A DNA stretch of 64,000 bases, taken from the IMG/VR virus record IMGVR_UViG_3300005253_000051, positions 1 through 64,000 of that record; one strand, written 5' to 3'. The translations under genes were made by a program, and so were the position numbers. Of the stretch, positions 1-64,000 are shown piece by piece; position 1 is the stretch's first letter, and every line of letters starts with the position of its first letter. The notes under the pieces were generated by a model. It ran no database searches. It saw nothing but the letters and a program-made list of their open reading frames with translations, and was not told where the DNA came from. The DNA is from a virus.

Positions 1-273
1 TTTCTACCATTTCCATCCATGTATCTCACGTGGTCTAGGCACGTGATAAAGTAGGGCATGGACAAGGGCTGCTGTGGACGATCGCTGCGTCGCGTAGGTA
101 TCGGCGGGGGCTTTCGTCACCGGCCTGCACCTCCGCGATCTACTCCGGCGAAGAAGCTGGATCTGTCTCTAATCCCAAAGAAAGAGAACGATCGCGCTCC
201 GGAAACTGTCTAGGGGCCGCGGCATTCTCGCAAACTTACGTGAGGCGACCGACCAACGGACTCGGAGGAGAAG
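1..273. other. Non-coding left edge with inverted repeat
   Basis: I see no convincing gene here. Bases 26-46 form an inverted repeat, TCACGTG, seven bases, CACGTGA, a plausible protein-binding site, followed by about 220 bases of leader before the gene at 274. Its function is inferred only from position. Confidence 0.4.
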
Positions 274-540
274 ATGATTCCAACATGGGCCTTGTCGGTT
301 TTCGCATTTGTGTTTCTGACTGTGTTTTCAATCGCGGCATGGGGGATCAAGCAAGCAATCGGTCGTGTCGATGATCGCCTCAACAAGCTCGACGACAAAG
401 TTGGTAAGGTCCAGGATACCGTGAACAAGATCGATCGGCGCGTTGTTCGCGTCGAAACGATCATCGACAGCGGCGACAGCGGAGACGCGCGACGGCGCCC
501 GAGCAATAGTTCGATTACTCCGTTACCACCGGCGGCATGA
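274..540 (+). CDS. Small membrane-anchored coiled-coil protein
   Basis: 88 residues. A strong ribosome site (GGAGGAG) lies just before the ATG. Residues 4-26 form one hydrophobic helix (WALSVFAFVFLTVF), then residues 30-65 show heptad spacing of Leu/Val (RLNKLDDKVGKVQDTV), a coiled coil, and a polar Ser/Pro tail. The shape fits a phage spanin-like or holin-accessory protein, but no family signature is visible, so the role is unknown. It leads a short plus-strand run with the next two genes. Confidence 0.65.
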   Translation: MIPTWALSVFAFVFLTVFSIAAWGIKQAIGRVDDRLNKLDDKVGKVQDTVNKIDRRVVRVETIIDSGDSGDARRRPSNSSITPLPPAA

Positions 541-549
541 GGTGAAGAT

Positions 550-783
550 ATGGCCAAAGTGAAAATCAGCGACTACGACCTTTGTCGTGTCGGTACCGTT
601 GCGCACAATCAGGATTTTACAACGCGAGATCTTTCCGAATACTTGGGCAAGGATGCACGGGCCATGGTGCGCCGTATGCTCAAAGAAGGCATGATCGAGC
701 GTGTGGGCCCCCGCGGAAGACGGTACTTTCCAACCACTAAGGGCTGGCGGAACATCGAGAACGCTTGCGAATATCGGCGGTGA
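550..783 (+). CDS. Small winged-helix protein
   Basis: 77 residues. The order is helix, helix-turn-helix (FTTRDLSEYLGKDARAMVRRML), then a short beta wing (RVGPRGRRYFPTT). This is the compact winged-helix fold common in phage repressors and DNA-binding accessory proteins. The Arg-rich wing and recognition helix support DNA binding. Its target is unknown. The next gene overlaps its stop codon, so the two are probably translated together. Confidence 0.6.
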   Translation: MAKVKISDYDLCRVGTVAHNQDFTTRDLSEYLGKDARAMVRRMLKEGMIERVGPRGRRYFPTTKGWRNIENACEYRR

Positions 784-1388
784 GAAAGAAGTGGCCACCG
801 TTCGGTTTGCTCGATGCGGCGCCGAGGTTTTGGTGGCGCAAGTCACTTCCTAAAAGAGCGCTGTCGAAGGTCTGTTTCCGCACCAAGACCGACGCGCTCA
901 ACGTCTTCGCCGACTACAACCGAACCACGATCGACAACTACGGCGGCGAAGACGCGCTTCATCGTCCATCCGAGTTCGAGGCGATCAACCACCTCTACGA
1001 TCTCAAGGACAAGCGCAAGGTTCGCACGATCGCACAAGCGCTGTGGGAATCGCTACGCGTCAAACGCGGGCCCTATTGTCTCGATGACATCAACGTTCAA
1101 ATCCTGAACGAAACCGCGCCCGGCGAAAAGGGCGTCGGGTTTCAGGTGCCCGACGTCGCTCAAGAAGCGGCGCTGGTTTCCGAGGAAGAGGGCTATCATG
1201 AAGGGCGAGCGATCGACGAAGGTCGCATCTCCGATTGCTTCAACGTGCGGCGTTTGGTTCGACAGCGTAAGGGCCGCGCCGCTCGGTCTGAACTACGGCG
1301 GCGGCGCACCGAACGCCAGTGCGTGTGTCGGGATGATCGTGGCCGGTTCATCAAGTGCCCGGCGTACGAGCCCGAGGTTCCGTTTTAG
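780..1388 (+). CDS. Hypothetical protein, coupled to the winged-helix gene
   Basis: About 202 residues from a GTG at 780 that overlaps the upstream TGA; a TTG at 765 is an alternative. A basic N-terminus precedes a mixed-charge central domain (ADYNRTTIDNYGGEDAL; KVRTIAQALWESL), and a short Cys-containing segment (CVCRDDRGRFIKC) lies near the C-terminus and may bind metal. No family is recognised. The overlap suggests it acts with the upstream DNA-binding protein. Confidence 0.5.
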   Translation: MRKKWPPFGLLDAAPRFWWRKSLPKRALSKVCFRTKTDALNVFADYNRTTIDNYGGEDALHRPSEFEAINHLYDLKDKRKVRTIAQALWESLRVKRGPYCLDDINVQILNETAPGEKGVGFQVPDVAQEAALVSEEEGYHEGRAIDEGRISDCFNVRRLVRQRKGRAARSELRRRRTERQCVCRDDRGRFIKCPAYEPEVPF

Positions 1389-1390
1389 TG

Positions 1391-1870
1391 CTAGGGCCTG
1401 AGCCAGTTGAAGACGAACGCGGTAGCGCTACCACTAGTGACGCTTAGGACGGCGAGCACAACGACAATTTTCCACGCTCTTTCTTTGGCGATCACGTGCT
1501 TCTCAGCGTTGTCGTCGGCTTTCTTTTCGATCGCAGCAACTCTGCCGTTTTTACCGTCGATACCCGTGAGCGCAATCATGCGTTCGTGATCTATGTCTTG
1601 CTTGCTGCGCATGGCATTCGTCACAGCGTTCGAGCGCTCGTGACGGCTCACACAATCGCGTTCTTCGGTTTTTGTCTTTTGGAGCGCTTCTATCTTTTTT
1701 TCGGCTCGCGTTAGACGATCGAGAATAGCTTCTGTGTTTATCGGCACGGCATCACTTCCTAATGCGCTTCTCTCCACGCGGGCATCGTACTCTGCGGCCG
1801 ACGGGCTCCAGCATAGAATAAGCGCGAGTGCCCACCTTGCAGCGCTGTTTACGAGGATTCCAGTGACCAC
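1391..1870 (-). CDS. Secreted or periplasmic coiled-coil protein with C-terminal membrane anchor
   Basis: 159 residues from a GTG. Residues 8-26 look like a signal peptide (WALALILCWSPSAAE). The middle is a charged helix with coiled-coil character (LTRAEKKIEALQKTKTEE), and residues about 135-157 form a C-terminal membrane helix ending in NWLRP. It could span the periplasm or sit in a viral membrane. Its first 119 bases overlap the gene ending at 1752 in another frame, which is unusual. Confidence 0.6.
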   Translation of the reverse strand: MVTGILVNSAARWALALILCWSPSAAEYDARVERSALGSDAVPINTEAILDRLTRAEKKIEALQKTKTEERDCVSRHERSNAVTNAMRSKQDIDHERMIALTGIDGKNGRVAAIEKKADDNAEKHVIAKERAWKIVVVLAVLSVTSGSATAFVFNWLRP

Positions 1871-1988
1871 GTGGGCAACCGATCAGAAGCCAAACCTTCC
1901 CTCGGTGAATCCAGCGGAAACTACGCCGATCAAACGAGCGCTCCGGTGCTTCTAGGCGCTCACAGAACGTCCCCGAGATCTTAGCCAT
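1752..1988 (-). CDS. Small basic Cys-containing protein
   Basis: 78 residues, very rich in Arg and Lys with three spaced cysteines in the second half (CPRGHW, QRCKVG, VRCPRG). The ATG follows AGGAAACGCA and overlaps the stop of the membrane protein upstream. The composition suggests nucleic-acid binding or packaging and matches the theme of small basic Cys proteins elsewhere in the window. Assignment as a real gene rests on ribosome site and coupling. Confidence 0.5.
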   Translation of the reverse strand: MAKISGTFCERLEAPERSFDRRSFRWIHRGKVWLLIGCPRGHWNPRKQRCKVGTRAYSMLEPVGRRVRCPRGEKRIRK

Positions 1989-2388
1989 TGCGTTTCCTGG
2001 TCCAGTAGTAGATCGCGCCTCCGACTGCGGCAGCGAGCCCAGTACCTCCGACCCACCAGATCGCTCGACCGCCCGCAAAACCCCCGAAGGCGCCGGCTCG
2101 ATGCTCGGACTCAAAGTCCTTGGTCAACTCGCGTGCGACGAGCTTGCGGGTCGCTACCGAGAAAATCTGGTTCCACGCCGATGGTCGATCAAACTCTTTG
2201 GCATAGCGCTTGGCGCAGGCGTCGGCGACGTATTTGAAGGCTTTGTTGGCCTTTTTCGAGTCATAGATGCCGCGCTTTTTCTTCTTCAGGAGGTTGCTCT
2301 GGATGGCAATTTTCTGCTTGTAACAGTCGTACGTGTTGGTGTTGTCGATGTACAACTCAAGTTCTTGGGCAGCCTGGGTGTCGGGCAT
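1981..2388 (-). CDS. Membrane protein with C-terminal helix and basic tail
   Basis: 135 residues. A soluble alpha-helical domain (residues 1-105) with many Lys residues is followed by one Gly/Ala-rich membrane helix near residues 110-130 (VGGTGLAAAVGGAIYYW) and a short basic tail (TRKRNG). The same design recurs in several neighbours including the two lytic enzymes, suggesting a shared membrane, either host or virion. No family recognised. Confidence 0.6.
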   Translation of the reverse strand: MPDTQAAQELELYIDNTNTYDCYKQKIAIQSNLLKKKKRGIYDSKKANKAFKYVADACAKRYAKEFDRPSAWNQIFSVATRKLVARELTKDFESEHRAGAFGGFAGGRAIWWVGGTGLAAAVGGAIYYWTRKRNG

Positions 2389-2459
2389 GGTTTTATTGTC
2401 CTATTTCCGGTAACTTCCCGCAATGGTAAGCTGTATCCTGATCTAACGCGAGGAAGCTA

Positions 2460-3323
2460 ATGCTTGGAAATTTCGGAGCTTTGCCGTTTGGACATTTCGG
2501 AGCTGAGGAGCCTCAGTTCCCAAAATTTGTGAGCACCCTCCAAAGATTCGTGAACTCCGAGAATGCTCTCCATGCGGCCTATACGAATATCAGTACGCTT
2601 GCTCAGATTGCGGGGCCAGATGCCGAACTGCCGGTGAGGCTTTTGGTCCAATACAATCTCGCGCGCGAGGTGTTTCTGGATGGCATCGTTGATTGGCTGG
2701 AGGCTCGGAAAAGGACTCCTGATTTGCCTGATGCAGACAAGGAACCTACGCCGCCCCCCGCATTGGAGATTCCAACACCGCCAATTAGCGGTTTTGGTCA
2801 AGCGACTGTGCCGGCTAGCAGCGTTCGGGTGATATTTGGTCCCGTCGGGGCTCAAAAAGTAGTTTCCCTCGGTGACGCCCAAGCGCCCTTTGTTTGGTCT
2901 CAGCATCCGGGGATGAGCGGTGCTGGTTTAGGAGTTCCATGGGTGCCGATTATTTGGCTAGCAGGGCTTGCTATTTTCGGCGTCACGATCGTGCTCTATA
3001 TGAGGGAACGAGAGCGAGCTGAAGTTATAGCGAATGCTTCTCTTGCTAGACAATCAGAAAGTCATTCTATTGCGGTGGAGTTTGCATCAAGGACTCTCTT
3101 CAACCTATACGAAAAATGCGTTGGAGATTCTCTTGATGAGGCCCATCGCCAGGTGTGTCTGGACAAATCTCACAAAGCAGTAGAAACCATCATCGCGGCA
3201 CTTCCAAAACCGATTCCGCCAAAAATCGGGCTAAGTTTTCTTGGTAAGGTTGGGGCTGTCTTGCTCGCAGCTGCTGCCGGTGTCGGTGTGTATTTGTACT
3301 ACCAGAAGCGCAAAGAGCGCTAG
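2460..3323 (+). CDS. Two-helix membrane protein
   Basis: 287 residues. It has a soluble N-terminal domain, a Pro-rich linker (EPTPPPALEIPTPP), a first membrane helix near residue 165 (IIWLAGLAIFGVTIVLY), a charged middle domain with two cysteines, and a second C-terminal helix (VGAVLLAAAAGVGVYLYY) with the basic tail QKRKER. It starts the plus-strand pair with the gene at 3326, two bases downstream of its stop. Function unknown; a virion or envelope-associated role is inferred from architecture. Confidence 0.6.
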   Translation: MLGNFGALPFGHFGAEEPQFPKFVSTLQRFVNSENALHAAYTNISTLAQIAGPDAELPVRLLVQYNLAREVFLDGIVDWLEARKRTPDLPDADKEPTPPPALEIPTPPISGFGQATVPASSVRVIFGPVGAQKVVSLGDAQAPFVWSQHPGMSGAGLGVPWVPIIWLAGLAIFGVTIVLYMRERERAEVIANASLARQSESHSIAVEFASRTLFNLYEKCVGDSLDEAHRQVCLDKSHKAVETIIAALPKPIPPKIGLSFLGKVGAVLLAAAAGVGVYLYYQKRKER

Positions 3324-3325
3324 CT

Positions 3326-4000
3326 ATGTTTGGAGCTGCGGGGGAAATAACTGAGAAGCTTCGTGAGCATTGTACGGCGAGGGCTGATATCCCGTGGGGG
3401 CCGATCCAATGTCAACGTTTGATCCGCCAGCTTACCGGCCGGGGTGAAGATCCAAAGCAGGTCGTTCGAGCCCTTGCGAATACGTTGCTATATATTCCTT
3501 TTAGCTCGATGCTGTCGCCGCTTTGGTATTGTATTCCAGAGCGGGGAGAGTGCGCTCCTGAAGTTGCGAAGATGCACGCGATGGCCGCGCTACTTCTTTC
3601 GACCATGGGTCAACACCACATCGTGAAATCAGTAACTGCTTTTACGATTGCACTCGAACGGTATGGGTTAGATGCACGTGAAGAGGAGACGTTGATCAAT
3701 TCGCTGCGAGGCATTTTGATCAGCATTCCTGAACTGTCAAAAAGAGGCATCGATGGAAAACTCATCCATCCTGAGGTTGCTGCCCGCGCTATTCTTGCAG
3801 TTCAGATCGCAGCAGATCCAAGATCACCTTTGGCTGTGCAGCAGTTTGCGCAAGAGATTCTACCAAAGTTGCCCGACGTGACTATTTCTGTACCGCCGCT
3901 GGAGAAACCGAAATTCCCCACAGGCCCTGTCGTGTTCGCGTTCGGCTTGATCGCGGCGATCGGGGCGCTGATTTTCTACGCCGACTCGATTCGCGACTAG
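3326..4000 (+). CDS. Helical protein with C-terminal membrane anchor
   Basis: 224 residues. Largely alpha-helical, with scattered cysteines (EHCTAR, IQCQRL, YCIPERGEC), a Pro-rich stretch near residue 190 and one C-terminal membrane helix (VVFAFGLIAAIGALIFY) followed by ADSIRD. It follows the previous membrane protein almost without a gap. No family is recognised. The two probably form a pair in the same membrane. Confidence 0.6.
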   Translation: MFGAAGEITEKLREHCTARADIPWGPIQCQRLIRQLTGRGEDPKQVVRALANTLLYIPFSSMLSPLWYCIPERGECAPEVAKMHAMAALLLSTMGQHHIVKSVTAFTIALERYGLDAREEETLINSLRGILISIPELSKRGIDGKLIHPEVAARAILAVQIAADPRSPLAVQQFAQEILPKLPDVTISVPPLEKPKFPTGPVVFAFGLIAAIGALIFYADSIRD

Positions 4001-4188
4001 CGGTCTATGCGTGCTACAGCGTTCAGGATGTTGGTGGCCGAGTCCACCTTGTGTTCGACCGTGGAAAGCCTGGACTCGACGGCCCCAAGTTTGGACTCCA
4101 CACATTCCAGCCGCGACTCCATGCTGCTGATGCAGTCTGCCAAACCACCGATCGCAGCTAGGATCTCTTGTGTCCCCGAGTCCGTCAT
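3997..4188 (-). CDS. Short coiled-coil protein
   Basis: 63 residues starting MTDSGTQEIL. Repeating heptads (SRLECVESKLGAVESRLSTV) give an almost uninterrupted coiled coil, likely an oligomeriser. It lies just after the M23 peptidase gene and overlaps the end of the convergent plus-strand gene by four bases. Function unknown; it may be a fibre-like or bridging partner of the membrane proteins. Confidence 0.55.
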   Translation of the reverse strand: MTDSGTQEILAAIGGLADCISSMESRLECVESKLGAVESRLSTVEHKVDSATNILNAVARIDR

Positions 4189-4193
4189 TGATT

Positions 4194-5228
4194 CTATTCC
4201 CACTCCACAACGCGCCACTGTCGGTACACCTCTTGAAGTTCTGTCGCGGCCTCCGAACACGTGTCTCGAATTCGATCTCCCCACGGGCCGTCCTTGTCGA
4301 ACAAGCTGAGCTGCCACTTCCCTTTCGCTTTTGTGGACGGGTGTAGGATGGCGAAGTTTCCGGGGTTTTTTGTGGCTTCAAATTGAGCGACCTTGAACGG
4401 CCGCACGCACTTCCATTTGCACGTTTCTCCTTGAAATTCTGGGTGCCAAGTGCCAGCAACCTCCATCTTTCGAACTTCTTTGGGGGAAAAAGCCGGCACA
4501 CACTGTCGCTCGATGGGCGGGCCGCCTGTTCCTGAAAAACCGCGGCCTCGTTTGCGGCCTTCGATGAAGACGAAGGCTCCCACGCCGATCGCGACGAGTG
4601 CCGAACCAAGTGCGAACCACTTGCCTGCATTGAGTGACCTTTGGTACGGAAGTACGTTACGGCTGCGCATGCGTTCGAGTGCATCGGGCGTGTATTGATC
4701 CAGCGGCACGACGGGCTCACCAGGAACCGCGGTTCCACGATTCCAGGTGTTGCCCCACCCCGTTGTGGGTTGACCATAAGCACGCGCGAATTCGCCTAGC
4801 TTCGATTTATCTAGCAGCATCGACAGGTGAAGGTGCGGCCCACTCACGCCGCCGGTGGCGCCAGCGTAGCCGATGACTTGACCGCGTTTAACGGTCTCGC
4901 CTTTTTGCACGGCGACGCTATCGAGATGCATGTAGCGGCTCGACCAGCCGTTGGCATGTTGGATCCCAACAAAGATCCCTGTCGGGTCCGGGTACATGCG
5001 CGCGGTGTAGACCTTGCCCGGCGCCATCGCGAGCACCGGGGTGCCTTTCGGCATTGCGATGTCGATGCCCTGATGAAAACGAGTCCCTTCGCTTCGTAGG
5101 TCGCCCCACACACCGCTGGCAACGAGCGGGGCGTAGGCAGCCGGCCGACTAAATTGGATGCCAGGAAACGGTGTTGGAAGGGCTCCGAGGGGAACACCGC
5201 TAAACATCCTGCCCCCGCCAGATCGCAT
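4194..5228 (-). CDS. M23-family peptidoglycan endopeptidase with membrane anchor
   Basis: 344 residues; MFSGVP seven codons in is an alternative start. The M23 (LytM-type) zinc site is complete: FHQGIDIA (His52, Asp56) and GPHLHLS near residue 140. This family cuts peptide cross-bridges of peptidoglycan. After the catalytic domain comes a membrane helix (WFALGSALVAIGVGAFVFI) and a 115-residue Cys-containing C-terminal domain (C-x3-C) that I do not recognise. It overlaps the transglycosylase gene, so the two probably form one wall-degrading unit. An anchored M23 enzyme fits virion-associated wall entry better than simple lysis. Confidence 0.85.
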   Translation of the reverse strand: MRSGGGRMFSGVPLGALPTPFPGIQFSRPAAYAPLVASGVWGDLRSEGTRFHQGIDIAMPKGTPVLAMAPGKVYTARMYPDPTGIFVGIQHANGWSSRYMHLDSVAVQKGETVKRGQVIGYAGATGGVSGPHLHLSMLLDKSKLGEFARAYGQPTTGWGNTWNRGTAVPGEPVVPLDQYTPDALERMRSRNVLPYQRSLNAGKWFALGSALVAIGVGAFVFIEGRKRGRGFSGTGGPPIERQCVPAFSPKEVRKMEVAGTWHPEFQGETCKWKCVRPFKVAQFEATKNPGNFAILHPSTKAKGKWQLSLFDKDGPWGDRIRDTCSEAATELQEVYRQWRVVEWE

Positions 5229-5919
5229 ACCCGATCATGCCGGCGCCCGCGAGGGCGCCGATGACGATGGCCCACTTCCAGGTCTGAGGGGCGCCGCTCA
5301 GACTTAGGCCAGCGGGTGTGACATGGGGGAACAGGAACAAAAACGGGCTGAGCGTTCCGTCGAGGCTTGTAAGGCGCCCCGCTGCCATTGTGTAGAACAG
5401 ATCAACCACGGAGCGCTGCCAGCGTTGTCTTCCCGGGTTGGACAGGTGTTGTGTGGCGCCGGCTTGAGCCGCGTACTCGAACACGTTGTCGTGGGTGACC
5501 GGAATCCCTTTACGTTCGAGGTAGTCGGCGACGCGGCCGACGCCGCCGGCTTCGCTGTAACCGCTGTTCCAACCGGCGGTCAAGAGCTTGATAAATTCGG
5601 GATTGCTCCAATTCTCCTGCATATTTAGAACGCCAGGATGGTTGCGTTCGTACGAGCGAATGATCCTACTAATCGTGTCGGTAGCAATCCTGGTATTGAT
5701 CACGGGGTCGAGCAAATCAGTACGCTGGTAGCTGGTGCCGTGGCGCTTGTTGTAGTCGTTCAAGACGACTCGAATGACTTGGAGCAATCCCCACGCCGGG
5801 CCATTTGCCTCGCGGGGATTCAGGTTTGATTCGCGTTTGGCCAGCGCGCGCAAAAACGGCACTGGAAGCCCTCGTCCGTGTTTGCGGAAGATCACGTCAT
5901 ATTTTTGCGAAGTAGGCAT
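5200..5919 (-). CDS. Lytic transglycosylase-like muramidase with C-terminal anchor
   Basis: 239 residues from the ATG at 5919, chosen because AGGAGG lies just upstream. The SLT-like core includes LAKRESNLNP (catalytic Glu of the ES motif) and the GLLQV segment typical of soluble transglycosylases, then the TAGWNSGY segment. It would cleave the glycan strands of peptidoglycan. A C-terminal membrane helix (WAIVIGALAGAGMIGYAIW) matches the neighbouring M23 enzyme, whose start it overlaps. Together they attack glycan and peptide bonds. Confidence 0.8.
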   Translation of the reverse strand: MPTSQKYDVIFRKHGRGLPVPFLRALAKRESNLNPREANGPAWGLLQVIRVVLNDYNKRHGTSYQRTDLLDPVINTRIATDTISRIIRSYERNHPGVLNMQENWSNPEFIKLLTAGWNSGYSEAGGVGRVADYLERKGIPVTHDNVFEYAAQAGATQHLSNPGRQRWQRSVVDLFYTMAAGRLTSLDGTLSPFLFLFPHVTPAGLSLSGAPQTWKWAIVIGALAGAGMIGYAIWRGQDV

Positions 5920-6029
5920 CGGTGCCTCCTGTAAATCCGCAGGCATCGGAGCGACGATCGCCGCAACGGTGGCGGTTACAAGCATGCTTAACGCTATCGG
6001 ATTACAGAGGTTTTTGGTAGCGTAGAACC

Positions 6030-6719
6030 ATGGCCTACGAGCAAACGAATGCTTGCGCCGACGGCGGCGATTTTCAGTGTTCAGTCAAGGGAGGCATCTT
6101 TTCGTGCCGCCCGTGCGATTTCCCGCAACTTGAAGTGTTCAAAGGGCTCCAAACACAGACGAATCGGCTTCTTTCTGGCTTTGGAATTCAGCTCCCTGCT
6201 GATCGCCGAGACGGCGCTGCTCAAAGTGTTCTGTGGGTAGACGGGCGCCTCGGTCCCAAGACGGCTACGGCAGTTTCACTCGTAGCGATCAAGGCCGAAG
6301 AAAAAGGCTATCGACCAATCCCGCCGGCTGTTCCTCTGATGCGACTACCGGGCTTTATTGAGGCGCTGAAAAATGCGGCCACCGCGCCATCTGGTGTTGC
6401 GAAGTACGCGCCTGAACTGTTGGTCTACTTCAAAAGCGTGGCCGACAAAATCCAAGCTACTACTCCTCCTAGTGGGATTCCTACCCCCGAAGAGCGTGGC
6501 CAGAAGCCCGAAGAGGATGAAATTCGAGCCCGTCCGCCGCGCAAGAAGAAATCCACCTGGATGTGGTGGGCTCTCGGAGGCGCTGTACTCGTCGGAGCGG
6601 GCGTCTTCGGTTACTACTACTGGTACAAGCCAAACAGAGCACGTGCTCTGTCTGGGCACGGTGATGGCGACCAAGATGACGATCCGTCATCCTACTTACC
6701 TGGGGTGCGAGATTACTAG
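6030..6719 (+). CDS. Peptidoglycan-binding-like membrane protein
   Basis: 229 residues. The N-terminus has several cysteines (ACADGGDFQC, FSCRPC). Residues about 60-90 include VDGRLGPKTATAV, the pattern of PG_binding_1 domains, which suggests wall binding. A charged linker (EERGQKPEEDE, RPPRKKK) leads to one membrane helix (WWALGGAVLVGAGVFGYYYW) and an acidic tail. It is divergent from the transglycosylase gene and may dock the lytic machinery. The domain call is moderate. Confidence 0.6.
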   Translation: MAYEQTNACADGGDFQCSVKGGIFSCRPCDFPQLEVFKGLQTQTNRLLSGFGIQLPADRRDGAAQSVLWVDGRLGPKTATAVSLVAIKAEEKGYRPIPPAVPLMRLPGFIEALKNAATAPSGVAKYAPELLVYFKSVADKIQATTPPSGIPTPEERGQKPEEDEIRARPPRKKKSTWMWWALGGAVLVGAGVFGYYYWYKPNRARALSGHGDGDQDDDPSSYLPGVRDY

Positions 6720-6727
6720 GAGCCATC

Positions 6728-7081
6728 ATGAGCAAACGAGATCCACGACTACCAGCGCATATCGTACCGATTCTCAAGCCGCAGTTGTCGGTGGTGAAAA
6801 AGCCCCGAGATCCAAACGCTTACAGCGCTACCGCGGTGAACATGGCGCGCGAACCATCTTTGCCAAACACATCTGAACCCACCATCGACGGGCTCACCGG
6901 GGTTCGGTGGTGTCAAAAGCACGGGTTCACGTTCCAGTTCGATCTTCCAGCTGTACGAGTCTTCGACGAGACTGGAGAACTTCTCGGTATGGCATACAAT
7001 GCCAACGGCCCCCAGGGGTTGATCGAAGCTATTCAAGCCGTCAAGAAAAACCCTCGAAAATCTGATATAGTATCGGGATAA
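6728..7081 (+). CDS. Hypothetical soluble protein
   Basis: 117 residues. The first half is Pro/Ser-rich and probably extended; the second half forms a small mixed domain (WCQKHGFTFQFDLPAVRVFD; NGPQGLIEAIQAVKKN). No family is recognised. It follows the peptidoglycan-binding-like gene by eight bases and precedes the Cys-repeat protein in the same transcript. Confidence 0.5.
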   Translation: MSKRDPRLPAHIVPILKPQLSVVKKPRDPNAYSATAVNMAREPSLPNTSEPTIDGLTGVRWCQKHGFTFQFDLPAVRVFDETGELLGMAYNANGPQGLIEAIQAVKKNPRKSDIVSG

Positions 7082-7095
7082 GGAGAAAGACAGCC

Positions 7096-7299
7096 ATGGC
7101 ACTTGGAACTACCAAAGGAATGCACTGTATTCGCTTCAAGCGTACTCGCGCCGGCAAACGCTGTGCAAAATATGCAGGGGGTCGAAGAGGCCGAGGCCGA
7201 GGCCGAGGGCGTCGGCATCTTGGAACCACCGAGGGGATGCACTGCGTTCGCTACAAGAAAACCCGTTCTGGCCGTCGCTGTGCGAAATACGCGGACTGA
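7096..7299 (+). CDS. Basic protein with two CxRxKxTRxGRRCAKY repeats
   Basis: 67 residues. Two copies of the motif C-[IV]-R-[FY]-K-x-T-R-[AS]-G-[KR]-R-C-A-K-Y (starting near residues 10 and 49) are joined by an Arg/Gly linker (GGRRGRGRGRGRR). AAGGAGAAAGACAGCC precedes the ATG. The charge suggests binding to DNA or another polyanion, and paired cysteines may bind metal or form disulfides. The same motif recurs in the proteins at 39195 and 41472. I know no named family for it. Confidence 0.65.
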   Translation: MALGTTKGMHCIRFKRTRAGKRCAKYAGGRRGRGRGRGRRHLGTTEGMHCVRYKKTRSGRRCAKYAD

Positions 7300-7302
7300 G
7301 CG

Positions 7303-7407
7303 CTAGTACATCAAGACCGCGATCGCATAACCGATCACGGACAACCCGATGAGGAGGCGACGAGTGCGCGCTCGTCGTCTTTCTCTTCGTTGGGCTTCCC
7401 AGACCAC
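7303..7407 (-). CDS. Tiny basic single-pass membrane peptide
   Basis: 34 residues from a GTG: a basic N-terminus (EAQRRERRRARTRR) followed by one membrane helix (LLIGLSVIGYAIAVLMY). It lies just downstream of the DnaA-IV gene on the same strand. It is too short to be certain. Confidence 0.35.
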   Translation of the reverse strand: MVWEAQRRERRRARTRRLLIGLSVIGYAIAVLMY

Positions 7408-7430
7408 TGGGAATGGATGATGAAGGTGTA

Positions 7431-7766
7431 TCAGTGGATCGCGATGGCGGTGTAGTAAGCCGGGGGCGCTTCGAGAAGCGCTTCGATGAACAGGATCTCC
7501 TGCGAGAATAGCGGATCGGTTTGGATCAGTTTCTGAGCCCGGTGGTGCGCTGCCATGCACGTCGTGTGGTGCTTGTTGAGTACTCGGCCGATGGATGGCC
7601 AGCTCATCGATTTGCGTTCGCGGGCGAGCCAGACGAAGGCGTCGCGGGCGCGTACGATCTCTTTGTATTTCACCCTGCTGCATAAAACAGCCATCGTGAA
7701 CCCGTAGTACTCGGCTACGTTTTTGAGAACGAGTTGCGGTCGAATCGCGATCCAGCTCGTGGTCAT
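7431..7766 (-). CDS. Stand-alone DnaA domain IV-like DNA-binding protein
   Basis: 111 residues from MTTSWIAIRP. Residues about 13-85 match the DnaA C-terminal DNA-binding domain: helix NVAEYYGF, SRVKYKEIVRARD as the basic loop, and WPSIGRVLNKHHTT in the place of the DnaA signature (IGRxxGRDHTT type). The AAA+ ATPase domains of DnaA are absent. The protein could occupy or mark DnaA boxes, steering or blocking host or phage replication initiation. His-His replaces Asp-His in the signature. Confidence 0.75.
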   Translation of the reverse strand: MTTSWIAIRPQLVLKNVAEYYGFTMAVLCSRVKYKEIVRARDAFVWLARERKSMSWPSIGRVLNKHHTTCMAAHHRAQKLIQTDPLFSQEILFIEALLEAPPAYYTAIAIH

Positions 7767-7915
7767 GAAAGCACCTTCCCTGCTCCGTAACACCACCGGC
7801 ACTTACGACGAGGAAAACTCAAAGAACCTGTTCCTTGACATTCTGCACAGTTCTTTTTTGTCTTACAAAAGATCTTTTCCCGAATTAGCATCGGGAAGTC
7901 GAGCAACACGAGGCA

Positions 7916-8302
7916 TCACCGAGGCTCCAGTCCGAGGCGCAAATACTCATCGCCCCCACCACAGTGGACGAATCCCGCTCGTAGATGTTCAATGGTCACG
8001 GGCATGACGCACACGAAATCCCCGCGGGTATCAATCACGCTGTGGGACGTTAGGACCCTGTAGATGGGAAGATTTCGGAAGTAGCCGGCGCAGTCGTCGT
8101 CTACGCAGATGGCAATGAGCCAGGGGGCTTCGCCTGGAGAAAGTTCAGGCAGTCGTAGTTCGTCGAGCGTGATTTTGTACGTGCGATCGAATGCCGGAAA
8201 ACATCCGTTTTCGATGCAGACGTGCTGGTCACTGCAAGCGGGATCGCAGAACTTGTCCAGGTTGCACGCGCTGAGCAAGACGATCAAGAGTAAGTATTTC
8301 AT
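7916..8302 (-). CDS. Lipoprotein, Cys-rich
   Basis: 128 residues starting MKYLLLIVLLSAC, a short lipoprotein signal with the lipobox LSAC. The mature N-terminus is Cys-rich (CDPACSDQHVCIENGC), like the neighbour upstream. The rest is a small beta-rich domain with more cysteines. Its ATG overlaps the stop of the upstream lipoprotein. An outer-membrane role such as superinfection exclusion or host surface change is inferred from the signal only. Confidence 0.7.
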   Translation of the reverse strand: MKYLLLIVLLSACNLDKFCDPACSDQHVCIENGCFPAFDRTYKITLDELRLPELSPGEAPWLIAICVDDDCAGYFRNLPIYRVLTSHSVIDTRGDFVCVMPVTIEHLRAGFVHCGGGDEYLRLGLEPR

Positions 8303-8913
8303 CACAGTGGCTCTATTTTCGCACGAAGGGTACCAAGCGCGCCTGAGCAAATGAGATCGCCGTCGTCAACGACATCAGCGCTCAAGTTCCAGTCACACGA
8401 AAACGCATGTTCGTAACCGCCAGAGTCGCCGGGGATCCCGTCGTTGTCGGCAACATAGAACAAAACCAAGGCATCGGGCGCTGTAATGATCGAGACGTAC
8501 GAGACATCAAAATCGGCGGAAAACTGGTTCATCACGGTGTCGGTTTGCCCGATCCAAGTATCATTGATTTTTACCGAGACATATAGATCGGGGGCGCCTC
8601 CGGTGGCATCCCAGTCGAAGCCATCTGGATTATGTGTTGGCACCTCGGCGCGGTAGACCCAGATCCGGTAGTCCCGGTTCCAAGCGGGCACGCACTCGTT
8701 TTCGATGCAGATGTTCTCGCCGCTGCACGCGGGCTCGGTGAAGACGCAGCCGCGTAGCGTCGCTGGTGTCGCGTCGGGGCTGCTGGCGCCTGCGTCGGCG
8801 CTGCCTGCATCGGCGCTTGCATCGGTGCCTACGTCTGGCGCGCCTGGATCCATCGTGTATTCGCTTGTGCATGCAGTAGCTAGGAATAATGCTGTGAAAA
8901 ATAAGTTCTTCAT
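8302..8913 (-). CDS. Lipoprotein with Asp/Ala linker, myxobacterial style
   Basis: 203 residues starting MKNLFFTALFLATAC, with lipobox ATAC. After the lipidated Cys comes an Asp/Ala/Gly/Ser linker (DVGTDASADAGSADAG) of the kind common on Myxococcota lipoproteins. Then come a Cys motif (CSGENICIENEC) shared with the next gene and a beta-rich domain with an acidic segment (YVADNDGIPGDSGG) that could bind calcium. The two lipoproteins probably form a coupled pair. It suggests acquisition from, or mimicry of, the host. Confidence 0.7.
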   Translation of the reverse strand: MKNLFFTALFLATACTSEYTMDPGAPDVGTDASADAGSADAGASSPDATPATLRGCVFTEPACSGENICIENECVPAWNRDYRIWVYRAEVPTHNPDGFDWDATGGAPDLYVSVKINDTWIGQTDTVMNQFSADFDVSYVSIITAPDALVLFYVADNDGIPGDSGGYEHAFSCDWNLSADVVDDGDLICSGALGTLRAKIEPL

Positions 8914-8923
8914 AGTGTGATCG

Positions 8924-9424
8924 TCATTGTAGCAGCTCCTGTGCGAGCGCTTCGTCCCCGGCCACGACCGCGGCGCCTGCGGCTTGCCGCAGTTCTTCGT
9001 CAAGATTTCGCCCACAGCTGAGATCTCGGATGACCCAGCGCGCAAAGGCGATCTGAATCTCACCGGAATCGACACCGGCGTGACCAGCGTCACAGGCGGC
9101 ATAGGAGGCATGGGTGCCGTCGGAGGTGATGTCGGCGATGGCATCGTAGGCGGCTAAAGCGGTATAGGTGGCGGCAGAAGCGGCGGCGCGGTCGTCGCCA
9201 GAAGTAGCGGCGGCGCGGGCGATGGCGGCGCGGGCAGCGCAAGCGGCGGCGCGGGCGCCGCGATGGGCGTTGGGTTCATCATTCACACAGCCTTCTGCAA
9301 TCTCGATCGCAGCTACAACATCAGATCGTCGATCCCCACCGTAAAACGGCAGCGCTAAACGAGCACATTCCACAGCGAATCCGACCGCGTTGCGGTTATC
9401 ATTCCAGTCTCGTTCGTAGTTCAT
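8924..9424 (-). CDS. Ala-rich core paralog 1 (Imm-5-like)
   Basis: 166 residues. Conserved N-block: MNYERDW, GFAVECARLALPFY, AIEIAEGCV. Residues about 60-120 are a low-complexity Ala-rich core (RAAACAARAAIARAAA). The conserved C-block includes IQIAFARWVIRDL, EELRQAAGAAVVAGDE and AQELL. The N-block and Ala-rich helical core resemble the Imm-5-like putative immunity family of Actinobacteria and Myxococcota; I infer that link by eye. It is last of four tandem copies, each overlapping the next by ATGA. Confidence 0.75.
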   Translation of the reverse strand: MNYERDWNDNRNAVGFAVECARLALPFYGGDRRSDVVAAIEIAEGCVNDEPNAHRGARAAACAARAAIARAAATSGDDRAAASAATYTALAAYDAIADITSDGTHASYAACDAGHAGVDSGEIQIAFARWVIRDLSCGRNLDEELRQAAGAAVVAGDEALAQELLQ

Positions 9425-9918
9425 CCGAGCAGTTCCCGCGCGAGCGCTTCGTCACCGGCTACAACCGCGGCGCCCGCGGCTTGACGCAGTTCTTCGTCTA
9501 GATCTCGATCTACGCTGAGATCTCGGACGACCCAGCGAGCAAAGGCGATCTGAATCTCGCTGTAATCTACACCGGCATCGTCGGCGTAGTCGGCGGCGAA
9601 CACGGCGGTGGCGCGAATGGCGTCGGAGGTGTAGTGGGCAGTGGCACGGGCGGCAGCGTAGGCAGCGGCACGAGCGGCGGCGGCGCAGGCGGCAGAGGCG
9701 TCATCAACGCCGCTCGCGACGCCGCGGGCGGCGGCGAGAGCGGCAATTCGGGTGGAATCATCTATTTGTTCTCCGCTCGTATAGCGTTCCGCAATCTCGA
9801 TCGCAACTACGAGATCTGATCGTCGATCTCCGCTGTAAAACGGCAGTGCCAGACGCGCACACTCCGCAGCGAATCCAACAGCGTTTCGGGAATCTGTCCA
9901 TTTGCGTTCGTAGTTCAT
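9421..9918 (-). CDS. Ala-rich core paralog 2
   Basis: 165 residues. Conserved ends (MNYERKW, ARLALPFYSGDRRSD; QIAFARWVVRDLSVDRD). The core carries runs such as AACAAAARAAAYAAARA with Asp and Thr interruptions and is about the length of copy 1 but differs in nearly every non-Ala position. The shared ends and divergent core suggest that the ends are the structural or interaction frame and the core the variable part. Confidence 0.75.
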   Translation of the reverse strand: MNYERKWTDSRNAVGFAAECARLALPFYSGDRRSDLVVAIEIAERYTSGEQIDDSTRIAALAAARGVASGVDDASAACAAAARAAAYAAARATAHYTSDAIRATAVFAADYADDAGVDYSEIQIAFARWVVRDLSVDRDLDEELRQAAGAAVVAGDEALARELLG

Positions 9919-10418
9919 CCGAGCAATTCCTGCGCGAGCGCTTCGTCGCCCGCTACGACCGCGGCGCCCGCGGCCTGGCGTAGTTCTTCGTCAAAATCTC
10001 GCCCACAGCTTAGATCTCGGATAACCCATCGCGCATAGGCGACTTGGATTTCACTATCGTCAACACCCGCTTTACTAGCCCAATGGACGGTATCGGCGGC
10101 GTCGCGGGCGACGTCGGCATCGGTGGTGGTAGTGGCATAGCAGGCGGCGGAGGCGGCGTAGGCGGCTGGATCGGCTGGATGTGGTGGGCCCTCGGAGGCG
10201 TAGGCGGTGGCGTGGGCGGCGTCGTTAGCGGCGCCGCGAGCGAAGTAGGCGGCGGCACTATCTATTTGCTCACCGTTCGCACAGCGTTCTGCAATCTCGA
10301 TTGCAGTTATGAGATCTGATCGTCGATCACCTATGTAAAACGGTAGTGCCATACGAGCACATTCAGCGGCGAATCCAACCGTGTTCCGGGAATCTCTCCA
10401 GTTTCGCTCGTAGTTCAT
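9915..10418 (-). CDS. Ala-rich core paralog 3
   Basis: 167 residues. N-block ARMALPFYIGDRRS and C-block VDDSEIQVAYARWVIRDL are kept. The core includes a Pro-containing stretch (GPPHPADPAAYAAS) and a Thr run (YATTTTDAD), absent in its neighbours, so the core is not simply duplicated. It is translationally coupled to copies 2 and 4. Confidence 0.75.
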   Translation of the reverse strand: MNYERNWRDSRNTVGFAAECARMALPFYIGDRRSDLITAIEIAERCANGEQIDSAAAYFARGAANDAAHATAYASEGPPHPADPAAYAASAACYATTTTDADVARDAADTVHWASKAGVDDSEIQVAYARWVIRDLSCGRDFDEELRQAAGAAVVAGDEALAQELLG

Positions 10419-10909
10419 CCGAGCAATTCCTGTGCGAGTGCTTCGTCACCAGCCACAATCGCAGCGCCCGCGGCTTGGCGTAGTTCTTCGTCAAGATCTC
10501 GATCACAGCTCATGTCGCGGACCGCCCAGCGAGCGAAGGCGATTTGAATCTCGCTGGAATCGACATCAGCATCAGCGGCGGAGGCGGAGGCGGCGTGAGC
10601 GGCGTTGGCTGCGCCGTGGGCGTGAGCGGCGTTTGCGGCGGCGTAGGCGGCGTAGGCGGCAGCGTAGGCGGCAGCGTAGGCGGTAGCATCGTGGATGGTG
10701 CGGACGGCGACAGCATTGGCGGCATAGGCGACGGCGCGGGCGGTGGCACTATCTATTTGTTCCCCATTTACACAGCACTCTGCAATCTCGATCGCAGTTA
10801 CGAGATCTGATCGTTGATCACCGCTGTAAAACGACAGCGCCAGGCGCGCGCATTCCGCAGCGAACCCAACCGCGTTGCGGTCATCATTCCAGTCTCTCTT
10901 GTAGTTCAT
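10415..10909 (-). CDS. Ala-rich core paralog 4
   Basis: 164 residues. The core is close to a pure Ala/aromatic repeat (YAAAYAAAYAAYAAANAAHA), resembling an amphipathic Ala helix with Tyr/His at intervals. Both conserved ends are present (MNYKRDW; FARWAVRDMSCDRD). Its ATG overlaps the stop of the recombinase gene by ATGA, so recombinase and paralogs 1-4 look like one transcript. Confidence 0.75.
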   Translation of the reverse strand: MNYKRDWNDDRNAVGFAAECARLALSFYSGDQRSDLVTAIEIAECCVNGEQIDSATARAVAYAANAVAVRTIHDATAYAAAYAAAYAAYAAANAAHAHGAANAAHAASASAADADVDSSEIQIAFARWAVRDMSCDRDLDEELRQAAGAAIVAGDEALAQELLG

Positions 10910-11790
10910 CAGCTCAGATCCGGGAATTTTTCGCCTAGCGCATCGTGGTTGTGGGTGTAGCGGTCGGTCATCGGGTGATGATCACCTCCGCCGACGACAC
11001 CATGACCGGTGATCTGCCGGATTTTCCAGTCATGCCAGCCTGCTTCGCGCGCCATTGTGACGAACGTGTGACGAAGCCTGTGCGTATGAAATTCACGCAC
11101 ACCCATATTTTCTGCGTGCTCACGAAGGATTCTATATACAGATCGAGGGGTTAGGCTGTCCCCGCTGCGCCAATTACCCGAGGTTGAGGGCCGGAGTGAG
11201 CGAAACACACGACCTTTTGTGACCTGTTGCGTTTTTAGCCACGTAATCCAGTTTTCGAGCGCTTCGAGCGCTTCGCCACCGATGGGCACGTGATGCCAGC
11301 GCCGGCCTTTCACGACGACGGAGATCACACCCTCGCGTACGTATTTCAGTTCCATGGTGGACAGTTCTTCGCAGCGGAACGCAGCGTGAAGGCCAGTGAG
11401 AAACATCGCGCAATCACGCAGACCCATCGGGCCAGGTGCAGCCGAGCATGATTGCAAAATCGATCGACACTCGTTCGGCGTGAGTGCATCACTTTTGCCG
11501 TCTAGATCGGGGCTACCAGAAATCCCGTGTGGGTTTTCCACGGAGCGGGCGAAATCTTTGGTGTCGTGGGTGTGAGCGTAGCGCTTCGAGGCGTAGCGCA
11601 CCGCGACCAAATATGACGAGACAGTTTTTGGCGCTAGGCCGTTGGTGAGCAAGTGGTTGCGCCAGCGCTCGACCTCCTGGGTGGTCCAGCCATTGGCGAA
11701 CTCGACGAACGCGCGCACGCGTCTGAGATACTGCTGTTTGGTGCGCGGTGCGCGCTCACCGGCTTGGACGACTCGCTCTAGCTCAGTCAT
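10909..11790 (-). CDS. Tyrosine recombinase / integrase
   Basis: 293 residues from MTELERVV, chosen for the overlap with the upstream stop. The N-terminal SAM-like core-binding domain spans about residues 10-90 (TKQQYLRRVRAFVEF). The catalytic residues are present: Arg139 (AAFRCEEL), Lys161 (VKGRRWHH), His237 and Arg240 (HRLRH), His263 (TGHG) and Tyr278 (DRYTH). It should carry out site-specific strand exchange for integration, excision or dimer resolution. No att site is recognisable beside it. Confidence 0.88.
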   Translation of the reverse strand: MTELERVVQAGERAPRTKQQYLRRVRAFVEFANGWTTQEVERWRNHLLTNGLAPKTVSSYLVAVRYASKRYAHTHDTKDFARSVENPHGISGSPDLDGKSDALTPNECRSILQSCSAAPGPMGLRDCAMFLTGLHAAFRCEELSTMELKYVREGVISVVVKGRRWHHVPIGGEALEALENWITWLKTQQVTKGRVFRSLRPSTSGNWRSGDSLTPRSVYRILREHAENMGVREFHTHRLRHTFVTMAREAGWHDWKIRQITGHGVVGGGDHHPMTDRYTHNHDALGEKFPDLS

Positions 11791-12029
11791 GGTTCTGAAA
11801 GTTCCCTGGTGATGTCCTTGATGAAGTTTCGGGCCATCGAGCGCGGCGCCGCTACTATGAGCGTCGCACCTTGTGCTTTCATCGCCGCCAAGACATCGCG
11901 CAGATGAGGTAGTTGTTGGTTCCTTGCGAATGCTTCGTTTAGGGTCCAATGCCCCAGCTGTTGTAGCGCGGTGACGACCCGAGCGCCGGTGTCGTCGTAG
12001 CCGGTGAGATAGATCGGGTCTGAGTTCAT
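11787..12029 (-). CDS. Small protein coupled to the integrase
   Basis: 80 residues. The segment QQLGHWTLNEAFARNQQLPHL followed by LAAMKAQGATLIVA is a small alpha/beta arrangement, possibly a DNA-binding helper, but no family is clear. Its stop overlaps the integrase ATG and its start overlaps the stop of the membrane protein upstream, so it may be an integrase accessory factor. Confidence 0.5.
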   Translation of the reverse strand: MNSDPIYLTGYDDTGARVVTALQQLGHWTLNEAFARNQQLPHLRDVLAAMKAQGATLIVAAPRSMARNFIKDITRELSEP

Positions 12030-12304
12030 CAGTCTGCCTTTTTAACGGTACGTGCTGTGGGAATGTTCTCTCTGGTTCGTTGACGAAACCACTCTCCTAG
12101 CCAGATCATCGTGATGCAAGGGATCGTTAGCGGCCAGACAAGACCAATTGCAAGACAACGCAATACTAGTTCGAAGTCATCGAAGTATGAGTAGGGTCCC
12201 TTGATTTTTTCGAAAGCGCCGTAACGTGCACCGAGCGCGCAGAAGATAACCAGACAGACGATTCCGAAACCAATCAACCACGTGAATAGGATGTACATGT
12301 TCAT
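12029..12304 (-). CDS. Two-helix membrane protein
   Basis: 91 residues. Two hydrophobic helices (ILFTWLIGFGIVCLVIFCALG and LAIGLVWPLTIPCITMIW) flank a short charged loop, with a basic tail. It could be a small inner-membrane protein of the phage. It sits between the integrase accessory gene and an Ala-rich paralog, overlapping both. Function unknown. Confidence 0.55.
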   Translation of the reverse strand: MNMYILFTWLIGFGIVCLVIFCALGARYGAFEKIKGPYSYFDDFELVLRCLAIGLVWPLTIPCITMIWLGEWFRQRTRENIPTARTVKKAD

Positions 12305-12696
12305 TCCAAAAGTTCCTTGGCGATGTCCTCGTTGCCCCCGGCGATGGCGGCGCCCACGGCCAGACGTAACTCTTCGTCGATCACTCGATCGCCCACTAGA
12401 TCTTTGAGCGCCCAGCGGGCGTAGAGCTGGGTCAACTCAGTGTGACACGCGCGGCCCCCAGCGGCGCGCTTGGCCGTGAGATTGGCTGCTTCGCTCGCCT
12501 GCGCGACGTAGTTGTCGGCAGGTGCTTCGTTGAGCTGCATCATCTTGGCGTTATGTGTGGCGAAGTGTGTGAGCGCAGCTGAGTCATGAGTATCGGCACA
12601 CGATTGCCCTTCAGCAGCGATGTAGCTGAGTTTCGTGCAAGCGGACGCGAAGCCGGCGGCGTTTTCAGCATCACGCCAGGTGTGTTCGAAGTTCAT
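12301..12696 (-). CDS. Ala-rich family member 5, short core
   Basis: 131 residues from [16 protein letters not shown]. The N-block lacks the LPFY motif (it has ACTKLSYIAAEG) and the core is short and mixed (HFATHNAKMMQLNEA). The C-block is clear: LYARWALKDLVGDR, EELRLAVGAAIAGG, AKELLE. It is a diverged copy with a minimal core, indicating that the C-block is the most conserved element. The start overlaps the methyltransferase stop. Confidence 0.65.
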   Translation of the reverse strand: MNFEHTWRDAENAAGFASACTKLSYIAAEGQSCADTHDSAALTHFATHNAKMMQLNEAPADNYVAQASEAANLTAKRAAGGRACHTELTQLYARWALKDLVGDRVIDEELRLAVGAAIAGGNEDIAKELLE

Positions 12697-13283
12697 GCGT
12701 ACCGCCGGCACAGCCCGCGCGCCCATGAGCCTTGCCAATCAACACGGCGCCCAAAGCGCCGGTGCAACTTGGTCATCTCGGGCAAGTTGCTGGTGCAGAT
12801 GTTGTCCCAAATGTCGTGCCACGCACACGTCCATCGTTGCCCCCTCGCGGGTTTCCATGTGAACGCATCGCCTTCGATGATTTCCAGACGATCGCCGTAT
12901 CGATCTTGGTAGTGCGGGCCCACCAGTTCGATGACTTCGGGCGACTTCTCGACCACGGTCACGCGCTCTACGCGGCCGTTTTCAAGACACCCCTGAAGTA
13001 CCATGCCGAGTCCGAGCCCGTGGATGAGCACGTCGCCGCATGCGCGATTGATGAAGTCTGTGTGATCCAGAATCTCGGCTGTGGTGTCACTCATGACGAG
13101 AGTGTGACCGCGCAGAAGTTGTGTGTATATCCCGGGATCGATGTACCGAGCGCCCGGTCGAAACGCGGCACGAAGATTGCTGAGTTTCACGTCTTCTTTG
13201 GTGAGCGTCATGCGTTCGACTTTCCAGATGCCCGACTGGCCTTCAGGGACGTTCACTTTGTATTTCTCAACCAAGCTCGTCAC
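12693..13283 (-). CDS. Class I SAM-dependent methyltransferase, spermidine-synthase-like
   Basis: 196 residues. Motif I ([13 protein letters not shown]) is a Gly-rich SAM loop, followed by [13 protein letters not shown] (acidic residue for the ribose) and IIEGDAFTW. This resembles the Rossmann core of spermidine-synthase-like methyltransferases found in phages. The substrate is not deducible. It overlaps the alpha-CTD gene upstream by ATGA, so the two are co-expressed. Confidence 0.7.
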
Positions 13284-13690
13284 TGGTTTTCCCTCGGCCA
13301 GTTATCAAACTTCATTCCGAGTGAGAGACCCATCTCGGCAAGAATCTCTTTGACTTCTTTGAGAGACATGCGGCCGAAGTTTTTCGTGTTGAGCATCTGG
13401 GACTCAGTTTTCTGAACTAGCTCGCCAACGTACTCGATGTTGTCTAGATACAATCGGTTGGCGACGCGAACTGAAAAGGGTAGCTCGTCTACCGTTCGCG
13501 ATAAGATCTCGTTAAGTCTTTCATCGACTTCCCCCTGCCCCTGCCCGTGCCACTTGCAGCGTTCGACCTTGACGTGCACGATCGCGCCCTTAATGAGTTT
13601 GTGCTGCGCTATCCCATAACCGTTCAAATGCCACAGGTGATTGCCACATGGGCAGATGCGCCAATCCGACGGTCGGCCTTTGAATCCCAT
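13280..13690 (-). CDS. Zinc-site protein fused to an RNA polymerase alpha C-terminal domain
   Basis: 136 residues. Residues 66-136 align with the host RNA polymerase alpha-CTD ([51 protein letters not shown]). In E. coli numbering Arg265, Asn268, Gly296 and Ser299, used for UP-element DNA, are kept, while Cys269 is Arg, Lys298 is Met and Glu261 is Pro. Residues 13-48 hold C-x-C and C-x2-H, a possible zinc site, instead of the alpha N-terminal dimer domain. It could bind promoters or activators without joining polymerase, redirecting transcription. Confidence 0.8.
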
Positions 13691-13695
13691 TGTCT

Positions 13696-14172
13696 TTACT
13701 CTTTCTCGCCGTCGTCGGTCGGCTCAGGATCGCGACACGACGGGCAGTGTGTCGCGTCATCTTCGACGTACCACCCCGCATCGGACAGATGCGCATCGGG
13801 ATCAGCGCCGTCTGGTACGTCGATCGTCCTCTCGCAGCCCTGATTGCCACGGTCGCACATCGCTCGTGTCGCGGTGCCGTTGGAAATGACCGCGGGCCCT
13901 TTCACCATCGGCCCGGGGAACGGCGACATGGCCGGGAATGTTTCCTGCACGATCGATTTTTCGATCTTGGCATGCAGCGCTGCTGCCATGACGAGTGTGG
14001 TTTCGTAGGCTTCCATCCCGTCTTCGGCATCCATCCAACGTGGCTGGCCGACGTGATCGGTGTTGTCCGAGTAATCGACTTTGGGCCAGCCGTTTTTCCA
14101 GACCACGCGGTACTTGCGCGTGCCTAGGGTGCCTTCCCAGATGTCGGGCCCAGAATTTGTTTGAATGATCAT
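13696..14172 (-). CDS. Hypothetical protein with C-terminal zinc-ribbon cysteines
   Basis: 158 residues from [14 protein letters not shown], after GAGAAGG. A beta-type N-terminus ([18 protein letters not shown]) is followed by a helix and a C-terminal region with C-x6-C ([11 protein letters not shown]) and CPSC, likely one zinc site. No family recognised. Its first 14 codons are duplicated word for word 275 bases upstream on the same strand. Confidence 0.55.
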
Positions 14173-14399
14173 CGTTTTGCCTTCTCTCGTTGTTCGACGC
14201 TGAGTAGCCGAAATCGCCGGGTGGTCACCGCTCTGTCCGCGTAGGCTGCGCACAAGCTAGAAAATCCCAGATCATCAATTGACCCGCGCTTCTGCTTGCG
14301 CGCAAAATGTGAAGCCATCTCGAAATATGCGTGCTCCCAGAAGGCCAGCTCGCGTTCGTCCAAGATTGTCGGTGGCGGATGCGTACTTATGAATCCCAT
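14169..14399 (-). CDS. Small hypothetical protein
   Basis: 76 residues, mostly helical (ERELAFWEHAYFEMASHFARK). It overlaps the next gene's start by ATGA and begins just after the duplicated mini-ORF. No family is recognised. It is probably a cytoplasmic phage accessory protein. Confidence 0.5.
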   Translation of the reverse strand: MGFISTHPPPTILDERELAFWEHAYFEMASHFARKQKRGSIDDLGFSSLCAAYADRAVTTRRFRLLSVEQREKAKR

Positions 14400-14402
14400 G
14401 GA

Positions 14403-14447
14403 TCACCCTTCCCAGATGTCGGGCCCAGAATTTGTTTGAATGATCAT
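14403..14447 (-). CDS. 14-codon duplicate of a downstream gene start
   Basis: Encodes [14 protein letters not shown] then TGA. The DNA at 14407-14447 is identical to 14132-14172, the start of the 158-residue gene. It overlaps the upstream stop by ATGA and ends five bases before the next ATG. It may be a leader peptide, or a scar of a tandem duplication. Confidence 0.4.
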   Translation of the reverse strand: MIIQTNSGPDIWEG

Positions 14448-14620
14448 TGTTTATCCTTGAATCGGTAGTAACCGAGGAAACACAAGGGTCCGAGCAGAGC
14501 ACCGATACAAGCACTGATTACCGATCGAACTGTGCCCTCAGCCATCGTGGATGACACAATGACCGTGAAGACCACTGCTAAGAATAGAAACAGCAAAACA
14601 AAAACAATCGCTATTTTCAT
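14444..14620 (-). CDS. Two-helix small membrane protein
   Basis: 58 residues. Two hydrophobic helices (IVFVLLFLFLAVVFTVIV and SVISACIGALLGPLCFLGYY) with a basic end (RFKDKQ). The start overlaps the upstream stop by ATGA. The arrangement recalls phage holin-like or small inner-membrane proteins, but no lysis gene adjoins it. Function unknown. Confidence 0.55.
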   Translation of the reverse strand: MKIAIVFVLLFLFLAVVFTVIVSSTMAEGTVRSVISACIGALLGPLCFLGYYRFKDKQ

Positions 14621-14973
14621 CACAGTATCGCCTCCAGGCGTTCTGCGGCGGTGCGTGCTCTGCGGGTGTAATGCGCCGGCTGAGCCCAGTTACTGCTACA
14701 GTGGTCGCGACAGTCTCGCAGTAGATTGCCCAACCCCTCGCGTGTCGCACGCACACGGATATGCTTGCGACCTTTGCCGACGGGTTCCCATTCGATGCCT
14801 AGAACGGTGCACACCCCAGCGCTATCGAGTTGAAGTACTTCGACGATGCCCGTGCCGAGTTTGATGGTGATGATCTCGGACGCGCATTTTCCTTCTAACT
14901 TCGTGTACAGTTTCGTGCACAGCTTTTCGATGCGCGTGAGCTGTATTACTAGCTCTCTGCGTTCCTTAACCAA
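14620..14973 (-). CDS. Hypothetical protein
   Basis: 117 residues. An N-terminal helix (IQLTRIEKLCTKLYTKLEG) precedes a beta-rich middle (IITIKLGTGIVEVLQL) and a basic helical C-terminus (RDCRDHCSSNWAQP). No family recognised. Coupled to the membrane protein downstream and overlapping the zinc protein upstream by 25 bases. Confidence 0.5.
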   Translation of the reverse strand: MVKERRELVIQLTRIEKLCTKLYTKLEGKCASEIITIKLGTGIVEVLQLDSAGVCTVLGIEWEPVGKGRKHIRVRATREGLGNLLRDCRDHCSSNWAQPAHYTRRARTAAERLEAIL

Positions 14974-15194
14974 TTCATCGCGCTCTTTGACCAGCTCGGT
15001 AGCTTCGTCTTCTTGCTCTTTGCAGAGTCTTCAAGTTCGCTAGCCCACTGCTTGGTGTCCTCGACTTCTTCGAGCGCTTTTTTGTACTTGGCGAACAAGC
15101 ACGCGGGGCAGTACTCGTCCGACTCGGCGCCGATCTCGTACTCGTAGTATCTGTCGGCGCATTCTGTACAGATAGTACGGGTTTTGGTGGTCAT
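14949..15194 (-). CDS. Small zinc-ribbon protein
   Basis: 81 residues. Two Cys pairs (ICTECADRYY and YCPACLF) form a zinc ribbon at the N-terminus, followed by a charged helix (KALEEVEDTKQWASELED). Such proteins usually bind nucleic acid or a protein partner. Partner unknown. Confidence 0.55.
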   Translation of the reverse strand: MTTKTRTICTECADRYYEYEIGAESDEYCPACLFAKYKKALEEVEDTKQWASELEDSAKSKKTKLPSWSKSAMNWLRNAES

Positions 15195-15221
15195 GGTTTC
15201 TCAGACGGCACACGGCGCGGG

Positions 15222-15458
15222 CTATTCAACTCGTAGTATCGCATTGCTGTTGTGTGGGTTCATCAGACACGAATCGCAAAGAGGCACGGCAAATCGGCCG
15301 CTGTAGCTCCCATCTGCAAACTCGATTTCAAGTATTGCAGAGCCAAATTGGGGCTTGCCGAGTAGCTCTCCGCATCGCCAGCACGGCGTTTCCTGTCTCT
15401 CTTTTTCTGCGCGTTTTTCCGCGCGGCGAAGTTTTCTAGCTTGTCGCATGTCAATCAT
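15222..15458 (-). CDS. Small protein with two CxxC pairs
   Basis: 78 residues starting MIDMRQARKL after GAAGGAAAAGAG. A basic N-terminal helix (RKLRRAEKRAEKERQ) precedes CWRCGELLG and LCDSCLM, a zinc ribbon around a beta hairpin. Probably nucleic-acid binding. It overlaps the previous gene's stop. Confidence 0.55.
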   Translation of the reverse strand: MIDMRQARKLRRAEKRAEKERQETPCWRCGELLGKPQFGSAILEIEFADGSYSGRFAVPLCDSCLMNPHNSNAILRVE

Positions 15459-15612
15459 CTCTTTTCCTTCGGCAGTACTCTTCGAGTCCTATTGCTTCGG
15501 CCAGTTCAGGTGTGATTGGAGATTCACGTCGTTCTCCTAGCTTGACCTTCTTTCCATCGGGAAAGGTGAACGTGATGTTGGACGGCGCGAGCTTGCGTTT
15601 ACGTTTGCTCAC
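15451..15612 (-). CDS. Small basic hypothetical protein
   Basis: 53 residues from a GTG overlapping the upstream stop (GTGA). A basic start (SKRKRKLAPS) is followed by FTFPDGKKVKLG and a short helix (PELAEAIGLEEYC). No family recognised. The start is inferred from coupling. Confidence 0.45.
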   Translation of the reverse strand: MSKRKRKLAPSNITFTFPDGKKVKLGERRESPITPELAEAIGLEEYCRRKRDD

Positions 15613-15806
15613 AGGACTACTCTCATCGGCATCCGACGTAGGTCGTCGCGCGTTGTCCACGGCGATGCACCATCGAGCCATTCCGAGGCTCCGGTACGCG
15701 GATTAATACGGCACACGTTTTCGTTGCACTTGTCACAAGATCCGATCAAGACGCCATCGCCTCGGGATCCGTTGATTCTTGCGTCACAACAGGGTGATTT
15801 GTTCAT
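15609..15806 (-). CDS. Small zinc-ribbon protein
   Basis: 65 residues starting MNKSPCCDARI. Cys pairs CC, C-x2-C (SCDKC) and a further Cys (NVCRI) form a likely zinc site, followed by WLDGASPWTT. The start overlaps the upstream membrane peptide by ATGA. Function unknown. Confidence 0.5.
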   Translation of the reverse strand: MNKSPCCDARINGSRGDGVLIGSCDKCNENVCRINPRTGASEWLDGASPWTTRDDLRRMPMRVVL

Positions 15807-15934
15807 TTCTTCATCCATTCCCCGAGTGAATCGTTGATCAACAAAGCAAAAGCCCAGGCCCAACAAACCACCACCATAGGGATCCAGATCGGGGACGTCA
15901 TAAGCCCCACAAAAATCATGATCACAACCCTCAT
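15803..15934 (-). CDS. 43-residue membrane protein
   Basis: Starts MRVVIMIFVGLM and continues through WIPMVVVCWAWAFALL, giving one long or two short hydrophobic helices, then an acidic end. Both ends overlap neighbours by ATGA, which supports a real gene. Function unknown. Confidence 0.5.
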   Translation of the reverse strand: MRVVIMIFVGLMTSPIWIPMVVVCWAWAFALLINDSLGEWMKK

Positions 15935-16209
15935 TTCGACTCCTGTGCTGCGCGGCGCATGCACTCTTTGGAGATGCGCTCGGCCGCGAGGCGCGCGCCC
16001 GCGGCCGAGTAGCTATCTGGTGGTGAATCGGGACCTGGCGCCGCGAAAATGCTCTCTGGGTAGTCGGCTGCGACTCCTTCAGCGATAGCAGTTGCCCGTA
16101 GCCACATCTCGCGCCGTATATCAGCGAGCGCCTGTCGGAGCTTACGGGTTTTGTCTTTTTCGAGCCATAGCTCGTTGCGGATGTCGCCGATTGTTTTTCG
16201 TCTAGCCAT
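15931..16209 (-). CDS. Hypothetical helical protein
   Basis: 92 residues. Charged helices (LWLEKDKTRKLRQALADIRREMW) and an Ala-rich C-terminal half (AAGARLAAERISKECMRRAA) suggest a coiled-coil protein. No family recognised. Overlaps both neighbours. Confidence 0.5.
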   Translation of the reverse strand: MARRKTIGDIRNELWLEKDKTRKLRQALADIRREMWLRATAIAEGVAADYPESIFAAPGPDSPPDSYSAAGARLAAERISKECMRRAAQESK

Positions 16210-16483
16210 GGATTTCTCTCCTCGCGATTCTGTCCAGGATCGCCCGGCGTTTTGAGATCTTCGGCTTCGCCGCGCGGCGCCATTCGTAGAGCAACTTCGC
16301 GGTGCGCACGGCGTTTTTATCGTTGACTAGTTTCTTTTCCAAGCGGCCGAAATACCGCTTATCAAATAACGGCCACGGGTGAAACTTGAACCAATTATTT
16401 CTTTTTCGGGCTTTGATTTCCGTGTTGTAACTCAGATCAATTTTCCATTTCGGCCAGCGGTTCCAGTCTCGTTTATTACTCAT
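16202..16483 (-). CDS. Small basic Trp-rich protein
   Basis: 93 residues, basic and aromatic (RDWNRWPKWKIDLSY, NNWFKFHPWPLFDKRYFG, LLYEWRRAAKPKISKRR). The N-terminal pattern MSNKRDWNRW faintly echoes the Ala-rich family start, perhaps by chance. Function unknown; nucleic-acid or membrane-surface binding would fit the composition. Confidence 0.5.
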   Translation of the reverse strand: MSNKRDWNRWPKWKIDLSYNTEIKARKRNNWFKFHPWPLFDKRYFGRLEKKLVNDKNAVRTAKLLYEWRRAAKPKISKRRAILDRIARREIHG

Positions 16484-17007
16484 AACTTTCCTTGGACGAG
16501 TTTGCTGGCCAAATCTTCATCGCCCGCCACGACCGCGGCGCCCGCCGCGAGCCTCAGTTCTTCGTCGATCTGCTTGTCACCAGCTAGGTCCCACACGACC
16601 CAGCGCGCGAATGCAACATCCACGTCATGAGTATCGACTCCGGCATCGAACGCGTGCCGGATGACTGAATCTACGACGTAGATGCGCGAGGTATACGAGG
16701 TAAACGAAGTGCGCACGGAGCGGGCGCACGCGGCAGCGGCGCGCGCCGCCGACCGGGAAGGGCGTCCGCTGGCACCGAGGCTCAGGTCTTTGCTCGCCCA
16801 GAATGCGCCGTCGGCGAGTTTTTCAGCGTGCTGCTTGTCTATTTTGTCACCACGGGCATATTGCTCGGCGATTTCGATGGCGGATACGATTATTTGGCGG
16901 CGGCGGTGGTTTGGGTCGCCGACGTAGAACTCCAGCGCCAGCTGCGCGCATGCGGCACAGAAACCGGCCGCATTTTTCGGATTTATCCAGTCTCGCTGGT
17001 AGTTCAT
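16480..17007 (-). CDS. Ala-rich family member 6
   Basis: 175 residues from MNYQRDW. The N-block is kept (GFCAACAQLALEFYVGD; SAIEIAEQYARGDKI). The core is less Ala-pure (SAARAAAACARSVRTSFTS). C-block: VDTHDVDVAFARWVVWDLAGDK, LRLAAGAAVVAGDE. The Arg/Ser-rich core differs in composition from copies 1-4. Confidence 0.7.
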   Translation of the reverse strand: MNYQRDWINPKNAAGFCAACAQLALEFYVGDPNHRRRQIIVSAIEIAEQYARGDKIDKQHAEKLADGAFWASKDLSLGASGRPSRSAARAAAACARSVRTSFTSYTSRIYVVDSVIRHAFDAGVDTHDVDVAFARWVVWDLAGDKQIDEELRLAAGAAVVAGDEDLASKLVQGKL

Positions 17008-17075
17008 GTTCGGCATTGTTACGGGACTTCTAGAAGCCAAGTTCGGTTTTGCACAGGACATACGCCCTGAAATAA

Positions 17076-17294
17076 TCATTCGATGTCTTTTGCTGCCTTT
17101 TGCAAGTTACGGCGGAACGCCGCGAGCCCAGCGGAAGCGCCTTCGACAAAAGCCGCCGCGTCGTGATCTTGACCCAGGCCGACAAGAACGAGGTATCGAG
17201 CAGCAGCGGCTTCTTTGACCCCCCGCTCACGAGCGAAGTTCCGCAATTGATCAAGCGTGTCGGCATCTATGCGGAACGAGATGATTTTAGACAT
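17076..17294 (-). CDS. Ribbon-helix-helix-like DNA-binding protein
   Basis: 72 residues. IISFRIDADTLDQL (beta strand then helix) and ERGVKEAAAARYLVLVGL fit the CopG/Arc ribbon-helix-helix fold, which binds operators as a dimer. It sits between two Ala-rich paralogs and is a candidate regulator of the cluster. No operator was identified. Confidence 0.6.
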   Translation of the reverse strand: MSKIISFRIDADTLDQLRNFARERGVKEAAAARYLVLVGLGQDHDAAAFVEGASAGLAAFRRNLQKAAKDIE

Positions 17295-17805
17295 CGATCT
17301 CTCCTTGGACTAGTTTTCTAGCTAGTTCTTCATCCCCGGCCACGATTGCGGCGCCCGCGGCTTGGCGGATTTGCTCGTCGAGTTGATCACAGCTGAGATC
17401 TCGGACTACCCATCGGGCAAAGGCGATTTGCAGCTCGCTGTCACAGACGCCAGCATGGGAGGCGTAGATGGCGGCGCGAGCGATGTAGATGGCGGCGGCG
17501 GTGAAGTCGGTGGCGGCGCGAGCTGCGCAAGCGGCGGCGCGAGCGGCGGCGTAGGCGGAATCGGCGTCGGTGGAGTCGGTGGCGGCATAGTCGGTGGCAT
17601 AGGCGGAGTAGATGGCGGCACGAGCACCGGCACGAGCGGTAGTACTGCTTATTTGTTCCCCGTTCACATAGCTCTCTGCAATCTCAATTGCAGTCACGAC
17701 ACCGGATCGTCGTTCGCCGCCGTAAAACGGCAACGCCAGACGAGCACACGCGGCGGCGAATCCGGTGGCATTTCGCAAGTCGTTCCATTTGCGTTCGTAT
17801 TTCAT
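17287..17805 (-). CDS. Ala-rich family member 7
   Basis: 172 residues from MKYERKW. N-block: GFAAACARLALPFYGGERRSG. The core has Tyr/Thr/Asp punctuation (YATDYAATDSTDADSAYAAA). The C-block has the variant VCDSELQIAFARW, shared with members 8 and 15, marking a subfamily. Overlaps the HNH gene by ATGA. Confidence 0.75.
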   Translation of the reverse strand: MKYERKWNDLRNATGFAAACARLALPFYGGERRSGVVTAIEIAESYVNGEQISSTTARAGARAAIYSAYATDYAATDSTDADSAYAAARAAACAARAATDFTAAAIYIARAAIYASHAGVCDSELQIAFARWVVRDLSCDQLDEQIRQAAGAAIVAGDEELARKLVQGEIDV

Positions 17806-18344
17806 ACGTACGGAATCCAGCCTTTTCCAAACAGAACGCTGCGGCACTTGTCACACGTGATCGAGAGATCACTTCCTGAGATGTTGTCGCGGGCGCCGCA
17901 GTAGGCTGTAAGCGGGTAGCAGCTATTTTCGGCGTGTTTGGGTTCCCATCGGCCGGGCTCGGGCAGACCGCCGGCATACTCGATTAGCTCGTAGACGCGC
18001 TGCTGCTGTCCACGCGGGAAGTAGTGCGCCCAGAACTGATCGTGAAACGGATCATTGGTGCTCTTGCGGTAGTTGCATGAGCTACACGCAGGAACGCAGT
18101 TGCCCAACACCGAGTGACCGCCGCGCCCGAGCGGCACGAAGTGCTCCAGCTGAAGCGGCCGGGTTTCGCACGAAACGCCGCAATAGGCGCACGTGTACTC
18201 GAAAAATTCGAGCGTGTAGCGCCATTCATCAAGCGTAATGCGGGCTATGTAGCCGCGTCTGCGAGCTTCTGTACGCGCGTTGGTCGCTTGGTACGTGGCG
18301 TACTTGTAATGGGCGTCGCGGCCGTATCTGGGTCTTCGAGCCAT
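17802..18344 (-). CDS. HNH endonuclease
   Basis: 180 residues. The HNH core is complete: CAYCGV, LQLEHFVPLGRGGH, NCVPACSSCNYRKS. Two CxxC pairs hold structural zinc and the His in LEHF is the general base. A basic N-terminus (RRPRYGRDAHYK) could bind DNA. It may be a homing nuclease or a phage nuclease acting on host or competitor DNA. Confidence 0.85.
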   Translation of the reverse strand: MARRPRYGRDAHYKYATYQATNARTEARRRGYIARITLDEWRYTLEFFEYTCAYCGVSCETRPLQLEHFVPLGRGGHSVLGNCVPACSSCNYRKSTNDPFHDQFWAHYFPRGQQQRVYELIEYAGGLPEPGRWEPKHAENSCYPLTAYCGARDNISGSDLSITCDKCRSVLFGKGWIPYV

Positions 18345-18348
18345 GATT

Positions 18349-18846
18349 TCATCCTGCTAAGAGTTCTTTGGCTAGGTTCTCATCCCCGGCTATGATCGCA
18401 GCACCCGCGGCTTGGCGCAGCTCTGTGTCAAAATCTTGACCGCCGCTGAGATCTCGGGTGACCCAGCGAGCGAAAGCGATTTGCAACTCGCTGTCACAGA
18501 CGCCAGCACGGGAAGCGTAAACGGCGGCGCGAATGGCGTCGTCGGCGGCGTTGGCGGCGTTGGCGTAGGTGATGTCGGCAGCGTAGCCGGCAGCATAGGC
18601 GGCAACACGAGCGGCATCGGCCGCGCCGCTCGCGTCGGCGGCGCGAGCGACGTGAAGGGCGTTAGCGGCGGCATAGGCGTCGGTAGCGTTTATTTGTTCG
18701 TCCTCTGCAATCTCGATCGCGACTACGACAACAGATCGTCGATCTCCCCTGTAAAACGGCAGTGCTAGACGCGCACACGTGGCGGCGAATCCGACCGCGT
18801 TCCGCTGATCAGCCCACTTTCGATCCCATTTAGGTCGTTGAACCAT
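18349..18846 (-). CDS. Ala-rich family member 8
   Basis: 165 residues starting MVQRPKWDRKWADQ, a slightly extended N-terminus. N-block: GFAATCARLALPFYRGDRRS. The IEIAE segment runs straight into DEQI, a short deletion. Core: AAYAAGYAADITYANAANAA. The C-block carries the VCDSELQIAFARW variant and ends AKELLAG. Confidence 0.75.
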   Translation of the reverse strand: MVQRPKWDRKWADQRNAVGFAATCARLALPFYRGDRRSVVVVAIEIAEDEQINATDAYAAANALHVARAADASGAADAARVAAYAAGYAADITYANAANAADDAIRAAVYASRAGVCDSELQIAFARWVTRDLSGGQDFDTELRQAAGAAIIAGDENLAKELLAG

Positions 18847-18870
18847 GGATCCACCCTATCAAAAATAACT

Positions 18871-18891
18871 AAAGTAGACAACGTCTACTTT
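18871..18891. promoter_or_regulatory. Perfect 9-bp inverted repeat (operator candidate)
   Basis: AAAGTAGAC, three bases, GTCTACTTT, in the gap just upstream of family member 8. The short spacer suits a dimeric repressor site better than a transcript hairpin. Inferred from symmetry only. Confidence 0.5.
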
Positions 18892-18921
18892 ACGTCCGTA
18901 TCGTTGAGAAATACGGACGTA
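18891..18921. repeat. 11-bp inverted repeat hairpin
   Basis: TACGTCCGTAT, nine bases, ATACGGACGTA, immediately adjacent to the operator-like palindrome. It could form an RNA hairpin between members 9 and 8 or be a second protein site. No T-run follows on either strand, so it is not a classical terminator. Confidence 0.5.
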
Positions 18922-18965
18922 GGCTGGTTCTTGGGCCGCGCCAAATGCCTGTGAATCCGAGCTGG

Positions 18966-19477
18966 TTATGCGAGTATCTCACGAGCGAGATCTTCATCGC
19001 CTGCCACGATCGCGGCGCCCGCGGCTTGGCGGGTTGCCTCGTCGATGGGCCACCGTGGGCTGATATCCCGTACGATCCAGCGCGCGAACGCCACATCCAT
19101 ATCGTGGGCATCGACGCCAGCTTTGATAGCGCGAGCGATGACGCCCCTGGTTTGGGTAGCGTACCGGGTAATAGCACCCTTGGCTTTTGTGAGTGCGCGA
19201 TTAGCTATATAAAGGTCCTGTCTGGCTTCTACGATTGCGCGATTAGCATCGCTGAAAGTTGCTTTGACGATGCTTAAATCATCGTTGCTAGAGGCCGGAC
19301 CGAAGGCTTTATCAGCGATATCCCAGGCATTTTTGGCAGTCTTAACAGCTTTGATAGCAGTTTTCTGAATTGCCTTGGCGAGAAGTAATTCTCTTTCGTA
19401 GAACGGCAGTGCCAAACGGGTGCATTCAGCCTCGAACTCAAACTCGTTTTTCAGATTAGCCCATTCACGTTTGTAGT

Positions 19478-19481
<4 letters not shown>
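18966..19481 (-). CDS. Family member 9 with a Lys/Ala coiled-coil core
   Basis: 171 residues. Conserved ends (MNYKREWANLKN, ECTRLALPFYE; VDAHDMDVAFARWIVRDI). The core is replaced by a charged coiled coil (AIQKTAIKAVKTAKNAWDIA; ANRALTKAKGAIT) rather than Ala/aromatic repeats, showing that the core can be swapped while the ends stay. Confidence 0.7.
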
Positions 19482-19966
<485 letters not shown>

Positions 19967-19972
19967 CCCGCC

Positions 19973-20224
19973 TCACCCCGTCGCCAAGTACAACCGGCGG
20001 CGCTGCGATCGTGACATTCGCAGCATCATGACCATGATCCGCGCCCCGGCCCAATCGTATTGGCTCATGCAGCGGTCAAAGCACCACTGCACGTCCTTGA
20101 GTTTGATGTTCCCGTCGTCCAGTACCACGTGCAGGTTACCGCCCGCCTCGTTCCCGGGTCGCGCGTAGTAGACCTGGATCAACGCCAGCACTTCAGGAAC
20201 GATCGGTTTTTCTGGATGCTTCAT
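19973..20224 (-). CDS. Small hypothetical phage protein
   Basis: 83 residues from MKHPEKPIVPEVL (an upstream ATG at 20245 is possible). Helical with WCFDRCMSQYDWAGARI in the middle and a basic end (SRSQRRRLYL). No family recognised. Its start overlaps the membrane protein gene upstream. Confidence 0.5.
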   Translation of the reverse strand: MKHPEKPIVPEVLALIQVYYARPGNEAGGNLHVVLDDGNIKLKDVQWCFDRCMSQYDWAGARIMVMMLRMSRSQRRRLYLATG

Positions 20225-20432
20225 CAGCCCACTTGCGCCAGCCATAGAGGTTGATACAGAAGAACGTCATCGCATTCGCAATCATCGACGGACTCCATAT
20301 TTGGTAAGCGTAGATGCCCCACAAAACGATGCTCGCAATGCGAACGATCCAACCTTCGATTCGTTTCCAGGCGAGCAAAAGGTTGCCGAATACGTTGAGC
20401 GCGAATGCTAAAAACCCGACGATTTCGATCAT
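20193..20432 (-). CDS. Small PnuC-like membrane protein
   Basis: 79 residues with three hydrophobic helices (IEIVGFLAFALNVFGNLLLAW, RIASIVLWGIYAYQIW, MIANAMTFFCINLYGWRKW). The last segment matches the Trp/Tyr/Gly pattern of PnuC nicotinamide riboside transporters, but the protein is about one third of PnuC length. It could be a half-transporter that oligomerises, like the SWEET fold. Function uncertain. Confidence 0.45.
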   Translation of the reverse strand: MIEIVGFLAFALNVFGNLLLAWKRIEGWIVRIASIVLWGIYAYQIWSPSMIANAMTFFCINLYGWRKWADEASRKTDRS

Positions 20433-20644
20433 GCCTCTAGCAACTTGATGGCGCGCGAGATCTGTACGAGCGGTCGATCGTGCTCAGCGGCCCACGTCAC
20501 CGATTGAACGCCCAACACCACCACCGGCAATTCCCGTACGAGATCACGAAAGCATCCGAGGCAGCGCCAATGCAGGCAAGTCTCGGGATGCTTGACCTTG
20601 AACGCGCGCGGGCGCTTCCGACAGTACTCGCAGAGTAGGGGCAT
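20429..20644 (-). CDS. Small zinc-binding protein
   Basis: 71 residues from MPLLCEYCRKRPRAF. Cys pairs (CEYC, CLHWRCLGC) form a zinc-binding N-terminus followed by a helix (RDLVRELPVVVLG). Overlaps both neighbours by ATGA. Function unknown. Confidence 0.5.
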   Translation of the reverse strand: MPLLCEYCRKRPRAFKVKHPETCLHWRCLGCFRDLVRELPVVVLGVQSVTWAAEHDRPLVQISRAIKLLEA

Positions 20645-20961
20645 CAGCTTTTCTGGAATACCCATTTGGCTTCGTAACTTTCGTTGTAACCAGGCTTGTC
20701 ATACATCACTTGCCATCCGGCGGCGCGGAACATTCCTTCGATGTCAAGCCATCCCCTATCGAAGATACACGTTCGATCGAGTCCAGCATCGACTAATCGT
20801 TTCACCACTTCGTTTTGAAGGATGGTTACATATCCGTTGCGGTAGTTCTCACAAATGAGATCGTTGAACACCTCGATCACGACACTAGGAATGGTTTCTT
20901 TTTTGTGAGCTGCTGCTTCGTCGGGTCGTATGGGTCTATCCATGGAAGTCCTCCATTTCAT
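20644..20961 (-). CDS. Conserved-looking phage hypothetical protein
   Basis: 105 residues from MKWRTSMDRPIRP, start set by ATGA overlap. The C-terminal half (LQNEVVKRLVDAG; GWLDIEGMFRAAGWQVMYDKP) looks like a small alpha/beta fold that I recall from phage hypothetical proteins, without assigned function. Confidence 0.55.
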   Translation of the reverse strand: MKWRTSMDRPIRPDEAAAHKKETIPSVVIEVFNDLICENYRNGYVTILQNEVVKRLVDAGLDRTCIFDRGWLDIEGMFRAAGWQVMYDKPGYNESYEAKWVFQKS

Positions 20962-21440
20962 CAATGCCTCCTGGCTGAGAGCACGTTCCGGGCGCCTGAG
21001 ATCGCGCGCTCGTCCCACAGCAGTGACGGCATGTACGGCGCACGCCAGTACTTCGCCACTTTTTCAGCGAGCGCGACGCTGAAGGTTGTGTACGGTGGAT
21101 CGTCGAACTCGAAGCGTTCGATATCGATAGGGCGCTCGCAGTCTTCGGTGCACAGATTGAAATTCGGAGCGCCTGCTATCGACAGCGTTTTGTTGTAGGT
21201 CGAGTGGCCCTGCGGCAGCACTTTGTCGTCAAGGGCGTAGTCGATCGACGGCAGCATGAAATCGAACACGTGCCAGGAACACACGGGCCCGTAGCCAATG
21301 GCACGATATCGGTACATTTCATGAGCGCTGAGGGGAGGGGGGTGATCGGACAGCGCCAACGCGAAACTCGACGTGCGCACGTCGTTGACGGTCACGTAGT
21401 TGAGGTTGGTGAAGAGGATGTACGTTATTTTGCTCATCAC
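20961..21440 (-). CDS. Hypothetical protein
   Basis: 159 residues. Beta-rich N-terminus (KITYILFTNLNYVTVNDV), middle with PVCSWHVFDFMLPSIDY, and a C-terminus predicted helical. Two Cys near residue 105 (LCTEDCE). No family is recognised. Overlaps family member 11 by ATGA. Confidence 0.5.
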   Translation of the reverse strand: MMSKITYILFTNLNYVTVNDVRTSSFALALSDHPPPLSAHEMYRYRAIGYGPVCSWHVFDFMLPSIDYALDDKVLPQGHSTYNKTLSIAGAPNFNLCTEDCERPIDIERFEFDDPPYTTFSVALAEKVAKYWRAPYMPSLLWDERAISGARNVLSARRH

Positions 21441-21991
21441 CTGTGGACGCTACGCCTTCGGGAATATTCAAGCAGCTGCCGGGCTAGATCCTCATCGCCG
21501 GCCACGACGGCTGCGCCCGCGGCAGCGCGTAGTTCTTCGTCTAAATCTCGACCACGGCTGAGATCTCGGATGACCCAGCGTGCAAAGGCGATCTGAATCT
21601 CACTGGAATCGACACCAGCGTGAGAAGCGTCGGCGGCGGCGTAGGTGACATAGGCGGCAGCGGAGTCGTCGGTATAGGGGGAGTTGGTAGCGTGAGCGGC
21701 GGCCCAAGCGGTAGCACTGGCGACGCGAGCAGCGTCGGCGGCGGCATAGGCGGCAGTGGCGGCATAGGCGGCGCGGGTGGCGCGGGCGGCAGCGCGAGGG
21801 GCGCCGCGAGCGGCGGCGCTAGCAGCGGCACTATCTATTTGCTTCTTGTTCGCATAGCGCTCCGCAATCTTGATTGCAGCTATGACAGCAGATTGTTGAT
21901 CGCCGTTATAAAACGGCAGCGCCAGACGCGCGCATTCAACTGCGAATCCAACTGCATTGCGGAGATTACTCCATTTCCGATCGTATTTCAC
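21437..21991 (-). CDS. Ala-rich family member 11, longest core of its group
   Basis: 184 residues from a GTG at 21991 that overlaps the upstream stop; VKYDRKW then matches the family start. Core: RAAYAATAAYAAADAARVAS plus ATNSPYTDD. The C-block is extended beyond LARQLLE by a basic tail (YSRRRSVHR) absent in other copies. Confidence 0.7.
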   Translation of the reverse strand: MKYDRKWSNLRNAVGFAVECARLALPFYNGDQQSAVIAAIKIAERYANKKQIDSAAASAAARGAPRAAARATRAAYAATAAYAAADAARVASATAWAAAHATNSPYTDDSAAAYVTYAAADASHAGVDSSEIQIAFARWVIRDLSRGRDLDEELRAAAGAAVVAGDEDLARQLLEYSRRRSVHR

Positions 21992-22200
21992 GCACTCCGC
22001 CCCCACGCCAATTCGTTGCACCGAATTTCATCTTTACAACGAGGACAGAAAACAACTTTCCACATGATATCCGGGGTCTCTCGGTCGTACACCGTGCGTA
22101 TATCAGAAGGCTCGTATTCTGCAAGCACGAGACAGTTGCGGCACCGCGCACGCGCTACGACATTCACCTTATTCGGATCTTCTATGATTTTAGCCATCAC
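21988..22200 (-). CDS. Small zinc-ribbon protein
   Basis: 70 residues. Two CxxC pairs (RCRNCLVL and FCPRCKDE) frame a beta segment (DIMWKVVFC), a treble-clef or ribbon zinc site. Coupled to the unknown gene upstream. Nucleic-acid binding is plausible. Confidence 0.55.
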   Translation of the reverse strand: MMAKIIEDPNKVNVVARARCRNCLVLAEYEPSDIRTVYDRETPDIMWKVVFCPRCKDEIRCNELAWGRSA

Positions 22201-22832
22201 TTGATCGCACTGAGCACCAGCTCAGTTTGAAATCCCGTCGCGGCGTAGTCGTCGGCGTGCATCGGCGGCTGAAAGTGAAGTATGACAACTTCCTTGCCTT
22301 TCGCGGCGCGCACGATGCCCAACAGATGGGTCTGCGACTCCGGCGCGTTTTCGTCCTCGGGGATATAGCTCCAATACTGGCTCATGGTCTTGGCTACCGA
22401 GTGAACTGGGAACTTCGTGGTGTAGTCGAACGCACAGACAGAATCGGGGCTGTATTTGGCGTTGATGAACGCTCGAAGCCGCGCCTCGCCCAGATCTCGA
22501 TCTGTTTTATGCTCCGGACCCGGATCGGGAATCGTGAGCACATGAGATCTAATTTCCTCGAACCTATCGGGTCGTACGTCGTAGCTGTTGAGCTGAAGCG
22601 CGGCGCCTGCGAAGTACGAGTAGCCGAGCACCTTGCCTGTTTTTACGGCCACGATTTCAATCGCGAGATCACCCGGTTCGGCGGTGACGGATTTGCCTCG
22701 AAACGGGCGTCGCCGCTCTACCGCGTTGAGCGTTTGTGAATTAGTCTCAACCGGGTGCGCATGAATGACGCGCAGAAGACGCCCGCCGCGCACGTGGACC
22801 CAGCCGAACCGCTTGCGTAGTGAGAGCTTCAT
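22197..22832 (-). CDS. Hypothetical protein coupled to the HD phosphohydrolase
   Basis: 211 residues from MKLSLRKRFGWV. Beta-rich N-terminus (HVRGGRLLRVIHAHPVE) and a C-terminus with VVILHFQPPMHADDY. No catalytic motif is obvious. Its ATG overlaps the stop of the HD-domain gene, so it may act with it in nucleotide metabolism. Confidence 0.5.
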   Translation of the reverse strand: MKLSLRKRFGWVHVRGGRLLRVIHAHPVETNSQTLNAVERRRPFRGKSVTAEPGDLAIEIVAVKTGKVLGYSYFAGAALQLNSYDVRPDRFEEIRSHVLTIPDPGPEHKTDRDLGEARLRAFINAKYSPDSVCAFDYTTKFPVHSVAKTMSQYWSYIPEDENAPESQTHLLGIVRAAKGKEVVILHFQPPMHADDYAATGFQTELVLSAIK

Positions 22833-23368
22833 TGAAGCCTCCTGAACCGTGACATAAATTCTCGCCGCGCGGTTTCCACCGACCACCCTTCGATCCGGTC
22901 CTTCAACGGCTCGACTCCCTCAAGCACCTCCCACTCCTTCCAACAGGGCTCCATCAGATCACGCTTCTCGGTCGCCAGCATGATGAGATCAGCTCGTTTG
23001 ATCTCATCAACCGCATCCAATCGCTCCATGAGTGATTCCCGAGAAAAAAACTTCTCGAACACAGCGCTCTCAACTCGCTTTTCTATGCGCCGGAAGTCGG
23101 GAAGCATGTACTTGAGCGGCGCCACCATATCGCCGGTGTAGGCTTCGGCCGCATCGTGCAGTAGCGCGGTGAGCTGGCCGGCTTTGCTACCAGTGATGAT
23201 ATCGCACACGTAGCAGGAGTGCTGCGCGACCGAGTAGAACTCGGTGCAGTGACCGTTGAACCGGCACTGCTTTGACAGCGCGTGGGCGATGTCCTCGATG
23301 TTGATTGCGTCCGGGGACGGGTCCTCGAAATCGAATACCTGCCCGCTTCTAGTTTGAAACCAGGTCAT
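22829..23368 (-). CDS. HD-domain nucleotide phosphohydrolase (YfbR/DatZ-like)
   Basis: 179 residues. The HD metal site is readable: YSVAQHSCYV (first His), LLHDAAEAYTGDM (HD pair), and a later Asp (AVDEIKRAD). This is the arrangement of YfbR-type 5'-nucleotidases and of the phage dATP triphosphohydrolase DatZ. It would hydrolyse a dNMP or dNTP to shape the nucleotide pool. Which substrate is used cannot be told by eye. Coupled to the gene downstream. Confidence 0.8.
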   Translation of the reverse strand: MTWFQTRSGQVFDFEDPSPDAINIEDIAHALSKQCRFNGHCTEFYSVAQHSCYVCDIITGSKAGQLTALLHDAAEAYTGDMVAPLKYMLPDFRRIEKRVESAVFEKFFSRESLMERLDAVDEIKRADLIMLATEKRDLMEPCWKEWEVLEGVEPLKDRIEGWSVETARREFMSRFRRLQ

Positions 23369-23427
23369 GTTTGTTTCCTTCTTTGGAATTCATGGTACGG
23401 GGACCAAAACGTGGTCGGATCGAGGCT

Positions 23428-23655
23428 CTAGGTAGGGATCGAGTATGGTTCGTTCCAATCTCCGCCGATCAGCCCGTAGTAGAGTTTGCGCGCAGACTTT
23501 TCATCGGCTGCACGAAGTGTAAAATCCGGTCCCTGGGTAAACTGAACATCGACTGTCCACGGACAACCGTGCTTGGGATGGAGCTTATCTGGCATGTTTT
23601 CCCAGCTGCATATATCGACACGTGCGATTATGCGCACCATGGTTTTCTTCTTCAC
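23428..23655 (-). CDS. Small hypothetical protein
   Basis: 75 residues from a GTG overlapping the upstream TAG. Mixed alpha/beta (IIARVDICSWENM; WTVDVQFTQGPDFTL; SARKLYYGLIGG). No family recognised. Confidence 0.5.
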   Translation of the reverse strand: MKKKTMVRIIARVDICSWENMPDKLHPKHGCPWTVDVQFTQGPDFTLRAADEKSARKLYYGLIGGDWNEPYSIPT

Positions 23656-23756
23656 TACTGCCCTCCACCGGTTTTGCGCTCATCGAACAATCGATCTCGT
23701 TTGCGATCAAGTGCTTCGATTTGCTGCACGAGTTTGCGCATCTTCTTGTCTTTCAT
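23655..23756 (-). CDS. 33-residue basic coiled-coil peptide
   Basis: Encodes MKDKKMRKLVQQIEALDRKR followed by a short charged end. One amphipathic helix with Leu/Ile spacing. Coupled to the next gene. Too short for family assignment. Confidence 0.4.
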   Translation of the reverse strand: MKDKKMRKLVQQIEALDRKRDRLFDERKTGGGQ

Positions 23757-23810
23757 TCGTTGTCTCCTGGCGGCCGGCGGCGCGGCCGGGTGCGGCGCAG
23801 TCGTCACACT

Positions 23811-24125
23811 TCACCGATTCGCGATCCCGAACACTCGCTCAAACACTGAAGAGTCCATGCTCCAGAACCATTCGGGCTCGTCTTCGAGCCAGCAACGGAA
23901 AAGGTAATGGTTCTTTGGCCGGAATGCCCGTATGCGTACACCTTCCTTCGAGACGTACGTAACGGCGCTGTTCTTCAGTTTCTTTTCCTCGGCTAGTTCT
24001 TGCTGGCCTTTCAAGAAACCGAGTTTGGCGACTTCTGCCACCTCTTCGAGTGTCCATTCGATGTTACCGTATCGGGCGGCTTGGGTTGCTTGACGATAGA
24101 TTTCTTGCAGCAGCGTTGATGGCAT
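23811..24125 (-). CDS. Hypothetical protein
   Basis: 104 residues. N-terminal helices (LLQEIYRQATQAARYG; LEEVAEVAKLGFLKGQQ) and a beta C-terminus (VTYVSKEGVRIRAF; HYLFRCWL). No family recognised. Separated from its neighbours by short gaps. Confidence 0.5.
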   Translation of the reverse strand: MPSTLLQEIYRQATQAARYGNIEWTLEEVAEVAKLGFLKGQQELAEEKKLKNSAVTYVSKEGVRIRAFRPKNHYLFRCWLEDEPEWFWSMDSSVFERVFGIANR

Positions 24126-24182
24126 TGTTTAGTCCTTTCGACGGTTTTTCAGCTCCCTCTCGAACTCGTAGATCTTGTCTTC

Positions 24183-24425
24183 CTAGTCCTCCGGCAAAAG
24201 CTCGACTTGGCACTCCGGGAACTTTTTCGCTCGTGCGTCTTGATGGGCGCGTAGTTGCCGGGCTCTATTCAGTGCATCCTCCGCTCTAAATGCTGCTGTC
24301 GTAGCAGAGTCTTCAGCCTGGCACGCGCCGCAGATCTCGTTCCAGTTGGCTCCCTGAACGCGCACGCGCCGTTTGTACCCACAACGAGTACACGCCTTAG
24401 CTTCGATGGTCGTGGGGATTCCCAT
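24183..24425 (-). CDS. Small zinc-ribbon protein
   Basis: 80 residues. ACTRCGYKRR and ICGACQAED form a two-CxxC zinc ribbon; the C-terminal half is a charged Ala-rich helix (RAEDALNRARQLRAHQDARA). Function unknown; nucleic-acid binding is plausible. Confidence 0.55.
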   Translation of the reverse strand: MGIPTTIEAKACTRCGYKRRVRVQGANWNEICGACQAEDSATTAAFRAEDALNRARQLRAHQDARAKKFPECQVELLPED

Positions 24426-24427
24426 GG

Positions 24428-24616
24428 TTACTGCGGCACCACGGCCAAACCGATAGGTCTTTTCCAGATGAGCCTATGCGACGCTATAGAGGTAACAAGC
24501 TCCCACCCGTCGGCTCCCAACTTGTTCAGTTCGTCTTTTTGAGGGTACTCTTGTTGAGAATACCGCCAGGACGTTACCTTGTACTCCCAGCGCTTCGTTG
24601 AAATATCTGTATACAT
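24428..24616 (-). CDS. DUF4177-like small protein
   Basis: 62 residues from MYTDISTKRWEYKV. The motif WEYKV, then LNKLGADGWELV and IWKRP, matches the short DUF4177 domain found across bacteria and phages. Its biochemical role is not known. Confidence 0.6.
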   Translation of the reverse strand: MYTDISTKRWEYKVTSWRYSQQEYPQKDELNKLGADGWELVTSIASHRLIWKRPIGLAVVPQ

Positions 24617-24647
24617 GGCCGCTTGGACGCACCCCGCGCCGCCGTAT

Positions 24648-25148
24648 TCAAGCATTCACGATATCGTGAGCAGTTTTCGACAGCTCCAACACCGTCGTAC
24701 CCACCAGCTCGGCCGCTAGCTCGGTGGCGCCGCCGTACGCCGCGGCCAGCGCCGCACTTCTCAGCTCGGCATCGAGCCCCTTGTCGTGCGCCGCAAGACG
24801 CACGGCCCAGCGTACCGCGGCTTGGAATCGCTTCTCCTGTTGCTCACGGTACCGGCCGTAGACGTAGCCTTGCGCGAATTGCGCGGACTCTAAGTATTCT
24901 TGGGCCACGCGGGGATCGTCGCAGAAGATCGCGGACAAGATACGAGCCATGGCGAGATTGCTTCCCAGTCTCCCTGCGCGCTCGTCGATCGCGTCTCGAA
25001 TTTCGTCCAGATCAGCTTTTGCGAACTCGGCGCCCGCGGCGTAGTCGAGCACCGCGTTGATGCCGCGTTCAAGTACGAGATCAACGTGTGCGTCGTCGCG
25101 TACCAGCTCAGCAATGAGCCCCAGTTTCATTCTGAACAGGTCTTCCAT
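24648..25148 (-). CDS. Highly diverged relative of the Ala-rich family (member 12)
   Basis: 166 residues; AAGGAG precedes the ATG. The N-block is not recognisable, but the C-terminal half follows the family C-block pattern (AAVRWAVRLAAHDKGLDAEL; AALAAAYGGATELAAELV). It probably represents an old branch. The core is charged (ARILSAIFCDDPRVAQEYL) rather than Ala-rich. Confidence 0.5.
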   Translation of the reverse strand: MEDLFRMKLGLIAELVRDDAHVDLVLERGINAVLDYAAGAEFAKADLDEIRDAIDERAGRLGSNLAMARILSAIFCDDPRVAQEYLESAQFAQGYVYGRYREQQEKRFQAAVRWAVRLAAHDKGLDAELRSAALAAAYGGATELAAELVGTTVLELSKTAHDIVNA

Positions 25149-25171
25149 CGTGTTACACTCCTTGTGGATGC

Positions 25172-25195
25172 CACAGACCCCCGGCTGTGTTTTTT
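25172..25195 (+). terminator. Plus-strand terminator hairpin
   Basis: CACAG, eight bases, CTGTG, then six T on the plus strand. It lies between minus-strand genes, so it would stop opposing transcription. Confidence 0.5.
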
Positions 25196-25283
25196 AGATA
25201 GTTCCCGGGTGGCTTACTACACCTATGATCAAGTAGAACACCAAGCGTGGAGGGGCCACGATGCGGTACAAGATCTGATTTTG
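25196..25283 (+). ncRNA. Candidate small RNA between two plus-strand terminators
   Basis: No gene is visible on the minus strand here. The stretch is bracketed by two plus-strand terminators and contains TATGAT (25224-25229), a fair -10 box without a good -35. A short plus-strand transcript is possible. Evidence is positional only. Confidence 0.2.
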
Positions 25284-25321
25284 GCCGCCCTGCCGTCGCA
25301 TCCGGGTAGGGTGGCTTTTTT
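25284..25321 (+). terminator. Strong plus-strand terminator
   Basis: GCCGCCCTGCC pairs with GGGTAGGGTGGC (with G-U pairs) and is followed by six T. It ends just at the stop codon of the minus-strand gene at 25321. The loop holds GTCGCATC, the first eight bases of the CRISPR repeat as read on the plus strand, which may be coincidence. Confidence 0.55.
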
Positions 25322-25602
25322 CATGATTCGCTATCCTTGAGAATGGCGTCCACCCACGGAGGGGGCTGCTTTTCTGAGTCGGCCGTGGCTTCTTTCCCCC
25401 ACTCGAAGCCATCCTGGATCTCTTTATTCAAGAGCACCCACGCTGTATGAGCTGTGCAACAGAGCGACAAGAAAACCTCGCTCAGCACGTGCCCGCTCTT
25501 CATGAGTTTTTCTGCCGTGATATCGGCGCTCTCAGAAACGTTGGCGAGCAATCGCATCGCTCCTTCTAGATCATTTTCAAGATCGAACAGGTCTTCTTCC
25601 AT
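25321..25602 (-). CDS. Hypothetical acidic protein
   Basis: 93 residues. Acidic helical N-terminus (EEDLFDLENDLEGAMRLLA) and a middle helix with two Cys (LSLCCTAHTAWVLL). No family recognised. It is the last gene after the CRISPR locus in the minus-strand direction. Confidence 0.5.
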   Translation of the reverse strand: MEEDLFDLENDLEGAMRLLANVSESADITAEKLMKSGHVLSEVFLSLCCTAHTAWVLLNKEIQDGFEWGKEATADSEKQPPPWVDAILKDSES

Positions 25603-25603
25603 T

Positions 25604-25822
25604 TCACCCCGTATTCACGATTTTCTGTTTCAGCGTCGAGAACCCAATCCCGAGCTTCTTGGCTGCGCGGTCGCGGTTTCCGTCGCTCTTGGCGAGCACA
25701 AAGTTGGTGTAGAATTTCTCGAACGCATGGCGGGCTCGACGCAGATGCCACGGTCGCTTTATCGAGATCAGGGTATTGATCAGCGTGTCCACTTGGGTTT
25801 TGAGCTGTTTTTCTGGTGTCAT
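25604..25822 (-). CDS. Fis-type helix-turn-helix protein
   Basis: 72 residues. The C-terminal segment FVLAKSDGNRDRAAKKLGIG with STLKQKI is the Fis/NtrC-type HTH_8 pattern (helix, GN-R-AA-LGI, recognition helix). The N-terminus (LKTQVDTLINTLISIKRPW) probably dimerises. It follows the CRISPR array on the same strand by 50 bases and could regulate the locus or organise DNA. Confidence 0.7.
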   Translation of the reverse strand: MTPEKQLKTQVDTLINTLISIKRPWHLRRARHAFEKFYTNFVLAKSDGNRDRAAKKLGIGFSTLKQKIVNTG

Positions 25823-25872
25823 TTTTTGAGACTTACCACAAAAAGGCTAGAAATTCAACTGTGCCACTCGCG

Positions 25873-27340
25873 GTCGCATCTTGAAAGGCGATGCGCTGCC
25901 ATTGCTAGTTCGTCGAGAACTGCGACGAGCCCGTCGCATCTTGAAAGGCGATGCGCTGCCATTGCTACGTCGCGTGCCACGCGCCAGGAGACGAGTTGGT
26001 GTGCCGTCGCATCTTGAAAGGCGATGCGCTGCCATTGCTACCTTCCTCTCGGCCGCGGGGTCGCATCTTGAAAGGCGATGCGCTGCCATTGCTACAGCAC
26101 GACCAACGTCGTTGGTTACGGCACCGACGTGTCGCATCTTGAAAGGCGATGCACTGCCATTGCTACCGCGAGCCATCGGTAAACAGTCGCTCGGCTCACT
26201 CCGTCGCATCTTGAAAGGCGATGCGCTGCCATTGCTACGTGGCCGACGCGGCGAAGATCCTGGGCGTATCCACGTCGCATCTTGAAAGGCGATGCGCTGC
26301 CATTGCTACCTCCTCGATGTAGTCGCATTCGACGACCGAGCACGAAAGGTCGCATCTTGAAAGGCGATGCGCTGCCATTGCTACTAGACGGACCGTCTTC
26401 GAGTACCCGTGATCCAGTCCGTCGCACCTTGAAAGGCGATGCGCTGCCATTGCTACCCGCGCTGGGATCAATTCCGTGAGGAGATCAGACTCGACGTCGC
26501 ATCTTGAAAGGCGATGCGCTGCCATTGCTACAAACCAGCGGCGGCGTTCGCGTTCGCTCCCTCCCCCAGTCGCATCTTGTAAGGCGATGCGCTGCCATTG
26601 CTACGCACCAACAGCGCGACGACTGCGCAGAATGACTGGGAGTCGCATCTTGTAAGGCGATGCGCTGCCATTGCTACAGCATATCCATGGAGGAGCACCC
26701 CGAGCTATCAGCCAAGGTCGCATCTTAAAAGGCGATGCGCTGCCATTGCTACGGATGCGGTGCGTACGGCGATTGCGTGAGACAAAGTGAGTCGCATCTT
26801 AAAAGGCGATGCGCTGCCATTGCTACCGAGCTGGGCGACGGCGAACAGAAAACAATTCTGGTCGTCGCATCTTAAAAGGCGATGCGCTGCCATTGCTACA
26901 TGCGGCGCACGCCGGTGAGAACAATGCTTCCGCGACGTCGCATCTTAAAAGGCGATGCGCTGCCATTGCTACAGGCAACCTGGCCCCTAGTGGAGTGGAC
27001 AATTCGACTGGTCGCATCTTAAAAGGCGATGCGCTGCCATTGCTACACGATGACATTTTTGCGTGCCCATTCATCTGGTGCGACGTCGCATCTTAAAAGG
27101 CGATGCGCTGCCATTGCTACGGATCGGTGCTCTAGCAATCAGCCCACGCTCTTTCGCGTCGCATCTTAAAAGGCGATGCGCTGCCATTGCTACCGTGAAG
27201 CCTACTGGCGACAGAGCTATCCGGGCACCGTGTCGCATCTTAAAAGGCGATGCGCTGCCATTGCTACAGCCCTACGTAAACGTGTCGATCTGCGTTGATC
27301 TCGCGTCGCATCTTGAAAGGCGATGCGCTGCCATTGCTAC
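25873..27340 (-). CRISPR. CRISPR array, 21 repeats of 36 bp and 20 spacers
   Basis: Repeats start at 25873, 25933, 26006, 26060, 26131, 26203, 26274, 26349, 26421, 26496, 26569, 26642, 26717, 26791, 26864, 26937, 27011, 27085, 27158, 27232 and 27305. Read on the minus strand, as the effector is, each begins GTAGCAATGGCAGC and ends AAGATGCGAC, with a 6-bp stem (CGCATC/GATGCG, 9-base loop) at the 3' end as in type V crRNA handles. Spacers are 35-39 bases except the third and first from the far end (18 and 24). Loop variants: TTTCAA in the far block (25873-26531) and the effector-proximal repeat, TTACAA in two repeats (26569, 26642), TTTTAA in eight (26717-27232). The last repeat (25873) has a changed first base, as in leader-distal ends. 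No leader separates the array from the effector gene. Confidence 0.97.
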
Positions 27341-28872
27341 GGCGCCTCTGGATCTTTGTGTTTTTTCGCAAACCTAGGCGTGCTTTTTCGAGTGGTTGGG
27401 TTACGGACGTTTCCGATCGCATACATATTCATCATGTTTTGCGTGCTTACGCGGTCACGATCTTCTACGACACCACAGCCCCCACACGTCACCACGCGCT
27501 CGGGCCCGTAGCTGTTGACGAAGCTGCAAGCCGGGCAATGGTTGGTCGTATCGACCGCACAGACGACGGAAACACCCGTGATGCGGCCAAACACGCGCGT
27601 GATCTCTTCAATCACCTCGCCGGGCGCGGCATGATGACCCTGGCGTCGAGCCGGCTTCGGAAGGCTCGTTTTGTTTTCCTTCATCTTCTTGTGGCAGGAA
27701 TCCTTGATGACCGCATGCGCGTAGCGTCGGCGTAGATCACGCAGCCAGACGCGCACGTCGTTGCGCCGCCGGGTGACCGACCGGTTACGACACCCTGCTT
27801 CGTACTGCCACAAGTGCCGCTCCTTCTTGATCCACTTGGTGTGCTCTCCTGGTTTTGCGACACGTCGAACGCTCAGTGTCGATTTCAGTCGTGCGAAAAG
27901 TTTTTTGTTCGAGAATCCGCAAACGGCCAAAATGACGCTCCAAAAACGCTCTTGTTTTTGTAACTCCACAAGGTTCTGATCACGCGCTGATCGTATCCGA
28001 TCAGCTTGATCAGCATGCTTCATCCATTTAGGAGGGAGCACCAACTCGTACTCGGCACCGTCGTCACCACGCGCGTAAGCGATGCGCATGCCGTCGTCGG
28101 TCTTACGCCAACCGACATCGATAGCGACAGCGCCTCGCTCGGCGTTGTCTTTGCGCTCGGGGATATCGCGGCGCGTGAACTGCACAGACCAGATGACACG
28201 ATCTGCGACGTACTTGCGGGCGATCTTGACCCACGTGGCCGTACCTTGAAGGGGACGATGCATCTCGAAAGGTAGTGGCTCGGCCCACACAGGCGCTTGG
28301 CCTTTGGATCCCACACGAAGACGGAGCGTGTAGCGCTGTTGCTTTTTCTTACGAGGATCCGGCGCCGACTTGATCAAGAACATCCGGTCTGGATCCTTGT
28401 CGCGCTGGATTTGGACCGCACACATATCACCCTGGCGCCAGCTGCGGAATTTCACCAGCGAGAAAGATTCAGTCTCTTTCCAAGCCGCCGAAAAGTCTTG
28501 TTCGATCACAAGATAGGTGCCCCAGTATAGGCCACCTTCGGCCGCTTTCTTGCGGAACGGCTTCACGTCAAGAGGAGGCTCAGAACGGTACTGCTTGCGC
28601 AGTGCCTTGTAATGAGCGCGGCAAACCGGACAGAATTTCTTGCACTCGTGCTTTCGTGGTTTGCGTTTCTTGCTTTCCGCTTTATCACAGGTCGAACAAG
28701 ATTTTTTGCACACGTGTGTTGCCGGTGAAGGGGGACGATCCCCGCCCCACATAGTCGTGCGCCTCTCGTTCTCCGCTTCGACGAGACTGTTGTAGTAGAC
28801 ACGGCCCAGGTTCATTTGGGCACACAAGGTGTCCCCACCGGGGAGTGCTCCGTACTTGTAGACTTTGGTCAT
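27337..28872 (-). CDS. Compact type V (Cas12/TnpB-like) CRISPR effector
   Basis: 511 residues, in the size range of compact Cas12 proteins. RuvC-I: AVAIDVGWRK (Asp252). The RuvC-II position (YAHAVIKDS) has Lys390 where TnpB/Cas12 have the catalytic Glu. Zinc ribbon: CPAC (446, 449) and CGGC (463, 466). RuvC-III: EDRDRVSTQNM (Asp471/473). An extra Cys cluster lies at residues 55-84 (C55, C59, C62, C77, C81, C84). The N-terminus (MNLGRVYYNSLVEAENERR) and DVGWR look closest to the V-U1/Cas12m branch, by eye. Its TAG stop lies inside the first repeat, so effector and crRNA are probably co-transcribed. No cas1, cas2 or cas4 adjoins it. DNA binding without cleavage is inferred. Confidence 0.88.
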   Translation of the reverse strand: MTKVYKYGALPGGDTLCAQMNLGRVYYNSLVEAENERRTTMWGGDRPPSPATHVCKKSCSTCDKAESKKRKPRKHECKKFCPVCRAHYKALRKQYRSEPPLDVKPFRKKAAEGGLYWGTYLVIEQDFSAAWKETESFSLVKFRSWRQGDMCAVQIQRDKDPDRMFLIKSAPDPRKKKQQRYTLRLRVGSKGQAPVWAEPLPFEMHRPLQGTATWVKIARKYVADRVIWSVQFTRRDIPERKDNAERGAVAIDVGWRKTDDGMRIAYARGDDGAEYELVLPPKWMKHADQADRIRSARDQNLVELQKQERFWSVILAVCGFSNKKLFARLKSTLSVRRVAKPGEHTKWIKKERHLWQYEAGCRNRSVTRRRNDVRVWLRDLRRRYAHAVIKDSCHKKMKENKTSLPKPARRQGHHAAPGEVIEEITRVFGRITGVSVVCAVDTTNHCPACSFVNSYGPERVVTCGGCGVVEDRDRVSTQNMMNMYAIGNVRNPTTRKSTPRFAKKHKDPEAP

Positions 28873-28899
28873 GGTTTCTAAGACGTCTAGGCCGTCGAA

Positions 28900-29118
28900 T
28901 TATTCATCTGAACTGATCTCCTTCCATCGAACAACGACTTCCTCGTCGCCGTCAATTTCCAGGTCCATACCCGACCAATCCCCGCCTCCGGGTACACGCA
29001 CAAAGATCTCCACGCTAGCCGGTAGATCGGTAGCGTAGTGGTCCTTGATGAATTTGATCAGGTCGGCGCGGCCGATTCGAACCGTGTACGTTGATTCTGT
29101 TGTCTTTGTTTTTTCCAT
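28900..29118 (-). CDS. Small acidic hypothetical protein
   Basis: 72 residues. Beta-type with acidic loops (YTVRIGRADLIKFI; LEIDGDEEVVVRWKEI). No family recognised. It is the gene immediately upstream of the CRISPR effector on the same strand, 27 bases away. The acidic character would also suit a nucleic-acid mimic, but nothing specific supports that. Confidence 0.5.
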   Translation of the reverse strand: MEKTKTTESTYTVRIGRADLIKFIKDHYATDLPASVEIFVRVPGGGDWSGMDLEIDGDEEVVVRWKEISSDE

Positions 29119-29122
29119 GGGC

Positions 29123-29329
29123 TTACTCGATCAACCATCCTGCTCGCGCCGGGCACCCATCGCCAACGATGATTTCCCAGCCGTATGTAGGCTCGGGCCG
29201 CACCTCGATAACCTCGGTGCGGTAGTAGCGTTCGCCGGAAAAAAGCAGCCCTCGCACATTCGTGGGCTCTTCTTTGACCACTAGCGCCGTTTGGCCGTCG
29301 GCGGGTGAGTAGGTGGACACGATCATCAT
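29123..29329 (-). CDS. Small beta-rich hypothetical protein
   Basis: 68 residues (ALVVKEEPTNVRGLLF; YYRTEVIEVRPEPTYGWEII). An SH3-like small beta barrel is plausible. No family recognised. Confidence 0.5.
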   Translation of the reverse strand: MMIVSTYSPADGQTALVVKEEPTNVRGLLFSGERYYRTEVIEVRPEPTYGWEIIVGDGCPARAGWLIE

Positions 29330-29357
29330 TTCGTACGTCCCCAGCGGAAAATGGTTT

Positions 29358-29630
29358 TCATTTTCGTTGTCTCCTCCAGTAGCGCGTGGCGTGATTGCCG
29401 ATGCGCTCCCAGCATTCTTGTGATGGCCCGCGGATGTCTTTGCCGTCGGGTTTCGTCGATGCGATCGCGATCAAGACATCGAGCAACACGCACTCTTCGA
29501 GCATGGTCACCGGCTCGACCCCGAGGCTTCCACAGCGCTGTGACACGTGCTTGATCTGGTTCTCAGGTCCTTGTCGCAGCACGACCGCGAGCGCGACGCC
29601 GACAGCCTTTTCAAGCTCGTGATCGATCAC
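29358..29630 (-). CDS. Hypothetical protein
   Basis: 90 residues. Helical (ELEKAVGVALAVVLRQG; VTMLEECVLLDVLIAIAS) with a C-terminal CWERIGNHATRYWRRQ. No family recognised. Overlaps the next gene upstream by ATGA. Confidence 0.5.
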   Translation of the reverse strand: MIDHELEKAVGVALAVVLRQGPENQIKHVSQRCGSLGVEPVTMLEECVLLDVLIAIASTKPDGKDIRGPSQECWERIGNHATRYWRRQRK

Positions 29631-29848
29631 CTTTCGACTCTGTGACGAATATACGCAACCGCATCGAAAGCGATCGTGTATAAGAACTGCACGGGCGAAG
29701 TCGTGAACACGACTTTAATGGTCACCATGTCGGGATACACCTCGATTACTTCTCCTGTAATGACGGGTCCACCAACTAACCCGACGTCGAGTTGCTGTCC
29801 GATCTTGGTTGCGAATACGCGCCTAAACACGATTTTCTTGTTGCTCAC
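29627..29848 (-). CDS. Small beta-barrel-like protein
   Basis: 73 residues. LDVGLVGGPVITGEVIEVYP and VTIKVVFTTSPVQFLYTI suggest an Sm/KOW-like small beta barrel. No assigned function. Overlaps both neighbours. Confidence 0.5.
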   Translation of the reverse strand: MSNKKIVFRRVFATKIGQQLDVGLVGGPVITGEVIEVYPDMVTIKVVFTTSPVQFLYTIAFDAVAYIRHRVER

Positions 29849-30135
29849 TCGTCTACCTCCGTGAACTCGAAATCTAACTCAAACACGATGGACCCGAAGT
29901 CCTCAGTGAAGTCCTCTTTCGCTTTCTGGATCTGTCGTGGCCCGAGGCTGGCGCCCTCGCCTTCGGCGCTCCAGCCCGTGTCGGTCACGGCGACCGTTCG
30001 AAACTCGCCGTTTTCGTCCTTGGGCCACAGCGCCGCGAACATCAGTTCGCCGTTGGCGTCGCGCGGCCAGCTCTTCGGGAACACCGGCTTGGCATAGAGG
30101 CGTTTCTTCTTCGTTGGTTTGGCTTTTCCGCCCAC
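29845..30135 (-). CDS. Hypothetical protein, acidic C-terminus
   Basis: 96 residues. Basic start (GGKAKPTKKKRLYAKPVFPKSW) and acidic end (TEDFGSIVFELDFEFTEVDE), a strong charge split. It overlaps the following entry in another frame for 233 bases. This frame is favoured for the shared stretch because of its normal composition. Confidence 0.5.
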   Translation of the reverse strand: MGGKAKPTKKKRLYAKPVFPKSWPRDANGELMFAALWPKDENGEFRTVAVTDTGWSAEGEGASLGPRQIQKAKEDFTEDFGSIVFELDFEFTEVDE

Positions 30136-30286
30136 GGCTCGTCTCCTTCAGGATGCGGCGCATGCGTGGCAAGATGGCCTCGACGCCGTTCTCGATCTCT
30201 TCTGCGGTCCATTTGACGGGTAGATCGTTGATGACGTCCTGTGCGATTTTCCGCGCGGTGCGCGGCGGCCGTGCTTTCATTCCCAT
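29903..30286 (-). CDS. Overlapping hypothetical protein
   Basis: 127 residues as an open frame. The first 50-60 residues (ARKIAQDVINDLPVKWTAEE; NGVEAILPRMRRIL) look natural; the rest (Arg-rich, low complexity) reads like the shadow of the other frame. Either a long overlap or a frame-shifted gene. Boundaries are uncertain. Confidence 0.4.
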   Translation of the reverse strand: MGMKARPPRTARKIAQDVINDLPVKWTAEEIENGVEAILPRMRRILKETSRGRKSQTNEEETPLCQAGVPEELAARRQRRTDVRGAVAQGRKRRVSNGRRDRHGLERRRRGRQPRATTDPESERGLH

Positions 30287-30338
30287 GATCAGCTCCCTAG
30301 TAATTTGGGCATCGAGCCCGAGTTGATGGCATATCGGG

Positions 30339-30596
30339 TCACGTCACTTCCCTCCACGCCAAAATGCGGTGTTTGCCGTGTGGAGTAAATCGGTGCCGAC
30401 AATGAACGACGATTCCCCGGCATTGAGCGCTACGAATTTGATTCTCGACTTTTTTCAAGCGCTTGCGCAGCTTGCGCACGATTTTGGAATCGATGATGCG
30501 GTTCCAGCCCTTGCTTTCGTCGGCGAGCATCGCGGGCGTGATGAATAGCCACTCTCGAACAGTAATTTTTCGACCATCAGGCATCGTAATGCTCAT
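30339..30596 (-). CDS. Small basic protein
   Basis: 85 residues. KITVREWLFITPAMLADESK followed by a basic helix (KIVRKLRKRLKKVENQIRSA) and a short Cys/His segment (CRGIVVHCRHRF). Nucleic-acid binding is plausible. No family recognised. Confidence 0.5.
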   Translation of the reverse strand: MSITMPDGRKITVREWLFITPAMLADESKGWNRIIDSKIVRKLRKRLKKVENQIRSAQCRGIVVHCRHRFTPHGKHRILAWREVT

Positions 30597-30606
30597 TTTC
30601 TAGCTC

Positions 30607-31125
30607 CTAAGCTGCGTTTTCTACCAGGTAAGCGGCCATCTTGTAATCCCCCACGGCCGCGGCGGCGAGCGCCGCCTTGCGCACCATGTTCCCGAGGCGC
30701 CGGTCCAGGGTGCGCTCCATGTCCTTGACCACCCAGCGGCCGACGATGACGTCGCGCTCGGAGTTGTCGAGACCAATGTTCTCCCAATACGCGTGTACCT
30801 TGTCGAAATTCACATAGCGCTGGAGGTTATAGGGAATCACAATGCGTGCTGAATGCACCGCCATCGTAGGAACAACATTCGCAGCGGAACGAAATGCGTG
30901 GCGCATACGCGGATGAACATGTTCAATGTCATCTAAATTATTGATCGCTAGGCTCATTTCCAGCGGATCGATCCACTGCTTGGACTCCCACAACTCTACG
31001 AATCGGATCACGCTCACGATCTTGCTCTTGTGCTTTCCTCGATACTGCGGCAATGCTGCGCGAACGAGCGCCGCCGCGCAGCCCGCCATCGACCGCGGAC
31101 ACTTCCAGTCGTAGTTAATAGTCAT
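30607..31125 (-). CDS. Diverged member 13 of the Ala-rich family
   Basis: 172 residues from MTINYDWKCPRSMAG (a coupled GTG at 31191 is possible). N-block relatives: ALVRAALPQYRGKHKSK and RFVELWESKQWI. The core is ordinary helix without Ala repeats. C-block: DVIVGRWVVKDMERTLDRR, AALAAAAVGDYKMAAYLVE. It supports the idea that the scaffold exists without the repeat core. Confidence 0.6.
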   Translation of the reverse strand: MTINYDWKCPRSMAGCAAALVRAALPQYRGKHKSKIVSVIRFVELWESKQWIDPLEMSLAINNLDDIEHVHPRMRHAFRSAANVVPTMAVHSARIVIPYNLQRYVNFDKVHAYWENIGLDNSERDVIVGRWVVKDMERTLDRRLGNMVRKAALAAAAVGDYKMAAYLVENAA

Positions 31126-31187
31126 CTTCTTCTTCAGGGCAAAGTTGATCCCCCACCCGTACACCATCATTTTCCATTTGACCTGGC

Positions 31188-31373
31188 TCACAATCGCCTC
31201 AGCTTGAGCAAGCCGGCGCCCGACTTGGTGATGAATCCGTGGCCGGGGTTGTGCAAGACGATCTCTCCGTCGCTGTCGATCCGGTACACGATCCAGTCGC
31301 CGTGATGCTCAGACCGGTACTTGTCCCCGAGGCGTGGGCGTCGGGTGAGCACTTGTGCTAGCCAACTATCCAC
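31188..31373 (-). CDS. Small beta-rich protein
   Basis: 61 residues from a GTG overlapping the upstream TAG. LGDKYRSEHHGDWIVYRIDS and GFITKSGAGLLKL suggest a small beta barrel, of the type seen in phage hypothetical proteins. No family recognised. Confidence 0.5.
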   Translation of the reverse strand: MDSWLAQVLTRRPRLGDKYRSEHHGDWIVYRIDSDGEIVLHNPGHGFITKSGAGLLKLRRL

Positions 31374-31599
31374 GAGCGCGATCCAGGTAATCGGTGTAGC
31401 GCTGAAACGCCCGCCAGACCGCATCGCGGTATTTGGTATCGCAGGCATTGCCGACGATTCGTCCGGCGTTGCGCGCGGCGCTCACGCTGTCGTACTCCTG
31501 GGAGTACACGGTCGCCCACCAAAGATCTTGCTCTCGGTTGTAGTACATCGACAGGCGAAGTTTCTTTTCGGCGATCTCTACCATCAATCGTGGGTCCAT
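31366..31599 (-). CDS. Hypothetical protein
   Basis: 77 residues. Beta N-terminus (EKKLRLSMYYNREQDLWWAT) and helical C-terminus (AVWRAFQRYTDYLDRARG). No family recognised. Abuts the gene starting at 31860. Confidence 0.5.
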   Translation of the reverse strand: MDPRLMVEIAEKKLRLSMYYNREQDLWWATVYSQEYDSVSAARNAGRIVGNACDTKYRDAVWRAFQRYTDYLDRARG

Positions 31600-31860
31600 T
31601 TACTCGTTCCTCTGAGCATAAAAGCTCAGTAGTTCATCCTTCACCAATTGGTAGCGAAGCTCATCCACTCCTCTCATAATAAACTTGATAAAATCGAGAA
31701 GACCCCGCAGATCTTGCTTACCATTCGCATTTATATAGGTCTGAAAAGCACTATTAGGATTCCAGTGCTTCAAGAACAAATCAGCAATCATCGCTTCTCG
31801 GGTCGGTACGTCTCCGGGTATGAACTGCTGAATCTGCCGCAGATGTTCTATTTCATACAT
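31600..31860 (-). CDS. Hypothetical helical protein
   Basis: 86 residues from MYEIEHLRQIQQF after a GGAGCGGGA ribosome site. All-helical (REAMIADLFLKHW; LRGLLDFIKFIMRGVDELRY). No family recognised. Confidence 0.5.
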   Translation of the reverse strand: MYEIEHLRQIQQFIPGDVPTREAMIADLFLKHWNPNSAFQTYINANGKQDLRGLLDFIKFIMRGVDELRYQLVKDELLSFYAQRNE

Positions 31861-32056
31861 TTCCCGCTCCTGTGATGAGGCACTCACGCGAGCAAAACAA
31901 CTCGCTCTCGGTGAGACGCCAGCCAGCGGCAAACGCGACGCTCACGGTCTTGTAGACGCCAGAGATGCGGCATGTATCGCACCGCAGTTCTGCAACATGC
32001 TCAGAAAGCCGCAGCCGCGTGATTGTGGTGAAAAGCCTGCGCGGTTCGCTCTTCAT
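31853..32056 (-). CDS. Small protein with CxxC and SRE-C zinc site
   Basis: 67 residues from MKSEPRRLFTTITR. RCDTCRISGVYKTV and FCSRECLITG form a zinc-ribbon-like pair of Cys motifs. Overlaps both neighbours. Function unknown. Confidence 0.45.
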   Translation of the reverse strand: MKSEPRRLFTTITRLRLSEHVAELRCDTCRISGVYKTVSVAFAAGWRLTESELFCSRECLITGAGNV

Positions 32057-32183
32057 GAGCCCGCTGTCTGGCCACCTGCGCATGGTGTTCATGACGCGCG
32101 GCGAGGTTGTCGTATTCACAGGCGTCGCAAAACTCCTGCTCAGTTGGTTCACCACACCGCGCGCAAGGCTGGAATTTGTGCAT
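32001..32183 (-). CDS. Small zinc protein with His-rich tail
   Basis: 60 residues from MHKFQPCARCGEP. CARC and CDAC make a zinc ribbon; the tail is His/Ala-rich (HEHHAQVARQRAHEE; FHHNHAAAA), possibly metal-binding. Overlaps the next gene by 56 bases. Confidence 0.5.
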   Translation of the reverse strand: MHKFQPCARCGEPTEQEFCDACEYDNLAARHEHHAQVARQRAHEERTAQAFHHNHAAAAF

Positions 32184-32224
32184 GACCTTCCCCCTGTCGC
32201 TGTGAGTGTACCGCTCATCATCCC

Positions 32225-32962
32225 TTAGGCGGCGATGCAATCGAGCGTGTCGGCCATCAGCTCCAGGCCGCTAAACATGCCGATCGCCGCGTCGATGGCT
32301 TCGAGGTCAAGATCGGGCTCGCGCTCGGCTTTCTTGGCCGCTTTCAACTCGGCTCGCGCGGCTTTGGCGCAGTCGATCGCGGTTGTGATCGAAAACTTCT
32401 GCATGCCCGCGGCGAGTTTGCCCAGGTTTTTGACCTTGCTCTGATAGAAGCTACCCCACTGCGCCGAAGTGCAGCCTTCTTCAAGCCTGGTTTTCATGTC
32501 GCTCAGCGTCTCGCGGATCGTGCGCGCGATTTCCTGCGCGGCGGCTTCGTTGTCGATTTCCAATTTGACCGGCACGAAGCCGATTCGAACGCGTCGCGCG
32601 CACCAGCTCTGTGCCGCGCGCTGGTTGAATAGATCCGCGACAGCTTGAAGCTCGCGGAAGTCTTCCCGCAGATGAATCAGCTGATTTTCCTCGCAAATCC
32701 AGCCGATCGCGGTGTAGGCGCAGCGTCTGCGCAAGATGCCCGCGGCCTTGCTCCTGAGCGCGTCGGCTTTCTGGCACAATTCCTTGTGATCGGTGCGCTT
32801 GTTGGTCTTCCACTCGCGCTCTTCGCCGTCGCCGTCGTTGATCTCGTGCTCGGATAGTGTCTCGCGGGTGTAGGTCACCCCGCCGCTGGCGGCGCTGATG
32901 TCCATGATCACGTAGCTCGGCTGCACTTTGAAGGTCTCGGTCTCGGTGGTTTGGTTGGTCAT
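32225..32962 (-). CDS. Phage hypothetical protein in the MoxR/VWA neighbourhood
   Basis: 245 residues. Beta N-terminus (SYVIMDISAASGGVTYT), long helical middle and an Ala/Lys-rich helix (DCAKAARAELKAAKKAERE). No enzyme motif. It is upstream-coded in the same strand block as the VWA-like metallopeptidase and MoxR ATPase genes and may be a substrate or adaptor; that is inference. Confidence 0.55.
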   Translation of the reverse strand: MTNQTTETETFKVQPSYVIMDISAASGGVTYTRETLSEHEINDGDGEEREWKTNKRTDHKELCQKADALRSKAAGILRRRCAYTAIGWICEENQLIHLREDFRELQAVADLFNQRAAQSWCARRVRIGFVPVKLEIDNEAAAQEIARTIRETLSDMKTRLEEGCTSAQWGSFYQSKVKNLGKLAAGMQKFSITTAIDCAKAARAELKAAKKAEREPDLDLEAIDAAIGMFSGLELMADTLDCIAA

Positions 32963-32989
32963 GTTCTTGAGACTGATCAGGGCTGCAAT

Positions 32990-33199
32990 CTATTCAACCG
33001 GTGGAAGACGAATTCTTGAACACAAGTCTCTGATAGCCTCGTTGATCTCCATGAATATTTCTGTAATGTCTTGATGATATGCTGCTAGATCAGCCGGCCT
33101 TATTTCAGACCACGTAATCCCACCTAAAATACTAATCGCCATTCCTGCCAATTTGGTGTGAGCCTTCTCGGCTTCAACAGCGCTCATCTTCGTTGACAT
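32990..33199 (-). CDS. Small hypothetical protein
   Basis: 69 residues, helical (VEAEKAHTKLAGMAISILGG; DITEIFMEINEAIRDLC). No family recognised. Its ATG sits next to the stop of the paralog fragment. Confidence 0.5.
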   Translation of the reverse strand: MSTKMSAVEAEKAHTKLAGMAISILGGITWSEIRPADLAAYHQDITEIFMEINEAIRDLCSRIRLPPVE

Positions 33200-33285
33200 T
33201 TTTTAGCTCCATACGTTTTGTCTTGAACTACCAAGCGTGCAAAGGCGATCTGAATCTCGCTGAAATCTACGCCGGCGCGAGCCAT
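33184..33285 (-). pseudogene. Fragment of an Ala-rich family gene
   Basis: An open stretch of 33 codons reads ARAGVDFSEIQIAFARLVV, matching the start of the family C-block, then runs off into unrelated codons (QDKTYGAKK). Both the N-block and the rest of the C-block are missing. It is a decay remnant, showing copy turnover in the array of paralogs. Confidence 0.65.
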
Positions 33286-33288
33286 GAC

Positions 33289-33480
33289 TCACCCGTCCGC
33301 TGCAATTGAGCGGGCCCAGTACTGAGCCGCTCTGTCGGTCGCTGCTTGTGCGACGTCGTAAAGTCCCCGGGTACGAGCGTCGCGAGCAAGCGTCTCCCAC
33401 TGTCGCGCGTTGACTCCTAGCGCCATACGCAGGGTGCTCCGGGTCGGACCGTACGTGCAAGTTGAAAACTTGTTGGTCAT
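33289..33480 (-). CDS. Small hypothetical protein
   Basis: 63 residues starting MTNKFSTCTYGPTR. Helical second half (LARDARTRGLYDVAQAATDR) resembling a short TPR-like hairpin. No family recognised. Confidence 0.45.
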   Translation of the reverse strand: MTNKFSTCTYGPTRSTLRMALGVNARQWETLARDARTRGLYDVAQAATDRAAQYWARSIAADG

Positions 33481-33510
33481 GCTGGGTAGACGATCCCAGT
33501 CCTGATCTAT

Positions 33511-33657
33511 TCATCGGATTCGACCGTGCCCACGTCGTGATCCCTTCTTTGGGTGGCATGTTCCGCCGTCCCATTCGCATTTACCACCAAGTACGCGAAT
33601 CCAGTTGCCGCACTTAGCGCAGATTTCTGCGCGAGGGTTAGGTGGATAATCGATCAT
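33511..33657 (-). CDS. 48-residue zinc-site protein
   Basis: Starts MIDYPPNPRAEICAKCGNW; further Cys at GGKCEW and GTCHPKK complete a four-Cys zinc site. Basic C-terminus (KKGSRRGHGRIR). Start overlaps the upstream stop. Nucleic-acid binding is plausible. Confidence 0.5.
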   Translation of the reverse strand: MIDYPPNPRAEICAKCGNWIRVLGGKCEWDGGTCHPKKGSRRGHGRIR

Positions 33658-33857
33658 CGCTTCCACGTCTTAATTGGACCACTGCCTGTCATGCCTAGTC
33701 GTACCTCCCACAACATGGGTAACTCGATCTTCTCGAACCATCCGGGGACCGCTTTCTCGGCGGCTTCCTGCGTCCCGTACGCGGCTATAAAGTAGTTCCC
33801 TGTGCCGAAAATGCCGCCAACGCCGCGTCCGTACAGTTTGAATCGCTTTCGAGCCAT
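33654..33857 (-). CDS. Small hypothetical protein
   Basis: 67 residues from MARKRFKLYGRGVGG. IAAYGTQEAAEKAVPGWFEK is a helix typical of short phage proteins that process numeric-like repeats, but no family is clear. Coupled to the VWA-like gene upstream. Confidence 0.5.
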   Translation of the reverse strand: MARKRFKLYGRGVGGIFGTGNYFIAAYGTQEAAEKAVPGWFEKIELPMLWEVRLGMTGSGPIKTWKR

Positions 33858-35128
33858 CAACAGCTCCCAATCTCGATGACCCGGGCGCCCTCCGGCACGC
33901 TAGCCCCGTCATAGCCCACGAGCGCCACGACTTTTTGACGAGCACTCGATGGCCACGGAGGCCACACCAAGCCGCCGTCGGTGAGGTGAATCATCACGTC
34001 GAAGCGACCCGCGGCGGCGACCTTCCGGTAAGCGTCTTCGGCGCACGTGCCGCCGCGCCCTCTGAGCGTCTTTTTGATCTCAGCGGGATGGCACTTCGGT
34101 GAAAGCCAGCCCTCCCACTGAACGCCATGATCGTGGGTCACGAGGTAGACCGAGACCCCCGAAGCCTGCGAGATCTTCATCGTCTCAGCGACGAACTGGG
34201 ACAACTCTTCATCCGAAACCGAGCCCGAAGTGTCGATCACGACTGCGGCGCGCGCCGCTGTCGCGTGCCAGCCCGGAAACTGCGCCCCGCGTGCTCGTGA
34301 GCGACGCCCGCGGCGCGTCCAGGTCTGCGAGTCCCGACCGTGGACCGCGAGCGCAGAAGCCATCCCACGACGCACCACAGCGGCCCAGTTGACGCGAGCT
34401 GGCGGAATGTCGCATATGGTCGCCAGCGCCGCACCCGCGGCGTCGCCGGCTTTGCGCGCCATGGCCTGGGCCTGCGCCGCGATCTTGGACCACTCTTGAT
34501 CGAGTTGCGTTTCGCTTTTGGGCTCTTCGCCGTCCTCAGAACCCTCGGGGGGCATGACACCACAGCCGGCGCCGGGGGTAAGGCCGTCGCCGCTCATGGA
34601 TACCGAAGGCTTGTCCTGTAAATTCTGAACGATCTGATCGTATATCCGCTCAGCGTGCCAAGTTTCCCACCCGGACTCAGGAAAAATTGCGCCTTTGGAA
34701 TAACTCTTGAGCCCCGAGGTCACCAGTGCGTGGTTGATCGCCATGTCCCCGGCGATGTTCCAGACCGAGATCGGCTTTGCGTCAGGATTTGGTTTTCCAT
34801 CTGGAAGAGTAGGAGGATACGGTTTCCCATCGGGACCGACGGGGATAACCATCACGGTCCGATTGCCTTGCCGCGCCGCGTGGCGCATTAAAAGATGCAT
34901 CAGCTCGTGCGCAATCACCCACTTGAACTGGGCATCGCTGAGTTTTTTGCAAAATGGCGTGTGCAAATAGATGATCCCGTCGGCGGTGACGCCCATGGTA
35001 TTGACCTTGAAACCCACCGCGTCCTCACGAAATCGGACCTTAGCTGCGGGAATCGCGAAAAACGGGGAGTACCAACCCAGGGCGATCGATAGGCGCTTGG
35101 CTTTTTCGACGATTTTGCTCATGGTCAT
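33857..35128 (-). CDS. VWA-like protein with metallopeptidase-like domain (DUF2201)
   Basis: 423 residues. The N-terminal domain has HELMHLL (HExxH, His74-His78), the putative metallopeptidase part of DUF2201 proteins. A charged linker (residues 185-225) leads to a C-terminal VWA-like fold with the MIDAS motif VIDTSGSVSDEE. Such proteins pair with MoxR-type AAA+ ATPases, and one is encoded 2.1 kb upstream. Together they may remodel or mature a protein complex. Substrate unknown. Confidence 0.8.
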   Translation of the reverse strand: MTMSKIVEKAKRLSIALGWYSPFFAIPAAKVRFREDAVGFKVNTMGVTADGIIYLHTPFCKKLSDAQFKWVIAHELMHLLMRHAARQGNRTVMVIPVGPDGKPYPPTLPDGKPNPDAKPISVWNIAGDMAINHALVTSGLKSYSKGAIFPESGWETWHAERIYDQIVQNLQDKPSVSMSGDGLTPGAGCGVMPPEGSEDGEEPKSETQLDQEWSKIAAQAQAMARKAGDAAGAALATICDIPPARVNWAAVVRRGMASALAVHGRDSQTWTRRGRRSRARGAQFPGWHATAARAAVVIDTSGSVSDEELSQFVAETMKISQASGVSVYLVTHDHGVQWEGWLSPKCHPAEIKKTLRGRGGTCAEDAYRKVAAAGRFDVMIHLTDGGLVWPPWPSSARQKVVALVGYDGASVPEGARVIEIGSC

Positions 35129-35179
35129 GCCCTTGAGACTGATCGAGGCTGCGATCTATTCATCGTGTTAACCTGAAGC

Positions 35180-35398
35180 ATGGCGCAGAAGAAAATTGTA
35201 GTAGATGGTATGCGGCTATGGTTCAACAAGGACACCTGCACAGTAAACCCTGTCAAACCTACTCAGGGTAAATGGGCGTTGCTATTCAAAAAAGCGGCGG
35301 CGCGCGGTGGAAAATTTGAGTTGAAATTTGCTGGACTAGAAACAATGGGACACGCAGATGTTGTACTTCGATCTACCGAGTGCAAACGACTTCGATGA
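35180..35398 (+). CDS. Small basic plus-strand protein
   Basis: 72 residues, one of the few plus-strand genes outside the left end. Basic and beta-rich (KKIVVDGMRLWFNKDTC; GGKFELKFAGLETMG). It is divergent from the VWA-like gene and overlaps the end of family member 14. Ribosome site is weak. Confidence 0.45.
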   Translation: MAQKKIVVDGMRLWFNKDTCTVNPVKPTQGKWALLFKKAAARGGKFELKFAGLETMGHADVVLRSTECKRLR

Positions 35399-35921
35399 GC
35401 TGGCGAGCCAGATCTTCATCGCCGGCCACGATTGCCGCGCCTGCGGCCTGGCGCAGCTCTTCGTCTAGATCTCGGCCACAACTGAGATCTCGAACTACCC
35501 AGCGAGCAAAAGCGATCTGAATCTCGCTGGAATCGACACCGGCGTCATCGGCGCCGCGGGCGGCATCGGCGGCGTCGGCAGAAGCATCAGCGGCAGCATC
35601 AGAATCGTAGTTGACGACGTTGGCGGCACCGTAAGCAGCGTAGGCGGCGACGGAAGCAACGGCGGCAGCGGCGATAGTGGCCCAGGCGGAATGAGGGGTC
35701 GGGTAGGGGCCGGCAGGGGCAGCAGAAACAGCGGCTCCAGCTACACGATGAGCATCGGTATCATCTATTTGCTCACCGTTCGCATAACATTCTGCAATCT
35801 CGATCGCAGCTACGAGATTAGATCGTTGATCGCCGTCGTAAAACGGCAGCGCTAGACGCGCACACGCGGCGGCGAACCCAACCGCATTGCACCGGTTGTT
35901 CCAATCTCGTTCGTAGTTCAT
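35373..35921 (-). CDS. Ala-rich family member 14, long core
   Basis: 182 residues. Conserved ends (MNYERDWNNRCN; FARWVVRDLSCGRD; LARQLIEVV). The core is the most varied: a Pro-containing stretch (AAPAGPYPTPHSAW), then AAAAVASVAAYAAYGAA and an Asp-rich repeat (DSDAAADASADAADAARG). Confidence 0.75.
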   Translation of the reverse strand: MNYERDWNNRCNAVGFAAACARLALPFYDGDQRSNLVAAIEIAECYANGEQIDDTDAHRVAGAAVSAAPAGPYPTPHSAWATIAAAAVASVAAYAAYGAANVVNYDSDAAADASADAADAARGADDAGVDSSEIQIAFARWVVRDLSCGRDLDEELRQAAGAAIVAGDEDLARQLIEVVCTR

Positions 35922-35926
35922 GCAAT

Positions 35927-36121
35927 CTATTCAGCCGTTAATGCACGAACCGGACACCCGTTCTCGTGGTAGCCACTGTGAAGCGTGCAACCACACCATT
36001 GACATCGCGGTCGCCCAAACGCTCTAATCTGTTCTTCACTAAATTCCCTCTGCCATTCATAAAGATGTTCCGACGAACAAAAAAACTGGGGCGGCGTACA
36101 TTCACGACAGTACGAACTCAT
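35927..36121 (-). CDS. Small zinc-finger protein
   Basis: 64 residues. Cys motifs YCRECTPPQFFC and RCQWCGCTLH with a C-terminal HENGC make two probable zinc sites around an aromatic helix (SEHLYEWQREF). Overlaps family member 15. Function unknown. Confidence 0.55.
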   Translation of the reverse strand: MSSYCRECTPPQFFCSSEHLYEWQREFSEEQIRAFGRPRCQWCGCTLHSGYHENGCPVRALTAE

Positions 36122-36684
36122 GTTATTCCTTTGACGAGCTGGCGAGCTAGATCTTCATCACCAGCCACGATTGCTGCGCCCGCGGCTTGACGCAGCTCTT
36201 CGTCAAGATCTTGATCATCGCCGCTGAGATCTCGGACGACCCAGCGCGCGCAGGCCACTTGAATCTCGCTGTTGCAGACGCCAGCACGACCAGCGTGATT
36301 GGCAGCAGCGGCGGCGTAGTGGACGATGCGAGCGGCAGGGGCATAGCGAGCGATGCGAGCGGCAGCGACGTCGGCGGAGACGGCGTAGTAAGCGGGGGTA
36401 GCGTAGACGGCGATGGCGGCGTCTGCGGCGGCGGCGGCACAAGCGGCAACAGCAACGTCGGCGTCGGTGTCGGCATCGTAAACAACATCCTGTGCAGCGT
36501 TGGCGGCTTTGAGCGAGGCGGCGGCAACGCTAAGGGCACCGTTCACACAGCATTCTGCAATCTCGATCGCAACTACGAGATCTGATCGTCGATCACCGCT
36601 GTAAAACGGCAGCGCCAACCGCGCGCATTCCGCAGCAAATCCAACCGCGTTGTGGGGGTTGCCCCATTCCCGTTCGTAGTTCAT
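36118..36684 (-). CDS. Ala-rich family member 15, longest copy
   Basis: 188 residues. N-block ECARLALPFYSGDRRSD; the core is Ala/Asp/Val rich (VAVAACAAAAADAAIAVYAT; AARIARYAPAARIVHYAAAA) with Tyr/His spacing. C-block variant VCNSEIQVACARWVVRDLSG and the tail LARQLVKG. Confidence 0.75.
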   Translation of the reverse strand: MNYEREWGNPHNAVGFAAECARLALPFYSGDRRSDLVVAIEIAECCVNGALSVAAASLKAANAAQDVVYDADTDADVAVAACAAAAADAAIAVYATPAYYAVSADVAAARIARYAPAARIVHYAAAAANHAGRAGVCNSEIQVACARWVVRDLSGDDQDLDEELRQAAGAAIVAGDEDLARQLVKGIT

Positions 36685-36939
36685 TTACGCCTTGGACGAG
36701 CTGGTGAGCCACTGGCGTAAATCTTCATCAAGATGATCTTCGATGGAGCTGTCCGAAGAGAAGTAAGGGACCTCCTTACCGGACGCGATCGCTATGCCAG
36801 CTCGGATCGCGCCAGCGATCGCGACCCGTACGCTGTCGTTGAATACTCGAAAATCCCTTCGATCCTGGAAAGGAATGGGGATCTCCCATCGACATTTTGT
36901 GTCGTTGTAGTAGATCTCCAACTTCATGATTTTGCTCAT
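36685..36939 (-). CDS. Hypothetical protein
   Basis: 84 residues. Beta start (IMKLEIYYNDTKCRWEIPIP) and a helical Gly/Ala middle (AIAGAIRAGIAIASG), acidic end. Adjoins family member 15. No family recognised. Confidence 0.5.
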   Translation of the reverse strand: MSKIMKLEIYYNDTKCRWEIPIPFQDRRDFRVFNDSVRVAIAGAIRAGIAIASGKEVPYFSSDSSIEDHLDEDLRQWLTSSSKA

Positions 36940-37262
36940 TGGTGTTTTCCTTCAAAAATCAGCTCATTTATCTTGGATTCAGCTTCCTCTCGCGAAAGAA
37001 ATATCTCTAGGCGGCCGATGGAGATGCCGTACTCGTTCAGTCGAACGACTTGATATTCAGTTCCACCAAACAACCTATGAGTGACGACCATGAAAATAAC
37101 CTGTCGGCCTAACGAGTCGGCGCGCCTCGCTCGGACTCTGAATTCTTGATCAGACTCATCAAACCACCATCGCCTTCGCTTTCGTCGCAGACCGAAGAGG
37201 ACTAACACAAGGTTGTCAAGCCCAGGACCATAGAATAGATCAATCGCGTCGGTCTCCTTCAC
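36936..37262 (-). CDS. Hypothetical protein
   Basis: 108 residues. Beta-rich (VLVLFGLRRKRRRWWFDESD; GRQVIFMVVTHRLFGG) with an acidic helical end (LSREEAESKINELIF). No family recognised. Overlaps the MoxR stop by ATGA. Confidence 0.5.
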   Translation of the reverse strand: MKETDAIDLFYGPGLDNLVLVLFGLRRKRRRWWFDESDQEFRVRARRADSLGRQVIFMVVTHRLFGGTEYQVVRLNEYGISIGRLEIFLSREEAESKINELIFEGKHQ

Positions 37263-38347
37263 AGACCCATCGCGTTCCCGGCCTTGCCGAGCAAAGTCAC
37301 CATGGCTTTTTTGCCCTTCGCCTGAAAGCGCTTTTTCCCGTGCTGCCGGCGGGACATGAGCGCTTTGGCCGCCGATGCGCCGATTTCATCCCGCAGGCGG
37401 CTCGCGTAGATCCACGCCGCCCAGCAATCCGCATCTGCGACGTTGGCCAAAAGCCCGAGCGCGCCTACCTGGTACATCGCGTTGTCCGGCACCTTGGCGC
37501 CGTCGGGGTTGACCACGATCTCGCTGATCGTGGGTAGGTGGATTCGGTACTCGCGGATCCCCATGTAGCTCGCGGCCCCATGCTCACCCACCGAACCCGA
37601 CAGAATCAGGTGAGCGATTTCATCGCCCACGTTCTCACCTGCTTGCGCCCACGCGCACAGCCCGCGTTCCCAGTCGCGCGGCGATGCCCACTTGGCGCCT
37701 TCGTTGACCGCAGCCGGTGGCGGGTCAAACTGGACCATTTCGGGCGCATGCTCAGCCGTCGCGGCGAAATCCTGTGCCAGCGCCCGTAGCGGGCTGTCAT
37801 CGGCGCCCAGCTTGTACAAATAACTTTGGAACTCAGACAGTGTAGGTTCGAAGGTGTAGACGGAGAACCGGCCCATGAGCGGCGCACAGGGCTCGGTGCC
37901 ACCCGGAGACTGCTCCACGGGGTTGGCGAACGCGATCACACGGGACTCAGGGTGAAGCGTCACATCGCCGAACGTGCGTTCCAGGATGCCGCGGAGTAAA
38001 ACCGCCTGAACCGCCGGGGGCGCGGTGAACAGCTCGTCGAGAATCAGCAAGCATGGTTTTTCGGCCGCTTCGCGGATCACGCGCATCGGAATGCGGTCGA
38101 ACGCACCGCCATCGCCCACGACCGGGAATCCGCCGATGTCCGTCGGATCACACGTGGACCCGATGACCGTGACGGCTTCGAGCTGAAAGCCGAGCGCCGC
38201 GGAAAGCTCAGGGACCAGATCATGGCCGAGTGTGGTTTTGCCCACGCCGGGCGAACCGATCAACAGGACGGCTTTGTTCGCGATGAGGTACGGCATAATG
38301 ACGGGGAGCGCGGTCGAAAAAGTGAGTTTGGGATACGTGGTGGCCAT
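37259..38347 (-). CDS. MoxR-type AAA+ ATPase
   Basis: 362 residues from MATTYPKLTF. Walker A: GSPGVGKTT; Walker B: CLLILDEL; the ERTFGDVTL segment and the following sensor region fit MoxR ATPases. These work as chaperone-like rings with VWA-domain partners, here the product of 33857-35128. The C-terminus is basic (SRRQHGKKRFQAKGKK). Likely role: assembly, activation or dismantling of a target complex. A transcription terminator lies just upstream, so it starts its own transcript. Confidence 0.85.
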   Translation of the reverse strand: MATTYPKLTFSTALPVIMPYLIANKAVLLIGSPGVGKTTLGHDLVPELSAALGFQLEAVTVIGSTCDPTDIGGFPVVGDGGAFDRIPMRVIREAAEKPCLLILDELFTAPPAVQAVLLRGILERTFGDVTLHPESRVIAFANPVEQSPGGTEPCAPLMGRFSVYTFEPTLSEFQSYLYKLGADDSPLRALAQDFAATAEHAPEMVQFDPPPAAVNEGAKWASPRDWERGLCAWAQAGENVGDEIAHLILSGSVGEHGAASYMGIREYRIHLPTISEIVVNPDGAKVPDNAMYQVGALGLLANVADADCWAAWIYASRLRDEIGASAAKALMSRRQHGKKRFQAKGKKAMVTLLGKAGNAMGL

Positions 38348-38421
38348 GGTCTTTGTCCTGGTTTGGGATGCGCTGTGAGATAACTCAGACGGAACCCACC
38401 TGATCAAATTCATGAAAAACA

Positions 38422-38454
38422 GAAAAAGCCCGAAACCACTAAGGGTTCCGGGCT
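38422..38454 (-). terminator. Rho-independent terminator
   Basis: On the minus strand AGCCCGGAACC, six bases, GGTTTCGGGCT followed by a T run. It closes the transcript of the virion-like gene at 38475 and separates it from the MoxR gene. Confidence 0.8.
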
Positions 38455-38474
38455 GATCCAGGCTAGAAATCGAA

Positions 38475-39185
38475 CTACACGAACTCCGCAGAAATCTCCG
38501 TGTCGGTATTGCCTCCACCGATGGCGCCCGCTTTCACTCCGATAAAGTCGATGAGATCCCCCATAGAAACAGGCACAGTGGAAACTAGATTACTTGCGCT
38601 TCCGATAGCTCCAGTAAGCAAAGTCACCGAAGCAGCATCGATCCCGTTCACACGGAGACGGTAGTCAATGGGGCTGCCGTTCCCACCGGCCGCATTGTGT
38701 CTAGCAAAAAACTTCTGGAACACGCCAGGACGAGGCGCATTGAACGTGAAATCACGTGATGAAGACGCATTTCCTTGTCCTCGACCGGGCGTGAGAAAAA
38801 CTGTTCCGGGACCCGCTGTCAGGAAATCGTTTCCCCATAAGGCAAGAGCGCTGGTACCCCCACCAGGCCCCGCGCCTCCAGCTTGGTTGAGGATGAATGG
38901 CCGAACGGAAAGCCCGTCTGGCTGAAAAGCCCCGTTAGCGCCGAACGCCCGTAAAATGGTGTGCAGATGAGCAACCCATACATCGACATTTGGACCTGGA
39001 GATGTCGCAGTGCGGACTACCGTAACGGTTGTTCCGTTCGCTGTAACGACAAACGGCCCGAGTGCCGGGGCGACGAAATCGGGGATGAGGGGGAACCCGT
39101 CCTGATTCAGATCATGGTCGAGTATTTGGGGGACGCCGACTACCAAACCGGTAAACATCAGCGTCCGATAAAGTCGATTCGCCAT
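38475..39185 (-). CDS. Virion-like beta-rich protein, paralog A
   Basis: 236 residues. N-terminal block FTGLVVGVPQILDHDLN then PDFVAPALGPFVVTANGT and VDVWVAHLHTIL is shared with the three proteins at 42336-44611, here more diverged. The C-terminal half is a beta-rich domain (DYRLRVNGIDAASVTLL; VSMGDLIDFIGVKAG) of the C1q/jelly-roll-like type used for virion spikes. Virion role is inferred. Confidence 0.6.
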   Translation of the reverse strand: MANRLYRTLMFTGLVVGVPQILDHDLNQDGFPLIPDFVAPALGPFVVTANGTTVTVVRTATSPGPNVDVWVAHLHTILRAFGANGAFQPDGLSVRPFILNQAGGAGPGGGTSALALWGNDFLTAGPGTVFLTPGRGQGNASSSRDFTFNAPRPGVFQKFFARHNAAGGNGSPIDYRLRVNGIDAASVTLLTGAIGSASNLVSTVPVSMGDLIDFIGVKAGAIGGGNTDTEISAEFV

Positions 39186-39194
39186 CCCCCTGCC

Positions 39195-39377
39195 TTACCG
39201 AGAGTACTTAGCACAGCGATGCCGGCCGCCGCTGATCAACTTGAGGCGGATGCACCGGCGTTTAGTGACCTTTCGGTGCTTTGGAGCCATCCCGGGCCCG
39301 CGATACTTCGCACACCGCTTCCCGGCATCAGTCATCTTGTAACGGATACACGTCCTGAATTCACCACGAAGTGCCAT
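39195..39377 (-). CDS. Basic Cys-motif protein (RCAKY family)
   Basis: 60 residues. First repeat: CIRYKMTDAGKRCAKY; second, diverged: CIRLKLISGGRHRCAKY. Very basic throughout (KHRKVTKRR). Same motif as the proteins at 7096 and 41472. It may coat DNA or a virion surface; unknown. Confidence 0.6.
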   Translation of the reverse strand: MALRGEFRTCIRYKMTDAGKRCAKYRGPGMAPKHRKVTKRRCIRLKLISGGRHRCAKYSR

Positions 39378-39389
39378 GGTTCTAGCCTA

Positions 39390-39626
39390 TCACACCAGTG
39401 TTGGCGGCTGAAATTTCCCTGTTTTCGCCCATGCAAAGACCGCGGCACCTACCACGATCGCCGCAAACGAAACCGTGATGATGGTTGTCGTACGCTGTAA
39501 TCGAAAGATTTTCTTCGTTAATTCAGCATGTTGCTTTGCAATCTCTTGCTCTTTTTCTTGCAAGCGAAGCAGGTTAGCCCGGAACTCTTCTTCAGTCTGT
39601 CCGAATGAAACATGACTTACCAACAT
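39390..39626 (-). CDS. Coiled-coil protein with one membrane helix
   Basis: 78 residues. A charged coiled coil (LLRLQEKEQEIAKQHAELTK) leads into a membrane helix (TIITVSFAAIVVGAAVFAW) and a short tail. Topology resembles the proteins at the left end of the window. Spanin or virion-membrane roles are possible. Confidence 0.55.
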   Translation of the reverse strand: MLVSHVSFGQTEEEFRANLLRLQEKEQEIAKQHAELTKKIFRLQRTTTIITVSFAAIVVGAAVFAWAKTGKFQPPTLV

Positions 39627-39660
39627 TGACAGTTACTCAAAGGGCTTCTAGTGTGCGCCC

Positions 39661-39834
39661 ATGTGCGTGCGATTCATAGACCGATTTGAGTTTTGGCGTT
39701 GCTGTCATTGCGAAGGACTAAATAATCACGAGCGCTGGAAGTGCGCACTCTGTGGCGTCCTGCCCTGTTTTGCACGAATTAACTTCCAGCTTTCAAGTAT
39801 CGATAAAGCAATGCCCCGTCCAAAACCAGGCTGA
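39661..39834 (+). CDS. Plus-strand RanBP2-like zinc-finger peptide
   Basis: 57 residues. WRCCHCEGLNNHERWKCALC follows the W-x-C-x2-C, Asn, C-x2-C pattern of RanBP2-type zinc fingers, which bind single-stranded RNA or ubiquitin in other systems. It overlaps the end of the minus-strand gene at 39779. Ribosome site weak. Confidence 0.45.
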   Translation: MCVRFIDRFEFWRCCHCEGLNNHERWKCALCGVLPCFARINFQLSSIDKAMPRPKPG

Positions 39835-40225
39835 AAACACCAACACCTGCAGCACCAACGCGTGCCCACCCCGGAAGTTGCTTTCGAGTCGCCAAGTACG
39901 CCATAAATGGCACCACGAGAGCCACTGCGGCCAGCTCGCTTCCTACATGCCACGCGCGCTGGCGCTTACTGATGCAGATGGCACGGTCGGCCGGGTTGAT
40001 TGGGAGCACGTGCTCGACAGGGGCGCCGGCTTCCTGAGGCTGGCAGACAACCTCGTCCCACTGGCCGCGCTCAGTGCAGTCACGCATGAACTGATCAGTG
40101 GTCATGTGTGCATCGAAGTAGCGCTGTGCTTCATCACGCGTCTTGCCGTAGAACACGTGGCGCACGACCGGATAAGCGTCTCCGACGGCTTTTTCGTAGA
40201 TGTCTTGTGTGAGCGCGTACATCAC
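39779..40225 (-). CDS. Hypothetical protein with two C-terminal membrane helices
   Basis: 148 residues from a GTG (ATG at 40222 is an alternative). A soluble domain (AVGDAYPVVRHVFYGKTRDE) precedes two hydrophobic segments (VGSELAAVALVVPFMAYLA and AAGVGVFSLVLDGALLYRYL). Function unknown. Confidence 0.55.
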   Translation of the reverse strand: MMYALTQDIYEKAVGDAYPVVRHVFYGKTRDEAQRYFDAHMTTDQFMRDCTERGQWDEVVCQPQEAGAPVEHVLPINPADRAICISKRQRAWHVGSELAAVALVVPFMAYLATRKQLPGWARVGAAGVGVFSLVLDGALLYRYLKAGS

Positions 40226-40329
40226 CGCACTCTATCGCCATTGGGTTTACTGAAACATCGTCGCTTTAGGCATTGAAGCCCTTCATAGTAGTCTGGGCAG
40301 AGAGCGCGTTTGCAGCTAGAGCAATGCAT
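40222..40329 (-). CDS. 35-residue Cys-rich peptide
   Basis: Starts MHCSSCKRALCPDYY with further Cys (LQCLKRRCFS): five cysteines in 25 residues, probably one zinc site. Basic tail. Its stop overlaps the next gene's start. Confidence 0.45.
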   Translation of the reverse strand: MHCSSCKRALCPDYYEGLQCLKRRCFSKPNGDRVR

Positions 40330-40373
40330 GCTAGGTGGCTGTCGATTGCAGTAATGGACTTTCGATCAGCACA

Positions 40374-41069
40374 TCAACTCAGGCAGATCGGCGTGAGCGC
40401 ACACATGAAGTTGAAGCAAGTAATGGCAAAGGGCCCAACAATGCGGTTAATTATCTGTGTCCGTGGACCGGTTAAGCCGATAGGTGCAAACAACTCATCA
40501 TGGATCGCTACTTCAGAGTTCTCACTGAGCGAAACACCAAATGTCGATTCACCCGACTGCTCTAGCGTCATACCCGTAGGGGGTGTTTGCAGATCAATAA
40601 ACTGGCCCCCGTGAGCGTCCGCGCTAACACAATACACGAGCACAGTATTCTGAATCGTGGTGAGTATCGAGGGCGCCGTCATGACAATGAACGGGGCACC
40701 AAAACTGATATTGATCCCGGGGTTTTGAGCATTGATAGGCGTTGTCGGATTCACGTTGGTATAACCGGCCATGTTGACAGCGTAAATGGCCGCCTGAACC
40801 GTACTAAACGTTGCGATCAGTGGTGATCCAACTGGAACCACCAAAGAAAATACTGCGAATTGTGTAATATGGGTGCCTGTTGGGGTTTGAGCTAGCTGCA
40901 CCCACGGATCAGAACCAGTCTGAATAATCGGATCTGAAGTTACAGCCGGTACGGTTGCAGCTACCGCAGCGATCAGAACATCACCTGCGACGGTTCCAAC
41001 TGGGTAGGCAGCCGCGATCGAGGTGACAGGGGCTCCCACTCCAACAGCTGTACAAAGTACATTAGACAT
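40374..41069 (-). CDS. Virion-like beta-sandwich protein
   Basis: 231 residues. Repeated beta strands with Thr/Val/Pro-rich loops (TVAGDVLIAAVAATV; WVQLAQTPTGTHITQFAVF; SAVNM-type hydrophobic strands) look like an immunoglobulin-like or lectin-like domain of phage surface proteins. Few charges. It leads a group of structural-looking genes. Function inferred from composition and context. Confidence 0.55.
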   Translation of the reverse strand: MSNVLCTAVGVGAPVTSIAAAYPVGTVAGDVLIAAVAATVPAVTSDPIIQTGSDPWVQLAQTPTGTHITQFAVFSLVVPVGSPLIATFSTVQAAIYAVNMAGYTNVNPTTPINAQNPGINISFGAPFIVMTAPSILTTIQNTVLVYCVSADAHGGQFIDLQTPPTGMTLEQSGESTFGVSLSENSEVAIHDELFAPIGLTGPRTQIINRIVGPFAITCFNFMCALTPICLS

Positions 41070-41070
41070 C

Positions 41071-41472
41071 TTACTCGTTGGTATGCACAGTGCAGGAGGT
41101 CTCGCGAATTGCGATGACCGCTGTCACGCTACACGGAGGACCGTTGTAAAAAACAGCATCACCAGGGCTAATGTGCGTGTGAGGATTCCAGAACAACACG
41201 TTGATCGTGGTGAGAGCGGGCGCTACAAAAATGACTTCCACAGTGCCTGTGGGACCCTGTGCAGGTTCTGAGTGCGTCACACCGAGCCAAGCATCAATCG
41301 GCATCAGCGGCACCACCATAACTCGTGACGCATTCAGGAGAGAGCCGAACAGAGGCGGATCAGGATCAAAATTTAGGTTGGTCTGAATGAGCCCGGTATC
41401 GACAACGGTAACCCCAACCGACAGCTCGATTTGCTGCCGGTTCCACATGAGCTGTCCTGCTTGAAGTGACAC
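41071..41472 (-). CDS. Virion-like protein
   Basis: 133 residues, beta-rich (VEVIFVAPALTTINVLFWN; GDAVFYNGPPCSVTAVI), almost devoid of long helices. No family recognised. Abuts both neighbours in the structural group. Confidence 0.5.
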   Translation of the reverse strand: MSLQAGQLMWNRQQIELSVGVTVVDTGLIQTNLNFDPDPPLFGSLLNASRVMVVPLMPIDAWLGVTHSEPAQGPTGTVEVIFVAPALTTINVLFWNPHTHISPGDAVFYNGPPCSVTAVIAIRETSCTVHTNE

Positions 41473-41723
41473 TATCTCCCAGGGCGATACTTGGCACAGC
41501 GGCGTCCAGCGCGCGTCATCTTGAAGCGCACGCAGTGACGTAGACTGCCGCCCATGGTGCCCGGCCCGTACTTAGCGCACCTGCGACCAGCACGGGTCAT
41601 CTCATAGCGCAAGCAGGTCTTGTACTCGCCACTGAGCCCCTTGCTAGGGCCGTACTTCGCACAGCGTTTGCCAGCACGGGTCATCCTGAAACTAATACAG
41701 GTCTTATATTCTCCGTGCATCAT
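41472..41723 (-). CDS. Basic protein with three RCAKY repeats
   Basis: 83 residues; AGGAGG lies upstream. Three near-identical copies of C-x3-[FY]-x-M-T-R-A-G-[KR]-R-C-A-K-Y (starting near residues 9, 38 and 67) joined by Gly/Ser linkers. The clearest member of the family, showing growth by repeat duplication. Possible roles: DNA condensation, virion surface binding. Confidence 0.65.
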   Translation of the reverse strand: MMHGEYKTCISFRMTRAGKRCAKYGPSKGLSGEYKTCLRYEMTRAGRRCAKYGPGTMGGSLRHCVRFKMTRAGRRCAKYRPGR

Positions 41724-41735
41724 GGTCGAATCCTC

Positions 41736-42170
41736 CTACGAGGCATCAGTGAACGGGCGCCCGACTACCAGCACCGTGAGAAAGGCCAGATCGCTAAAAA
41801 GAGTTGAATACAGCGTGCCCCCAACCAATTCAATTAGCGGCGCTAGCACACCCGGGGCCTGGTAAAACCTCAGGTGCCCTGAATTGATTCCAGCAGGGGC
41901 TGTATCGCGCTCCCATAAGACAGACAGGCTCGTGGTGCCCCCCACCCCCGGAGTAGGTTGCTCTAGCAAGGTGGGAATGCAAGCATGAACCTCTCGAAAA
42001 AGATTCAGCCCCGCAATCCCAAAATCTAGAGGTTCACCGCCTACAGGATAAGTATTCCCGTCGGCAGGATCAATCGCGATATCTGCGACCACGATCGGCA
42101 GATCACCAGCGTTCGGAGACGGAAGCGTGGTGTTGGTGTTGTACCGAACAGTGATGGTAGAAAGAGCCAT
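41736..42170 (-). CDS. Virion-like protein
   Basis: 144 residues. Beta-rich (TITVRYNTNTTLPSPNAG; IVVADIAIDPADGNTYPVGG; TSLSVLWERDTAPAG). Similar in style to the neighbours. No family recognised. Confidence 0.5.
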   Translation of the reverse strand: MALSTITVRYNTNTTLPSPNAGDLPIVVADIAIDPADGNTYPVGGEPLDFGIAGLNLFREVHACIPTLLEQPTPGVGGTTSLSVLWERDTAPAGINSGHLRFYQAPGVLAPLIELVGGTLYSTLFSDLAFLTVLVVGRPFTDAS

Positions 42171-42172
42171 TG

Positions 42173-42325
42173 CTACCTTTCCAGACAGTCACTCATACAG
42201 CGGCGAAACCGAGGTTTGCCCTTGCACACCCTTCGAGCGCAGTTGGCGAACCTCTTCTGCTGTGATGTTTCACGACGACCGAGTGTCCTGCGACGGGGGC
42301 GATAGCGTTTGCGTCTACGAGCCAT
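42173..42325 (-). CDS. Small Arg-rich Cys protein
   Basis: 50 residues from MARRRKRYRPRRR with a strong AGGAGG site. Four Cys in the C-terminal half (ANCARRVCKGKPRFRRC, SDCLER) fit two disulfides or a metal site in a helical hairpin. Likely binds DNA or RNA. Confidence 0.6.
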   Translation of the reverse strand: MARRRKRYRPRRRTLGRRETSQQKRFANCARRVCKGKPRFRRCMSDCLER

Positions 42326-42335
42326 GTTCTTCCTC

Positions 42336-43088
42336 CTAGAAGAGACTGTGAATGGCAAATTCTGGGTTAAGACCTTGGGGAATCACGGTGCTAGAAGCAT
42401 TGTTGGTGAATGCAAACACCTCCAGAAAATCTCCAGCAGTTAGATCGAAATCGCTAGCAAACTCTGTGGTGACGTCAAACCCAACGGTTCCTGTCAAAGT
42501 TTCCGTGGCTTCTACAAGGATTCCGTTGATGGCAATCGTAAGCCTCTGCGTGTGATTGGCAATGGGAGCAACTGTCCCGTACTTGGCGGTAACAGCATAC
42601 CGACCGGGGCTAGCGATCACGAAACGACTGAGTGGAAGATTTACGATTCCACCGAAATCGTATTCGAGCGTATTGAACAAGAGCTTCGTATCAGGAAAAC
42701 CCGCAGGGATTGCTTGCGTGACCGTATTCCGCATCTTCCCTGCAGCAGTTGCCTCTCCTGCCGACGAAACCCCTTGATTGAGGATGAATGGCTGCGGGAC
42801 CAAGGAGCCATCTGGTTGAGCGCCAGGTTGAGGCTGAGTCGATCCGAACTCACGGCGAATCGTGTGCCACGAGCTAGCCCAAACATCGACCGCATCAGGA
42901 GACTCGTCGGCTAGACGCGTGACCGTGATGTCGATGTCGTCTGCCGTAACTTGGAAGCCACCTTCGTTCGGCGCCACAATATCAGGGACGAGGTTTCGCG
43001 GAGGGTTGACCAGTCCATGAGGAAGAGAAACCGGAACACCAACAACTAGGCCGGTGAACTGGACGATGCTTTCGATTTTGATTCCCAT
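42336..43088 (-). CDS. Virion-like paralog B
   Basis: 250 residues. N-block: VQFTGLVVGVPVSLPHGL, LVPDIVAPNEGGFQV, VDVWASSWHTIRREFGS. The C-terminal domain (ALTIAINGILVEATETLTG; FDLTAGDFLEVFAFTNNAS) is a TNF/C1q-like beta fold. The HGL...P pattern near the start is typical of phage fibre and surface proteins. It is the first of three tandem copies. Confidence 0.65.
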   Translation of the reverse strand: MGIKIESIVQFTGLVVGVPVSLPHGLVNPPRNLVPDIVAPNEGGFQVTADDIDITVTRLADESPDAVDVWASSWHTIRREFGSTQPQPGAQPDGSLVPQPFILNQGVSSAGEATAAGKMRNTVTQAIPAGFPDTKLLFNTLEYDFGGIVNLPLSRFVIASPGRYAVTAKYGTVAPIANHTQRLTIAINGILVEATETLTGTVGFDVTTEFASDFDLTAGDFLEVFAFTNNASSTVIPQGLNPEFAIHSLF

Positions 43089-43099
43089 AGTCCTGAACC

Positions 43100-43849
43100 C
43101 TAGAAGTTGCTGTGGATGGCGAACACAGGCTCGCGGCCGTTTGCAATCAGTGTACTAGCGCCGGCAGACAAGAATGCAAATACCTCCAGGAAATCTCCAG
43201 CGACTAGATTGAAGTCGCTAGCGAATACTGGAGTGATTCCGAACGCGATTGATGCTGTCAATTCTTCTACAGTCTCCACAAAAATCCCGTTGATGGCAAT
43301 CGTAAGTTGCTGCGTGAAAGCAGCACCGGGGGCAGTCGTCGCATACTTGGATGTAACGGTATACCGACCAGGTTCAGTGATCACGAAACGATCAAGTCCG
43401 ATGTTTACGATTCCACCGAAATCGTAATCGATCGAGTCAAACGCGACCTTTGTGTTTACCCCTGCGGGGATTGCTTGAATAACAAGCGCTCGTATCTTTG
43501 CGGTAACAGCTGCCTCCCCTGATTCCGAAACCCCTTGGTTGATGATGAACGGCTGTGGAACCAGCGAACCATCCGGCTGAATACCGGGCTGAGGCTGAGT
43601 CGATCCGAACTCGCGGCGGATCGTGTGCCACGAGCTAGCCCAAACATCGACCGAATCAGGAGACTCGTCGGCTAGGCGCGTAACCGTAATGTTGGTGTCA
43701 TCGGCAGTGACCAGGAAGCCGCCTTCGTTTGGCGCCACAACATCAGGGACGAGCTTTCGCGGAGGGTTGACCAGCCCGTGGGGAAGAGAGACCGGATCAT
43801 CAACAATGAGATCGATGAACTGGACGATTGCTTCGATTTTGATTCCCAT
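43100..43849 (-). CDS. Virion-like paralog C
   Basis: 249 residues. About 75-80% like copies B and D by eye in the first 120 residues; differences cluster in the middle (EAAVTAKIRALVIQAIPAG) and near the end (LSAGASTLIANGREPVF). The N-block has FIDLIVDDPVSL instead of FTGLVVGVPVSL. Divergence is mostly conservative, suggesting functional copies. Confidence 0.65.
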   Translation of the reverse strand: MGIKIEAIVQFIDLIVDDPVSLPHGLVNPPRKLVPDVVAPNEGGFLVTADDTNITVTRLADESPDSVDVWASSWHTIRREFGSTQPQPGIQPDGSLVPQPFIINQGVSESGEAAVTAKIRALVIQAIPAGVNTKVAFDSIDYDFGGIVNIGLDRFVITEPGRYTVTSKYATTAPGAAFTQQLTIAINGIFVETVEELTASIAFGITPVFASDFNLVAGDFLEVFAFLSAGASTLIANGREPVFAIHSNF

Positions 43850-43864
43850 AGTCCGAACCCAACC

Positions 43865-44611
43865 CTAGAAGTTGCTATGAACAGCGAACATAGATTCACG
43901 AAGACCCGTGAGTGTGGAGGCGCCAGTGTTGAGTAGAGCAAACACCTCCAAGAAATCTCCAACGGCTAAATCGAAGTCGCTAGCGAATACTACGGTAACT
44001 CCCCGGCCAGCGATTGATGTAAGAGTTTGAGTAGCCTTTACGAGAATCCCGTTGATGGCAATCGAAAGCCTTTGCACGTGGTTGGCACCAACAGATTGTG
44101 TGCCGTACCTAGCTTCGACGCTGTATCGACCAGCGGTAACGATCACGAATCGATCGAGCCCGATGTTTACGATTCCACCGAAATCGTAATCGGTCACATC
44201 GAATGTGAGTTTCGTGTCTGCCGCCGCTGGAAGCACTTGAGCGACAGAAGCTGTAATCTTCCCGGAGACGGCCGCCTCTGCCGCTTGTGAAACCCCTTGG
44301 TTGATCACGAATGGCTGCGGAACCAGTGAACCATCTGGCTGGATACCGGGCTGGGGTTGAGTCGATCCGAACTCGCGCCGCATTGTGTGCCACGAGCTGG
44401 CCCAGACATCGACCGCATCAGGAGAATCGTCGGCAAGACGCGTGACTGTGATGTCGATGTCGTCTGCGGTAACTTGGAAACCGCCTTCGTTCGGCACCAA
44501 AAGGTCGGGGACAAGATTTCGCGGAGGGTTGACCAACCCGTGGGGAAGAGCGACCGGCACGCCAACAGCTAGATTGGTGAACTGGACGATGCTTTCGATT
44601 TTAATTCCCAT
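43865..44611 (-). CDS. Virion-like paralog D
   Basis: 248 residues. N-block FTNLAVGVPVALPHGL; middle ASVAQVLPAAADTKLTFDV; end LTGLRESMFAVHSNF. The C-terminal Phe ending is shared with B and C (IHSLF, IHSNF, VHSNF), as expected for a trimeric beta domain with a buried C-terminus. First gene of its run after the non-coding gap. Confidence 0.65.
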   Translation of the reverse strand: MGIKIESIVQFTNLAVGVPVALPHGLVNPPRNLVPDLLVPNEGGFQVTADDIDITVTRLADDSPDAVDVWASSWHTMRREFGSTQPQPGIQPDGSLVPQPFVINQGVSQAAEAAVSGKITASVAQVLPAAADTKLTFDVTDYDFGGIVNIGLDRFVIVTAGRYSVEARYGTQSVGANHVQRLSIAINGILVKATQTLTSIAGRGVTVVFASDFDLAVGDFLEVFALLNTGASTLTGLRESMFAVHSNF

Positions 44612-44718
44612 GGGATAACTCTACTCGCTTCCAGCGGGGTTCGAACTGCTCTTACCATACCAAACCATTCGGGATCACTGTAGTAATGAAGCCCGCCAGA
44701 GCTGAAAATAGAGTTATT
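44612..44718. other. Non-coding gap with 9-bp inverted repeat
   Basis: ATAACTCTA (44615-44623) and TAGAGTTAT (44709-44717) enclose about 85 bases containing the palindrome GTTCGAAC. It may fold as a structured leader of the virion genes. A tRNA was considered and rejected because no cloverleaf fits. Confidence 0.3.
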
Positions 44719-45531
44719 TCATAACGTTGTCGTGATGATCACGCACGGAGCATCCCCACGGCCGGCGGGGTCTGAGTTGATCGCGCGCTTTTCGCCCGTA
44801 AGTTCCAAGTGAGCCCACTCGCTGTAGAGATACTGGATCAACTCGGTGTTCGCGTTGTGCGCGATCACTGCGACGCCGCGCTCATGGGCTAGGAAAAGCT
44901 CTTCGGCGAGTCGAGTCTGATCGTCGTCGGAGAACCCCGAGGCGACGTAGTTTACATAGCCGCCATGGTAGGGGGGATCTATGTAGAGCAAGTCGCCGCA
45001 CTTCGCCGCGTGGATCGGCTCGACAAAATCTAGTGCTACCAGCGTCGTGCCTTGGAGTACAGTGGCTACTTCCTGGAGGTGTTCGAGGTTCGGAAAAAGC
45101 CCCGCGTCGCGCCGATTCGGATCGCCAAAGGGCACGTTGAATCCCCCGCTTTTGTTCTCGCGGTGCAACCCGTTGAAGCCGGTTTTGTTCAGATAGATAA
45201 ACCGCGCTGCACGCTCGATCGAACACGTTGGATCTTGCTCACGGATCCAGCAGTAGTAGTCCTTGGTGATGCAGTTGCCCAGCATATCCAGCATCGTCCT
45301 AAGCCGCTCGCACGGTACATCCCGAACGACGCGGTAGAGGTTCATCAGGTCGTCACAGGCGTCGCTGAGGAACATCTGAGGACGCGCTACAGCCAGCGCC
45401 ATCGCGCCGCCGCCGACGAACGGCTCGATATACCGGCCGCCGGTCTTGTCGAGCAACGTTGAGATGCGCGAGCTGAGAACGGGGACAGCCCATGCTTTCC
45501 CGCCCGCCCACTTGAGTAGGGGCTTAGTCAA
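44719..45531 (-). CDS. Dam-type DNA adenine-N6 methyltransferase
   Basis: 270 residues, usual for the family. Motifs in order: LLKWAGGK (SAM), YIEPFVGGGAM, and DPPYHGG (catalytic DPPY) near residue 180. The C-terminal segment IAHNANTELI is also typical. It methylates adenine, probably in GATC or a similar short site, to protect phage DNA from restriction or to time events. Overlaps the HNH gene start by eight bases. Confidence 0.9.
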   Translation of the reverse strand: MTKPLLKWAGGKAWAVPVLSSRISTLLDKTGGRYIEPFVGGGAMALAVARPQMFLSDACDDLMNLYRVVRDVPCERLRTMLDMLGNCITKDYYCWIREQDPTCSIERAARFIYLNKTGFNGLHRENKSGGFNVPFGDPNRRDAGLFPNLEHLQEVATVLQGTTLVALDFVEPIHAAKCGDLLYIDPPYHGGYVNYVASGFSDDDQTRLAEELFLAHERGVAVIAHNANTELIQYLYSEWAHLELTGEKRAINSDPAGRGDAPCVIITTTL

Positions 45532-46162
45532 GATGTGCCCAACTAATGCCGTTTACGATCCTACTGATTTGTGATCTAGAAACACCGTATTTTTTGGAAA
45601 GCGCTTTCTTGGTCATTGAGTCTTTGGCGTACGCTTTACGAATCATTTTTACTTGGTACTCGTTCAGCTTTTCTCCTGGTTTTGGAATACCTTTATTCTG
45701 AAATGTATTCTGTCCCCAACGAACACCATTTACGATTTTCCTGATCTGCCCTTGGGACACACCATAATTTTCAGCTAGTGCCTTAGCCGTCACTGAACTT
45801 TCAGCGTATGCTTTACGAATCGCCGTTACTTGGTCCCTGCTCAGCTTTTGTGCTGGTATGCCTTTCTTCTGAAAGACATTCCTGCCCTTGTTCCACATGT
45901 CGCGGCTATTATCAGCAGCCGTTCCTAACCACAGGTGATCAGGCCGGACACAGATAGGATTATCGCAGTGATGACATACCATCAGCCCTTCGGGGATTTC
46001 CCCGTAAACTAATTCCCACGACACACGGTGTGCTCTACGTGATGACCATGGCCCTGAACGAACTTGACCGTAGTCGCCCCGAGTCTTAGAGCCAGTCCAC
46101 AGCCAGCACTCCCCCGACTTGTCTACCTTGACCCAGAACCGATCAGCTAATGCCCTAGTCAT
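45524..46162 (-). CDS. HNH homing-type endonuclease with two helix-turn-helix repeats
   Basis: 212 residues. Nuclease part: CWLWTGSKTRGDYGQV, AHRVSWELVYGEIPEGL, VCHHCDNPICVRPDHLWLG (HNH with zinc). The C-terminal half has two tandem repeats of about 55 residues, each with a helix-turn-helix (ALAENYGVSQGQIRKIVNG; ALSKKYGVSRSQISRIVNG), the usual DNA-reading part of free-standing homing nucleases. The region lies between Dam and a small membrane protein, consistent with mobility. Confidence 0.85.
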   Translation of the reverse strand: MTRALADRFWVKVDKSGECWLWTGSKTRGDYGQVRSGPWSSRRAHRVSWELVYGEIPEGLMVCHHCDNPICVRPDHLWLGTAADNSRDMWNKGRNVFQKKGIPAQKLSRDQVTAIRKAYAESSVTAKALAENYGVSQGQIRKIVNGVRWGQNTFQNKGIPKPGEKLNEYQVKMIRKAYAKDSMTKKALSKKYGVSRSQISRIVNGISWAHLD

Positions 46163-46286
46163 TTTTCATCACCGGGAAAACACACCTGGTGAGCCTATCG
46201 ACTTTTCTCTCTAGTGACAGCACGCGCCACACGAACATGCTCACCCACATAGACAACCCCACCACCACAAACTCGATGCCTGTCAT
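46155..46286 (-). CDS. 43-residue membrane peptide next to RiPP-like gene
   Basis: Starts MTGIEFVVVGLSMWVSMFVW, one membrane helix, then a basic end (RVLSLERKVDRLTR). Begins two bases after the RiPP-like gene's stop. It could be an immunity or accessory peptide; position is the only support. Confidence 0.45.
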   Translation of the reverse strand: MTGIEFVVVGLSMWVSMFVWRVLSLERKVDRLTRCVFPVMKND

Positions 46287-46288
46287 GG

Positions 46289-46486
46289 TCAACACAGTTT
46301 CGGAAAGGCGCTCGTGCATCCCAGATTGGGATCAGAGCAAGGGCCACAGAACGTGAAGCGGTAGCAAGTAGCCTTGAGGGAACAGATAACAGACCACAGA
46401 GTGAGCACGCCGCCAGCTCGAACATGATCGAGTTGACGGACGGTGAGCCTGGACAACTTGAGCTTAGATCGTTGTTTACGTTTCAT
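46289..46486 (-). CDS. RiPP precursor-like peptide with GG leader
   Basis: 65 residues; a strong GGAGGGGAG site precedes the ATG. The leader (KLKLSRLTVRQLDHVRAGG) has the pattern of class I lanthipeptide/natural-product precursor leaders (KLxLxxLTVxxL...xxVxGG) and ends in a Gly-Gly cleavage site at residues 25-26. The 39-residue core has six Cys and eight Ser/Thr (VICSLKATCYRF; FCGPCSD). No modification enzyme or exporter is in the window, so host enzymes would be needed. It may be a bacteriocin-like decoy or signal. Confidence 0.6.
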   Translation of the reverse strand: MKRKQRSKLKLSRLTVRQLDHVRAGGVLTLWSVICSLKATCYRFTFCGPCSDPNLGCTSAFPKLC

Positions 46487-46828
46487 CTACTCCCCTCCGA
46501 TAATCGCGGTGTAGATCTCGCCGTTCACTACGGAGCCGATGCTCTGCGACGCCTTCGCCAGTTCACTTAGAACCTTTTCGAGCAGAGCTATCTCGCTTCT
46601 TCCGGCCATTCCTTGTGTTGCTATCGCGCCGCTGCTGCCCTGAATCGCGAGCATCGAGATCGCGTCGGCCGACGACTTCACCATCTCCTTGATCTGGCGA
46701 AGCGTCGCGATCTTTTCCATGATCTCGCTCTGAGCTTTTGCCATCGTCGCCGCTGCCCCGAGCACTTCCTTCTGAATCGTGTGCTTCGGAACCATCTGGA
46801 TCTGTACGTTCGCCTGTGCCTGGCTCAT
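46487..46828 (-). CDS. Coiled-coil hypothetical protein
   Basis: 113 residues. Almost all helix (EVLGAAATMAKAQSEIMEKI; LLEKVLSELAKASQSIG) with a Gly/Ser-rich middle. It overlaps the TSCPD protein in another frame for 266 bases; ribosome site AGAGG supports this start. Function unknown. Confidence 0.5.
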   Translation of the reverse strand: MSQAQANVQIQMVPKHTIQKEVLGAAATMAKAQSEIMEKIATLRQIKEMVKSSADAISMLAIQGSSGAIATQGMAGRSEIALLEKVLSELAKASQSIGSVVNGEIYTAIIGGE

Positions 46829-47177
46829 CTAGAAACCTCTTTTCTAACCAGCGGCAAATGTAGCTCACTGGACTTTCTGCAAATCGAATCGCGTGGGTAT
46901 CGGTCATCCCCGCGGGCTCGAAGCGCATGTTTTTGAACTTGTCCACAATGACTTGCAATGGCGTGCCCGTCTGCAAAAGCAGAGAGACCGCGATGGCCCA
47001 CGCATCGATAAAACCAGAGACGTCGGAACCCTGCTTGTCCATCTTGACGAAAATCTCGCCGAGACGTCCATCGGGGTAAAGCCCGACGGTAACGTAGCCC
47101 TTATGGTCCTCCTTGGCGTGGATTACGAACTTGTGCGTGATGCCGCGCCGCTCTGCGGGCAGACGTTCTCTAGTCAT
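46563..47177 (-). CDS. TSCPD-domain protein, ribonucleotide reductase-associated
   Basis: 204 residues as an open frame. Residues 1-125 follow the TSCPD domain (ERLPAERRGITHKFVI; YVTVGLYPDGRLGEIF; DAWAIAVSLLLQTG; FEPAGMTD), usually found at the end of class II reductases or alone beside nrd genes. The remaining 80 residues are Asp/Arg/Ser low complexity and may be an overlap artefact. It suggests a ribonucleotide reductase elsewhere in the genome. Confidence 0.7.
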   Translation of the reverse strand: MTRERLPAERRGITHKFVIHAKEDHKGYVTVGLYPDGRLGEIFVKMDKQGSDVSGFIDAWAIAVSLLLQTGTPLQVIVDKFKNMRFEPAGMTDTHAIRFAESPVSYICRWLEKRFLDEPGTGERTDPDGSEAHDSEGSARGSGDDGKSSERDHGKDRDASPDQGDGEVVGRRDLDARDSGQQRRDSNTRNGRKKRDSSARKGSK

Positions 47178-47421
47178 GTTTTCCTTTTGGTAACTCAAAC
47201 TCCGAAGCGGCAGCAAGTTCGGCGCTCAGTTGGCGCGTGTAGACTCGATCCAATTCAGGAAGCCCGCTTTCTAGAGTCATGGCCCACGTCTGAAGTCCGA
47301 TCACCAGAGCGATCAGCTCTTGGTGGATCTTGTCGTCTGGCACGAGTGCTAGCCGAGTTGTAATTAGATCTAGGACTTGCTCAACGACCTCTCGTGAGCG
47401 ATGTACTGCTTCGGGTGTCAT
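47170..47421 (-). CDS. Helical hypothetical protein
   Basis: 83 residues, all helix (EVVEQVLDLITTRLALVP; QELIALVIGLQTWAMTLE). Overlaps the TSCPD gene by eight bases. No family recognised. Confidence 0.5.
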   Translation of the reverse strand: MTPEAVHRSREVVEQVLDLITTRLALVPDDKIHQELIALVIGLQTWAMTLESGLPELDRVYTRQLSAELAAASEFELPKGKHD

Positions 47422-47429
47422 TGTAGAAA

Positions 47430-47809
47430 GACGCCTCTACTGGATCGGAAATTCACCATACCTTACTCATGAAACGCTTGCTTGCGATGCGCTTGAGCAG
47501 TAGCAATAGCTTCTAACCAAACCTCGTTGTTGGACACGGGTACCCAAAGAATGCCTTCATCTGTTTCGACTTTGAAATGCACTTCTGCATTTTGGGTAAC
47601 TGTAGCCAGGTCGGTATCGTTTTCTTCATAGGCTTCATGAAGCAAAACCCGAACAGGAAGACCTTCCCGAAGAGCGCCCGACCAAAGCAAGTACCTACCA
47701 GGATTCATATGGCTCAAAACGTGATGCATTAGTTGCTCTTTTCCTTTTCCGACTCCGGCGGCAGCCGCCGCCCCTCAGTGAGTGGTGTACTGCGACGCCT
47801 CTACTGGAT
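47430..47809. repeat. 16-bp direct repeat in two leaders
   Basis: GACGCCTCTACTGGAT occurs at 47430-47445 and 47794-47809 (plus-strand reading), once in the leader of the gene at 47421 and once at the end of the gene at 47801 ahead of 47729. A shared regulatory or processing site is possible. Confidence 0.4.
47463..47729 (-). CDS. Hypothetical beta-rich protein
   Basis: 88 residues. GALREGLPVRVLLHEAYEEN and VHFKVETDEGILWVPVSN suggest a small beta domain; helix at the end (WLEAIATAQAHRKQAF). No family recognised. Confidence 0.5.
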   Translation of the reverse strand: MHHVLSHMNPGRYLLWSGALREGLPVRVLLHEAYEENDTDLATVTQNAEVHFKVETDEGILWVPVSNNEVWLEAIATAQAHRKQAFHE

Positions 47810-48193
47810 ACCTAGCTTTTCGCTAACAAGCACCGCCCAGCACTCATGGCATCGTCCCCCGGTCCCTCTCGCCGTAAACGGAAGTCCGCATTCACACGGC
47901 GGCGGCAGGGGCGGAAGATCGTCCGTGTTCAGCACGGACGACACACTCATGCCCAGCACAGGCGGCACCAAGTCTTTCTGAATGGAACGAATCCGACGCC
48001 AAATCACGGCGCCCAACGTGAGCGTGACCAAGAGTCCCACGATCCGAACACCCGCAGACCACGGGTTGTCGTCTCGAATTTCGGCGGCTACTAGAAAAAC
48101 GAACTCGATCAACGAAATCGTGCCGAGAAGCGCTGCCGCTGCGAGAATCTTCTTGACGTTCTTAGACGCCGTTTCACTGAGTCCAGGAATCAT
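47801..48193 (-). CDS. Membrane protein with C-terminal zinc ribbon
   Basis: 130 residues. Two membrane helices (ILAAAALLGTISLIEFVFLV and VRIVGLLVTLTLGAVIWRRI), then a Pro/Asp linker (DDLPPLPPP) and a zinc ribbon (CECGLPF and RCHECW). Function unknown. Confidence 0.6.
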   Translation of the reverse strand: MIPGLSETASKNVKKILAAAALLGTISLIEFVFLVAAEIRDDNPWSAGVRIVGLLVTLTLGAVIWRRIRSIQKDLVPPVLGMSVSSVLNTDDLPPLPPPCECGLPFTARGTGGRCHECWAVLVSEKLGIQ

Positions 48194-48196
48194 TTC

Positions 48197-48595
48197 TCAG
48201 TCCTCTCGAATTCGATCGACTAGATCGTCTAACTCGGTCGGCAACCCCGATGCGGCTATCTCGTCTTCCGTCCACATGAGCGCCATCATGTTCCACAGCA
48301 CCGCCGCGCCATGGTCTTCGTCGATCTTGCCCTCGATCCAGTCGGCAAGATGTCGCTCCAGTGACGCGAGCGTGCGCTGAAGGGGGATCCCCTTGCGCCA
48401 GTTATTGGGGCCGTACTTCTCGGCGCCCGCAGAGTAGAGATCCGCGAGCCGGCGAAGCGGACCGAGCGGAATCAGATCGAAACGCGGCTTGCCGCTTTGC
48501 ATGTCGCGCTGGGCGCCGGTTTCAAAGTCCTGGCGCTCGCCGGAGTCCTTGACGACGTACTTATTGCTCTTGCACTTGAGATCGGGTTTGCTCAT
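48197..48595 (-). CDS. dATP/dGTP diphosphohydrolase-like protein (MazZ-type domain)
   Basis: 132 residues; start set by ATGA overlap with thyX. KPRFDLIPLGPLRRLADLYS and AEKYGPNNWRKG then TLASLERHLADWIEGK with GAAVLWNMMALMW match the phage dATP/dGTP diphosphohydrolase domain, an all-alpha MazG-like fold binding Mg2+ by Glu/Asp. It would trim dATP/dGTP pools, in some phages as part of 2-aminoadenine synthesis. Substrate here unproven. Confidence 0.7.
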   Translation of the reverse strand: MSKPDLKCKSNKYVVKDSGERQDFETGAQRDMQSGKPRFDLIPLGPLRRLADLYSAGAEKYGPNNWRKGIPLQRTLASLERHLADWIEGKIDEDHGAAVLWNMMALMWTEDEIAASGLPTELDDLVDRIRED

Positions 48596-49428
48596 GATCC
48601 CCATCCTAATTCGTTAACGAAGCGCTGGACCTTGTCTAGAAATTCATCGGCTTCACGCTCCGTAGGGAAGTCCCCTTTATCCACGGCGGGGACTGATGCC
48701 GTAGCGAGGATCTTTGCGAGTGCCTTGACTTCGTGCCTAGTAAGAAACATCCCGTTGAGCCGGTAGTCCTCGAACGCTTCCCACGCCAGCGGCACGATCG
48801 GCTTGATTAGTTCAGCCATGGCCTCGGCATAGACGCGGATCTCGTACTGCGCGTGCGAGTCGAGGCGAAGGCTCAGAAAGTGGAACAGGTTGTGAAGATC
48901 GATCTTCCAAATCCACTGCGTGTAGGTCGAGAGCGGCAGGTTGATGCGCGCCAGCTCGCGCGCCATACCGGCTTCGAGGCGGTACTGATAGGCCGAGAAC
49001 GCATCGTCACTTTCACGCTTGAACGATTCCGCGTGAAGATCAGCATTAAGTACCGTTTCAGACGCAGAACCTTGCTTGTTATTCTTAGACTGCCGCATCA
49101 GTCGAATCGACAAAGGCGTATAGGACTCCGCTGGTAGTTCCGAATAGCGTGCACTCATCTCGTTGATGCTGGCCGTACGATGACGCACCCACTGCCGCGC
49201 GACGAAGATCGGCATCTTCGCCCGGAACTTCAGTTCCACCATCTCGAACGGAGTCGTGTGGCGCTTGCGCATGAGGTAGCGGATCAGACCGCGGTTCTCT
49301 TGCACGGGTCTCACGTTCTCACCCGCGATGGATACGCGAGCGGCATCAATGATCGCTTGATCGTCGCCCATGACGTCCACTAACTCGACGAAGCCGTGGT
49401 GGTCAAGAACGTCAATTCGTTTGGTCAT
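48592..49428 (-). CDS. thyX: Flavin-dependent thymidylate synthase ThyX
   Basis: 278 residues from MTKRIDVLDHHGF. The ThyX signature RHRTASINEMSARYS (RHRx7S) is complete, with the FAD/dUMP residues around TTPFEMVELKF and RLDSHAQYEIRVYA. It makes dTMP from dUMP with methylenetetrahydrofolate and FAD. Coupled to the diphosphohydrolase gene downstream, upstream of dCMP deaminase which supplies dUMP. Confidence 0.95.
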   Translation of the reverse strand: MTKRIDVLDHHGFVELVDVMGDDQAIIDAARVSIAGENVRPVQENRGLIRYLMRKRHTTPFEMVELKFRAKMPIFVARQWVRHRTASINEMSARYSELPAESYTPLSIRLMRQSKNNKQGSASETVLNADLHAESFKRESDDAFSAYQYRLEAGMARELARINLPLSTYTQWIWKIDLHNLFHFLSLRLDSHAQYEIRVYAEAMAELIKPIVPLAWEAFEDYRLNGMFLTRHEVKALAKILATASVPAVDKGDFPTEREADEFLDKVQRFVNELGWGS

Positions 49429-49792
49429 GCTGTGTTTTCTCCAGCGGGATAGCGTTAATAGAGCCGAACTTGTCCACCAAGAATTTGCTAAGTGTGAGAC
49501 CAAAGCCGTCGCAGATGCTGCATTCGTAATCACCGCGGAGCAAAACTAATCCCCACCCATCCGGCATTGGAACCCGCACCAGCTTAAAATCACGCCTGAG
49601 AGGAAGGCTTATATCGATAGTTCTGTGTTGCTCGAACTCGAACAACATCACCACCCATCCATCGCTTTCGCCCTGCACTATGCGTATTCTAAAACCCATT
49701 TGGATTTGGTTTTTGAACACGCTGCGAGTCCAAGTCCACTCAGCATCAAAAAGAGCCTTGGCGAATTGCACTTGCAAATTGTCAGTGGTCAT
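49412..49792 (-). CDS. Hypothetical protein
   Basis: 126 residues. Beta-rich (GFRIRIVQGESDGWVVMLFE; FKLVRVPMPDGWGLVLLRG) with two Cys (YECSIC). No family recognised. Lies between dCMP deaminase and ThyX, overlapping ThyX by 17 bases. Confidence 0.5.
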   Translation of the reverse strand: MTTDNLQVQFAKALFDAEWTWTRSVFKNQIQMGFRIRIVQGESDGWVVMLFEFEQHRTIDISLPLRRDFKLVRVPMPDGWGLVLLRGDYECSICDGFGLTLSKFLVDKFGSINAIPLEKTQHDQTN

Positions 49793-49797
49793 CCGAT

Positions 49798-50361
49798 CTA
49801 TCCTCCATGCTTAGTGCCACGGCCGTCGTTCTCGGCGATGTCGTGAAGGCCGCAGAAGCCACTGTCGTAGCGACCTTCGTTCGAGCACCCAGCCCTGATA
49901 CACAACAGGGGCAGGCGCATCTCGAATCGCAGCGGCATATGCCACAAGCCCGTCGAACTCCCTCGAAAGTAGTCGGCGACGAGCTGCGTGTTACGACTCT
50001 CGTAGTACTCGGCATAGACCACGCGCGCGATGCCTGCATTGACGATGCGCTTGGCGCAGTCGTAGCAGGGAATCACCGTGCAGTAGAGCGTGCAGCACTT
50101 CGCGCGGCCCCCGGCGTAGTCGAGCGCATTGGATTCTGCGTGCAAGGTGCGTACGCAGCTCATTCGGCCGTCGATCTCTTTCAGCTCGTGGCCGGCGTCG
50201 TCACAGTGCTCCATGCCCGCGGCAGAGCCGTTGTAGCCGGTGGCAACGATGCGATGATCAGGATCCACGATGACGGCGCCGACGTGTTTTCTATCACATG
50301 TCGCGCGTGTCGCCACGACATGCGCGAGCATCAGAAAGTACTGGTCCCAGTTGGGTCTCAT
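49798..50361 (-). CDS. dCMP deaminase
   Basis: 187 residues. Zinc site: LHAESNAL (His, catalytic Glu) and TVIPCYDCAKRI (Cys pair). The DNA-style N-terminal part HVGAVIVDPDHRIVATGYNG matches the family. It converts dCMP to dUMP, feeding ThyX. The C-terminal 40 residues (IRAGCSNEGRYDSGFCGLHD) form an extra Cys/His segment not typical of the enzyme. Confidence 0.92.
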   Translation of the reverse strand: MRPNWDQYFLMLAHVVATRATCDRKHVGAVIVDPDHRIVATGYNGSAAGMEHCDDAGHELKEIDGRMSCVRTLHAESNALDYAGGRAKCCTLYCTVIPCYDCAKRIVNAGIARVVYAEYYESRNTQLVADYFRGSSTGLWHMPLRFEMRLPLLCIRAGCSNEGRYDSGFCGLHDIAENDGRGTKHGG

Positions 50362-50600
50362 TTGGTTTCCTTGCGCTTATCAAACAAGAGACGGATATCA
50401 TCGGCGATCTCGATGCTTCCGTTGTCGTAGAGAAAGCGCTGGAAGTGAATAGCCTCTTCGTTGTCCGTGAAGGACGCGACGGCATCAGAGATGATGAGGG
50501 CTCCTCCCTTAGCAATGACGTAACGGACAAGGCACCAACTTTCTGGGTATTCCTGGCAGTCGTCTTGCCACTCGATCTTGTAACTGATCTTCGCGTCCAT
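50358..50600 (-). CDS. Hypothetical protein
   Basis: 80 residues. Beta start (KISYKIEWQDDCQEYPESW) then a helix with NEEAIHFQRFLYDNG. No family recognised. Overlaps the dCMP deaminase start by ATGA. Confidence 0.5.
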   Translation of the reverse strand: MDAKISYKIEWQDDCQEYPESWCLVRYVIAKGGALIISDAVASFTDNEEAIHFQRFLYDNGSIEIADDIRLLFDKRKETK

Positions 50601-50621
50601 TTATCCTATCCTGGTAAAACA

Positions 50622-50677
50622 AGGAGCCCGGCCAATCGATGGCGACCAACCAGGGAATGAAAACTGGCCGGGCTCCT
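50622..50677 (-). terminator. Rho-independent terminator
   Basis: AGGAGCCCGGCCA and its exact complement (13 bp) enclose 30 bases; on the minus strand TTGTTTT follows. It closes the transcript of the gene at 50679 and insulates the dCMP deaminase-ThyX group. Confidence 0.75.
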
Positions 50678-50678
50678 C

Positions 50679-51005
50679 TCAAACCTTCTTGCTTTCGTAG
50701 TAGGTGTGACTACACCGATTGCAGCAAAAGTGCCGAGAGTTTGGGATGTACCTAATGACCCAGTTCAGGCCATCTCGAAAGCTTTTGTGTCGCTGTTCCA
50801 CCTCTACGACACCGACTTGCGTATCGACGCCAACCAGATCATCGATGATCTCGCGCGTGCCGCACCAGTCGCAAATCCCGAGCAGGTAGTGCCGGACATT
50901 GGCGGTTTTTCCACTGATACCAACCGGCGCCTTGGCTTGGGTGAGCAGGTCGAATATGACATTGGAGTGCTCGATGGTATGAGATGTCGAAAATGGTTTG
51001 ATCAT
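50679..51005 (-). CDS. Hypothetical protein with two zinc pairs
   Basis: 108 residues. GICDWCGTRE and HFCCNRCSHTYYE form a zinc site flanking a central alpha/beta segment (VGVVEVEQRHKSFRDGL). No family recognised. Confidence 0.55.
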   Translation of the reverse strand: MIKPFSTSHTIEHSNVIFDLLTQAKAPVGISGKTANVRHYLLGICDWCGTREIIDDLVGVDTQVGVVEVEQRHKSFRDGLNWVIRYIPNSRHFCCNRCSHTYYESKKV

Positions 51006-51018
51006 GTTTTCCTCTCAA

Positions 51019-51333
51019 CTAGTTCGCAGTGCTTCGCACCACCTCTTGATGCTTCGCCGCGTTGTCTTTCCACTCATCGATCGCGCCCTGGATCATCTCG
51101 TCCAGACTTGGTTCACCGTCTCGAAAAATTCCGACCGCGTTCCACGCTTTCAAATCGCTCACGTTGAGTGAGTCGCGAACGCCAAGCGGGATAACGCAAC
51201 CACAGGCGTGAAGACCCCACGAGATTAGAGGCGTTGAAAAATAGGTGTCCTCTTCTTCCTCGTAGTAGTACGCGCGCCAGCCATCCGCCGGCAGAAGTTG
51301 AATCAGCTGAAGGTGTTTCTCGTCGTGGTTCAT
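51019..51333 (-). CDS. Hypothetical protein
   Basis: 104 residues. YYYEEEEDTYFSTPLISWGL then VIPLGVRDSLNVSDLKAWNA with a helical end. No family recognised. Overlaps the resolvase stop by ATGA. Confidence 0.5.
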   Translation of the reverse strand: MNHDEKHLQLIQLLPADGWRAYYYEEEEDTYFSTPLISWGLHACGCVIPLGVRDSLNVSDLKAWNAVGIFRDGEPSLDEMIQGAIDEWKDNAAKHQEVVRSTAN

Positions 51334-51809
51334 TTTCCCCTTACCCAGTGAAGCCCTATACCGACGGAATCCCAGACGTTGTGGTGCAAACTCTTAGTTT
51401 TCGGTAGCTCCACGCGCCTTGTTTCGGCGGCCGTGAGCGCGCGTTGCGTGCGCTCAACGCTAACTTTTTTCGGAGTCTGCCCCTTCCACTCGCGAGGCAG
51501 CAGCAACTCTACATGGACCGACGGCCACTCGCGCTTGAAGTCGTTCGCGATGGCACCAACGACGACTGCAAGCGAGATCAAGTCGTTGGGATCGCCTTTT
51601 AGCAGGTGCTGCCGGTAGACCTGCGGTTTTTCAATCACGACGATATTGACGTCCATCGCCCAATCTAGAACCCAAGAAGTCGCATCACGTACGAGGCTGA
51701 GCCAGTCGCCGTTTTTCTTTATCAACGCCGCCCCGGCAAGTTCTGTCCCCGACCACGCTGCAATCCCGATCTCGTTGACGCCGGGGTCGATACTAACCGT
51801 ATGGATCAT
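51330..51809 (-). CDS. RuvC-like Holliday junction resolvase
   Basis: 159 residues from MIHTVSIDPGVNEIG. RNase H/RuvC fold: first Asp in SIDPGVNEIGIA, second acidic in VVIEKPQVYR, and an Asp in HNVWDSVGIGLHW near the end. It would cut branched DNA intermediates of phage replication and recombination, as in poxviruses and many phages. Confidence 0.8.
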   Translation of the reverse strand: MIHTVSIDPGVNEIGIAAWSGTELAGAALIKKNGDWLSLVRDATSWVLDWAMDVNIVVIEKPQVYRQHLLKGDPNDLISLAVVVGAIANDFKREWPSVHVELLLPREWKGQTPKKVSVERTQRALTAAETRRVELPKTKSLHHNVWDSVGIGLHWVRGK

Positions 51810-51966
51810 GGACAACCTCTGCTGGGTCAAGTTGTCGCAATGCAATGCGAACCAGACGCGAAAAACTCATGTGCCCATGACCTAACTTTTTGAGCGCGCG
51901 CATCTTTTGGTTCGCGGCTTTCAGGTCGCTTTCGTACAGCGAAATTGTAACAGTTTTGCGTGACAC
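51793..51966 (-). CDS. Ribbon-helix-helix protein
   Basis: 57 residues from a GTG: SRKTVTISLYESDLKAANQK then SFSRLVRIALRQL. Beta strand then two helices, the Arc/CopG design. Overlaps the start of the resolvase gene. Candidate regulator of the replication block; a palindromic GTGTCACACCAGTGTCACG lies over its start and could be its own operator. Confidence 0.6.
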   Translation of the reverse strand: MSRKTVTISLYESDLKAANQKMRALKKLGHGHMSFSRLVRIALRQLDPAEVVHDPYG

Positions 51967-52003
51967 TGGTGTGACACGAGTATGAACACGGAAAGCGCAG
52001 GTG

Positions 52004-52240
52004 TCAACCGTTCAATGCTTTTTGCGCCTCAATATAGGCATTCAACATGTCGCGCAAGTCACGAACCCCTTCTGGAGAAAGGAGGACGCCCCTATCTATG
52101 ACTAGATTGTCGCTAAACCCTATCGATACGACATCAACCCCTTCTGGGTGTGCAATAGTCACGCGGCCCATGCCTTTCTCTAAGCATCTCGGACCGGGAA
52201 TGCTGCATTCCAAAATGAATTTTTGATTTTCAATTGCCAT
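52004..52240 (-). CDS. Small hypothetical protein
   Basis: 78 residues. Beta-rich (KFILECSIPGPRCLEKGMGR; VTIAHPEGVDVVSIGF) then a helix (SPEGVRDLRDMLNAYIEAQ). No family recognised. Overlaps the polymerase stop. Confidence 0.5.
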   Translation of the reverse strand: MAIENQKFILECSIPGPRCLEKGMGRVTIAHPEGVDVVSIGFSDNLVIDRGVLLSPEGVRDLRDMLNAYIEAQKALNG

Positions 52241-54431
52241 CGTCGTGCACCCACTTTGTTTTTTCTTCGCCTTCTACGTTCATGTACTTCTCGGGCCTAC
52301 TCGGTAGCAAGATCCCGTTTTCGATCACTGGCTTTCCGCCCTTGTACCAGCGCCGGTGCATCGTCGCCGATGCGCTGATCGGCACGTCGGGGCACCACTT
52401 CCGCATGACCTCTTCCATGATCGCTTGCAGTCGATACGCAGCATCTGATGCCCGCTGGCCGGTGTAGGGATTCTCGGCGCCGATCTCGTCGTGGGCGAAC
52501 AGCCACGGGCGGCACCCGTACAGCGCTGAGTCTTCGCCGGCCGCCGTCTTGCCGGTGTAGCACTCGCGCGCGACTTCGTAGCCGGCTTCCTTGGCGCCCA
52601 TCGCCGCCAAGTGCTGAAAGAAGCCGTTGCAGATCGCCGTGTAGCGAACTTGACCGCGAACCATCCCAGAGCGAACGAACTCGATGTGCTTGGCTTCGTT
52701 TTCTTGACCGACGAGCGCACCACAATATCGGAAGTAGTCGTGCATCTCGCGCCACTTGGCACGAAACCCTTGGTGCAGTTTGCAGGCGTGATCGAAGGTT
52801 ACCTCGATGCCGTAGCCCTTGGCGTAGCTCACGAATGCATGCGGTCCCATACCACCGGCAAATCCGTAGTTCGCGATTTTGCAGTACTGCCGGACGCCGT
52901 TGTCACCTGCGATCTCGGGGTCGCCGTCTTTGTAGCGGCGCAGGACTTCATCGTACGAGATCTCTAGCGTGTCGGCCGCCATCGCCAGGTGAAAATCTTG
53001 GCCGGCGCGCGCTGCGTCGGCGATGTAGCTGTAGCCGAATAGGTCAAGACAAACCTGCGCTAACGTGAGCATTTCCAACGTGTCGTAGTCACAGAACATG
53101 AACACGAAGCCGAGCCGCGCGACGAAGCACTCACGCACGCCGCCCGCGCGTGGTGGATTTTGCAGGTTGGGCTTGCCGCATGAGGTGCGCAGCGTCTCTA
53201 GGATCGGGTTGTAGCGGCAGTTGATCGGAACTTCGATCCCGAGTTCAAGCGCGGGCACGTATGTGCTGAGCACCTTGCCGATGCGCACGCACTCAGATAC
53301 GGCGTGAAGCCCATCGTCGTCGCTGTTGATGAGCACGTCGCGCTCCGTACAAACCTGTTTCGTCTTCGTGAGCTTGACCCTCTTGCTTTGTCGCTCACAG
53401 CTGTCCACGACGGCCGCCTTGATCTTTTTCATGTCGCGCGTGCCGACCGCGCGCATGTAGCCGTACTCCTTCGCGATGATTTCTTGCTCTGCGTAGTCGC
53501 CTTTGAGTAAACGCTTTAGCTCCTCGACGCCTCCGCGATCTGTGCGCACGCCCCACGTACTCATCAGCGCAAGAAACCAGTGCGCCTTGGCTTGGTAGAT
53601 CTCACCTGGGATCCCCTCGGGCGCAACGATCAACTCCTGACTGTCGTGGACGCCGAGGTTGTCCACCGAGTCGCCGATGGCGTAGTCGAGCGCATCTTGC
53701 GGCCACTCATCAAGAGGCACGCCGTCTAGCTCGTTGTAATGCAACCGCCAAGTGTCCTCGCCTTTCTGGATGATCTTGCCCAAGTGACGAAGCACGAGAT
53801 TTTGCAGAGAGAAATTCTGCTTCTTCATCTCGCCCAGTTCGTTCTCGACGAACTTTAGCTCGCCGTTGGCGTTGTCGATCAACATCTGGCGTAACTGGAC
53901 GCACCGGATGCGGCCTTCGTCGAGCGCCTTGAACACGAGCGGAATGAGCGTCTCGTCTTCAGCGCAGAGTACAACTAAGTCGAAGCCGATGAAGTTGGCC
54001 CCTGTGAGAATCGCATCGCCCGACAATAGTTCCCGTGCGCGCTCGATGGCTTCATCACGAAGCAAAATCGAGCCGTCGCCCTCGGTCCAGCAAACGAGCT
54101 TGGGCGCGGGCATGCCGGGCTTGATGAGGTGCGTCTCGGTGTCGGCGGAGATGACCTTCATCGATGGTTCCTTTTCGCTGGTCTGCCATACGATGGCAGC
54201 TCGATTCGATCGCGTTGGTCGTCGATACCCGGAATCGAAAACCCAACCCATCTGAGCTAGTTCTCGAATACGCGCCGAAGCCGTTTGATGCTTCAAGTCG
54301 AGATCGACCTCGATCTCGTCACACGTTCGACCATTACGATCACGGATGCGATCGCGAATCTGGTGGTGAAGCCTGCTGATATGCGGCTCCATCGATGATA
54401 CCGCCGCGAGCGACGTCTCTTGATAGCTCAT
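52230..54431 (-). CDS. Family A DNA polymerase with N-terminal winged helix and 3'-5' exonuclease
   Basis: 733 residues from MSYQETSLAAV, after GGGGGAG. Residues about 10-85 form a winged helix (CDEIEVDLDLKHQTASARI). Exonuclease: VISADTETHLI and ILTGANFIGFDLVVL. Polymerase motif A CDYDTLEMLTLA (about 440), motif B RQYCKIANYGFAGG, motif C FAHDEIGAE (about 644). All catalytic acids are present, so it should be active and proofreading. An internal ATG (MKVISADTET, 54161) has its own AAGGA site, so a form without the winged helix may also be made. Confidence 0.93.
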   Translation of the reverse strand: MSYQETSLAAVSSMEPHISRLHHQIRDRIRDRNGRTCDEIEVDLDLKHQTASARIRELAQMGWVFDSGYRRPTRSNRAAIVWQTSEKEPSMKVISADTETHLIKPGMPAPKLVCWTEGDGSILLRDEAIERARELLSGDAILTGANFIGFDLVVLCAEDETLIPLVFKALDEGRIRCVQLRQMLIDNANGELKFVENELGEMKKQNFSLQNLVLRHLGKIIQKGEDTWRLHYNELDGVPLDEWPQDALDYAIGDSVDNLGVHDSQELIVAPEGIPGEIYQAKAHWFLALMSTWGVRTDRGGVEELKRLLKGDYAEQEIIAKEYGYMRAVGTRDMKKIKAAVVDSCERQSKRVKLTKTKQVCTERDVLINSDDDGLHAVSECVRIGKVLSTYVPALELGIEVPINCRYNPILETLRTSCGKPNLQNPPRAGGVRECFVARLGFVFMFCDYDTLEMLTLAQVCLDLFGYSYIADAARAGQDFHLAMAADTLEISYDEVLRRYKDGDPEIAGDNGVRQYCKIANYGFAGGMGPHAFVSYAKGYGIEVTFDHACKLHQGFRAKWREMHDYFRYCGALVGQENEAKHIEFVRSGMVRGQVRYTAICNGFFQHLAAMGAKEAGYEVARECYTGKTAAGEDSALYGCRPWLFAHDEIGAENPYTGQRASDAAYRLQAIMEEVMRKWCPDVPISASATMHRRWYKGGKPVIENGILLPSRPEKYMNVEGEEKTKWVHDDGN

Positions 54432-54520
54432 TAGCTCCCCCGAACCCATGATCAAAAAATCAGCGCGACGCCCACCCGCCCGGCGAAGGAGAGCAGGCGT
54501 CACGCTAATTGGGAGCCGAA

Positions 54521-55054
54521 CTAGCTCGCGGCCTGTGCGGCCTGTGCAACCTGCGTGGCCTGCGCGACCTTCGCCACTTGAATCTTGGTGCGCGCCTCTT
54601 CGGACGTCATCCACCGGTGCCGCGTGAACGGATTACCAGCCTTGGTGTCCTTGTTGTAGGCGTAGACGCCCATGACCAAACCAGCCAGAGGGTTGTTCTC
54701 GCCCACGACTTCGTCGGCGATGTCTTCGTCCATCTCGACGTCTTCAGCGCTCGGTGGAAGGCCGTCTACCTCAGCATCACGACCCTGAATCCACAGGCCC
54801 ATGCGCATGAAGTCTGCGATGTTACCCAGAGCTGGATCCTTGTCCAACGTGACCATCATTTCGCCCGGCGCCCCCGGTCTCATCTTGTCGCTGTCGGTCT
54901 CCCTGATCAGGCACTCGACGACGAAGAAATCGACGTTCTTGCGCGTCTTGCCCGTCTTGCAACGCTGAATTTCGACGACGTAGTGCGCGTCTGGGATGAA
55001 ATAGTGGCCACCCATGGTACTGCGCTGGCCCTTGATATCTCCGAAAAGTCCCAT
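54521..55054 (-). CDS. DUF669-like phage replication-associated protein
   Basis: 177 residues from MGLFGDIKGQRS. DAHYVVEIQRCKTGKTRKN and VDFFVVECLIRETDSDKM form an OB-like N-terminal region; the tail is acidic then Ala/Gln-rich (KVAQATQVAQAAQAAS). It resembles the DUF669-like proteins beside phage polymerases, which may bind single-stranded DNA. Function inferred from context. Confidence 0.6.
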   Translation of the reverse strand: MGLFGDIKGQRSTMGGHYFIPDAHYVVEIQRCKTGKTRKNVDFFVVECLIRETDSDKMRPGAPGEMMVTLDKDPALGNIADFMRMGLWIQGRDAEVDGLPPSAEDVEMDEDIADEVVGENNPLAGLVMGVYAYNKDTKAGNPFTRHRWMTSEEARTKIQVAKVAQATQVAQAAQAAS

Positions 55055-55133
55055 TTCTCTTTCTCTTTCTCGGCCGAAGCCGTTCATTTTCGGGCCCCGT
55101 AGGGCCGCTTCCTTTGCGCGCTACAGTAGCACG

Positions 55134-55298
55134 CTACGAGCGATCTAGTTCCACGAATACGACGAAGAACTCGAACCAATCTGGTTCTTCATTTGTCGTC
55201 GGAAACGCATCGGCTGCTTGCTTTTCGCCGTCTGTCCAGTAGGTTGAAAACCTGTCTACGTCGTCTTTCAATCGCTTGATGAACTCTTCCCTAGTCAT
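55134..55298 (-). CDS. 54-residue hypothetical protein
   Basis: Starts MTREEFIKRLKDDVDRFSTY; acidic/aromatic C-terminus (DWFEFFVVFVELDRS). A small helix-strand protein between the polymerase-associated gene and the helicase group. No family recognised. Confidence 0.45.
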   Translation of the reverse strand: MTREEFIKRLKDDVDRFSTYWTDGEKQAADAFPTTNEEPDWFEFFVVFVELDRS

Positions 55299-55322
55299 CT
55301 TCAAATCCTTGTCGCGTAGAGA

Positions 55323-55517
55323 TCAATTATTTTCGTCGGGGCGTCCCTGATGTGCGATCGCCGGACGATCGCATACGCTGAGTGCTTCGTTGATCTGTTT
55401 CAAAGTCCAGTTGTTGTCACGTGCTTTAGCAATGACCTCGACGTGTTCAACGTCCACGGGACCCTTGTCATCCGTGTAAATGGTGATGACCAGTGCTCTG
55501 TTTGAATCATCAATCAT
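55323..55517 (-). CDS. 64-residue hypothetical protein
   Basis: Starts MIDDSNRALVITIYTDDKGP; helical C-terminus (LKQINEALSVCDRPAIAHQG). Two bases from the helicase stop. No family recognised. Confidence 0.45.
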   Translation of the reverse strand: MIDDSNRALVITIYTDDKGPVDVEHVEVIAKARDNNWTLKQINEALSVCDRPAIAHQGRPDENN

Positions 55518-55519
55518 CT

Positions 55520-57160
55520 TCAAATCCTTGTCGCGTAAAGCACTTTCTGAACGTGCCCCTTGGTCTGCTGGATGAACTCGGCGTCCTCGATAATCGAGCC
55601 CATCGACGCCGCCAGCTCCGATGTGTGACCAAACCAGTCGATCGTCACTTCGTCCGCCATTTGCCCCGGTCGGTGCGTACGCCCGGCGACCTGCTCGAAC
55701 ACCTGCCCGCTGCCTGGCAACGTCGTAAGCAAGTTGCGGCTGTAGTGCTGTAGATTTTTGCCCGTGCCCTGCGCCTTGACGCTGCAAATGATCACTGGAT
55801 CACGAGCAAGATCTGCGTCGGTGCCCGCGCCGTAGTGCGGCCACCTGGTTTTTTTGGCGATGCGCTCGCCGAGGGCCTTGTGCTGGTACCAGATGATGCC
55901 GCCGTCTTTTTGGCCCCACTGGATCGCGGCATTGACGATGAAAGGGTCTTTCCACACCGGTACCGTCGGCGGCACAGGACGATCTCTCACCGCTGCCCAA
56001 GGTGCCCAAGACGGCACATTGATCCTGCCAGCCTTCGCGGCCAGGTAGACGAGCAAGGGACTATCCAGACCCTTTCTGGAACGCTTGAGAATGTCTCGCA
56101 CATCACAATTCCAATTCTTCCGCGCTTCGAGCCACTCGAAATCCGGCTTTCCATCGGGCCAATCCCAGCGCAGGTAGAACCCACACGCGAGCTGGCGCAT
56201 CACACGCGATAGCGCCAACGGACTGTCAAACTCATCCCCCTCGATCGACCACGTAGCCTTGGTGATCTGGCGTAGTTCTTCGATAACCGCGGGTACCTGC
56301 GGAATGAGTTTCTGGATCACGAGGCTCGTGCCAATCATGTTCTTTTTGCCGGCCACCACGCCGGGCGTCTCGACGAATCGGCGGCGATACCCGTCGCGAA
56401 CACCCTCACCATTGGAGCAGAATTGCTTGAGCACACCGGGGCGCATGCGGTAGTCGGGCTTAACATCGATCGCTCCGGCCCAGTCCATGATCTCTCGGTA
56501 GCCGCGGGGAAGAGGCGAGTTTTTTCTGAGCGCCAACTCCACAAGATGCGCGCTCTCGATGATGCTCCGATTTTCCATCGTTCCCGAGAGCATGACGAAC
56601 CGACAGCCGGGATTCTCGGCCATGTACCGCCGAAACCGTTTGGTACGCGCCGACTGTAAACGCTTGAGCAAATGCGCCTCGTCCGCGATGATTAGATCGG
56701 GTTTGATCTCGTCCAAGATCTCAGCCGATTTGGCCGACGACAGTTCGGTGTACTTCACGATATGCAGGCGATCGAGCGGCAAATCGAAGTACCGGCCGTA
56801 GACTTCATCGATCTCGCGCAGTGTTTTTTCCTTGAGCCTCGGAGGAACGAGCAGCACTGCGCAGTCGCTGTCCATCGCGGTGGGTAGCGCGAGAGAGATG
56901 AGCGTTTTTCCCGATCCAACGCCGATATCCCCCACTAAACCGTCGGCAGTCGCCGCTTCGATCAACGCCGCAGATTGGAGCGGCCAAAAACGCATCGCGT
57001 CTGAAGGAGCGTTGGGCCGCAGAAACATGCACGTCACGTCGAGAACAGCCTCAAGATCGAGCACGCGCCTCGGCAACGCTGAAATGCGCTTGAACTCTAC
57101 TGAGTTCGTGACGACGCCGATGGCGCCGTTGATGTCGGCAAATCGGCCCATACGAAACAC
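55520..57160 (-). CDS. SNF2/DEAD-like superfamily 2 helicase
   Basis: 546 residues from a GTG (ATG at 57151 also possible). Motif I DIGVGSGKTLISL, motif II LIIADEAHLLKRL, motif III VMLSGTMENR, motif VI EQVAGRTHRPGQ. This is a SNF2-type double-stranded DNA translocase or helicase, common in phages for replication or packaging-related remodelling. The large insert between lobes (residues about 230-390) is typical. Confidence 0.88.
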   Translation of the reverse strand: MFRMGRFADINGAIGVVTNSVEFKRISALPRRVLDLEAVLDVTCMFLRPNAPSDAMRFWPLQSAALIEAATADGLVGDIGVGSGKTLISLALPTAMDSDCAVLLVPPRLKEKTLREIDEVYGRYFDLPLDRLHIVKYTELSSAKSAEILDEIKPDLIIADEAHLLKRLQSARTKRFRRYMAENPGCRFVMLSGTMENRSIIESAHLVELALRKNSPLPRGYREIMDWAGAIDVKPDYRMRPGVLKQFCSNGEGVRDGYRRRFVETPGVVAGKKNMIGTSLVIQKLIPQVPAVIEELRQITKATWSIEGDEFDSPLALSRVMRQLACGFYLRWDWPDGKPDFEWLEARKNWNCDVRDILKRSRKGLDSPLLVYLAAKAGRINVPSWAPWAAVRDRPVPPTVPVWKDPFIVNAAIQWGQKDGGIIWYQHKALGERIAKKTRWPHYGAGTDADLARDPVIICSVKAQGTGKNLQHYSRNLLTTLPGSGQVFEQVAGRTHRPGQMADEVTIDWFGHTSELAASMGSIIEDAEFIQQTKGHVQKVLYATRI

Positions 57161-57367
57161 TCATTTTTGTTCGATAGCTGCTGCAATTTCCCGAAGAGCT
57201 GATGCTATATCGGCACTCCCTTCTTTAATTGAAACAGCGAGAAATTCTATAGCACCCATAGCAGGAGTAGTTGCATCCCCCACACCTAACCACTTTAGTT
57301 GTGAGGCAATGTTTTCCAGAGCACTAACAAACTCAGGAGCATAATCAAGTCCACTGAACTCACCCAT
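57161..57367 (-). CDS. Small helical protein
   Basis: 68 residues, all helix (YAPEFVSALENIASQLKWLG; IEFLAVSIKEGSADIASALR). Coiled-coil-like. Lies between the helicase and the gene at 57367, overlapping the latter. Confidence 0.5.
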   Translation of the reverse strand: MGEFSGLDYAPEFVSALENIASQLKWLGVGDATTPAMGAIEFLAVSIKEGSADIASALREIAAAIEQK

Positions 57368-57717
57368 CAGAAAACCGCTCGCACGATCTCGATGGCGACA
57401 TTATTCAGAGACTCCTGCGGAGGTGCCCCCTCATAGGCATCCACAAGAATAGCCTCAATCGCTAAACAGCCGTCATCGATGATCACGGAAGGAAACCGCC
57501 AAACCACATCGGATTCCCCAAACACGGCGAGGAACGAAGCGAAGATGTGAACGGGATCTTTCCAAATGAACTTCACAACATTAGGAGCGGTCCACCACAA
57601 AGCAGCCTTTCGATAGAGTTCGAGATCATCTTCTGCTCGCACACTAAAAATTTTCTCTAGATCAATCACGTACCTGCGCCGGATCTCGTGATCGGTATAA
57701 TCTCGTTTTTCCCCCAT
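57367..57717 (-). CDS. Hypothetical protein sharing a C-terminus with its upstream neighbour
   Basis: 116 residues. VIDLEKIFSVRAEDDLELYR then FGESDVVWRFPSVIIDDG and a C-terminus EIVRAVF, the same seven residues that end the upstream nuclease fusion. The last 60 residues of the two align as diverged copies. Starts within the upstream stop (ATGA). Confidence 0.5.
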   Translation of the reverse strand: MGEKRDYTDHEIRRRYVIDLEKIFSVRAEDDLELYRKAALWWTAPNVVKFIWKDPVHIFASFLAVFGESDVVWRFPSVIIDDGCLAIEAILVDAYEGAPPQESLNNVAIEIVRAVF

Positions 57718-59381
57718 CAGAAAACGGCCCGCACGATCTCGGACGCCAACGGGATCAACGCCGACAACGCATCCTGAGCGCCGAGTGATTTGGATCGCAC
57801 GACCATGACCGAAGGAAGACGCCCGGCGTCGCTCTGCGCTTTGATCGAGATGACCACAGCTGCTTTTTCTTGGGCATATGGCAAGAGGCGATAGTCCGGC
57901 AGACTGGCCTCTTCGGCGATCTTGTCGGCCACGCTCGAAAACCAATCCTCGAACAGCGTGTATTCGGTGTTCCGTGTCGGCATGCAATCGACGTACAGAA
58001 TCAGGGCGGGTTCAGCAGTCTCCCCTGATTTCACGCACGCCTCAGCCATAAGGACCTGCATCTTTAATGCTGCAATCTCCTCTTTCGCTTCCGTAAGAGC
58101 TTTCCACTCCTCGGGTGGATGATAATCCGGGTGTCCCGGTCGATCCCGAGGAGATGGAACTCCACCCTGAACAGACACCCTGGCCATCGCCCTGGTCATA
58201 GCTTGCTCTTCGGTAAGATCGTGCCAGGCTGTCACCGGTACTTCAAGACCCTCTGCGACGGCTAGCGCCCGTGCCTCTCCCTCAGCCTTCCGCAGCTTCT
58301 CCCTGTCGCGCTCGATCTTGCGCAGCGCCTTTTCCGCCGCGGTCATCTTCTTGCGCCCAGGTTTGCCCTTGGTCGCTTCTTGAATCTGCACGGCTTCCTC
58401 GGGCGTCGTGGTACGTGGGGGTGCATCCGGGGCCAACACACCCGTGGGGACTGGCGTCGGCTCGGGCGCCGGTGGCGCAGGCACCGGGGCGACGGTCATA
58501 GGCGGTGGGCCCGGCAGAGCAGGCACCAAGGCGACGGCAGCAGTCGGCGGGACCGGAAGTGTGGGCGTCGGGGCCGGAAGCGTGGGCGCCGTGCCGACTC
58601 CGTTGCCGGCTCTCATCTCCGCTTGCTTCTTCCGTAGGTCGGTCAAAAACGACATGTTCACTTTTCCTTTGGTTCCGAGTTGCTTGAACGGTGACGGGAC
58701 GATGACTCCACAGCGCGCTCGATGAGGACACCCGCCGTACATGCTGCACGCTGTGATAGTGGGTTTGGTTTGCATGACCTCGGTGCATTTAGCCACTTCG
58801 ATCATTTTTTCGACGATGACAAGACGCTTGTTCCACTCCGCTCGGACGTGTTCACGATCGACGATCGTCTTGACGGGTTTGATGAGTGGCGTCTTGCGCC
58901 GCGTGTGAATGTACGTATGGCCTAATTCGATCTCGCCGACGTAGCCTTCCTGGTAACACCACTCGGCGTAGCTGATGAGTTGTGTGTTCTTCGAAAGCTC
59001 GTCCGGTGTCTTGGCATATCGAAAATCACTCGTGCTCTTGTAGTCGCGCACGCGCATCGGCGCGCTCTCGTATTCGATCAAATCAACGTAGCCGATCCAC
59101 GGAAGATCGCCAACTGTTGAAAGCTGAATTTTCAGCTCTACGAAACAATTGATATCCGGCGTCGGAAGGTACGGCTTGAGCGCTATGACGAATTTTTTGA
59201 ACTCGTCGTCGCGGATCCAGCCGTAGAGCAAGTAGTGCTCGATAGCTCCGTGAATGTCGGACCCGAGCTGCATGGCTCGGCTCTTGGGCGAACGAAATCC
59301 TGCAACCCGCTCGAACCACCAGAGCCTCTCACACCTCTCGAATGTTGTGACCTGTGATGCGCTAACATTTTTCAGCTTCAC
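57717..59381 (-). CDS. RecB/Cas4-like PD-(D/E)XK nuclease with Pro-rich linker and extra domain
   Basis: 554 residues. Nuclease residues 1-235: GSDIHGAIEHY (His44), WIGYVDLIEY (Asp100), VRDYKST (Asp113-x-Lys115) and TQLISYA (QxxxY type). C17 with C212, C218 and C224 (GGCPHRARCG) form the iron-sulphur cluster seen in AddB and Cas4. A Pro/Val linker (residues 265-330) leads to a Lys-rich coil and a C-terminal domain. MSFLTDLRKK (residue 243) has AAAGGA before it, so the second part may also be made alone. Likely role: end processing in phage recombination. Confidence 0.8.
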   Translation of the reverse strand: MKLKNVSASQVTTFERCERLWWFERVAGFRSPKSRAMQLGSDIHGAIEHYLLYGWIRDDEFKKFVIALKPYLPTPDINCFVELKIQLSTVGDLPWIGYVDLIEYESAPMRVRDYKSTSDFRYAKTPDELSKNTQLISYAEWCYQEGYVGEIELGHTYIHTRRKTPLIKPVKTIVDREHVRAEWNKRLVIVEKMIEVAKCTEVMQTKPTITACSMYGGCPHRARCGVIVPSPFKQLGTKGKVNMSFLTDLRKKQAEMRAGNGVGTAPTLPAPTPTLPVPPTAAVALVPALPGPPPMTVAPVPAPPAPEPTPVPTGVLAPDAPPRTTTPEEAVQIQEATKGKPGRKKMTAAEKALRKIERDREKLRKAEGEARALAVAEGLEVPVTAWHDLTEEQAMTRAMARVSVQGGVPSPRDRPGHPDYHPPEEWKALTEAKEEIAALKMQVLMAEACVKSGETAEPALILYVDCMPTRNTEYTLFEDWFSSVADKIAEEASLPDYRLLPYAQEKAAVVISIKAQSDAGRLPSVMVVRSKSLGAQDALSALIPLASEIVRAVF

Positions 59382-61908
59382 CGCCGTAATTCACTTTCAT
59401 TTGGTCCAGGTCACCAATTTGATACTCGGTAGCCCACCCAAAAACGTTGTCCGAATCGATCTTGTGAAAATTACACCGTTTTCCATCGACCTTTTTGTTG
59501 ATCGTTCCGTTCGACAATTTTTTAAGAGCCGCTCCTATGTATTGAGCGCCGTTTTTGTGTACCGGAGTCTTCATGTAGAGATCCCAGCAGTCAATCGCTC
59601 CCTGCGTGTTAACGAGTAGTTTGCCTGCACCCACCTGAGCCAGCGGGGTTTCTTTCTTGGTGCGGTAGACCTTGGTCAATATCTCCGGTGCGCTCATGAA
59701 ACGCACAAGCCACTCGAACACGTCTTGGTGCGGACCCTGCATCAATAGCCGACGGTGGATCTCAGAGCTTTCCCCCTCGACGATGAATCGCTTGCCGGGG
59801 GTGACAACGCGATTGTCCCGCAGCCACAGCAGGTGTCTCGCCATGAGATCGCCCACTACCCATCGATCGGTGAGACAGTTTGCCGGGTTGTTCTCGACGA
59901 GCCAATCTGCCGCGGCTTCGGTTGCGCTCAGGTGAAGGAATCGACGCGACACCGCCTTCATGTCTTCTTGCGTCATATTTTCGCTGCCCATCGATAGCAC
60001 CGAATCATTGTTCGCGCCGATGAGCAGCCGCACGCTGCCACGCACACGGTGATTCGCGAGGTACTTCTCGGTGCTGGTGAAGCTCGTGGCGCCGATGAGC
60101 GCACGTAGTTTGATAGAAATATCCTTGACGCCCTTCGGCAACCCTTCATCGACGTAGATCAGGGGGCACTGAAAGATGTCGGCGTTGAAACCCGATCCTC
60201 CGATCACGTTTTCGATCAGCGTTGGGCCCCCGTCTTGCCACAGACGGGCGACCCCTTCGGATAAGAGATTTTTCCCTGAACCGGTGGCGCCCGACAAATA
60301 GAGCGCGCAGCACGGCTTGTCGAGAAAGGTCACAACCGCGAGCCAATCGAGAAGTTTTTCGTGGTCGCTAGACAGAAGTAAAAGCCACGTAGCGATGTTG
60401 GTATCGAACCGAGGAGTAAGATTCCGCAAAGGCAAAACGGCGTGATAGAACTCGCGCTCGTCTGTGCTGAAGTAGCTTTCCTGTAGCGTCATATCACCGA
60501 TGATCTTCCTGGCGTTGGTGGCGTACTCCTGAAGTATGCGGCCGATGGTTTTCTGCTTCTCAACGTCCTTGTCGTTGATATACGTGAGATCGAAAATTGC
60601 CGTCGTCTCCCATGCATCCCGTGCATAGACGAGCACTTCGTCGCGCGTGAGTGGGTGGCTGTAGCGCTGAGGCTCGTTGAAGTCGAAGACGTGGAAAGTC
60701 GTTTTGTGCTGGATGATCGCATGCTGGCGAACGAACGCGGACTCGTGTTGATCGTCGCTGGGCTCGTTGGGCTCATCTGGTTCATCTGGTCCGATTGATT
60801 TGCGCAGCGCTCTTGCTAGCGCTTGGAGCTGCGGCGATTGCTTCGCGTCTTTGACGCGAAAATCTTCCTGAGCGCGCGCCAGTTTTTCCGCTGCTTTTTC
60901 TAACTCCTCGTCGAGCGTCTTCTCTGCGCCGGGTTCTGCGGCCCAGATCGAAAGCGATGCCTCCAGCACGCGGGCGAGCACGACAGGATCCATCGTGCGC
61001 GCGGTCGGGCTTATCCAGACGATTGTGGAGCAAACCGCCTGCATTACCGCATCGCGATTACCGGAGTCGGCGAAACTCTGTCCCATGAGCACCGCGTTGA
61101 TCGCCGCTTTGTTGCGATGCTGTGGATCGAGCACGCGCATTGCGTTGACGACCGGCAGCAAGACGACATCGACCGGTACTGGTCCGGGCGCGGGCGCAGA
61201 CGGCGCGGCTGGCGGCGGCACAGGAACAGCGACAGATATCCTGGAGATCCCAGCTGCGATCTCGCTGGGGTCATAACGCACTGCATTATTGAGGTACTCC
61301 AGACGGACAAGAGCGCGGGCGCCGCCTTTGAGATTGTCAAAGCCGGGCACGCGCCATACGCGCTGGATGGTGGCCGTCGAATCTACTTGCCAGCCCTTGG
61401 CTGCCCCCCTGTCGATGAGGGTCTGCTGAAAGCTCTGATAAGCTCTCTGGGCCTGCTTACGATCGGCCGGCGTCCGAAGAATCCAGGGCTTGTGGAACAG
61501 CCAGTAGGGGTGCCAGCCGTACCCGGTGAACACCAACATGCTGGGGTCGGGCCCGCCGTAAAGCAGGTCGAGCGCGGCGTCGTCGGTTGGTGGAAGATTC
61601 TGTGCTGCGTGGGCGCCTGGGATCTCAGGGTGAGCGACGTCGAGATCTCCTGCGAAACCCGGAAGGGCGATGACATCCTGTTTCCCGCCCTGTTGTCGAT
61701 GACTCAAACCATCGCAGCGAAGTCCAAGACCAAAGTAGACGTTCTTGGTTTGATTCTCAGCAGTTAACTCGGCTATGTCGTCGTCGGTAGCAACGACCAG
61801 ATCGACTAGCGGCACATGGAGTGATTCCCGGGTTGGATTCAGCCAAATTGTAATATTTCCACATGATGGGCTCCCTGTGGGCCACAGCGCCGAGAAAAAC
61901 TCTCGCAT
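59362..61908 (-). CDS. Primase-helicase (AEP primase with D5/SF3 helicase)
   Basis: 848 residues from MREFFSALWPTG after GGGGGAG. N-terminal AEP-type primase: FAGDLDVAHP (metal acids), FTGYGWHPYWLF. A linker with acidic and basic stretches leads to the SF3 ATPase: GATGSGKNLLSEG (Walker A), CPLIYVDEGL (Walker B), LIGANNDSVLS (motif C). The C-terminal region is D5-N-like. It primes and unwinds phage DNA and lies beside the origin-like region. Confidence 0.88.
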   Translation of the reverse strand: MREFFSALWPTGSPSCGNITIWLNPTRESLHVPLVDLVVATDDDIAELTAENQTKNVYFGLGLRCDGLSHRQQGGKQDVIALPGFAGDLDVAHPEIPGAHAAQNLPPTDDAALDLLYGGPDPSMLVFTGYGWHPYWLFHKPWILRTPADRKQAQRAYQSFQQTLIDRGAAKGWQVDSTATIQRVWRVPGFDNLKGGARALVRLEYLNNAVRYDPSEIAAGISRISVAVPVPPPAAPSAPAPGPVPVDVVLLPVVNAMRVLDPQHRNKAAINAVLMGQSFADSGNRDAVMQAVCSTIVWISPTARTMDPVVLARVLEASLSIWAAEPGAEKTLDEELEKAAEKLARAQEDFRVKDAKQSPQLQALARALRKSIGPDEPDEPNEPSDDQHESAFVRQHAIIQHKTTFHVFDFNEPQRYSHPLTRDEVLVYARDAWETTAIFDLTYINDKDVEKQKTIGRILQEYATNARKIIGDMTLQESYFSTDEREFYHAVLPLRNLTPRFDTNIATWLLLLSSDHEKLLDWLAVVTFLDKPCCALYLSGATGSGKNLLSEGVARLWQDGGPTLIENVIGGSGFNADIFQCPLIYVDEGLPKGVKDISIKLRALIGATSFTSTEKYLANHRVRGSVRLLIGANNDSVLSMGSENMTQEDMKAVSRRFLHLSATEAAADWLVENNPANCLTDRWVVGDLMARHLLWLRDNRVVTPGKRFIVEGESSEIHRRLLMQGPHQDVFEWLVRFMSAPEILTKVYRTKKETPLAQVGAGKLLVNTQGAIDCWDLYMKTPVHKNGAQYIGAALKKLSNGTINKKVDGKRCNFHKIDSDNVFGWATEYQIGDLDQMKVNYGGEAEKC

Positions 61909-62307
61909 CCGCTCCCCCGCATAGCTCGACAACTACCAACGCTGCCGAGACTAGATTTTGTACGCCTCCTGCGAAGCGGAGTCAAGAGGCTAATCCCGGA
62001 AGGGTGTGTCATTTATGACACTACGAGGGGTACGAGGGGTTTTCGGAAAACTATTTTATTTGGTTCTGGCTCCCTCTTCAGCTCTTCTATTTCTCTTCTC
62101 TATTATTCTATTTATTTTCTATTATATCTCTATCTCTATATTATTTATTACACTTTTACCAAAACCCCTAGTACCCCTCGTAGTACAGTATAATAAGGCA
62201 AAATCATAGGCTTTTTCACTACGAGGGCTACCCTCGTAGACCCCTCGTGAGCCCTCGTAAAAGCCCTCGTAGTGCCCGCTTGTGCGCCCACGGGATTTCG
62301 AATAAAT

Positions 62308-62355
62308 AAAAAACGCTCACTTTTTTACATCGATGTAAAAAAGTGAGCGTTTTTT
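62308..62355. terminator. 48-bp perfect palindrome
   Basis: The stretch AAAAAACGCTCACTTTTTTA through to its mirror complement is perfectly symmetric, with A and T runs at the ends. It can act as a bidirectional terminator (stem CGCTCAC...GTGAGCG with T tail on either strand) or as a cruciform in the origin. Confidence 0.7.
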
Positions 62356-62487
62356 AGATCTAGCACCATAGTTACAAAATCAGTGCTTTCGGGGGGCTAT
62401 AGTTACAAAATGAGGTTACTACGAGGGGTCTACGAGGGGTCTACGAGGGCTACCCCTCGTAGTGAAATACTCGATCTGAGGGCACAA

Positions 62488-62560
62488 AAATGGCCCCCAT
62501 GCTCAGTAGCCTGGGGGCCGGTGGTCCCATGCTGGTTGGCCAGGGAGCCGGGGGCCATTG
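62488..62560. repeat. GC-rich inverted repeat
   Basis: AATGGCCCCC and GGGGGCCATT bracket about 50 bases that include another CTGGGGGCCGG element. Strong secondary structure between the origin-like region and the next gene. No T tail, so not a simple terminator. Confidence 0.5.
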
Positions 62561-62634
62561 CCTCCGCTCATCGCGGTTTCGGGGGACACGCAAGATCGGA
62601 AAGCGTCTCTACTATATGAAGATCGCTACCAGAG

Positions 62635-62862
62635 TCAAGTGCTACATAGGAACTTCAGTTCTGAGTGGGCGGCAGTGACACTGATTCGGCCTTCTCTGGC
62701 GCCTTCGACGGCTTCCCACACGTGCTGGATGGTGTCCAGGATGCGCGCGGCATCTTCTACGTTCTCGTTTTTCACTAGATCACCAATGATTTTCCAGGCT
62801 TCGTTCTTCAGAACTGCTCCTGTAGAGATCTTGGGCGGAATCGTATAGAGTCTTGGCATCAT
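62635..62862 (-). CDS. Small helical protein
   Basis: 75 residues from MMPRLYTIPPKI after GAAGGAGA. Helical (NEAWKIIGDLVKNENVEDAA; LDTIQHVWEAVEGAREG). No family recognised. Its start overlaps the divergent plus-strand gene. Confidence 0.55.
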   Translation of the reverse strand: MMPRLYTIPPKISTGAVLKNEAWKIIGDLVKNENVEDAARILDTIQHVWEAVEGAREGRISVTAAHSELKFLCST

Positions 62863-63310
62863 GGCAATCTCCTTCACATTGCTTTCAGCGAACAAGTACC
62901 AACTCGTTTATCGAGCTTCTCAAGATGGCGCAGCAGGGGCCGAACAGCTCATCACCAATCGAGATGCAACTGGTCTCGCAGGTGCCGATCTTCGTCTTGA
63001 TTCCAGAGGTGCTGTAGGCGGATTTGGTGTGGGTGGTGCCATATTCGAGATGGTTTCAACGCCGACGGTTGATGATGCAGCCGCTAAAGCTCTCCTGATC
63101 TCAGGGATAGGGAGAGTCCTTATCACGATCGAACAACGCTCTGCACCGGCTAACGTGGCAGATCGGCAGGTATGGGCCGCTAACATCTTGGAAGGGGGCG
63201 GCGATCCTGCTTCAGCAGGGTTCGCTGTGATAGCGATTGCCGGCCCCGATGTTGGACCAGCTTCTGCTATCGTTCGTGTTCAACGACAGCACAGTTACGT
63301 AAATGAGTAG
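62861..63310 (+). CDS. Plus-strand virion-like protein
   Basis: 149 residues. Beta-rich with Gly/Ala/Asp loops (LLSANKYQLVYRASQDGA; LRLDSRGAVGGFGVGGAIF; GFAVIAIAGPDVGP). Style matches the virion proteins at 38-44 kb. No ribosome site is visible before the ATG, so it may be leaderless or start elsewhere. Confidence 0.5.
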   Translation: MAISFTLLSANKYQLVYRASQDGAAGAEQLITNRDATGLAGADLRLDSRGAVGGFGVGGAIFEMVSTPTVDDAAAKALLISGIGRVLITIEQRSAPANVADRQVWAANILEGGGDPASAGFAVIAIAGPDVGPASAIVRVQRQHSYVNE

Positions 63311-63724
63311 TTAGCTGTCTTTAGGGGCAACCGTAAACAACTCTTTGGCGTCGGCGACGCGCTCTTGTCGGAAGGCGTCGATGTCGGCCGCATGCCGGGC
63401 TTGGGAACAGAACGCGCCAGCCATTTCCAGGATGCGGGGGTCGTCGGTGACTTCCTTCAGGTGACGCCCTAGCGCGTCAAGTTGCGCGTGGGGCCAACCA
63501 CGAACGGACTCGGGGTTGAGGTTGGACACAGCGAATTGGATGACCGGTAGCGCGGCATACAGCGCGGCTCGCAGGTCGGCTTCGTCATCCTGGATCTCCG
63601 GGGGGCATTTCTTCAATGCCAGGTTCTCCGCTACCAGCTCGTCGATCCTCTTCTTCATCGTCTGGAATGTCTGGTAGGGGACTGTCATCAAGATTCCCGA
63701 GTAGTTCACGTTCACATCCGACAT
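63311..63724 (-). CDS. Hypothetical protein
   Basis: 137 residues. Helical N-terminus (MKKRIDELVAENLALKK) and a second helical half (LDALGRHLKEVTDDPRILEM). Coiled-coil and scaffold-like. No family recognised. Overlaps the HTH gene by 140 bases in another frame. Confidence 0.5.
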   Translation of the reverse strand: MSDVNVNYSGILMTVPYQTFQTMKKRIDELVAENLALKKCPPEIQDDEADLRAALYAALPVIQFAVSNLNPESVRGWPHAQLDALGRHLKEVTDDPRILEMAGAFCSQARHAADIDAFRQERVADAKELFTVAPKDS

Positions 63725-63923
63725 TTTCCTCTTCTTCCCTTCTTTTGTGCTTTTGAGGGGGCAACTTTACCCCTAGTTCCTGGGCTTTTTTGTAGAACCA
63801 CCCTCGTTCTTTGCCCAAATACTCCGCCGCATCTGAGGCACTTCCGGTAAATTCGAGTGCGTGGCGCAAGATGATGCGGTCGCTTTCATCACGCATCATC
63901 CTGTAACGGTTAGACTTTTTCAT
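63585..63923 (-). CDS. Fis-type helix-turn-helix protein
   Basis: 112 residues from MKKSNRYRMMRDESDR. Helix ILRHALEFTGSASDAAEYLG then WFYKKAQELGV is the HTH_8 pattern of enhancer-binding regulators. The acidic/Pro-rich second half (LDDSPLPDIPDDEEEDRR) lies in the overlap and could be spurious. Possible regulator. Confidence 0.55.
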   Translation of the reverse strand: MKKSNRYRMMRDESDRIILRHALEFTGSASDAAEYLGKERGWFYKKAQELGVKLPPQKHKRREEEENVGCERELLGNLDDSPLPDIPDDEEEDRRAGSGEPGIEEMPPGDPG

Positions 63924-64000
63924 CGTTACCCGTAGTAATGATTTCGCTAGTGACGGCGTCGTAGGCGGCAGAAGCAGAATCATAGGCGGAGATGGCGGCG
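63910..64000 (-). CDS. C-terminal end of an Ala-rich protein, cut by the window
   Basis: 30 codons read AAISAYDSASAAYDAVTSEI then end before the HTH gene. Ala/Tyr/Ser-rich like the paralog cores, but the family C-block is missing, so membership is uncertain. Confidence 0.4.
   Translation of the reverse strand, partial: AAISAYDSASAAYDAVTSEIITTGNDEKV

Follow-up and report, generated by a model that had tools for sequence, protein, structure and literature searches.

Clustered C-terminal membrane helices and a putative pair of single-jelly-roll capsid proteins suggest a tailless, membrane-containing virion for an 81-kb circular virus genome

Introduction

The tailless, membrane-containing bacterial viruses described in the open-licence literature have genomes of about 10-44 kb, with members of Singelaviria at or below about 31 kb, and we found none as large as 81 kb in that literature. 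Salisaeta icosahedral phage 1 (SSIP-1) is an unclassified icosahedral virus with an internal membrane, a T=49 capsid and a circular genome of 44 kbp (PMC6260650, PMC6356626). Viruses with two single-jelly-roll capsid proteins are now placed by the ICTV in the realm Singelaviria (Halopanivirales, kingdom Helvetiavirae) (PMC12451622). PRD1 (Tectiviridae), PM2 (Corticoviridae) and FLiP (Finnlakeviridae) have a double-jelly-roll capsid protein.

The genome described here resembles that of SSIP-1 in being circular dsDNA, in carrying an integrase gene and in encoding a transglutaminase-like protein homologous to the SSIP-1 virion protein gp34. In SSIP-1, seven proteins with Gly-rich C-terminal helices adjoin the capsid genes, and two capsid types have been proposed. 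However, the SSIP-1 genome is about half the size, or less, of those of the lineage studied here, its capsid proteins display no sequence similarity to the candidates presented below, and it has a virion-associated ATPase of the AAA_25 type; no counterpart of this ATPase was found in the virion module of our genome. The similarity to P23-77 and SH1 lies in the presence of two adjacent small capsid proteins (232 and 185 aa in SH1, 291 and 173 aa in P23-77, and 235 and 164 aa for the putative pair here, all sizes being taken from record coordinates), in the internal membrane (predicted here) with its numerous small helix proteins, and in the lytic enzymes encoded in the module. The differences concern genome size (16-31 kb in P23-77 and SH1), the FtsK/HerA packaging ATPase of these viruses, which was not found here, and capsid proteins with no similarity in sequence. 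PRD1, PM2 and FLiP also have small membrane proteins, and virion murein hydrolases in this group are membrane-anchored (PRD1 P7 and the FLiP lytic enzyme), but their capsid proteins are of the double-jelly-roll type, their genomes are only 9-15 kb long, their replication is protein-primed, rolling-circle or ssDNA-based, and a packaging ATPase is known for the first two.

Genome and lineage

The window, by which we mean the whole 64,000-nucleotide stretch analyzed, corresponds to bases 1-64000 of an IMG/VR record of 81,505 bases. The two ends of this record have a 121-base exact direct repeat in common, and the genome is therefore complete, being either circular (81,384 bp) or bounded by short terminal repeats. 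As the record is circular, the left edge of the window is an arbitrary cut, and statements concerning presence or absence are valid for the whole genome because the circle is closed. End repeats were also found in five relatives, of 77.5-137.9 kb. The lineage currently consists of 17 contigs, several of which are complete; the complete relatives are 77-138 kb long and the contigs extend up to 221 kb. The original prediction that the genome would be large for a virus of this kind was supported: 81,384 bp, versus the ~10-44 kb described, is about twice the largest genome that we found described for a tailless internal-membrane bacterial virus.

All nine genomes compared have in common the transglutaminase-like protein, the 235-aa and 164-aa proteins, a tyrosine integrase (10909..11790, minus strand; Pfam PF00589, E=2.5e-19), a Cys-containing protein and a small membrane protein. 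One core gene, encoding a membrane protein and conserved in 9/9 genomes, is located on the minus strand (63910-64377 of the record, the window containing 63910..64000). The presence of the integrase in all nine genomes suggests a probably temperate lifestyle, but the lineage yielded no clean provirus. Two possible host links were rejected. A Gemmatimonadota “chromosome” with a relative (L018) provided only a weak link, the relative being located on a 61-kb piece between 100-N scaffold joints, and the contig matched in an Actinomycetes metagenome-assembled genome (MAG) was wholly viral (28 kb). Gambelli et al. (2016; PMC5099504) described a 197-kb “genome 1” obtained from a culture harboring a tailless membrane phage; this genome was considered as a member of the lineage and rejected, as it has terminases.

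Membrane-helix proteins and peptidoglycan enzymes

Membrane helices were called with an uncharged hydrophobic segment test, a crude predictor, on gene calls from the present analysis; a test based on Kyte-Doolittle values only was discarded because it gave false positives on beta proteins. The seven open reading frames named in the original prediction exist at the positions given for them, but the single design attributed to them, with one C-terminal helix, held for five: 1391-1747, 1981-2388, 3326-4000, 5200-5985 and 6030-6719. The first of these (minus strand) has a coiled-coil soluble part and a helix at residues 94-113, and the second (minus strand) has the helix AIWWVGGTGLAAAVGGAIYYW followed by the tail TRKRNG. 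The proteins encoded by 3326..4000 and 6030..6719 (both on the plus strand) have helices at residues 199-219 and 175-198, respectively, the latter followed by an acidic tail of 31 aa and accompanied by a weak peptidoglycan-binding-like stretch. By contrast, the product of 2460..3323 (plus strand) has two helices (residues 161-181 and, at the C-terminal end, 264-281; tail QKRKER), and the sole helix of the protein encoded by 4194..5207 (minus strand) is located mid-protein (residues 197-215), upstream from a C-terminal domain of ~120 aa. The description of the helices as Gly/Ala-rich was accurate for most of them (33-48% Gly+Ala), but not for that of 1391-1747 (20%). The tails had been described as mostly basic; some are (net charges of +1, +3 and +3), but others have charges of -1, 0 and -2, the last of these values being that of the 31-residue tail of 6030-6719. 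Another gene of this structural module, 274..540 (plus strand), encodes 88 residues that include a coiled coil and, at the N-terminal end, a membrane helix; its product displays a weak match (E=2e-6) to a PHROGs family of unknown function.

C-terminal helices were detected in 14 of the 35 genes extending from 67.0 kb, through the record ends, to 7.1 kb, versus 1 of 95 elsewhere in the genome (p=1.3e-8). This contrast is large despite the crudeness of the predictor, and at its true extent the clustering is far beyond chance. When this genome and eight relatives were pooled, 87 of 349 proteins encoded near the capsid-candidate gene (within 12 kb) had such a helix, versus 59 of 915 elsewhere (p=5e-18), and the enrichment was individually significant (p<0.05) in seven of the nine genomes. 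Dense runs of short C-terminal-helix proteins adjoin the transglutaminase-like or capsid-candidate genes in G006, G007 and G011. For the tailed controls lambda, Mu and HK97, none of 59 structural proteins had a C-terminal helix. The frequencies in internal-membrane phages were 7/27 for SSIP-1, 5/25 for P23-77, 3/24 for PRD1, 2/10 for FLiP and 1/12 for PM2, some of these positives being beta-strand false positives (e.g. PRD1 P5 and P23-77 ORF28). The first 7 kb of the window are one end of the shell-and-membrane (virion) module of this uncultivated virus.

The identification of two peptidoglycan enzymes in this region was confirmed. The product of 4194-5207 is an M23 peptidoglycan endopeptidase (Pfam PF01551, E=5e-29), and that of 5200..5985 (minus strand) is an SLT lytic transglycosylase (PF01464, E=1.6e-8) with a Gly/Ala-rich C-terminal helix at residues 238-256. 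PRD1 P7 opens the peptidoglycan at entry. By analogy with P7 or the FLiP lytic enzyme, both of which were among the C-terminal-helix positives in the controls, the SLT protein is likely to be a virion-associated entry enzyme, and the domain content of the M23 protein suggests that it, too, is likely to act at entry. Each of these enzymes was detected in only a minority of the relatives. A PHROGs match annotated “endolysin; inhibits RNA polymerase” was not retained, as no amidase domain was found in Pfam to back it.

Candidate capsid proteins and the homologue of SSIP-1 gp34

The two candidate capsid proteins, of 235 aa (78425-79132 of the record) and 164 aa (79208-79702), are encoded on the plus strand at the center of the module, and are followed on the same strand by three repeat-type beta proteins, extending up to 81422. 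Both candidates are all-beta, soluble and devoid of membrane helices. IMG/VR contains 15 relatives of the 235-aa protein (54-64% identity), carried by contigs of 39-221 kb; searches of 50,697 phage records and 72,556 plasmid records yielded no relative. The 164-aa protein was present in 15/15 genomes or records searched, including this one, and in two more contigs in another scan, with ~28-40% identity to the copy in this genome; a single-sequence scan with this protein yielded no relatives, but an alignment search did find them, and the copy from a relative had no match in the 50,697 phage records.

AlphaFold2 models of the two proteins, based on 16 and 12 sequences, were poor (mean pLDDT of 63 and 71). 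The Foldseek lists for both nevertheless consisted mostly of single-jelly-roll viral capsid proteins, although the PDB is rich in picornavirus-like capsids, which weighs against such lists. The PDB neighbors of the 164-aa model were STMV, BMV, CCMV and picornavirus VP1, and those of the 235-aa model were picornavirus VP2/VP1, circovirus and nodavirus proteins; the best PDB E-values were only 2.5e-3 and 6.5e-3, and the TM-scores were low (<0.4 in most cases). In a viral structure library, the best match was to a CRESS-type “Capsid” (E=5e-4). The resemblance of the two conserved module proteins to single-jelly-roll capsid proteins is therefore suggestive, and the putative capsid plan looks like that of P23-77 and SH1, and probably SSIP-1. 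Comparisons of the candidates with the P23-77 and SSIP-1 capsid proteins in hhalign yielded nothing, and the HMMs of the module families had no capsid match in P23-77, SH1 or SSIP-1.

The transglutaminase-like core protein (74928-75692 of the record, plus strand; Transglut_core) has an N-terminal helix and is predicted to be membrane-anchored. It was found in all loci examined, with an invariant Cys-His-Asp (Cys184, His216 and Asp232). The HMM of this family matched the SSIP-1 structural protein gp34 with an E-value of 9.6e-17, and gp34 as a single sequence had matches in 10 of 11 genomes or contigs of the lineage. The Cys-His-Asp and the Transglut_core domain are common to the two proteins, and gp34 is anchored, according to the uncharged-segment test, by its own C-terminal helix, GGGILLGGGYLIA. 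Judging from these sequence comparisons, the core protein is homologous to gp34. A tblastn search with gp34 against the 50,697 phage records matched only gp34 itself and one 4.5-kb fragment. The gp34 family is the only one for which homology between a virion protein of SSIP-1 and the lineage was found.

Tail, terminase and packaging genes

Tail and terminase genes were looked for across the entire circular genome. Pfam and PHROGs scans of nearly all the predicted proteins (all except one core membrane protein and a small number of Ala-rich repeat proteins that are almost identical, with the PHROGs results for 86 small proteins of <=293 aa comprising the best 25 of 99 families) revealed no terminase, portal, HK97 capsid or tail protein. 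A tailed phage (Caudoviricetes) with head, tail and packaging genes too diverged for recognition, and in which the membrane and lytic proteins served as holins, spanins, endolysins and host-surface proteins, would account for the replication genes, encoding PolA, an SNF2-type helicase and a PD-(D/E)XK exonuclease, which match tailed-phage families, and for the weak profile matches to a T7 capsid assembly protein (E=2e-4) and a tape-measure family (E=0.006), which we took as noise. We nonetheless consider a tailed phage improbable: the TerL profile (phrog_2) was positive in 11 of 14 control genomes but in none of 13 lineage members (this genome and 12 relatives), and the portal profile (PF04860), positive in the controls, was also negative in all 13. 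Furthermore, the only proteins of more than 350 aa are replication, defense or ATPase proteins, a metallopeptidase/VWA-like protein and one coiled-coil protein, leaving little room for TerL, a portal and a tape measure together, and the structural proteins of the tailed controls lacked the C-terminal helices that abound here.

No known type of virion packaging ATPase was detected in the genome. FtsK (PF01580) was detected in the controls but in 0/13 lineage members; in a Walker A scan, the only standard P-loop of the genome was that of a MoxR-like AAA protein outside the module, and no P-loop protein other than replication proteins was lineage-wide. This result, together with the CRISPR array and Cas12 effector and the tyrosine integrase, could also be reconciled with a plasmid or other non-virion element, the module of which would encode a cell-envelope structure (a machine for secretion or conjugation, or of the contractile type) equipped with murein hydrolases anchored in the membrane. 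The many membrane proteins and the lack of a packaging ATPase could also fit an enveloped, capsid-less vesicle virus resembling pleolipoviruses. The vesicle virus is very unlikely, given the two conserved all-beta soluble proteins with jelly-roll-like models at the center of the module; for unstructured vesicles, moreover, 77-221 kb would be a large genome size. The non-virion element is also very unlikely: the module and the SSIP-1 virion have a protein in common, the relatives come from a virus collection (IMG/VR), the 235-aa protein is absent from the plasmid records, and the structural-module scan gave only a thioredoxin-type TraF match, none of the scans turning up another conjugation gene.

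The evidence thus favors an internal membrane over a tail, as originally proposed, on the basis of the putative capsid pair, the gp34 homologue and the lack of tail and terminase genes. The suggested affinity to tectiviruses was not upheld: neither an FtsK/HerA packaging ATPase nor a double-jelly-roll protein was found, the module containing no candidate of ~270-400 aa and its conserved beta proteins being of 235 and 164 aa. In view of the lack of an FtsK/HerA ATPase, we do not file the virus under Halopanivirales or Tectiviridae.

Proposed virion and its implications

We consider it likely that the genome is that of a complete circular, probably temperate, tailless dsDNA virus of bacteria, most plausibly with two single-jelly-roll capsid proteins surrounding an inner lipid vesicle. 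The putative jelly-roll proteins encoded by 78425-79132 and 79208-79702 would form an icosahedral shell around the predicted vesicle. Membrane proteins produced late would insert into the host cytoplasmic membrane via their Gly/Ala-rich C-terminal helices, and the coat proteins would assemble on this membrane, yielding an icosahedron lined by the vesicle. The C-terminal-helix proteins would provide the protein complement of the vesicle, the contacts between membrane and capsid, and a device for DNA delivery. At entry, the anchored SLT and M23 enzymes may digest the peptidoglycan locally, as P7 does in PRD1, after which the vesicle would reach or fuse with the cytoplasmic membrane and deliver the DNA.

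We also lean, with less assurance, towards an undescribed lineage of high rank, consisting of tailless membrane-containing bacterial viruses with no known packaging motor and with two single-jelly-roll capsid proteins that have gone unrecognized. Their genomes, of 77-221 kb, would be about two to five times as long as that of SSIP-1 (44 kbp); the lineage occurs across metagenomes and has no member among 50,697 sequenced phages. Given the sizes of the complete genomes (77-138 kb) and of the contigs (up to 221 kb), such a lineage would be new in both size and capsid sequence. If this is correct, a single-jelly-roll capsid plan can serve bacterial viruses with large genomes, and the lineage has a bearing on how large such bacterial virions can become and on whether a terminase or FtsK-type motor is required for a large genome. 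It offers proteins suitable for testing: the two putative capsid proteins, the membrane enzyme with the Cys-His-Asp common to SSIP-1, and the C-terminally anchored set.

Other features of the genome

A CRISPR array of 21 36-nt repeats (window positions 25873-27340) adjoins a gene on the minus strand (27337-28872) encoding a compact, 511-aa Cas12u1/Cas12f-like effector (PADLOC, E=1e-50); no cas1 or cas2 was noted, and the spacers inspected, from the first part of the list, had no match in the relatives. The minus strand also carries about a dozen paralogous Ala-rich proteins of ~165 aa (8924-10909, 12301-12726, 16480-21991 and 35373-36684), some in tandem in units of ~495 bases. A DUF2201 metallopeptidase/VWA-like protein and a MoxR-like AAA ATPase form a pair (33857-35122 and 37259-38347, minus strand); relatives of both genes are present on a Gemmatimonadota-binned contig, the MoxR-like gene of which is close to that of G012. 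A small protein carrying the C-terminal domain of RNA polymerase alpha (Pfam, E=6e-20) is encoded at 13280-13690 (minus strand; gene assignment inferred from sequence), and another, encoded by 7431-7766 (minus strand), has a DnaA C-terminal DNA-binding domain (E=1e-14). Genes for thioredoxin-like (66775-67092) and DnaJ-like (76258-76839) proteins adjoin the virion module, and thioredoxin-like proteins are also encoded near the capsid-candidate genes of relatives.

Tiny basic proteins (7096-7299, 39195-39377 and 41472-41723) contain two or three tandem copies of a motif like CIRFKRTRAGKRCAKY and are possibly DNA-condensing. Finally, 42336-44611 (minus strand) consists of three tandem diverged copies, in units of ~760 bases, of a beta-rich protein of ~250 aa, with a related copy at 38475-39185; these proteins are likely adhesin or spike candidates.

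What the first reader, a model, noticed from the sequence alone, without database searches (positions are those of the whole stretch)
25873..28872. Phage-borne compact type V CRISPR locus with no adaptation genes and no leader
A 21-repeat array abuts a 511-residue Cas12/TnpB-like effector, and the effector TAG stop codon lies inside the first repeat (bases 2-4 of the repeat on the minus strand). There is no cas1, cas2 or cas4 and no leader. The effector and crRNA are probably one transcript. The fused layout and the small size suggest an unusual or undescribed type V subtype.
Basis: partly seen in the sequence, partly recalled or inferred. Interest (0 to 1): 0.9.

Follow-up and report, generated by a model that had tools for sequence, protein, structure and literature searches.

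The report
Virus-borne type V-M CRISPR silencer
A bacterial virus carries its own small CRISPR system of the known V-M kind, whose Cas12m protein probably grips matching DNA and silences it instead of cutting it; the layout is normal for this kind, but this copy has an unusual active site, an extra cysteine-rich element and a gene that ends inside the first CRISPR repeat.

Summary
The interpretation (a new type V subtype with an odd fused layout) is not supported. The effector is a Cas12m, the effector of type V-M (formerly V-U1), by family profiles, solved-structure sequences, an AlphaFold/Foldseek comparison and a 36-nt repeat whose pseudoknot matches the published Cas12m crRNA and covaries across 14 V-M loci. 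Sixteen further viral contigs and one named phage carry Cas12m; all but two have an array, 19-185 nt behind the gene, and cas1 is absent from those tested. Real departures: a D-K-D RuvC triad, not listed in the V-M papers I read; a shortened REC2 with twin CX3CX2C motifs found in no relative; and the stop-in-repeat overlap, the extreme of a continuum. Best explanation: a naturally nuclease-dead, RNA-guided DNA roadblock expressed from one gene-array transcript and used by a (probably temperate) phage against rival elements. No spacer target was found, so the target is unknown.

The parts
27337..28872 (-). cas12m gene, 511 aa (type V-M effector)
   Evidence: PADLOC Cas12u1 1.2e-50; PDB Cas12m 1.3e-15; Foldseek top 4 all Cas12m
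25873..27340 (-). CRISPR array, 21 repeats of 36 nt, 20 spacers; consensus GTAGCAATGGCAGCGCATCGCCTTTCAAGATGCGAC
   Evidence: repeat orientation fixed by the V-M pseudoknot and 3' GAC end
27305..27340 (-). repeat 1 (gene-proximal), overlaps the 3' end of cas12m
27337..27339 (-). TAG stop of cas12m = repeat 1 bases 2-4, 5' of the structured crRNA scaffold (stem A begins at repeat base 9)
28117..28119 (-). RuvC-I aspartate D252 (motif AIDVGWRK)
27703..27705 (-). K390 at the RuvC-II catalytic glutamate position (E in most relatives, D485 in Cas12m2)
27454..27456 (-). RuvC-III aspartate D473
27475..27537 (-). TNB zinc finger, C446/C449/C463/C466
   Evidence: Pfam PF07282 weak, below cut-off; cysteines invariant in A1
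28621..28710 (-). twin CX3CX2C motifs (C55/59/62 and C77/81/84) in a shortened REC2 region, in none of the relatives
25873..26059 (-). distal end of the array with short spacers S18 (18 nt) and S20 (24 nt) and a last repeat changed at base 1; probably the old end

Best explanation
This is a virus-encoded type V-M CRISPR-Cas system. One transcript, read from the minus strand, carries cas12m followed directly by the array. Cas12m binds the pseudoknotted 36-nt repeats, and pre-crRNA is cut near the 5' end of each repeat, downstream of the stop codon in the case of repeat 1. Each Cas12m-crRNA complex then binds PAM-flanked double-stranded DNA matching its spacer and stays there as a roadblock to transcription or replication, without cutting, because the RuvC triad is D-K-D. 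The array is a fixed guide set with no adaptation genes; spacers would come from recombination or from a host adaptation machinery acting in trans. The phage most likely uses it against competing phages or plasmids in the same cell. Shown here: gene, array, overlap, V-M membership, crRNA fold by covariation, triad, absence of cas1/2/4. Inferred: co-transcription, self-processing, silencing without cutting, inter-element competition.
For: PADLOC Cas12u1 (V-U1 = V-M) E 1.2e-50 over residues 2-482. Profile of eight sequences including the window against PDB sequences: Cas12m 1e-148 to 1e-58, next best a TnpB-like protein at 2e-16 over the C-terminus only. AlphaFold model (mean pLDDT 75): Foldseek hits 1-4 all Cas12m, E 1e-21 to 3e-20, TnpB next at 6e-13. 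The repeat shares the plan of the MsCas12m repeat on plasmid pMESIL02; stem B pairs in 88 of 90 cells with compensatory changes in 15 repeats from 14 loci, against 59% when partners are swapped; G opposite A at -2, C at -1 and stem A as in the published Cas12m2 crRNA (PMC10442227). No anti-repeat beyond chance nearby, as expected for V-M, which has no tracrRNA (PMC11013384). Cas12m with D-E-D, H-D-D and N-D-D triads binds but does not cut dsDNA, and MsCas12m processes pre-crRNA without RuvC (PMC11013384). Gene-array gaps of 19-185 nt and no cas1 in relatives. V-M is reported on plasmids, some prophages and some viral genomes (PMC11656645; PMC13232261).
Against: No spacer has a significant match in phage or plasmid records, own record or V-M-bearing virus records, and three 20-nt spacer starts gave none in IMG/VR, so the role against rivals is untested. 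I found no assay of a D-K-D Cas12m. No terminase was found in the record, so its phage nature rests on the IMG/VR classification plus replication, integrase and lysis-type genes.
Confidence: 0.82

Rival explanations
1. A new type V subtype or TnpB-derived effector outside the known subtypes.
For: Only 21-30% identity to its relatives and a long branch without supported sister; Cys-rich REC2 and D-K-D triad not seen together elsewhere.
Against: Full-length profile and fold matches to Cas12m far above any other Cas12 or TnpB; V-M repeat architecture.
Confidence: 0.04
2. A V-M effector that still cuts or nicks DNA through another residue, for example D391 next to K390.
For: Both aspartates D252 and D473 are kept and an acidic residue follows K390.
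Against: Even canonical D-E-D Cas12m variants do not cut dsDNA (PMC11013384); a lysine in the metal site should disfavour two-metal catalysis.
Confidence: 0.05
3. A regulator of the host's or the phage's own genes (programmable repressor) rather than a weapon against other elements.
For: Nuclease-dead effectors fit repression; spacer S16 reads GVSRATVYRWLA and S15 (reverse strand) VADAAKILGVS, both helix-turn-helix-like, so regulators or recombinases may be targets.
Against: No significant match of any spacer to the phage's own record; 20 unrelated spacers look like a sample of foreign DNA; helix-turn-helix genes are common on mobile elements too.
Confidence: 0.12
4. A decaying, non-functional remnant.
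For: Two short spacers and a changed terminal repeat at the distal end; long branch.
Against: Intact 511-codon frame with zinc-finger cysteines and RuvC aspartates kept; repeats nearly identical over 21 copies, only two of them with a single change inside a stem.
Confidence: 0.05

Closest known systems
Type V-M CRISPR-Cas of Allomeiothermus (Meiothermus) silvanus plasmid pMESIL02, MsCas12m (L003; characterised in PMC11013384)
   Same: Whole-length homology (26% in tblastn), short REC2 segment, array downstream of the gene, GTAGCAAtG... repeats with the same two stems, no tracrRNA
   Different: MsCas12m triad is D-E-D; no REC2 cysteines; first repeat 151 nt after the stop codon; plasmid-borne
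Cas12m2 of Mycolicibacterium mucogenicum (PDB 8HHL, 8HHM, 8HIO; PMC10442227)
   Same: Fold, single-crRNA pseudoknot scaffold, inactive RuvC centre
   Different: H-D-D triad; 596 aa with a longer sickle-shaped REC2; its zinc finger is HCCC, the one here has four cysteines
V-M locus of phage Virus Rctr197k (KX853510, L002) and 16 IMG/VR loci (L015-L030)
   Same: Virus-borne Cas12m; array 19-185 nt behind the gene in most; no cas1 in the records tested
   Different: Longer effectors (558-769 aa, start codons as called here); triads mostly D-E-D or N-x-D; no overlap of stop codon and repeat
Cas12m of Candidatus Manganitrophus plasmids (L004, L033)
   Same: Also lysine at the RuvC-II position (D-K-D)
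   Different: Groups with Pelobacter plasmid Cas12m (100/97), not with the window, so the lysine probably arose separately

Membership tests
Type V-M (V-U1) CRISPR-Cas, Cas12m | Effector homologous to Cas12m over its full length and nearer to it than to other Cas12/TnpB | tested here: met
Type V-M (V-U1) CRISPR-Cas, Cas12m | CRISPR array next to the gene with the V-M repeat architecture (stem A/stem B pseudoknot, G opposite A at -2, C at -1) | tested here: met
   compared with the published crRNA
Type V-M (V-U1) CRISPR-Cas, Cas12m | No tracrRNA | tested here: met
   no anti-repeat beyond shuffled sequence within about 3-4.7 kb on either side; expression not testable
Type V-M (V-U1) CRISPR-Cas, Cas12m | No adaptation module at the locus | tested here: met
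Type V-M (V-U1) CRISPR-Cas, Cas12m | PAM-dependent dsDNA binding without cleavage | not testable with these tools
   D-K-D triad is consistent; needs an assay
Type V-M (V-U1) CRISPR-Cas, Cas12m | RuvC triad among the published sets (HEK/HQK, HDD, DED/NED, DND, NDD); varies within the family, so not a criterion of membership | tested here: not met
   D252-K390-D473; marks a variant within the family
Type V-F / Cas12f or TnpB | Closest full-length similarity to Cas12f or TnpB | tested here: not met
   (C-terminal matches only); the PADLOC model PDLC01692 labelled Cas12f scores nearly as high as Cas12u1 and may itself contain V-U1 members
New type V subtype | Effector outside all known subtypes | tested here: not met

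The most novel reading that the evidence does not exclude
The overlap is a regulatory device: because the first crRNA repeat begins inside the stop codon, Cas12m processing its own pre-crRNA clips its own mRNA just behind the stop, coupling effector level to guide production, while the D-K-D centre and a metal-binding REC2 hairpin make a V-M variant that holds the non-target strand by charge instead of through a metal ion.
Probability: 0.2. Interest if true: 0.6.

Novelty: new variant of a known kind. Interest (0 to 1): 0.38.

Why it matters
Naturally cut-free CRISPR systems on viruses bear on how mobile elements fight each other by silencing rather than by cutting. The set of loci gathered here shows that virus-borne V-M with the array directly behind the gene recurs in many diverse viruses. 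At 511 aa this is among the smallest intact Cas12m seen here, with an untested active-site type, so it is a natural test of whether lysine in the RuvC centre still allows tight DNA binding. As a discovery it is moderate: kind, layout and mobile-element setting are already described.

Tried and rejected
Single-protein scan of IMG/VR found nothing; the alignment query found 16 loci. Repeat-sequence scan of IMG/VR: none. Spacer targets: none; a 25/35 match of S17 to own DNA at 36283-36317 lacks a continuous seed and was treated as chance. Arrays of two relatives against phages: no foreign match. Kin of the phage by its DNA polymerase: none in IMG/VR, only distant in phages, best 28%. The MAFFT alignment of repeats misplaced gaps in the stems, so pairs were counted in registers chosen to maximise pairing, which favours own pairs somewhat; the swapped-partner control keeps those registers.

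Full report
Observation. On the minus strand the gene runs 28872-27337 (511 aa, ATG) and the first 36-nt repeat is 27340-27305; the TAG stop is 27339-27337, bases 2-4 of that repeat. There are 21 repeats; 20 spacers of 35-39 nt except S18 (18 nt) and S20 (24 nt). Repeat variants lie in blocks (R2-R9 one variant, R10-R11 another, the rest consensus apart from single changes), which suggests growth by copying neighbouring units, and the short spacers and the changed terminal repeat lie at the end far from the gene. The record is an IMG/VR virus record of 81,505 bases. cas1, cas2 and cas4 models find nothing in it, with positive controls.

What the effector is. PADLOC's Cas12u1 model matches residues 2-482 at 1.2e-50; a PADLOC model labelled Cas12f is close behind, but no Cas12f structure comes near. 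phmmer against PDB sequences gives Cas12m first, and a profile of the window with seven relatives gives five Cas12m chains at 1e-148 to 1e-58, then TnpB-like proteins at 2e-16 over the C-terminus. An AlphaFold model from window and virus sequences (mean pLDDT 75, pTM 0.54) has Cas12m as Foldseek hits 1-4, TnpB and Cas12f after that. Type V-M was formerly V-U1 (PMC10442227, PMC11013384).

The repeat. Read on the minus strand the repeat is GTAGCAATGGCAGCGCATCGCCTTTCAAGATGCGAC. Stem B (CGCATC with GATGCG) and stem A (GGC with GCC) interlock as a pseudoknot, with G opposite A at -2 and C at -1, the plan published for the Cas12m2 crRNA. In 15 repeats from 14 loci, 88 of 90 stem-B cells pair, with several pair types per position, against 59% when 3' strands are swapped between loci; stem A pairs in all. 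Window GGC/GCC against GCC/GGC in most others is itself compensatory, and two repeat forms inside the array of L027 differ by compensatory changes. No tracrRNA-like anti-repeat stands out.

Layout in relatives. An alignment query found 16 IMG/VR loci with Cas12m; the named phage Rctr197k (KX853510) has one too, annotated as a transposase next to a CRISPR. L018/L019, L022/L023 and L024/L028 look like near-identical pairs, so the number of distinct loci is smaller. All but L025 and L030 (where the contig end cuts the gene) have an array, first repeat 19-185 nt after the stop. cas1 is absent from all 15 records tested, the window's included. A terminase family rings in five of these records, not in the window's own. 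So array-behind-gene without adaptation genes is the norm; the window's overlap is its extreme. V-M on plasmids, some prophages and some viral genomes is in the literature, and a landfill virome paper reports virus-encoded effectors clustering with Cas12m/V-U1.

What is different. (a) RuvC triad D252-K390-D473: lysine sits where relatives have Glu and Cas12m2 has D485. The published clades list HEK/HQK, HDD, DED/NED, DED/DND/NED and the NAR paper DED, HDD, NDD. Lysine also occurs in Manganitrophus plasmid Cas12m, which groups with a Pelobacter N-D-D protein (100/97), so it probably arose twice. (b) The segment between N28 and W117 is 89 residues against 107-122 in most relatives (91 in MsCas12m) and holds two CX3CX2C motifs found in no relative; a bound metal is an inference. 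(c) The stop codon lies in the first bases of the repeat, before the structured scaffold, so translation and crRNA folding need not conflict; the matching 5' end of the Cas12m2 crRNA is disordered in its structure.

Mechanism. The Cas12m proteins studied so far, whatever their triad, bind PAM-flanked dsDNA and silence without cutting, use one crRNA and process pre-crRNA without RuvC. With K390 this one should do the same. One transcript is likely since there is no space and no sigma-70-like site between gene and array, but the host is unknown and this is inference. Target choice is unknown: no spacer matched beyond chance. Spacers S15 and S16 can be read as helix-turn-helix peptides, a lead only.

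The carrier. DNA polymerase, helicase, PD-(D/E)XK exonuclease, primase-like protein, thymidylate synthase, methyltransferase and a tyrosine integrase plus a metallopeptidase/endolysin-like protein and an SLT transglycosylase fit a temperate phage, but no terminase or capsid gene was recognised, and its nearest polymerase relatives are distant.

Verdict. Observation confirmed; subtype claim rejected; a new variant within type V-M.

Noticed in passing
window 21437-22021, 30607-31191, 35373-35921 (and weakly 24648-25148), all minus: A family of alanine-rich paralogous proteins (28-58% identity), no Pfam match in any, lying on both sides of the CRISPR locus.
   Followed up: partly
window 33857-35128 and 37259-38518, minus: A DUF2201 metallopeptidase/VWA-like protein and an AAA (AAA_5) ATPase close together; PHROGs labels the first 'HNH endonuclease', which disagrees with Pfam.
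   Followed up: partly
window 25604-25822, minus: Small Fis-type helix-turn-helix protein (HTH_8 above cut-off), the first ORF of its strand behind the array.
   Followed up: no
window 42336-44611, minus: Three adjacent ORFs of about 250 aa with weak, below-cut-off similarity to the BclA C-terminal domain.
   Followed up: no
window 57717-59381, minus: PD-(D/E)XK nuclease with a weak match to a 'CRISPR/Cas system associated' PHROG; more likely a replication exonuclease than Cas4 (Pfam Cas4 finds nothing).
   Followed up: partly
L027, array behind the gene at 5399-7708: Two repeat forms in one array differ by compensatory changes in stem B (CCCGAC/GTCGGG and CGCGAT/ATCGCG), in-array evidence for the crRNA pseudoknot.
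   Followed up: yes
L030/L040/L041 (G014, 90,329-base record): Cas12m runs off both ends of the record (29-502 and 89154-90326), so the record looks circular and cut inside cas12m; its terminase and its Cas12m closely resemble those of L027's record (G012).
   Followed up: partly
L024 and L028: Virus Cas12m whose C-terminus as translated lacks the zinc-finger cysteines and the usual DQD RuvC-III motif.
   Followed up: no
L002 (KX853510, Virus Rctr197k): Cas12m with a CRISPR array deposited as a 'similar to transposase' miscellaneous feature, not recognised as type V-M.
   Followed up: yes
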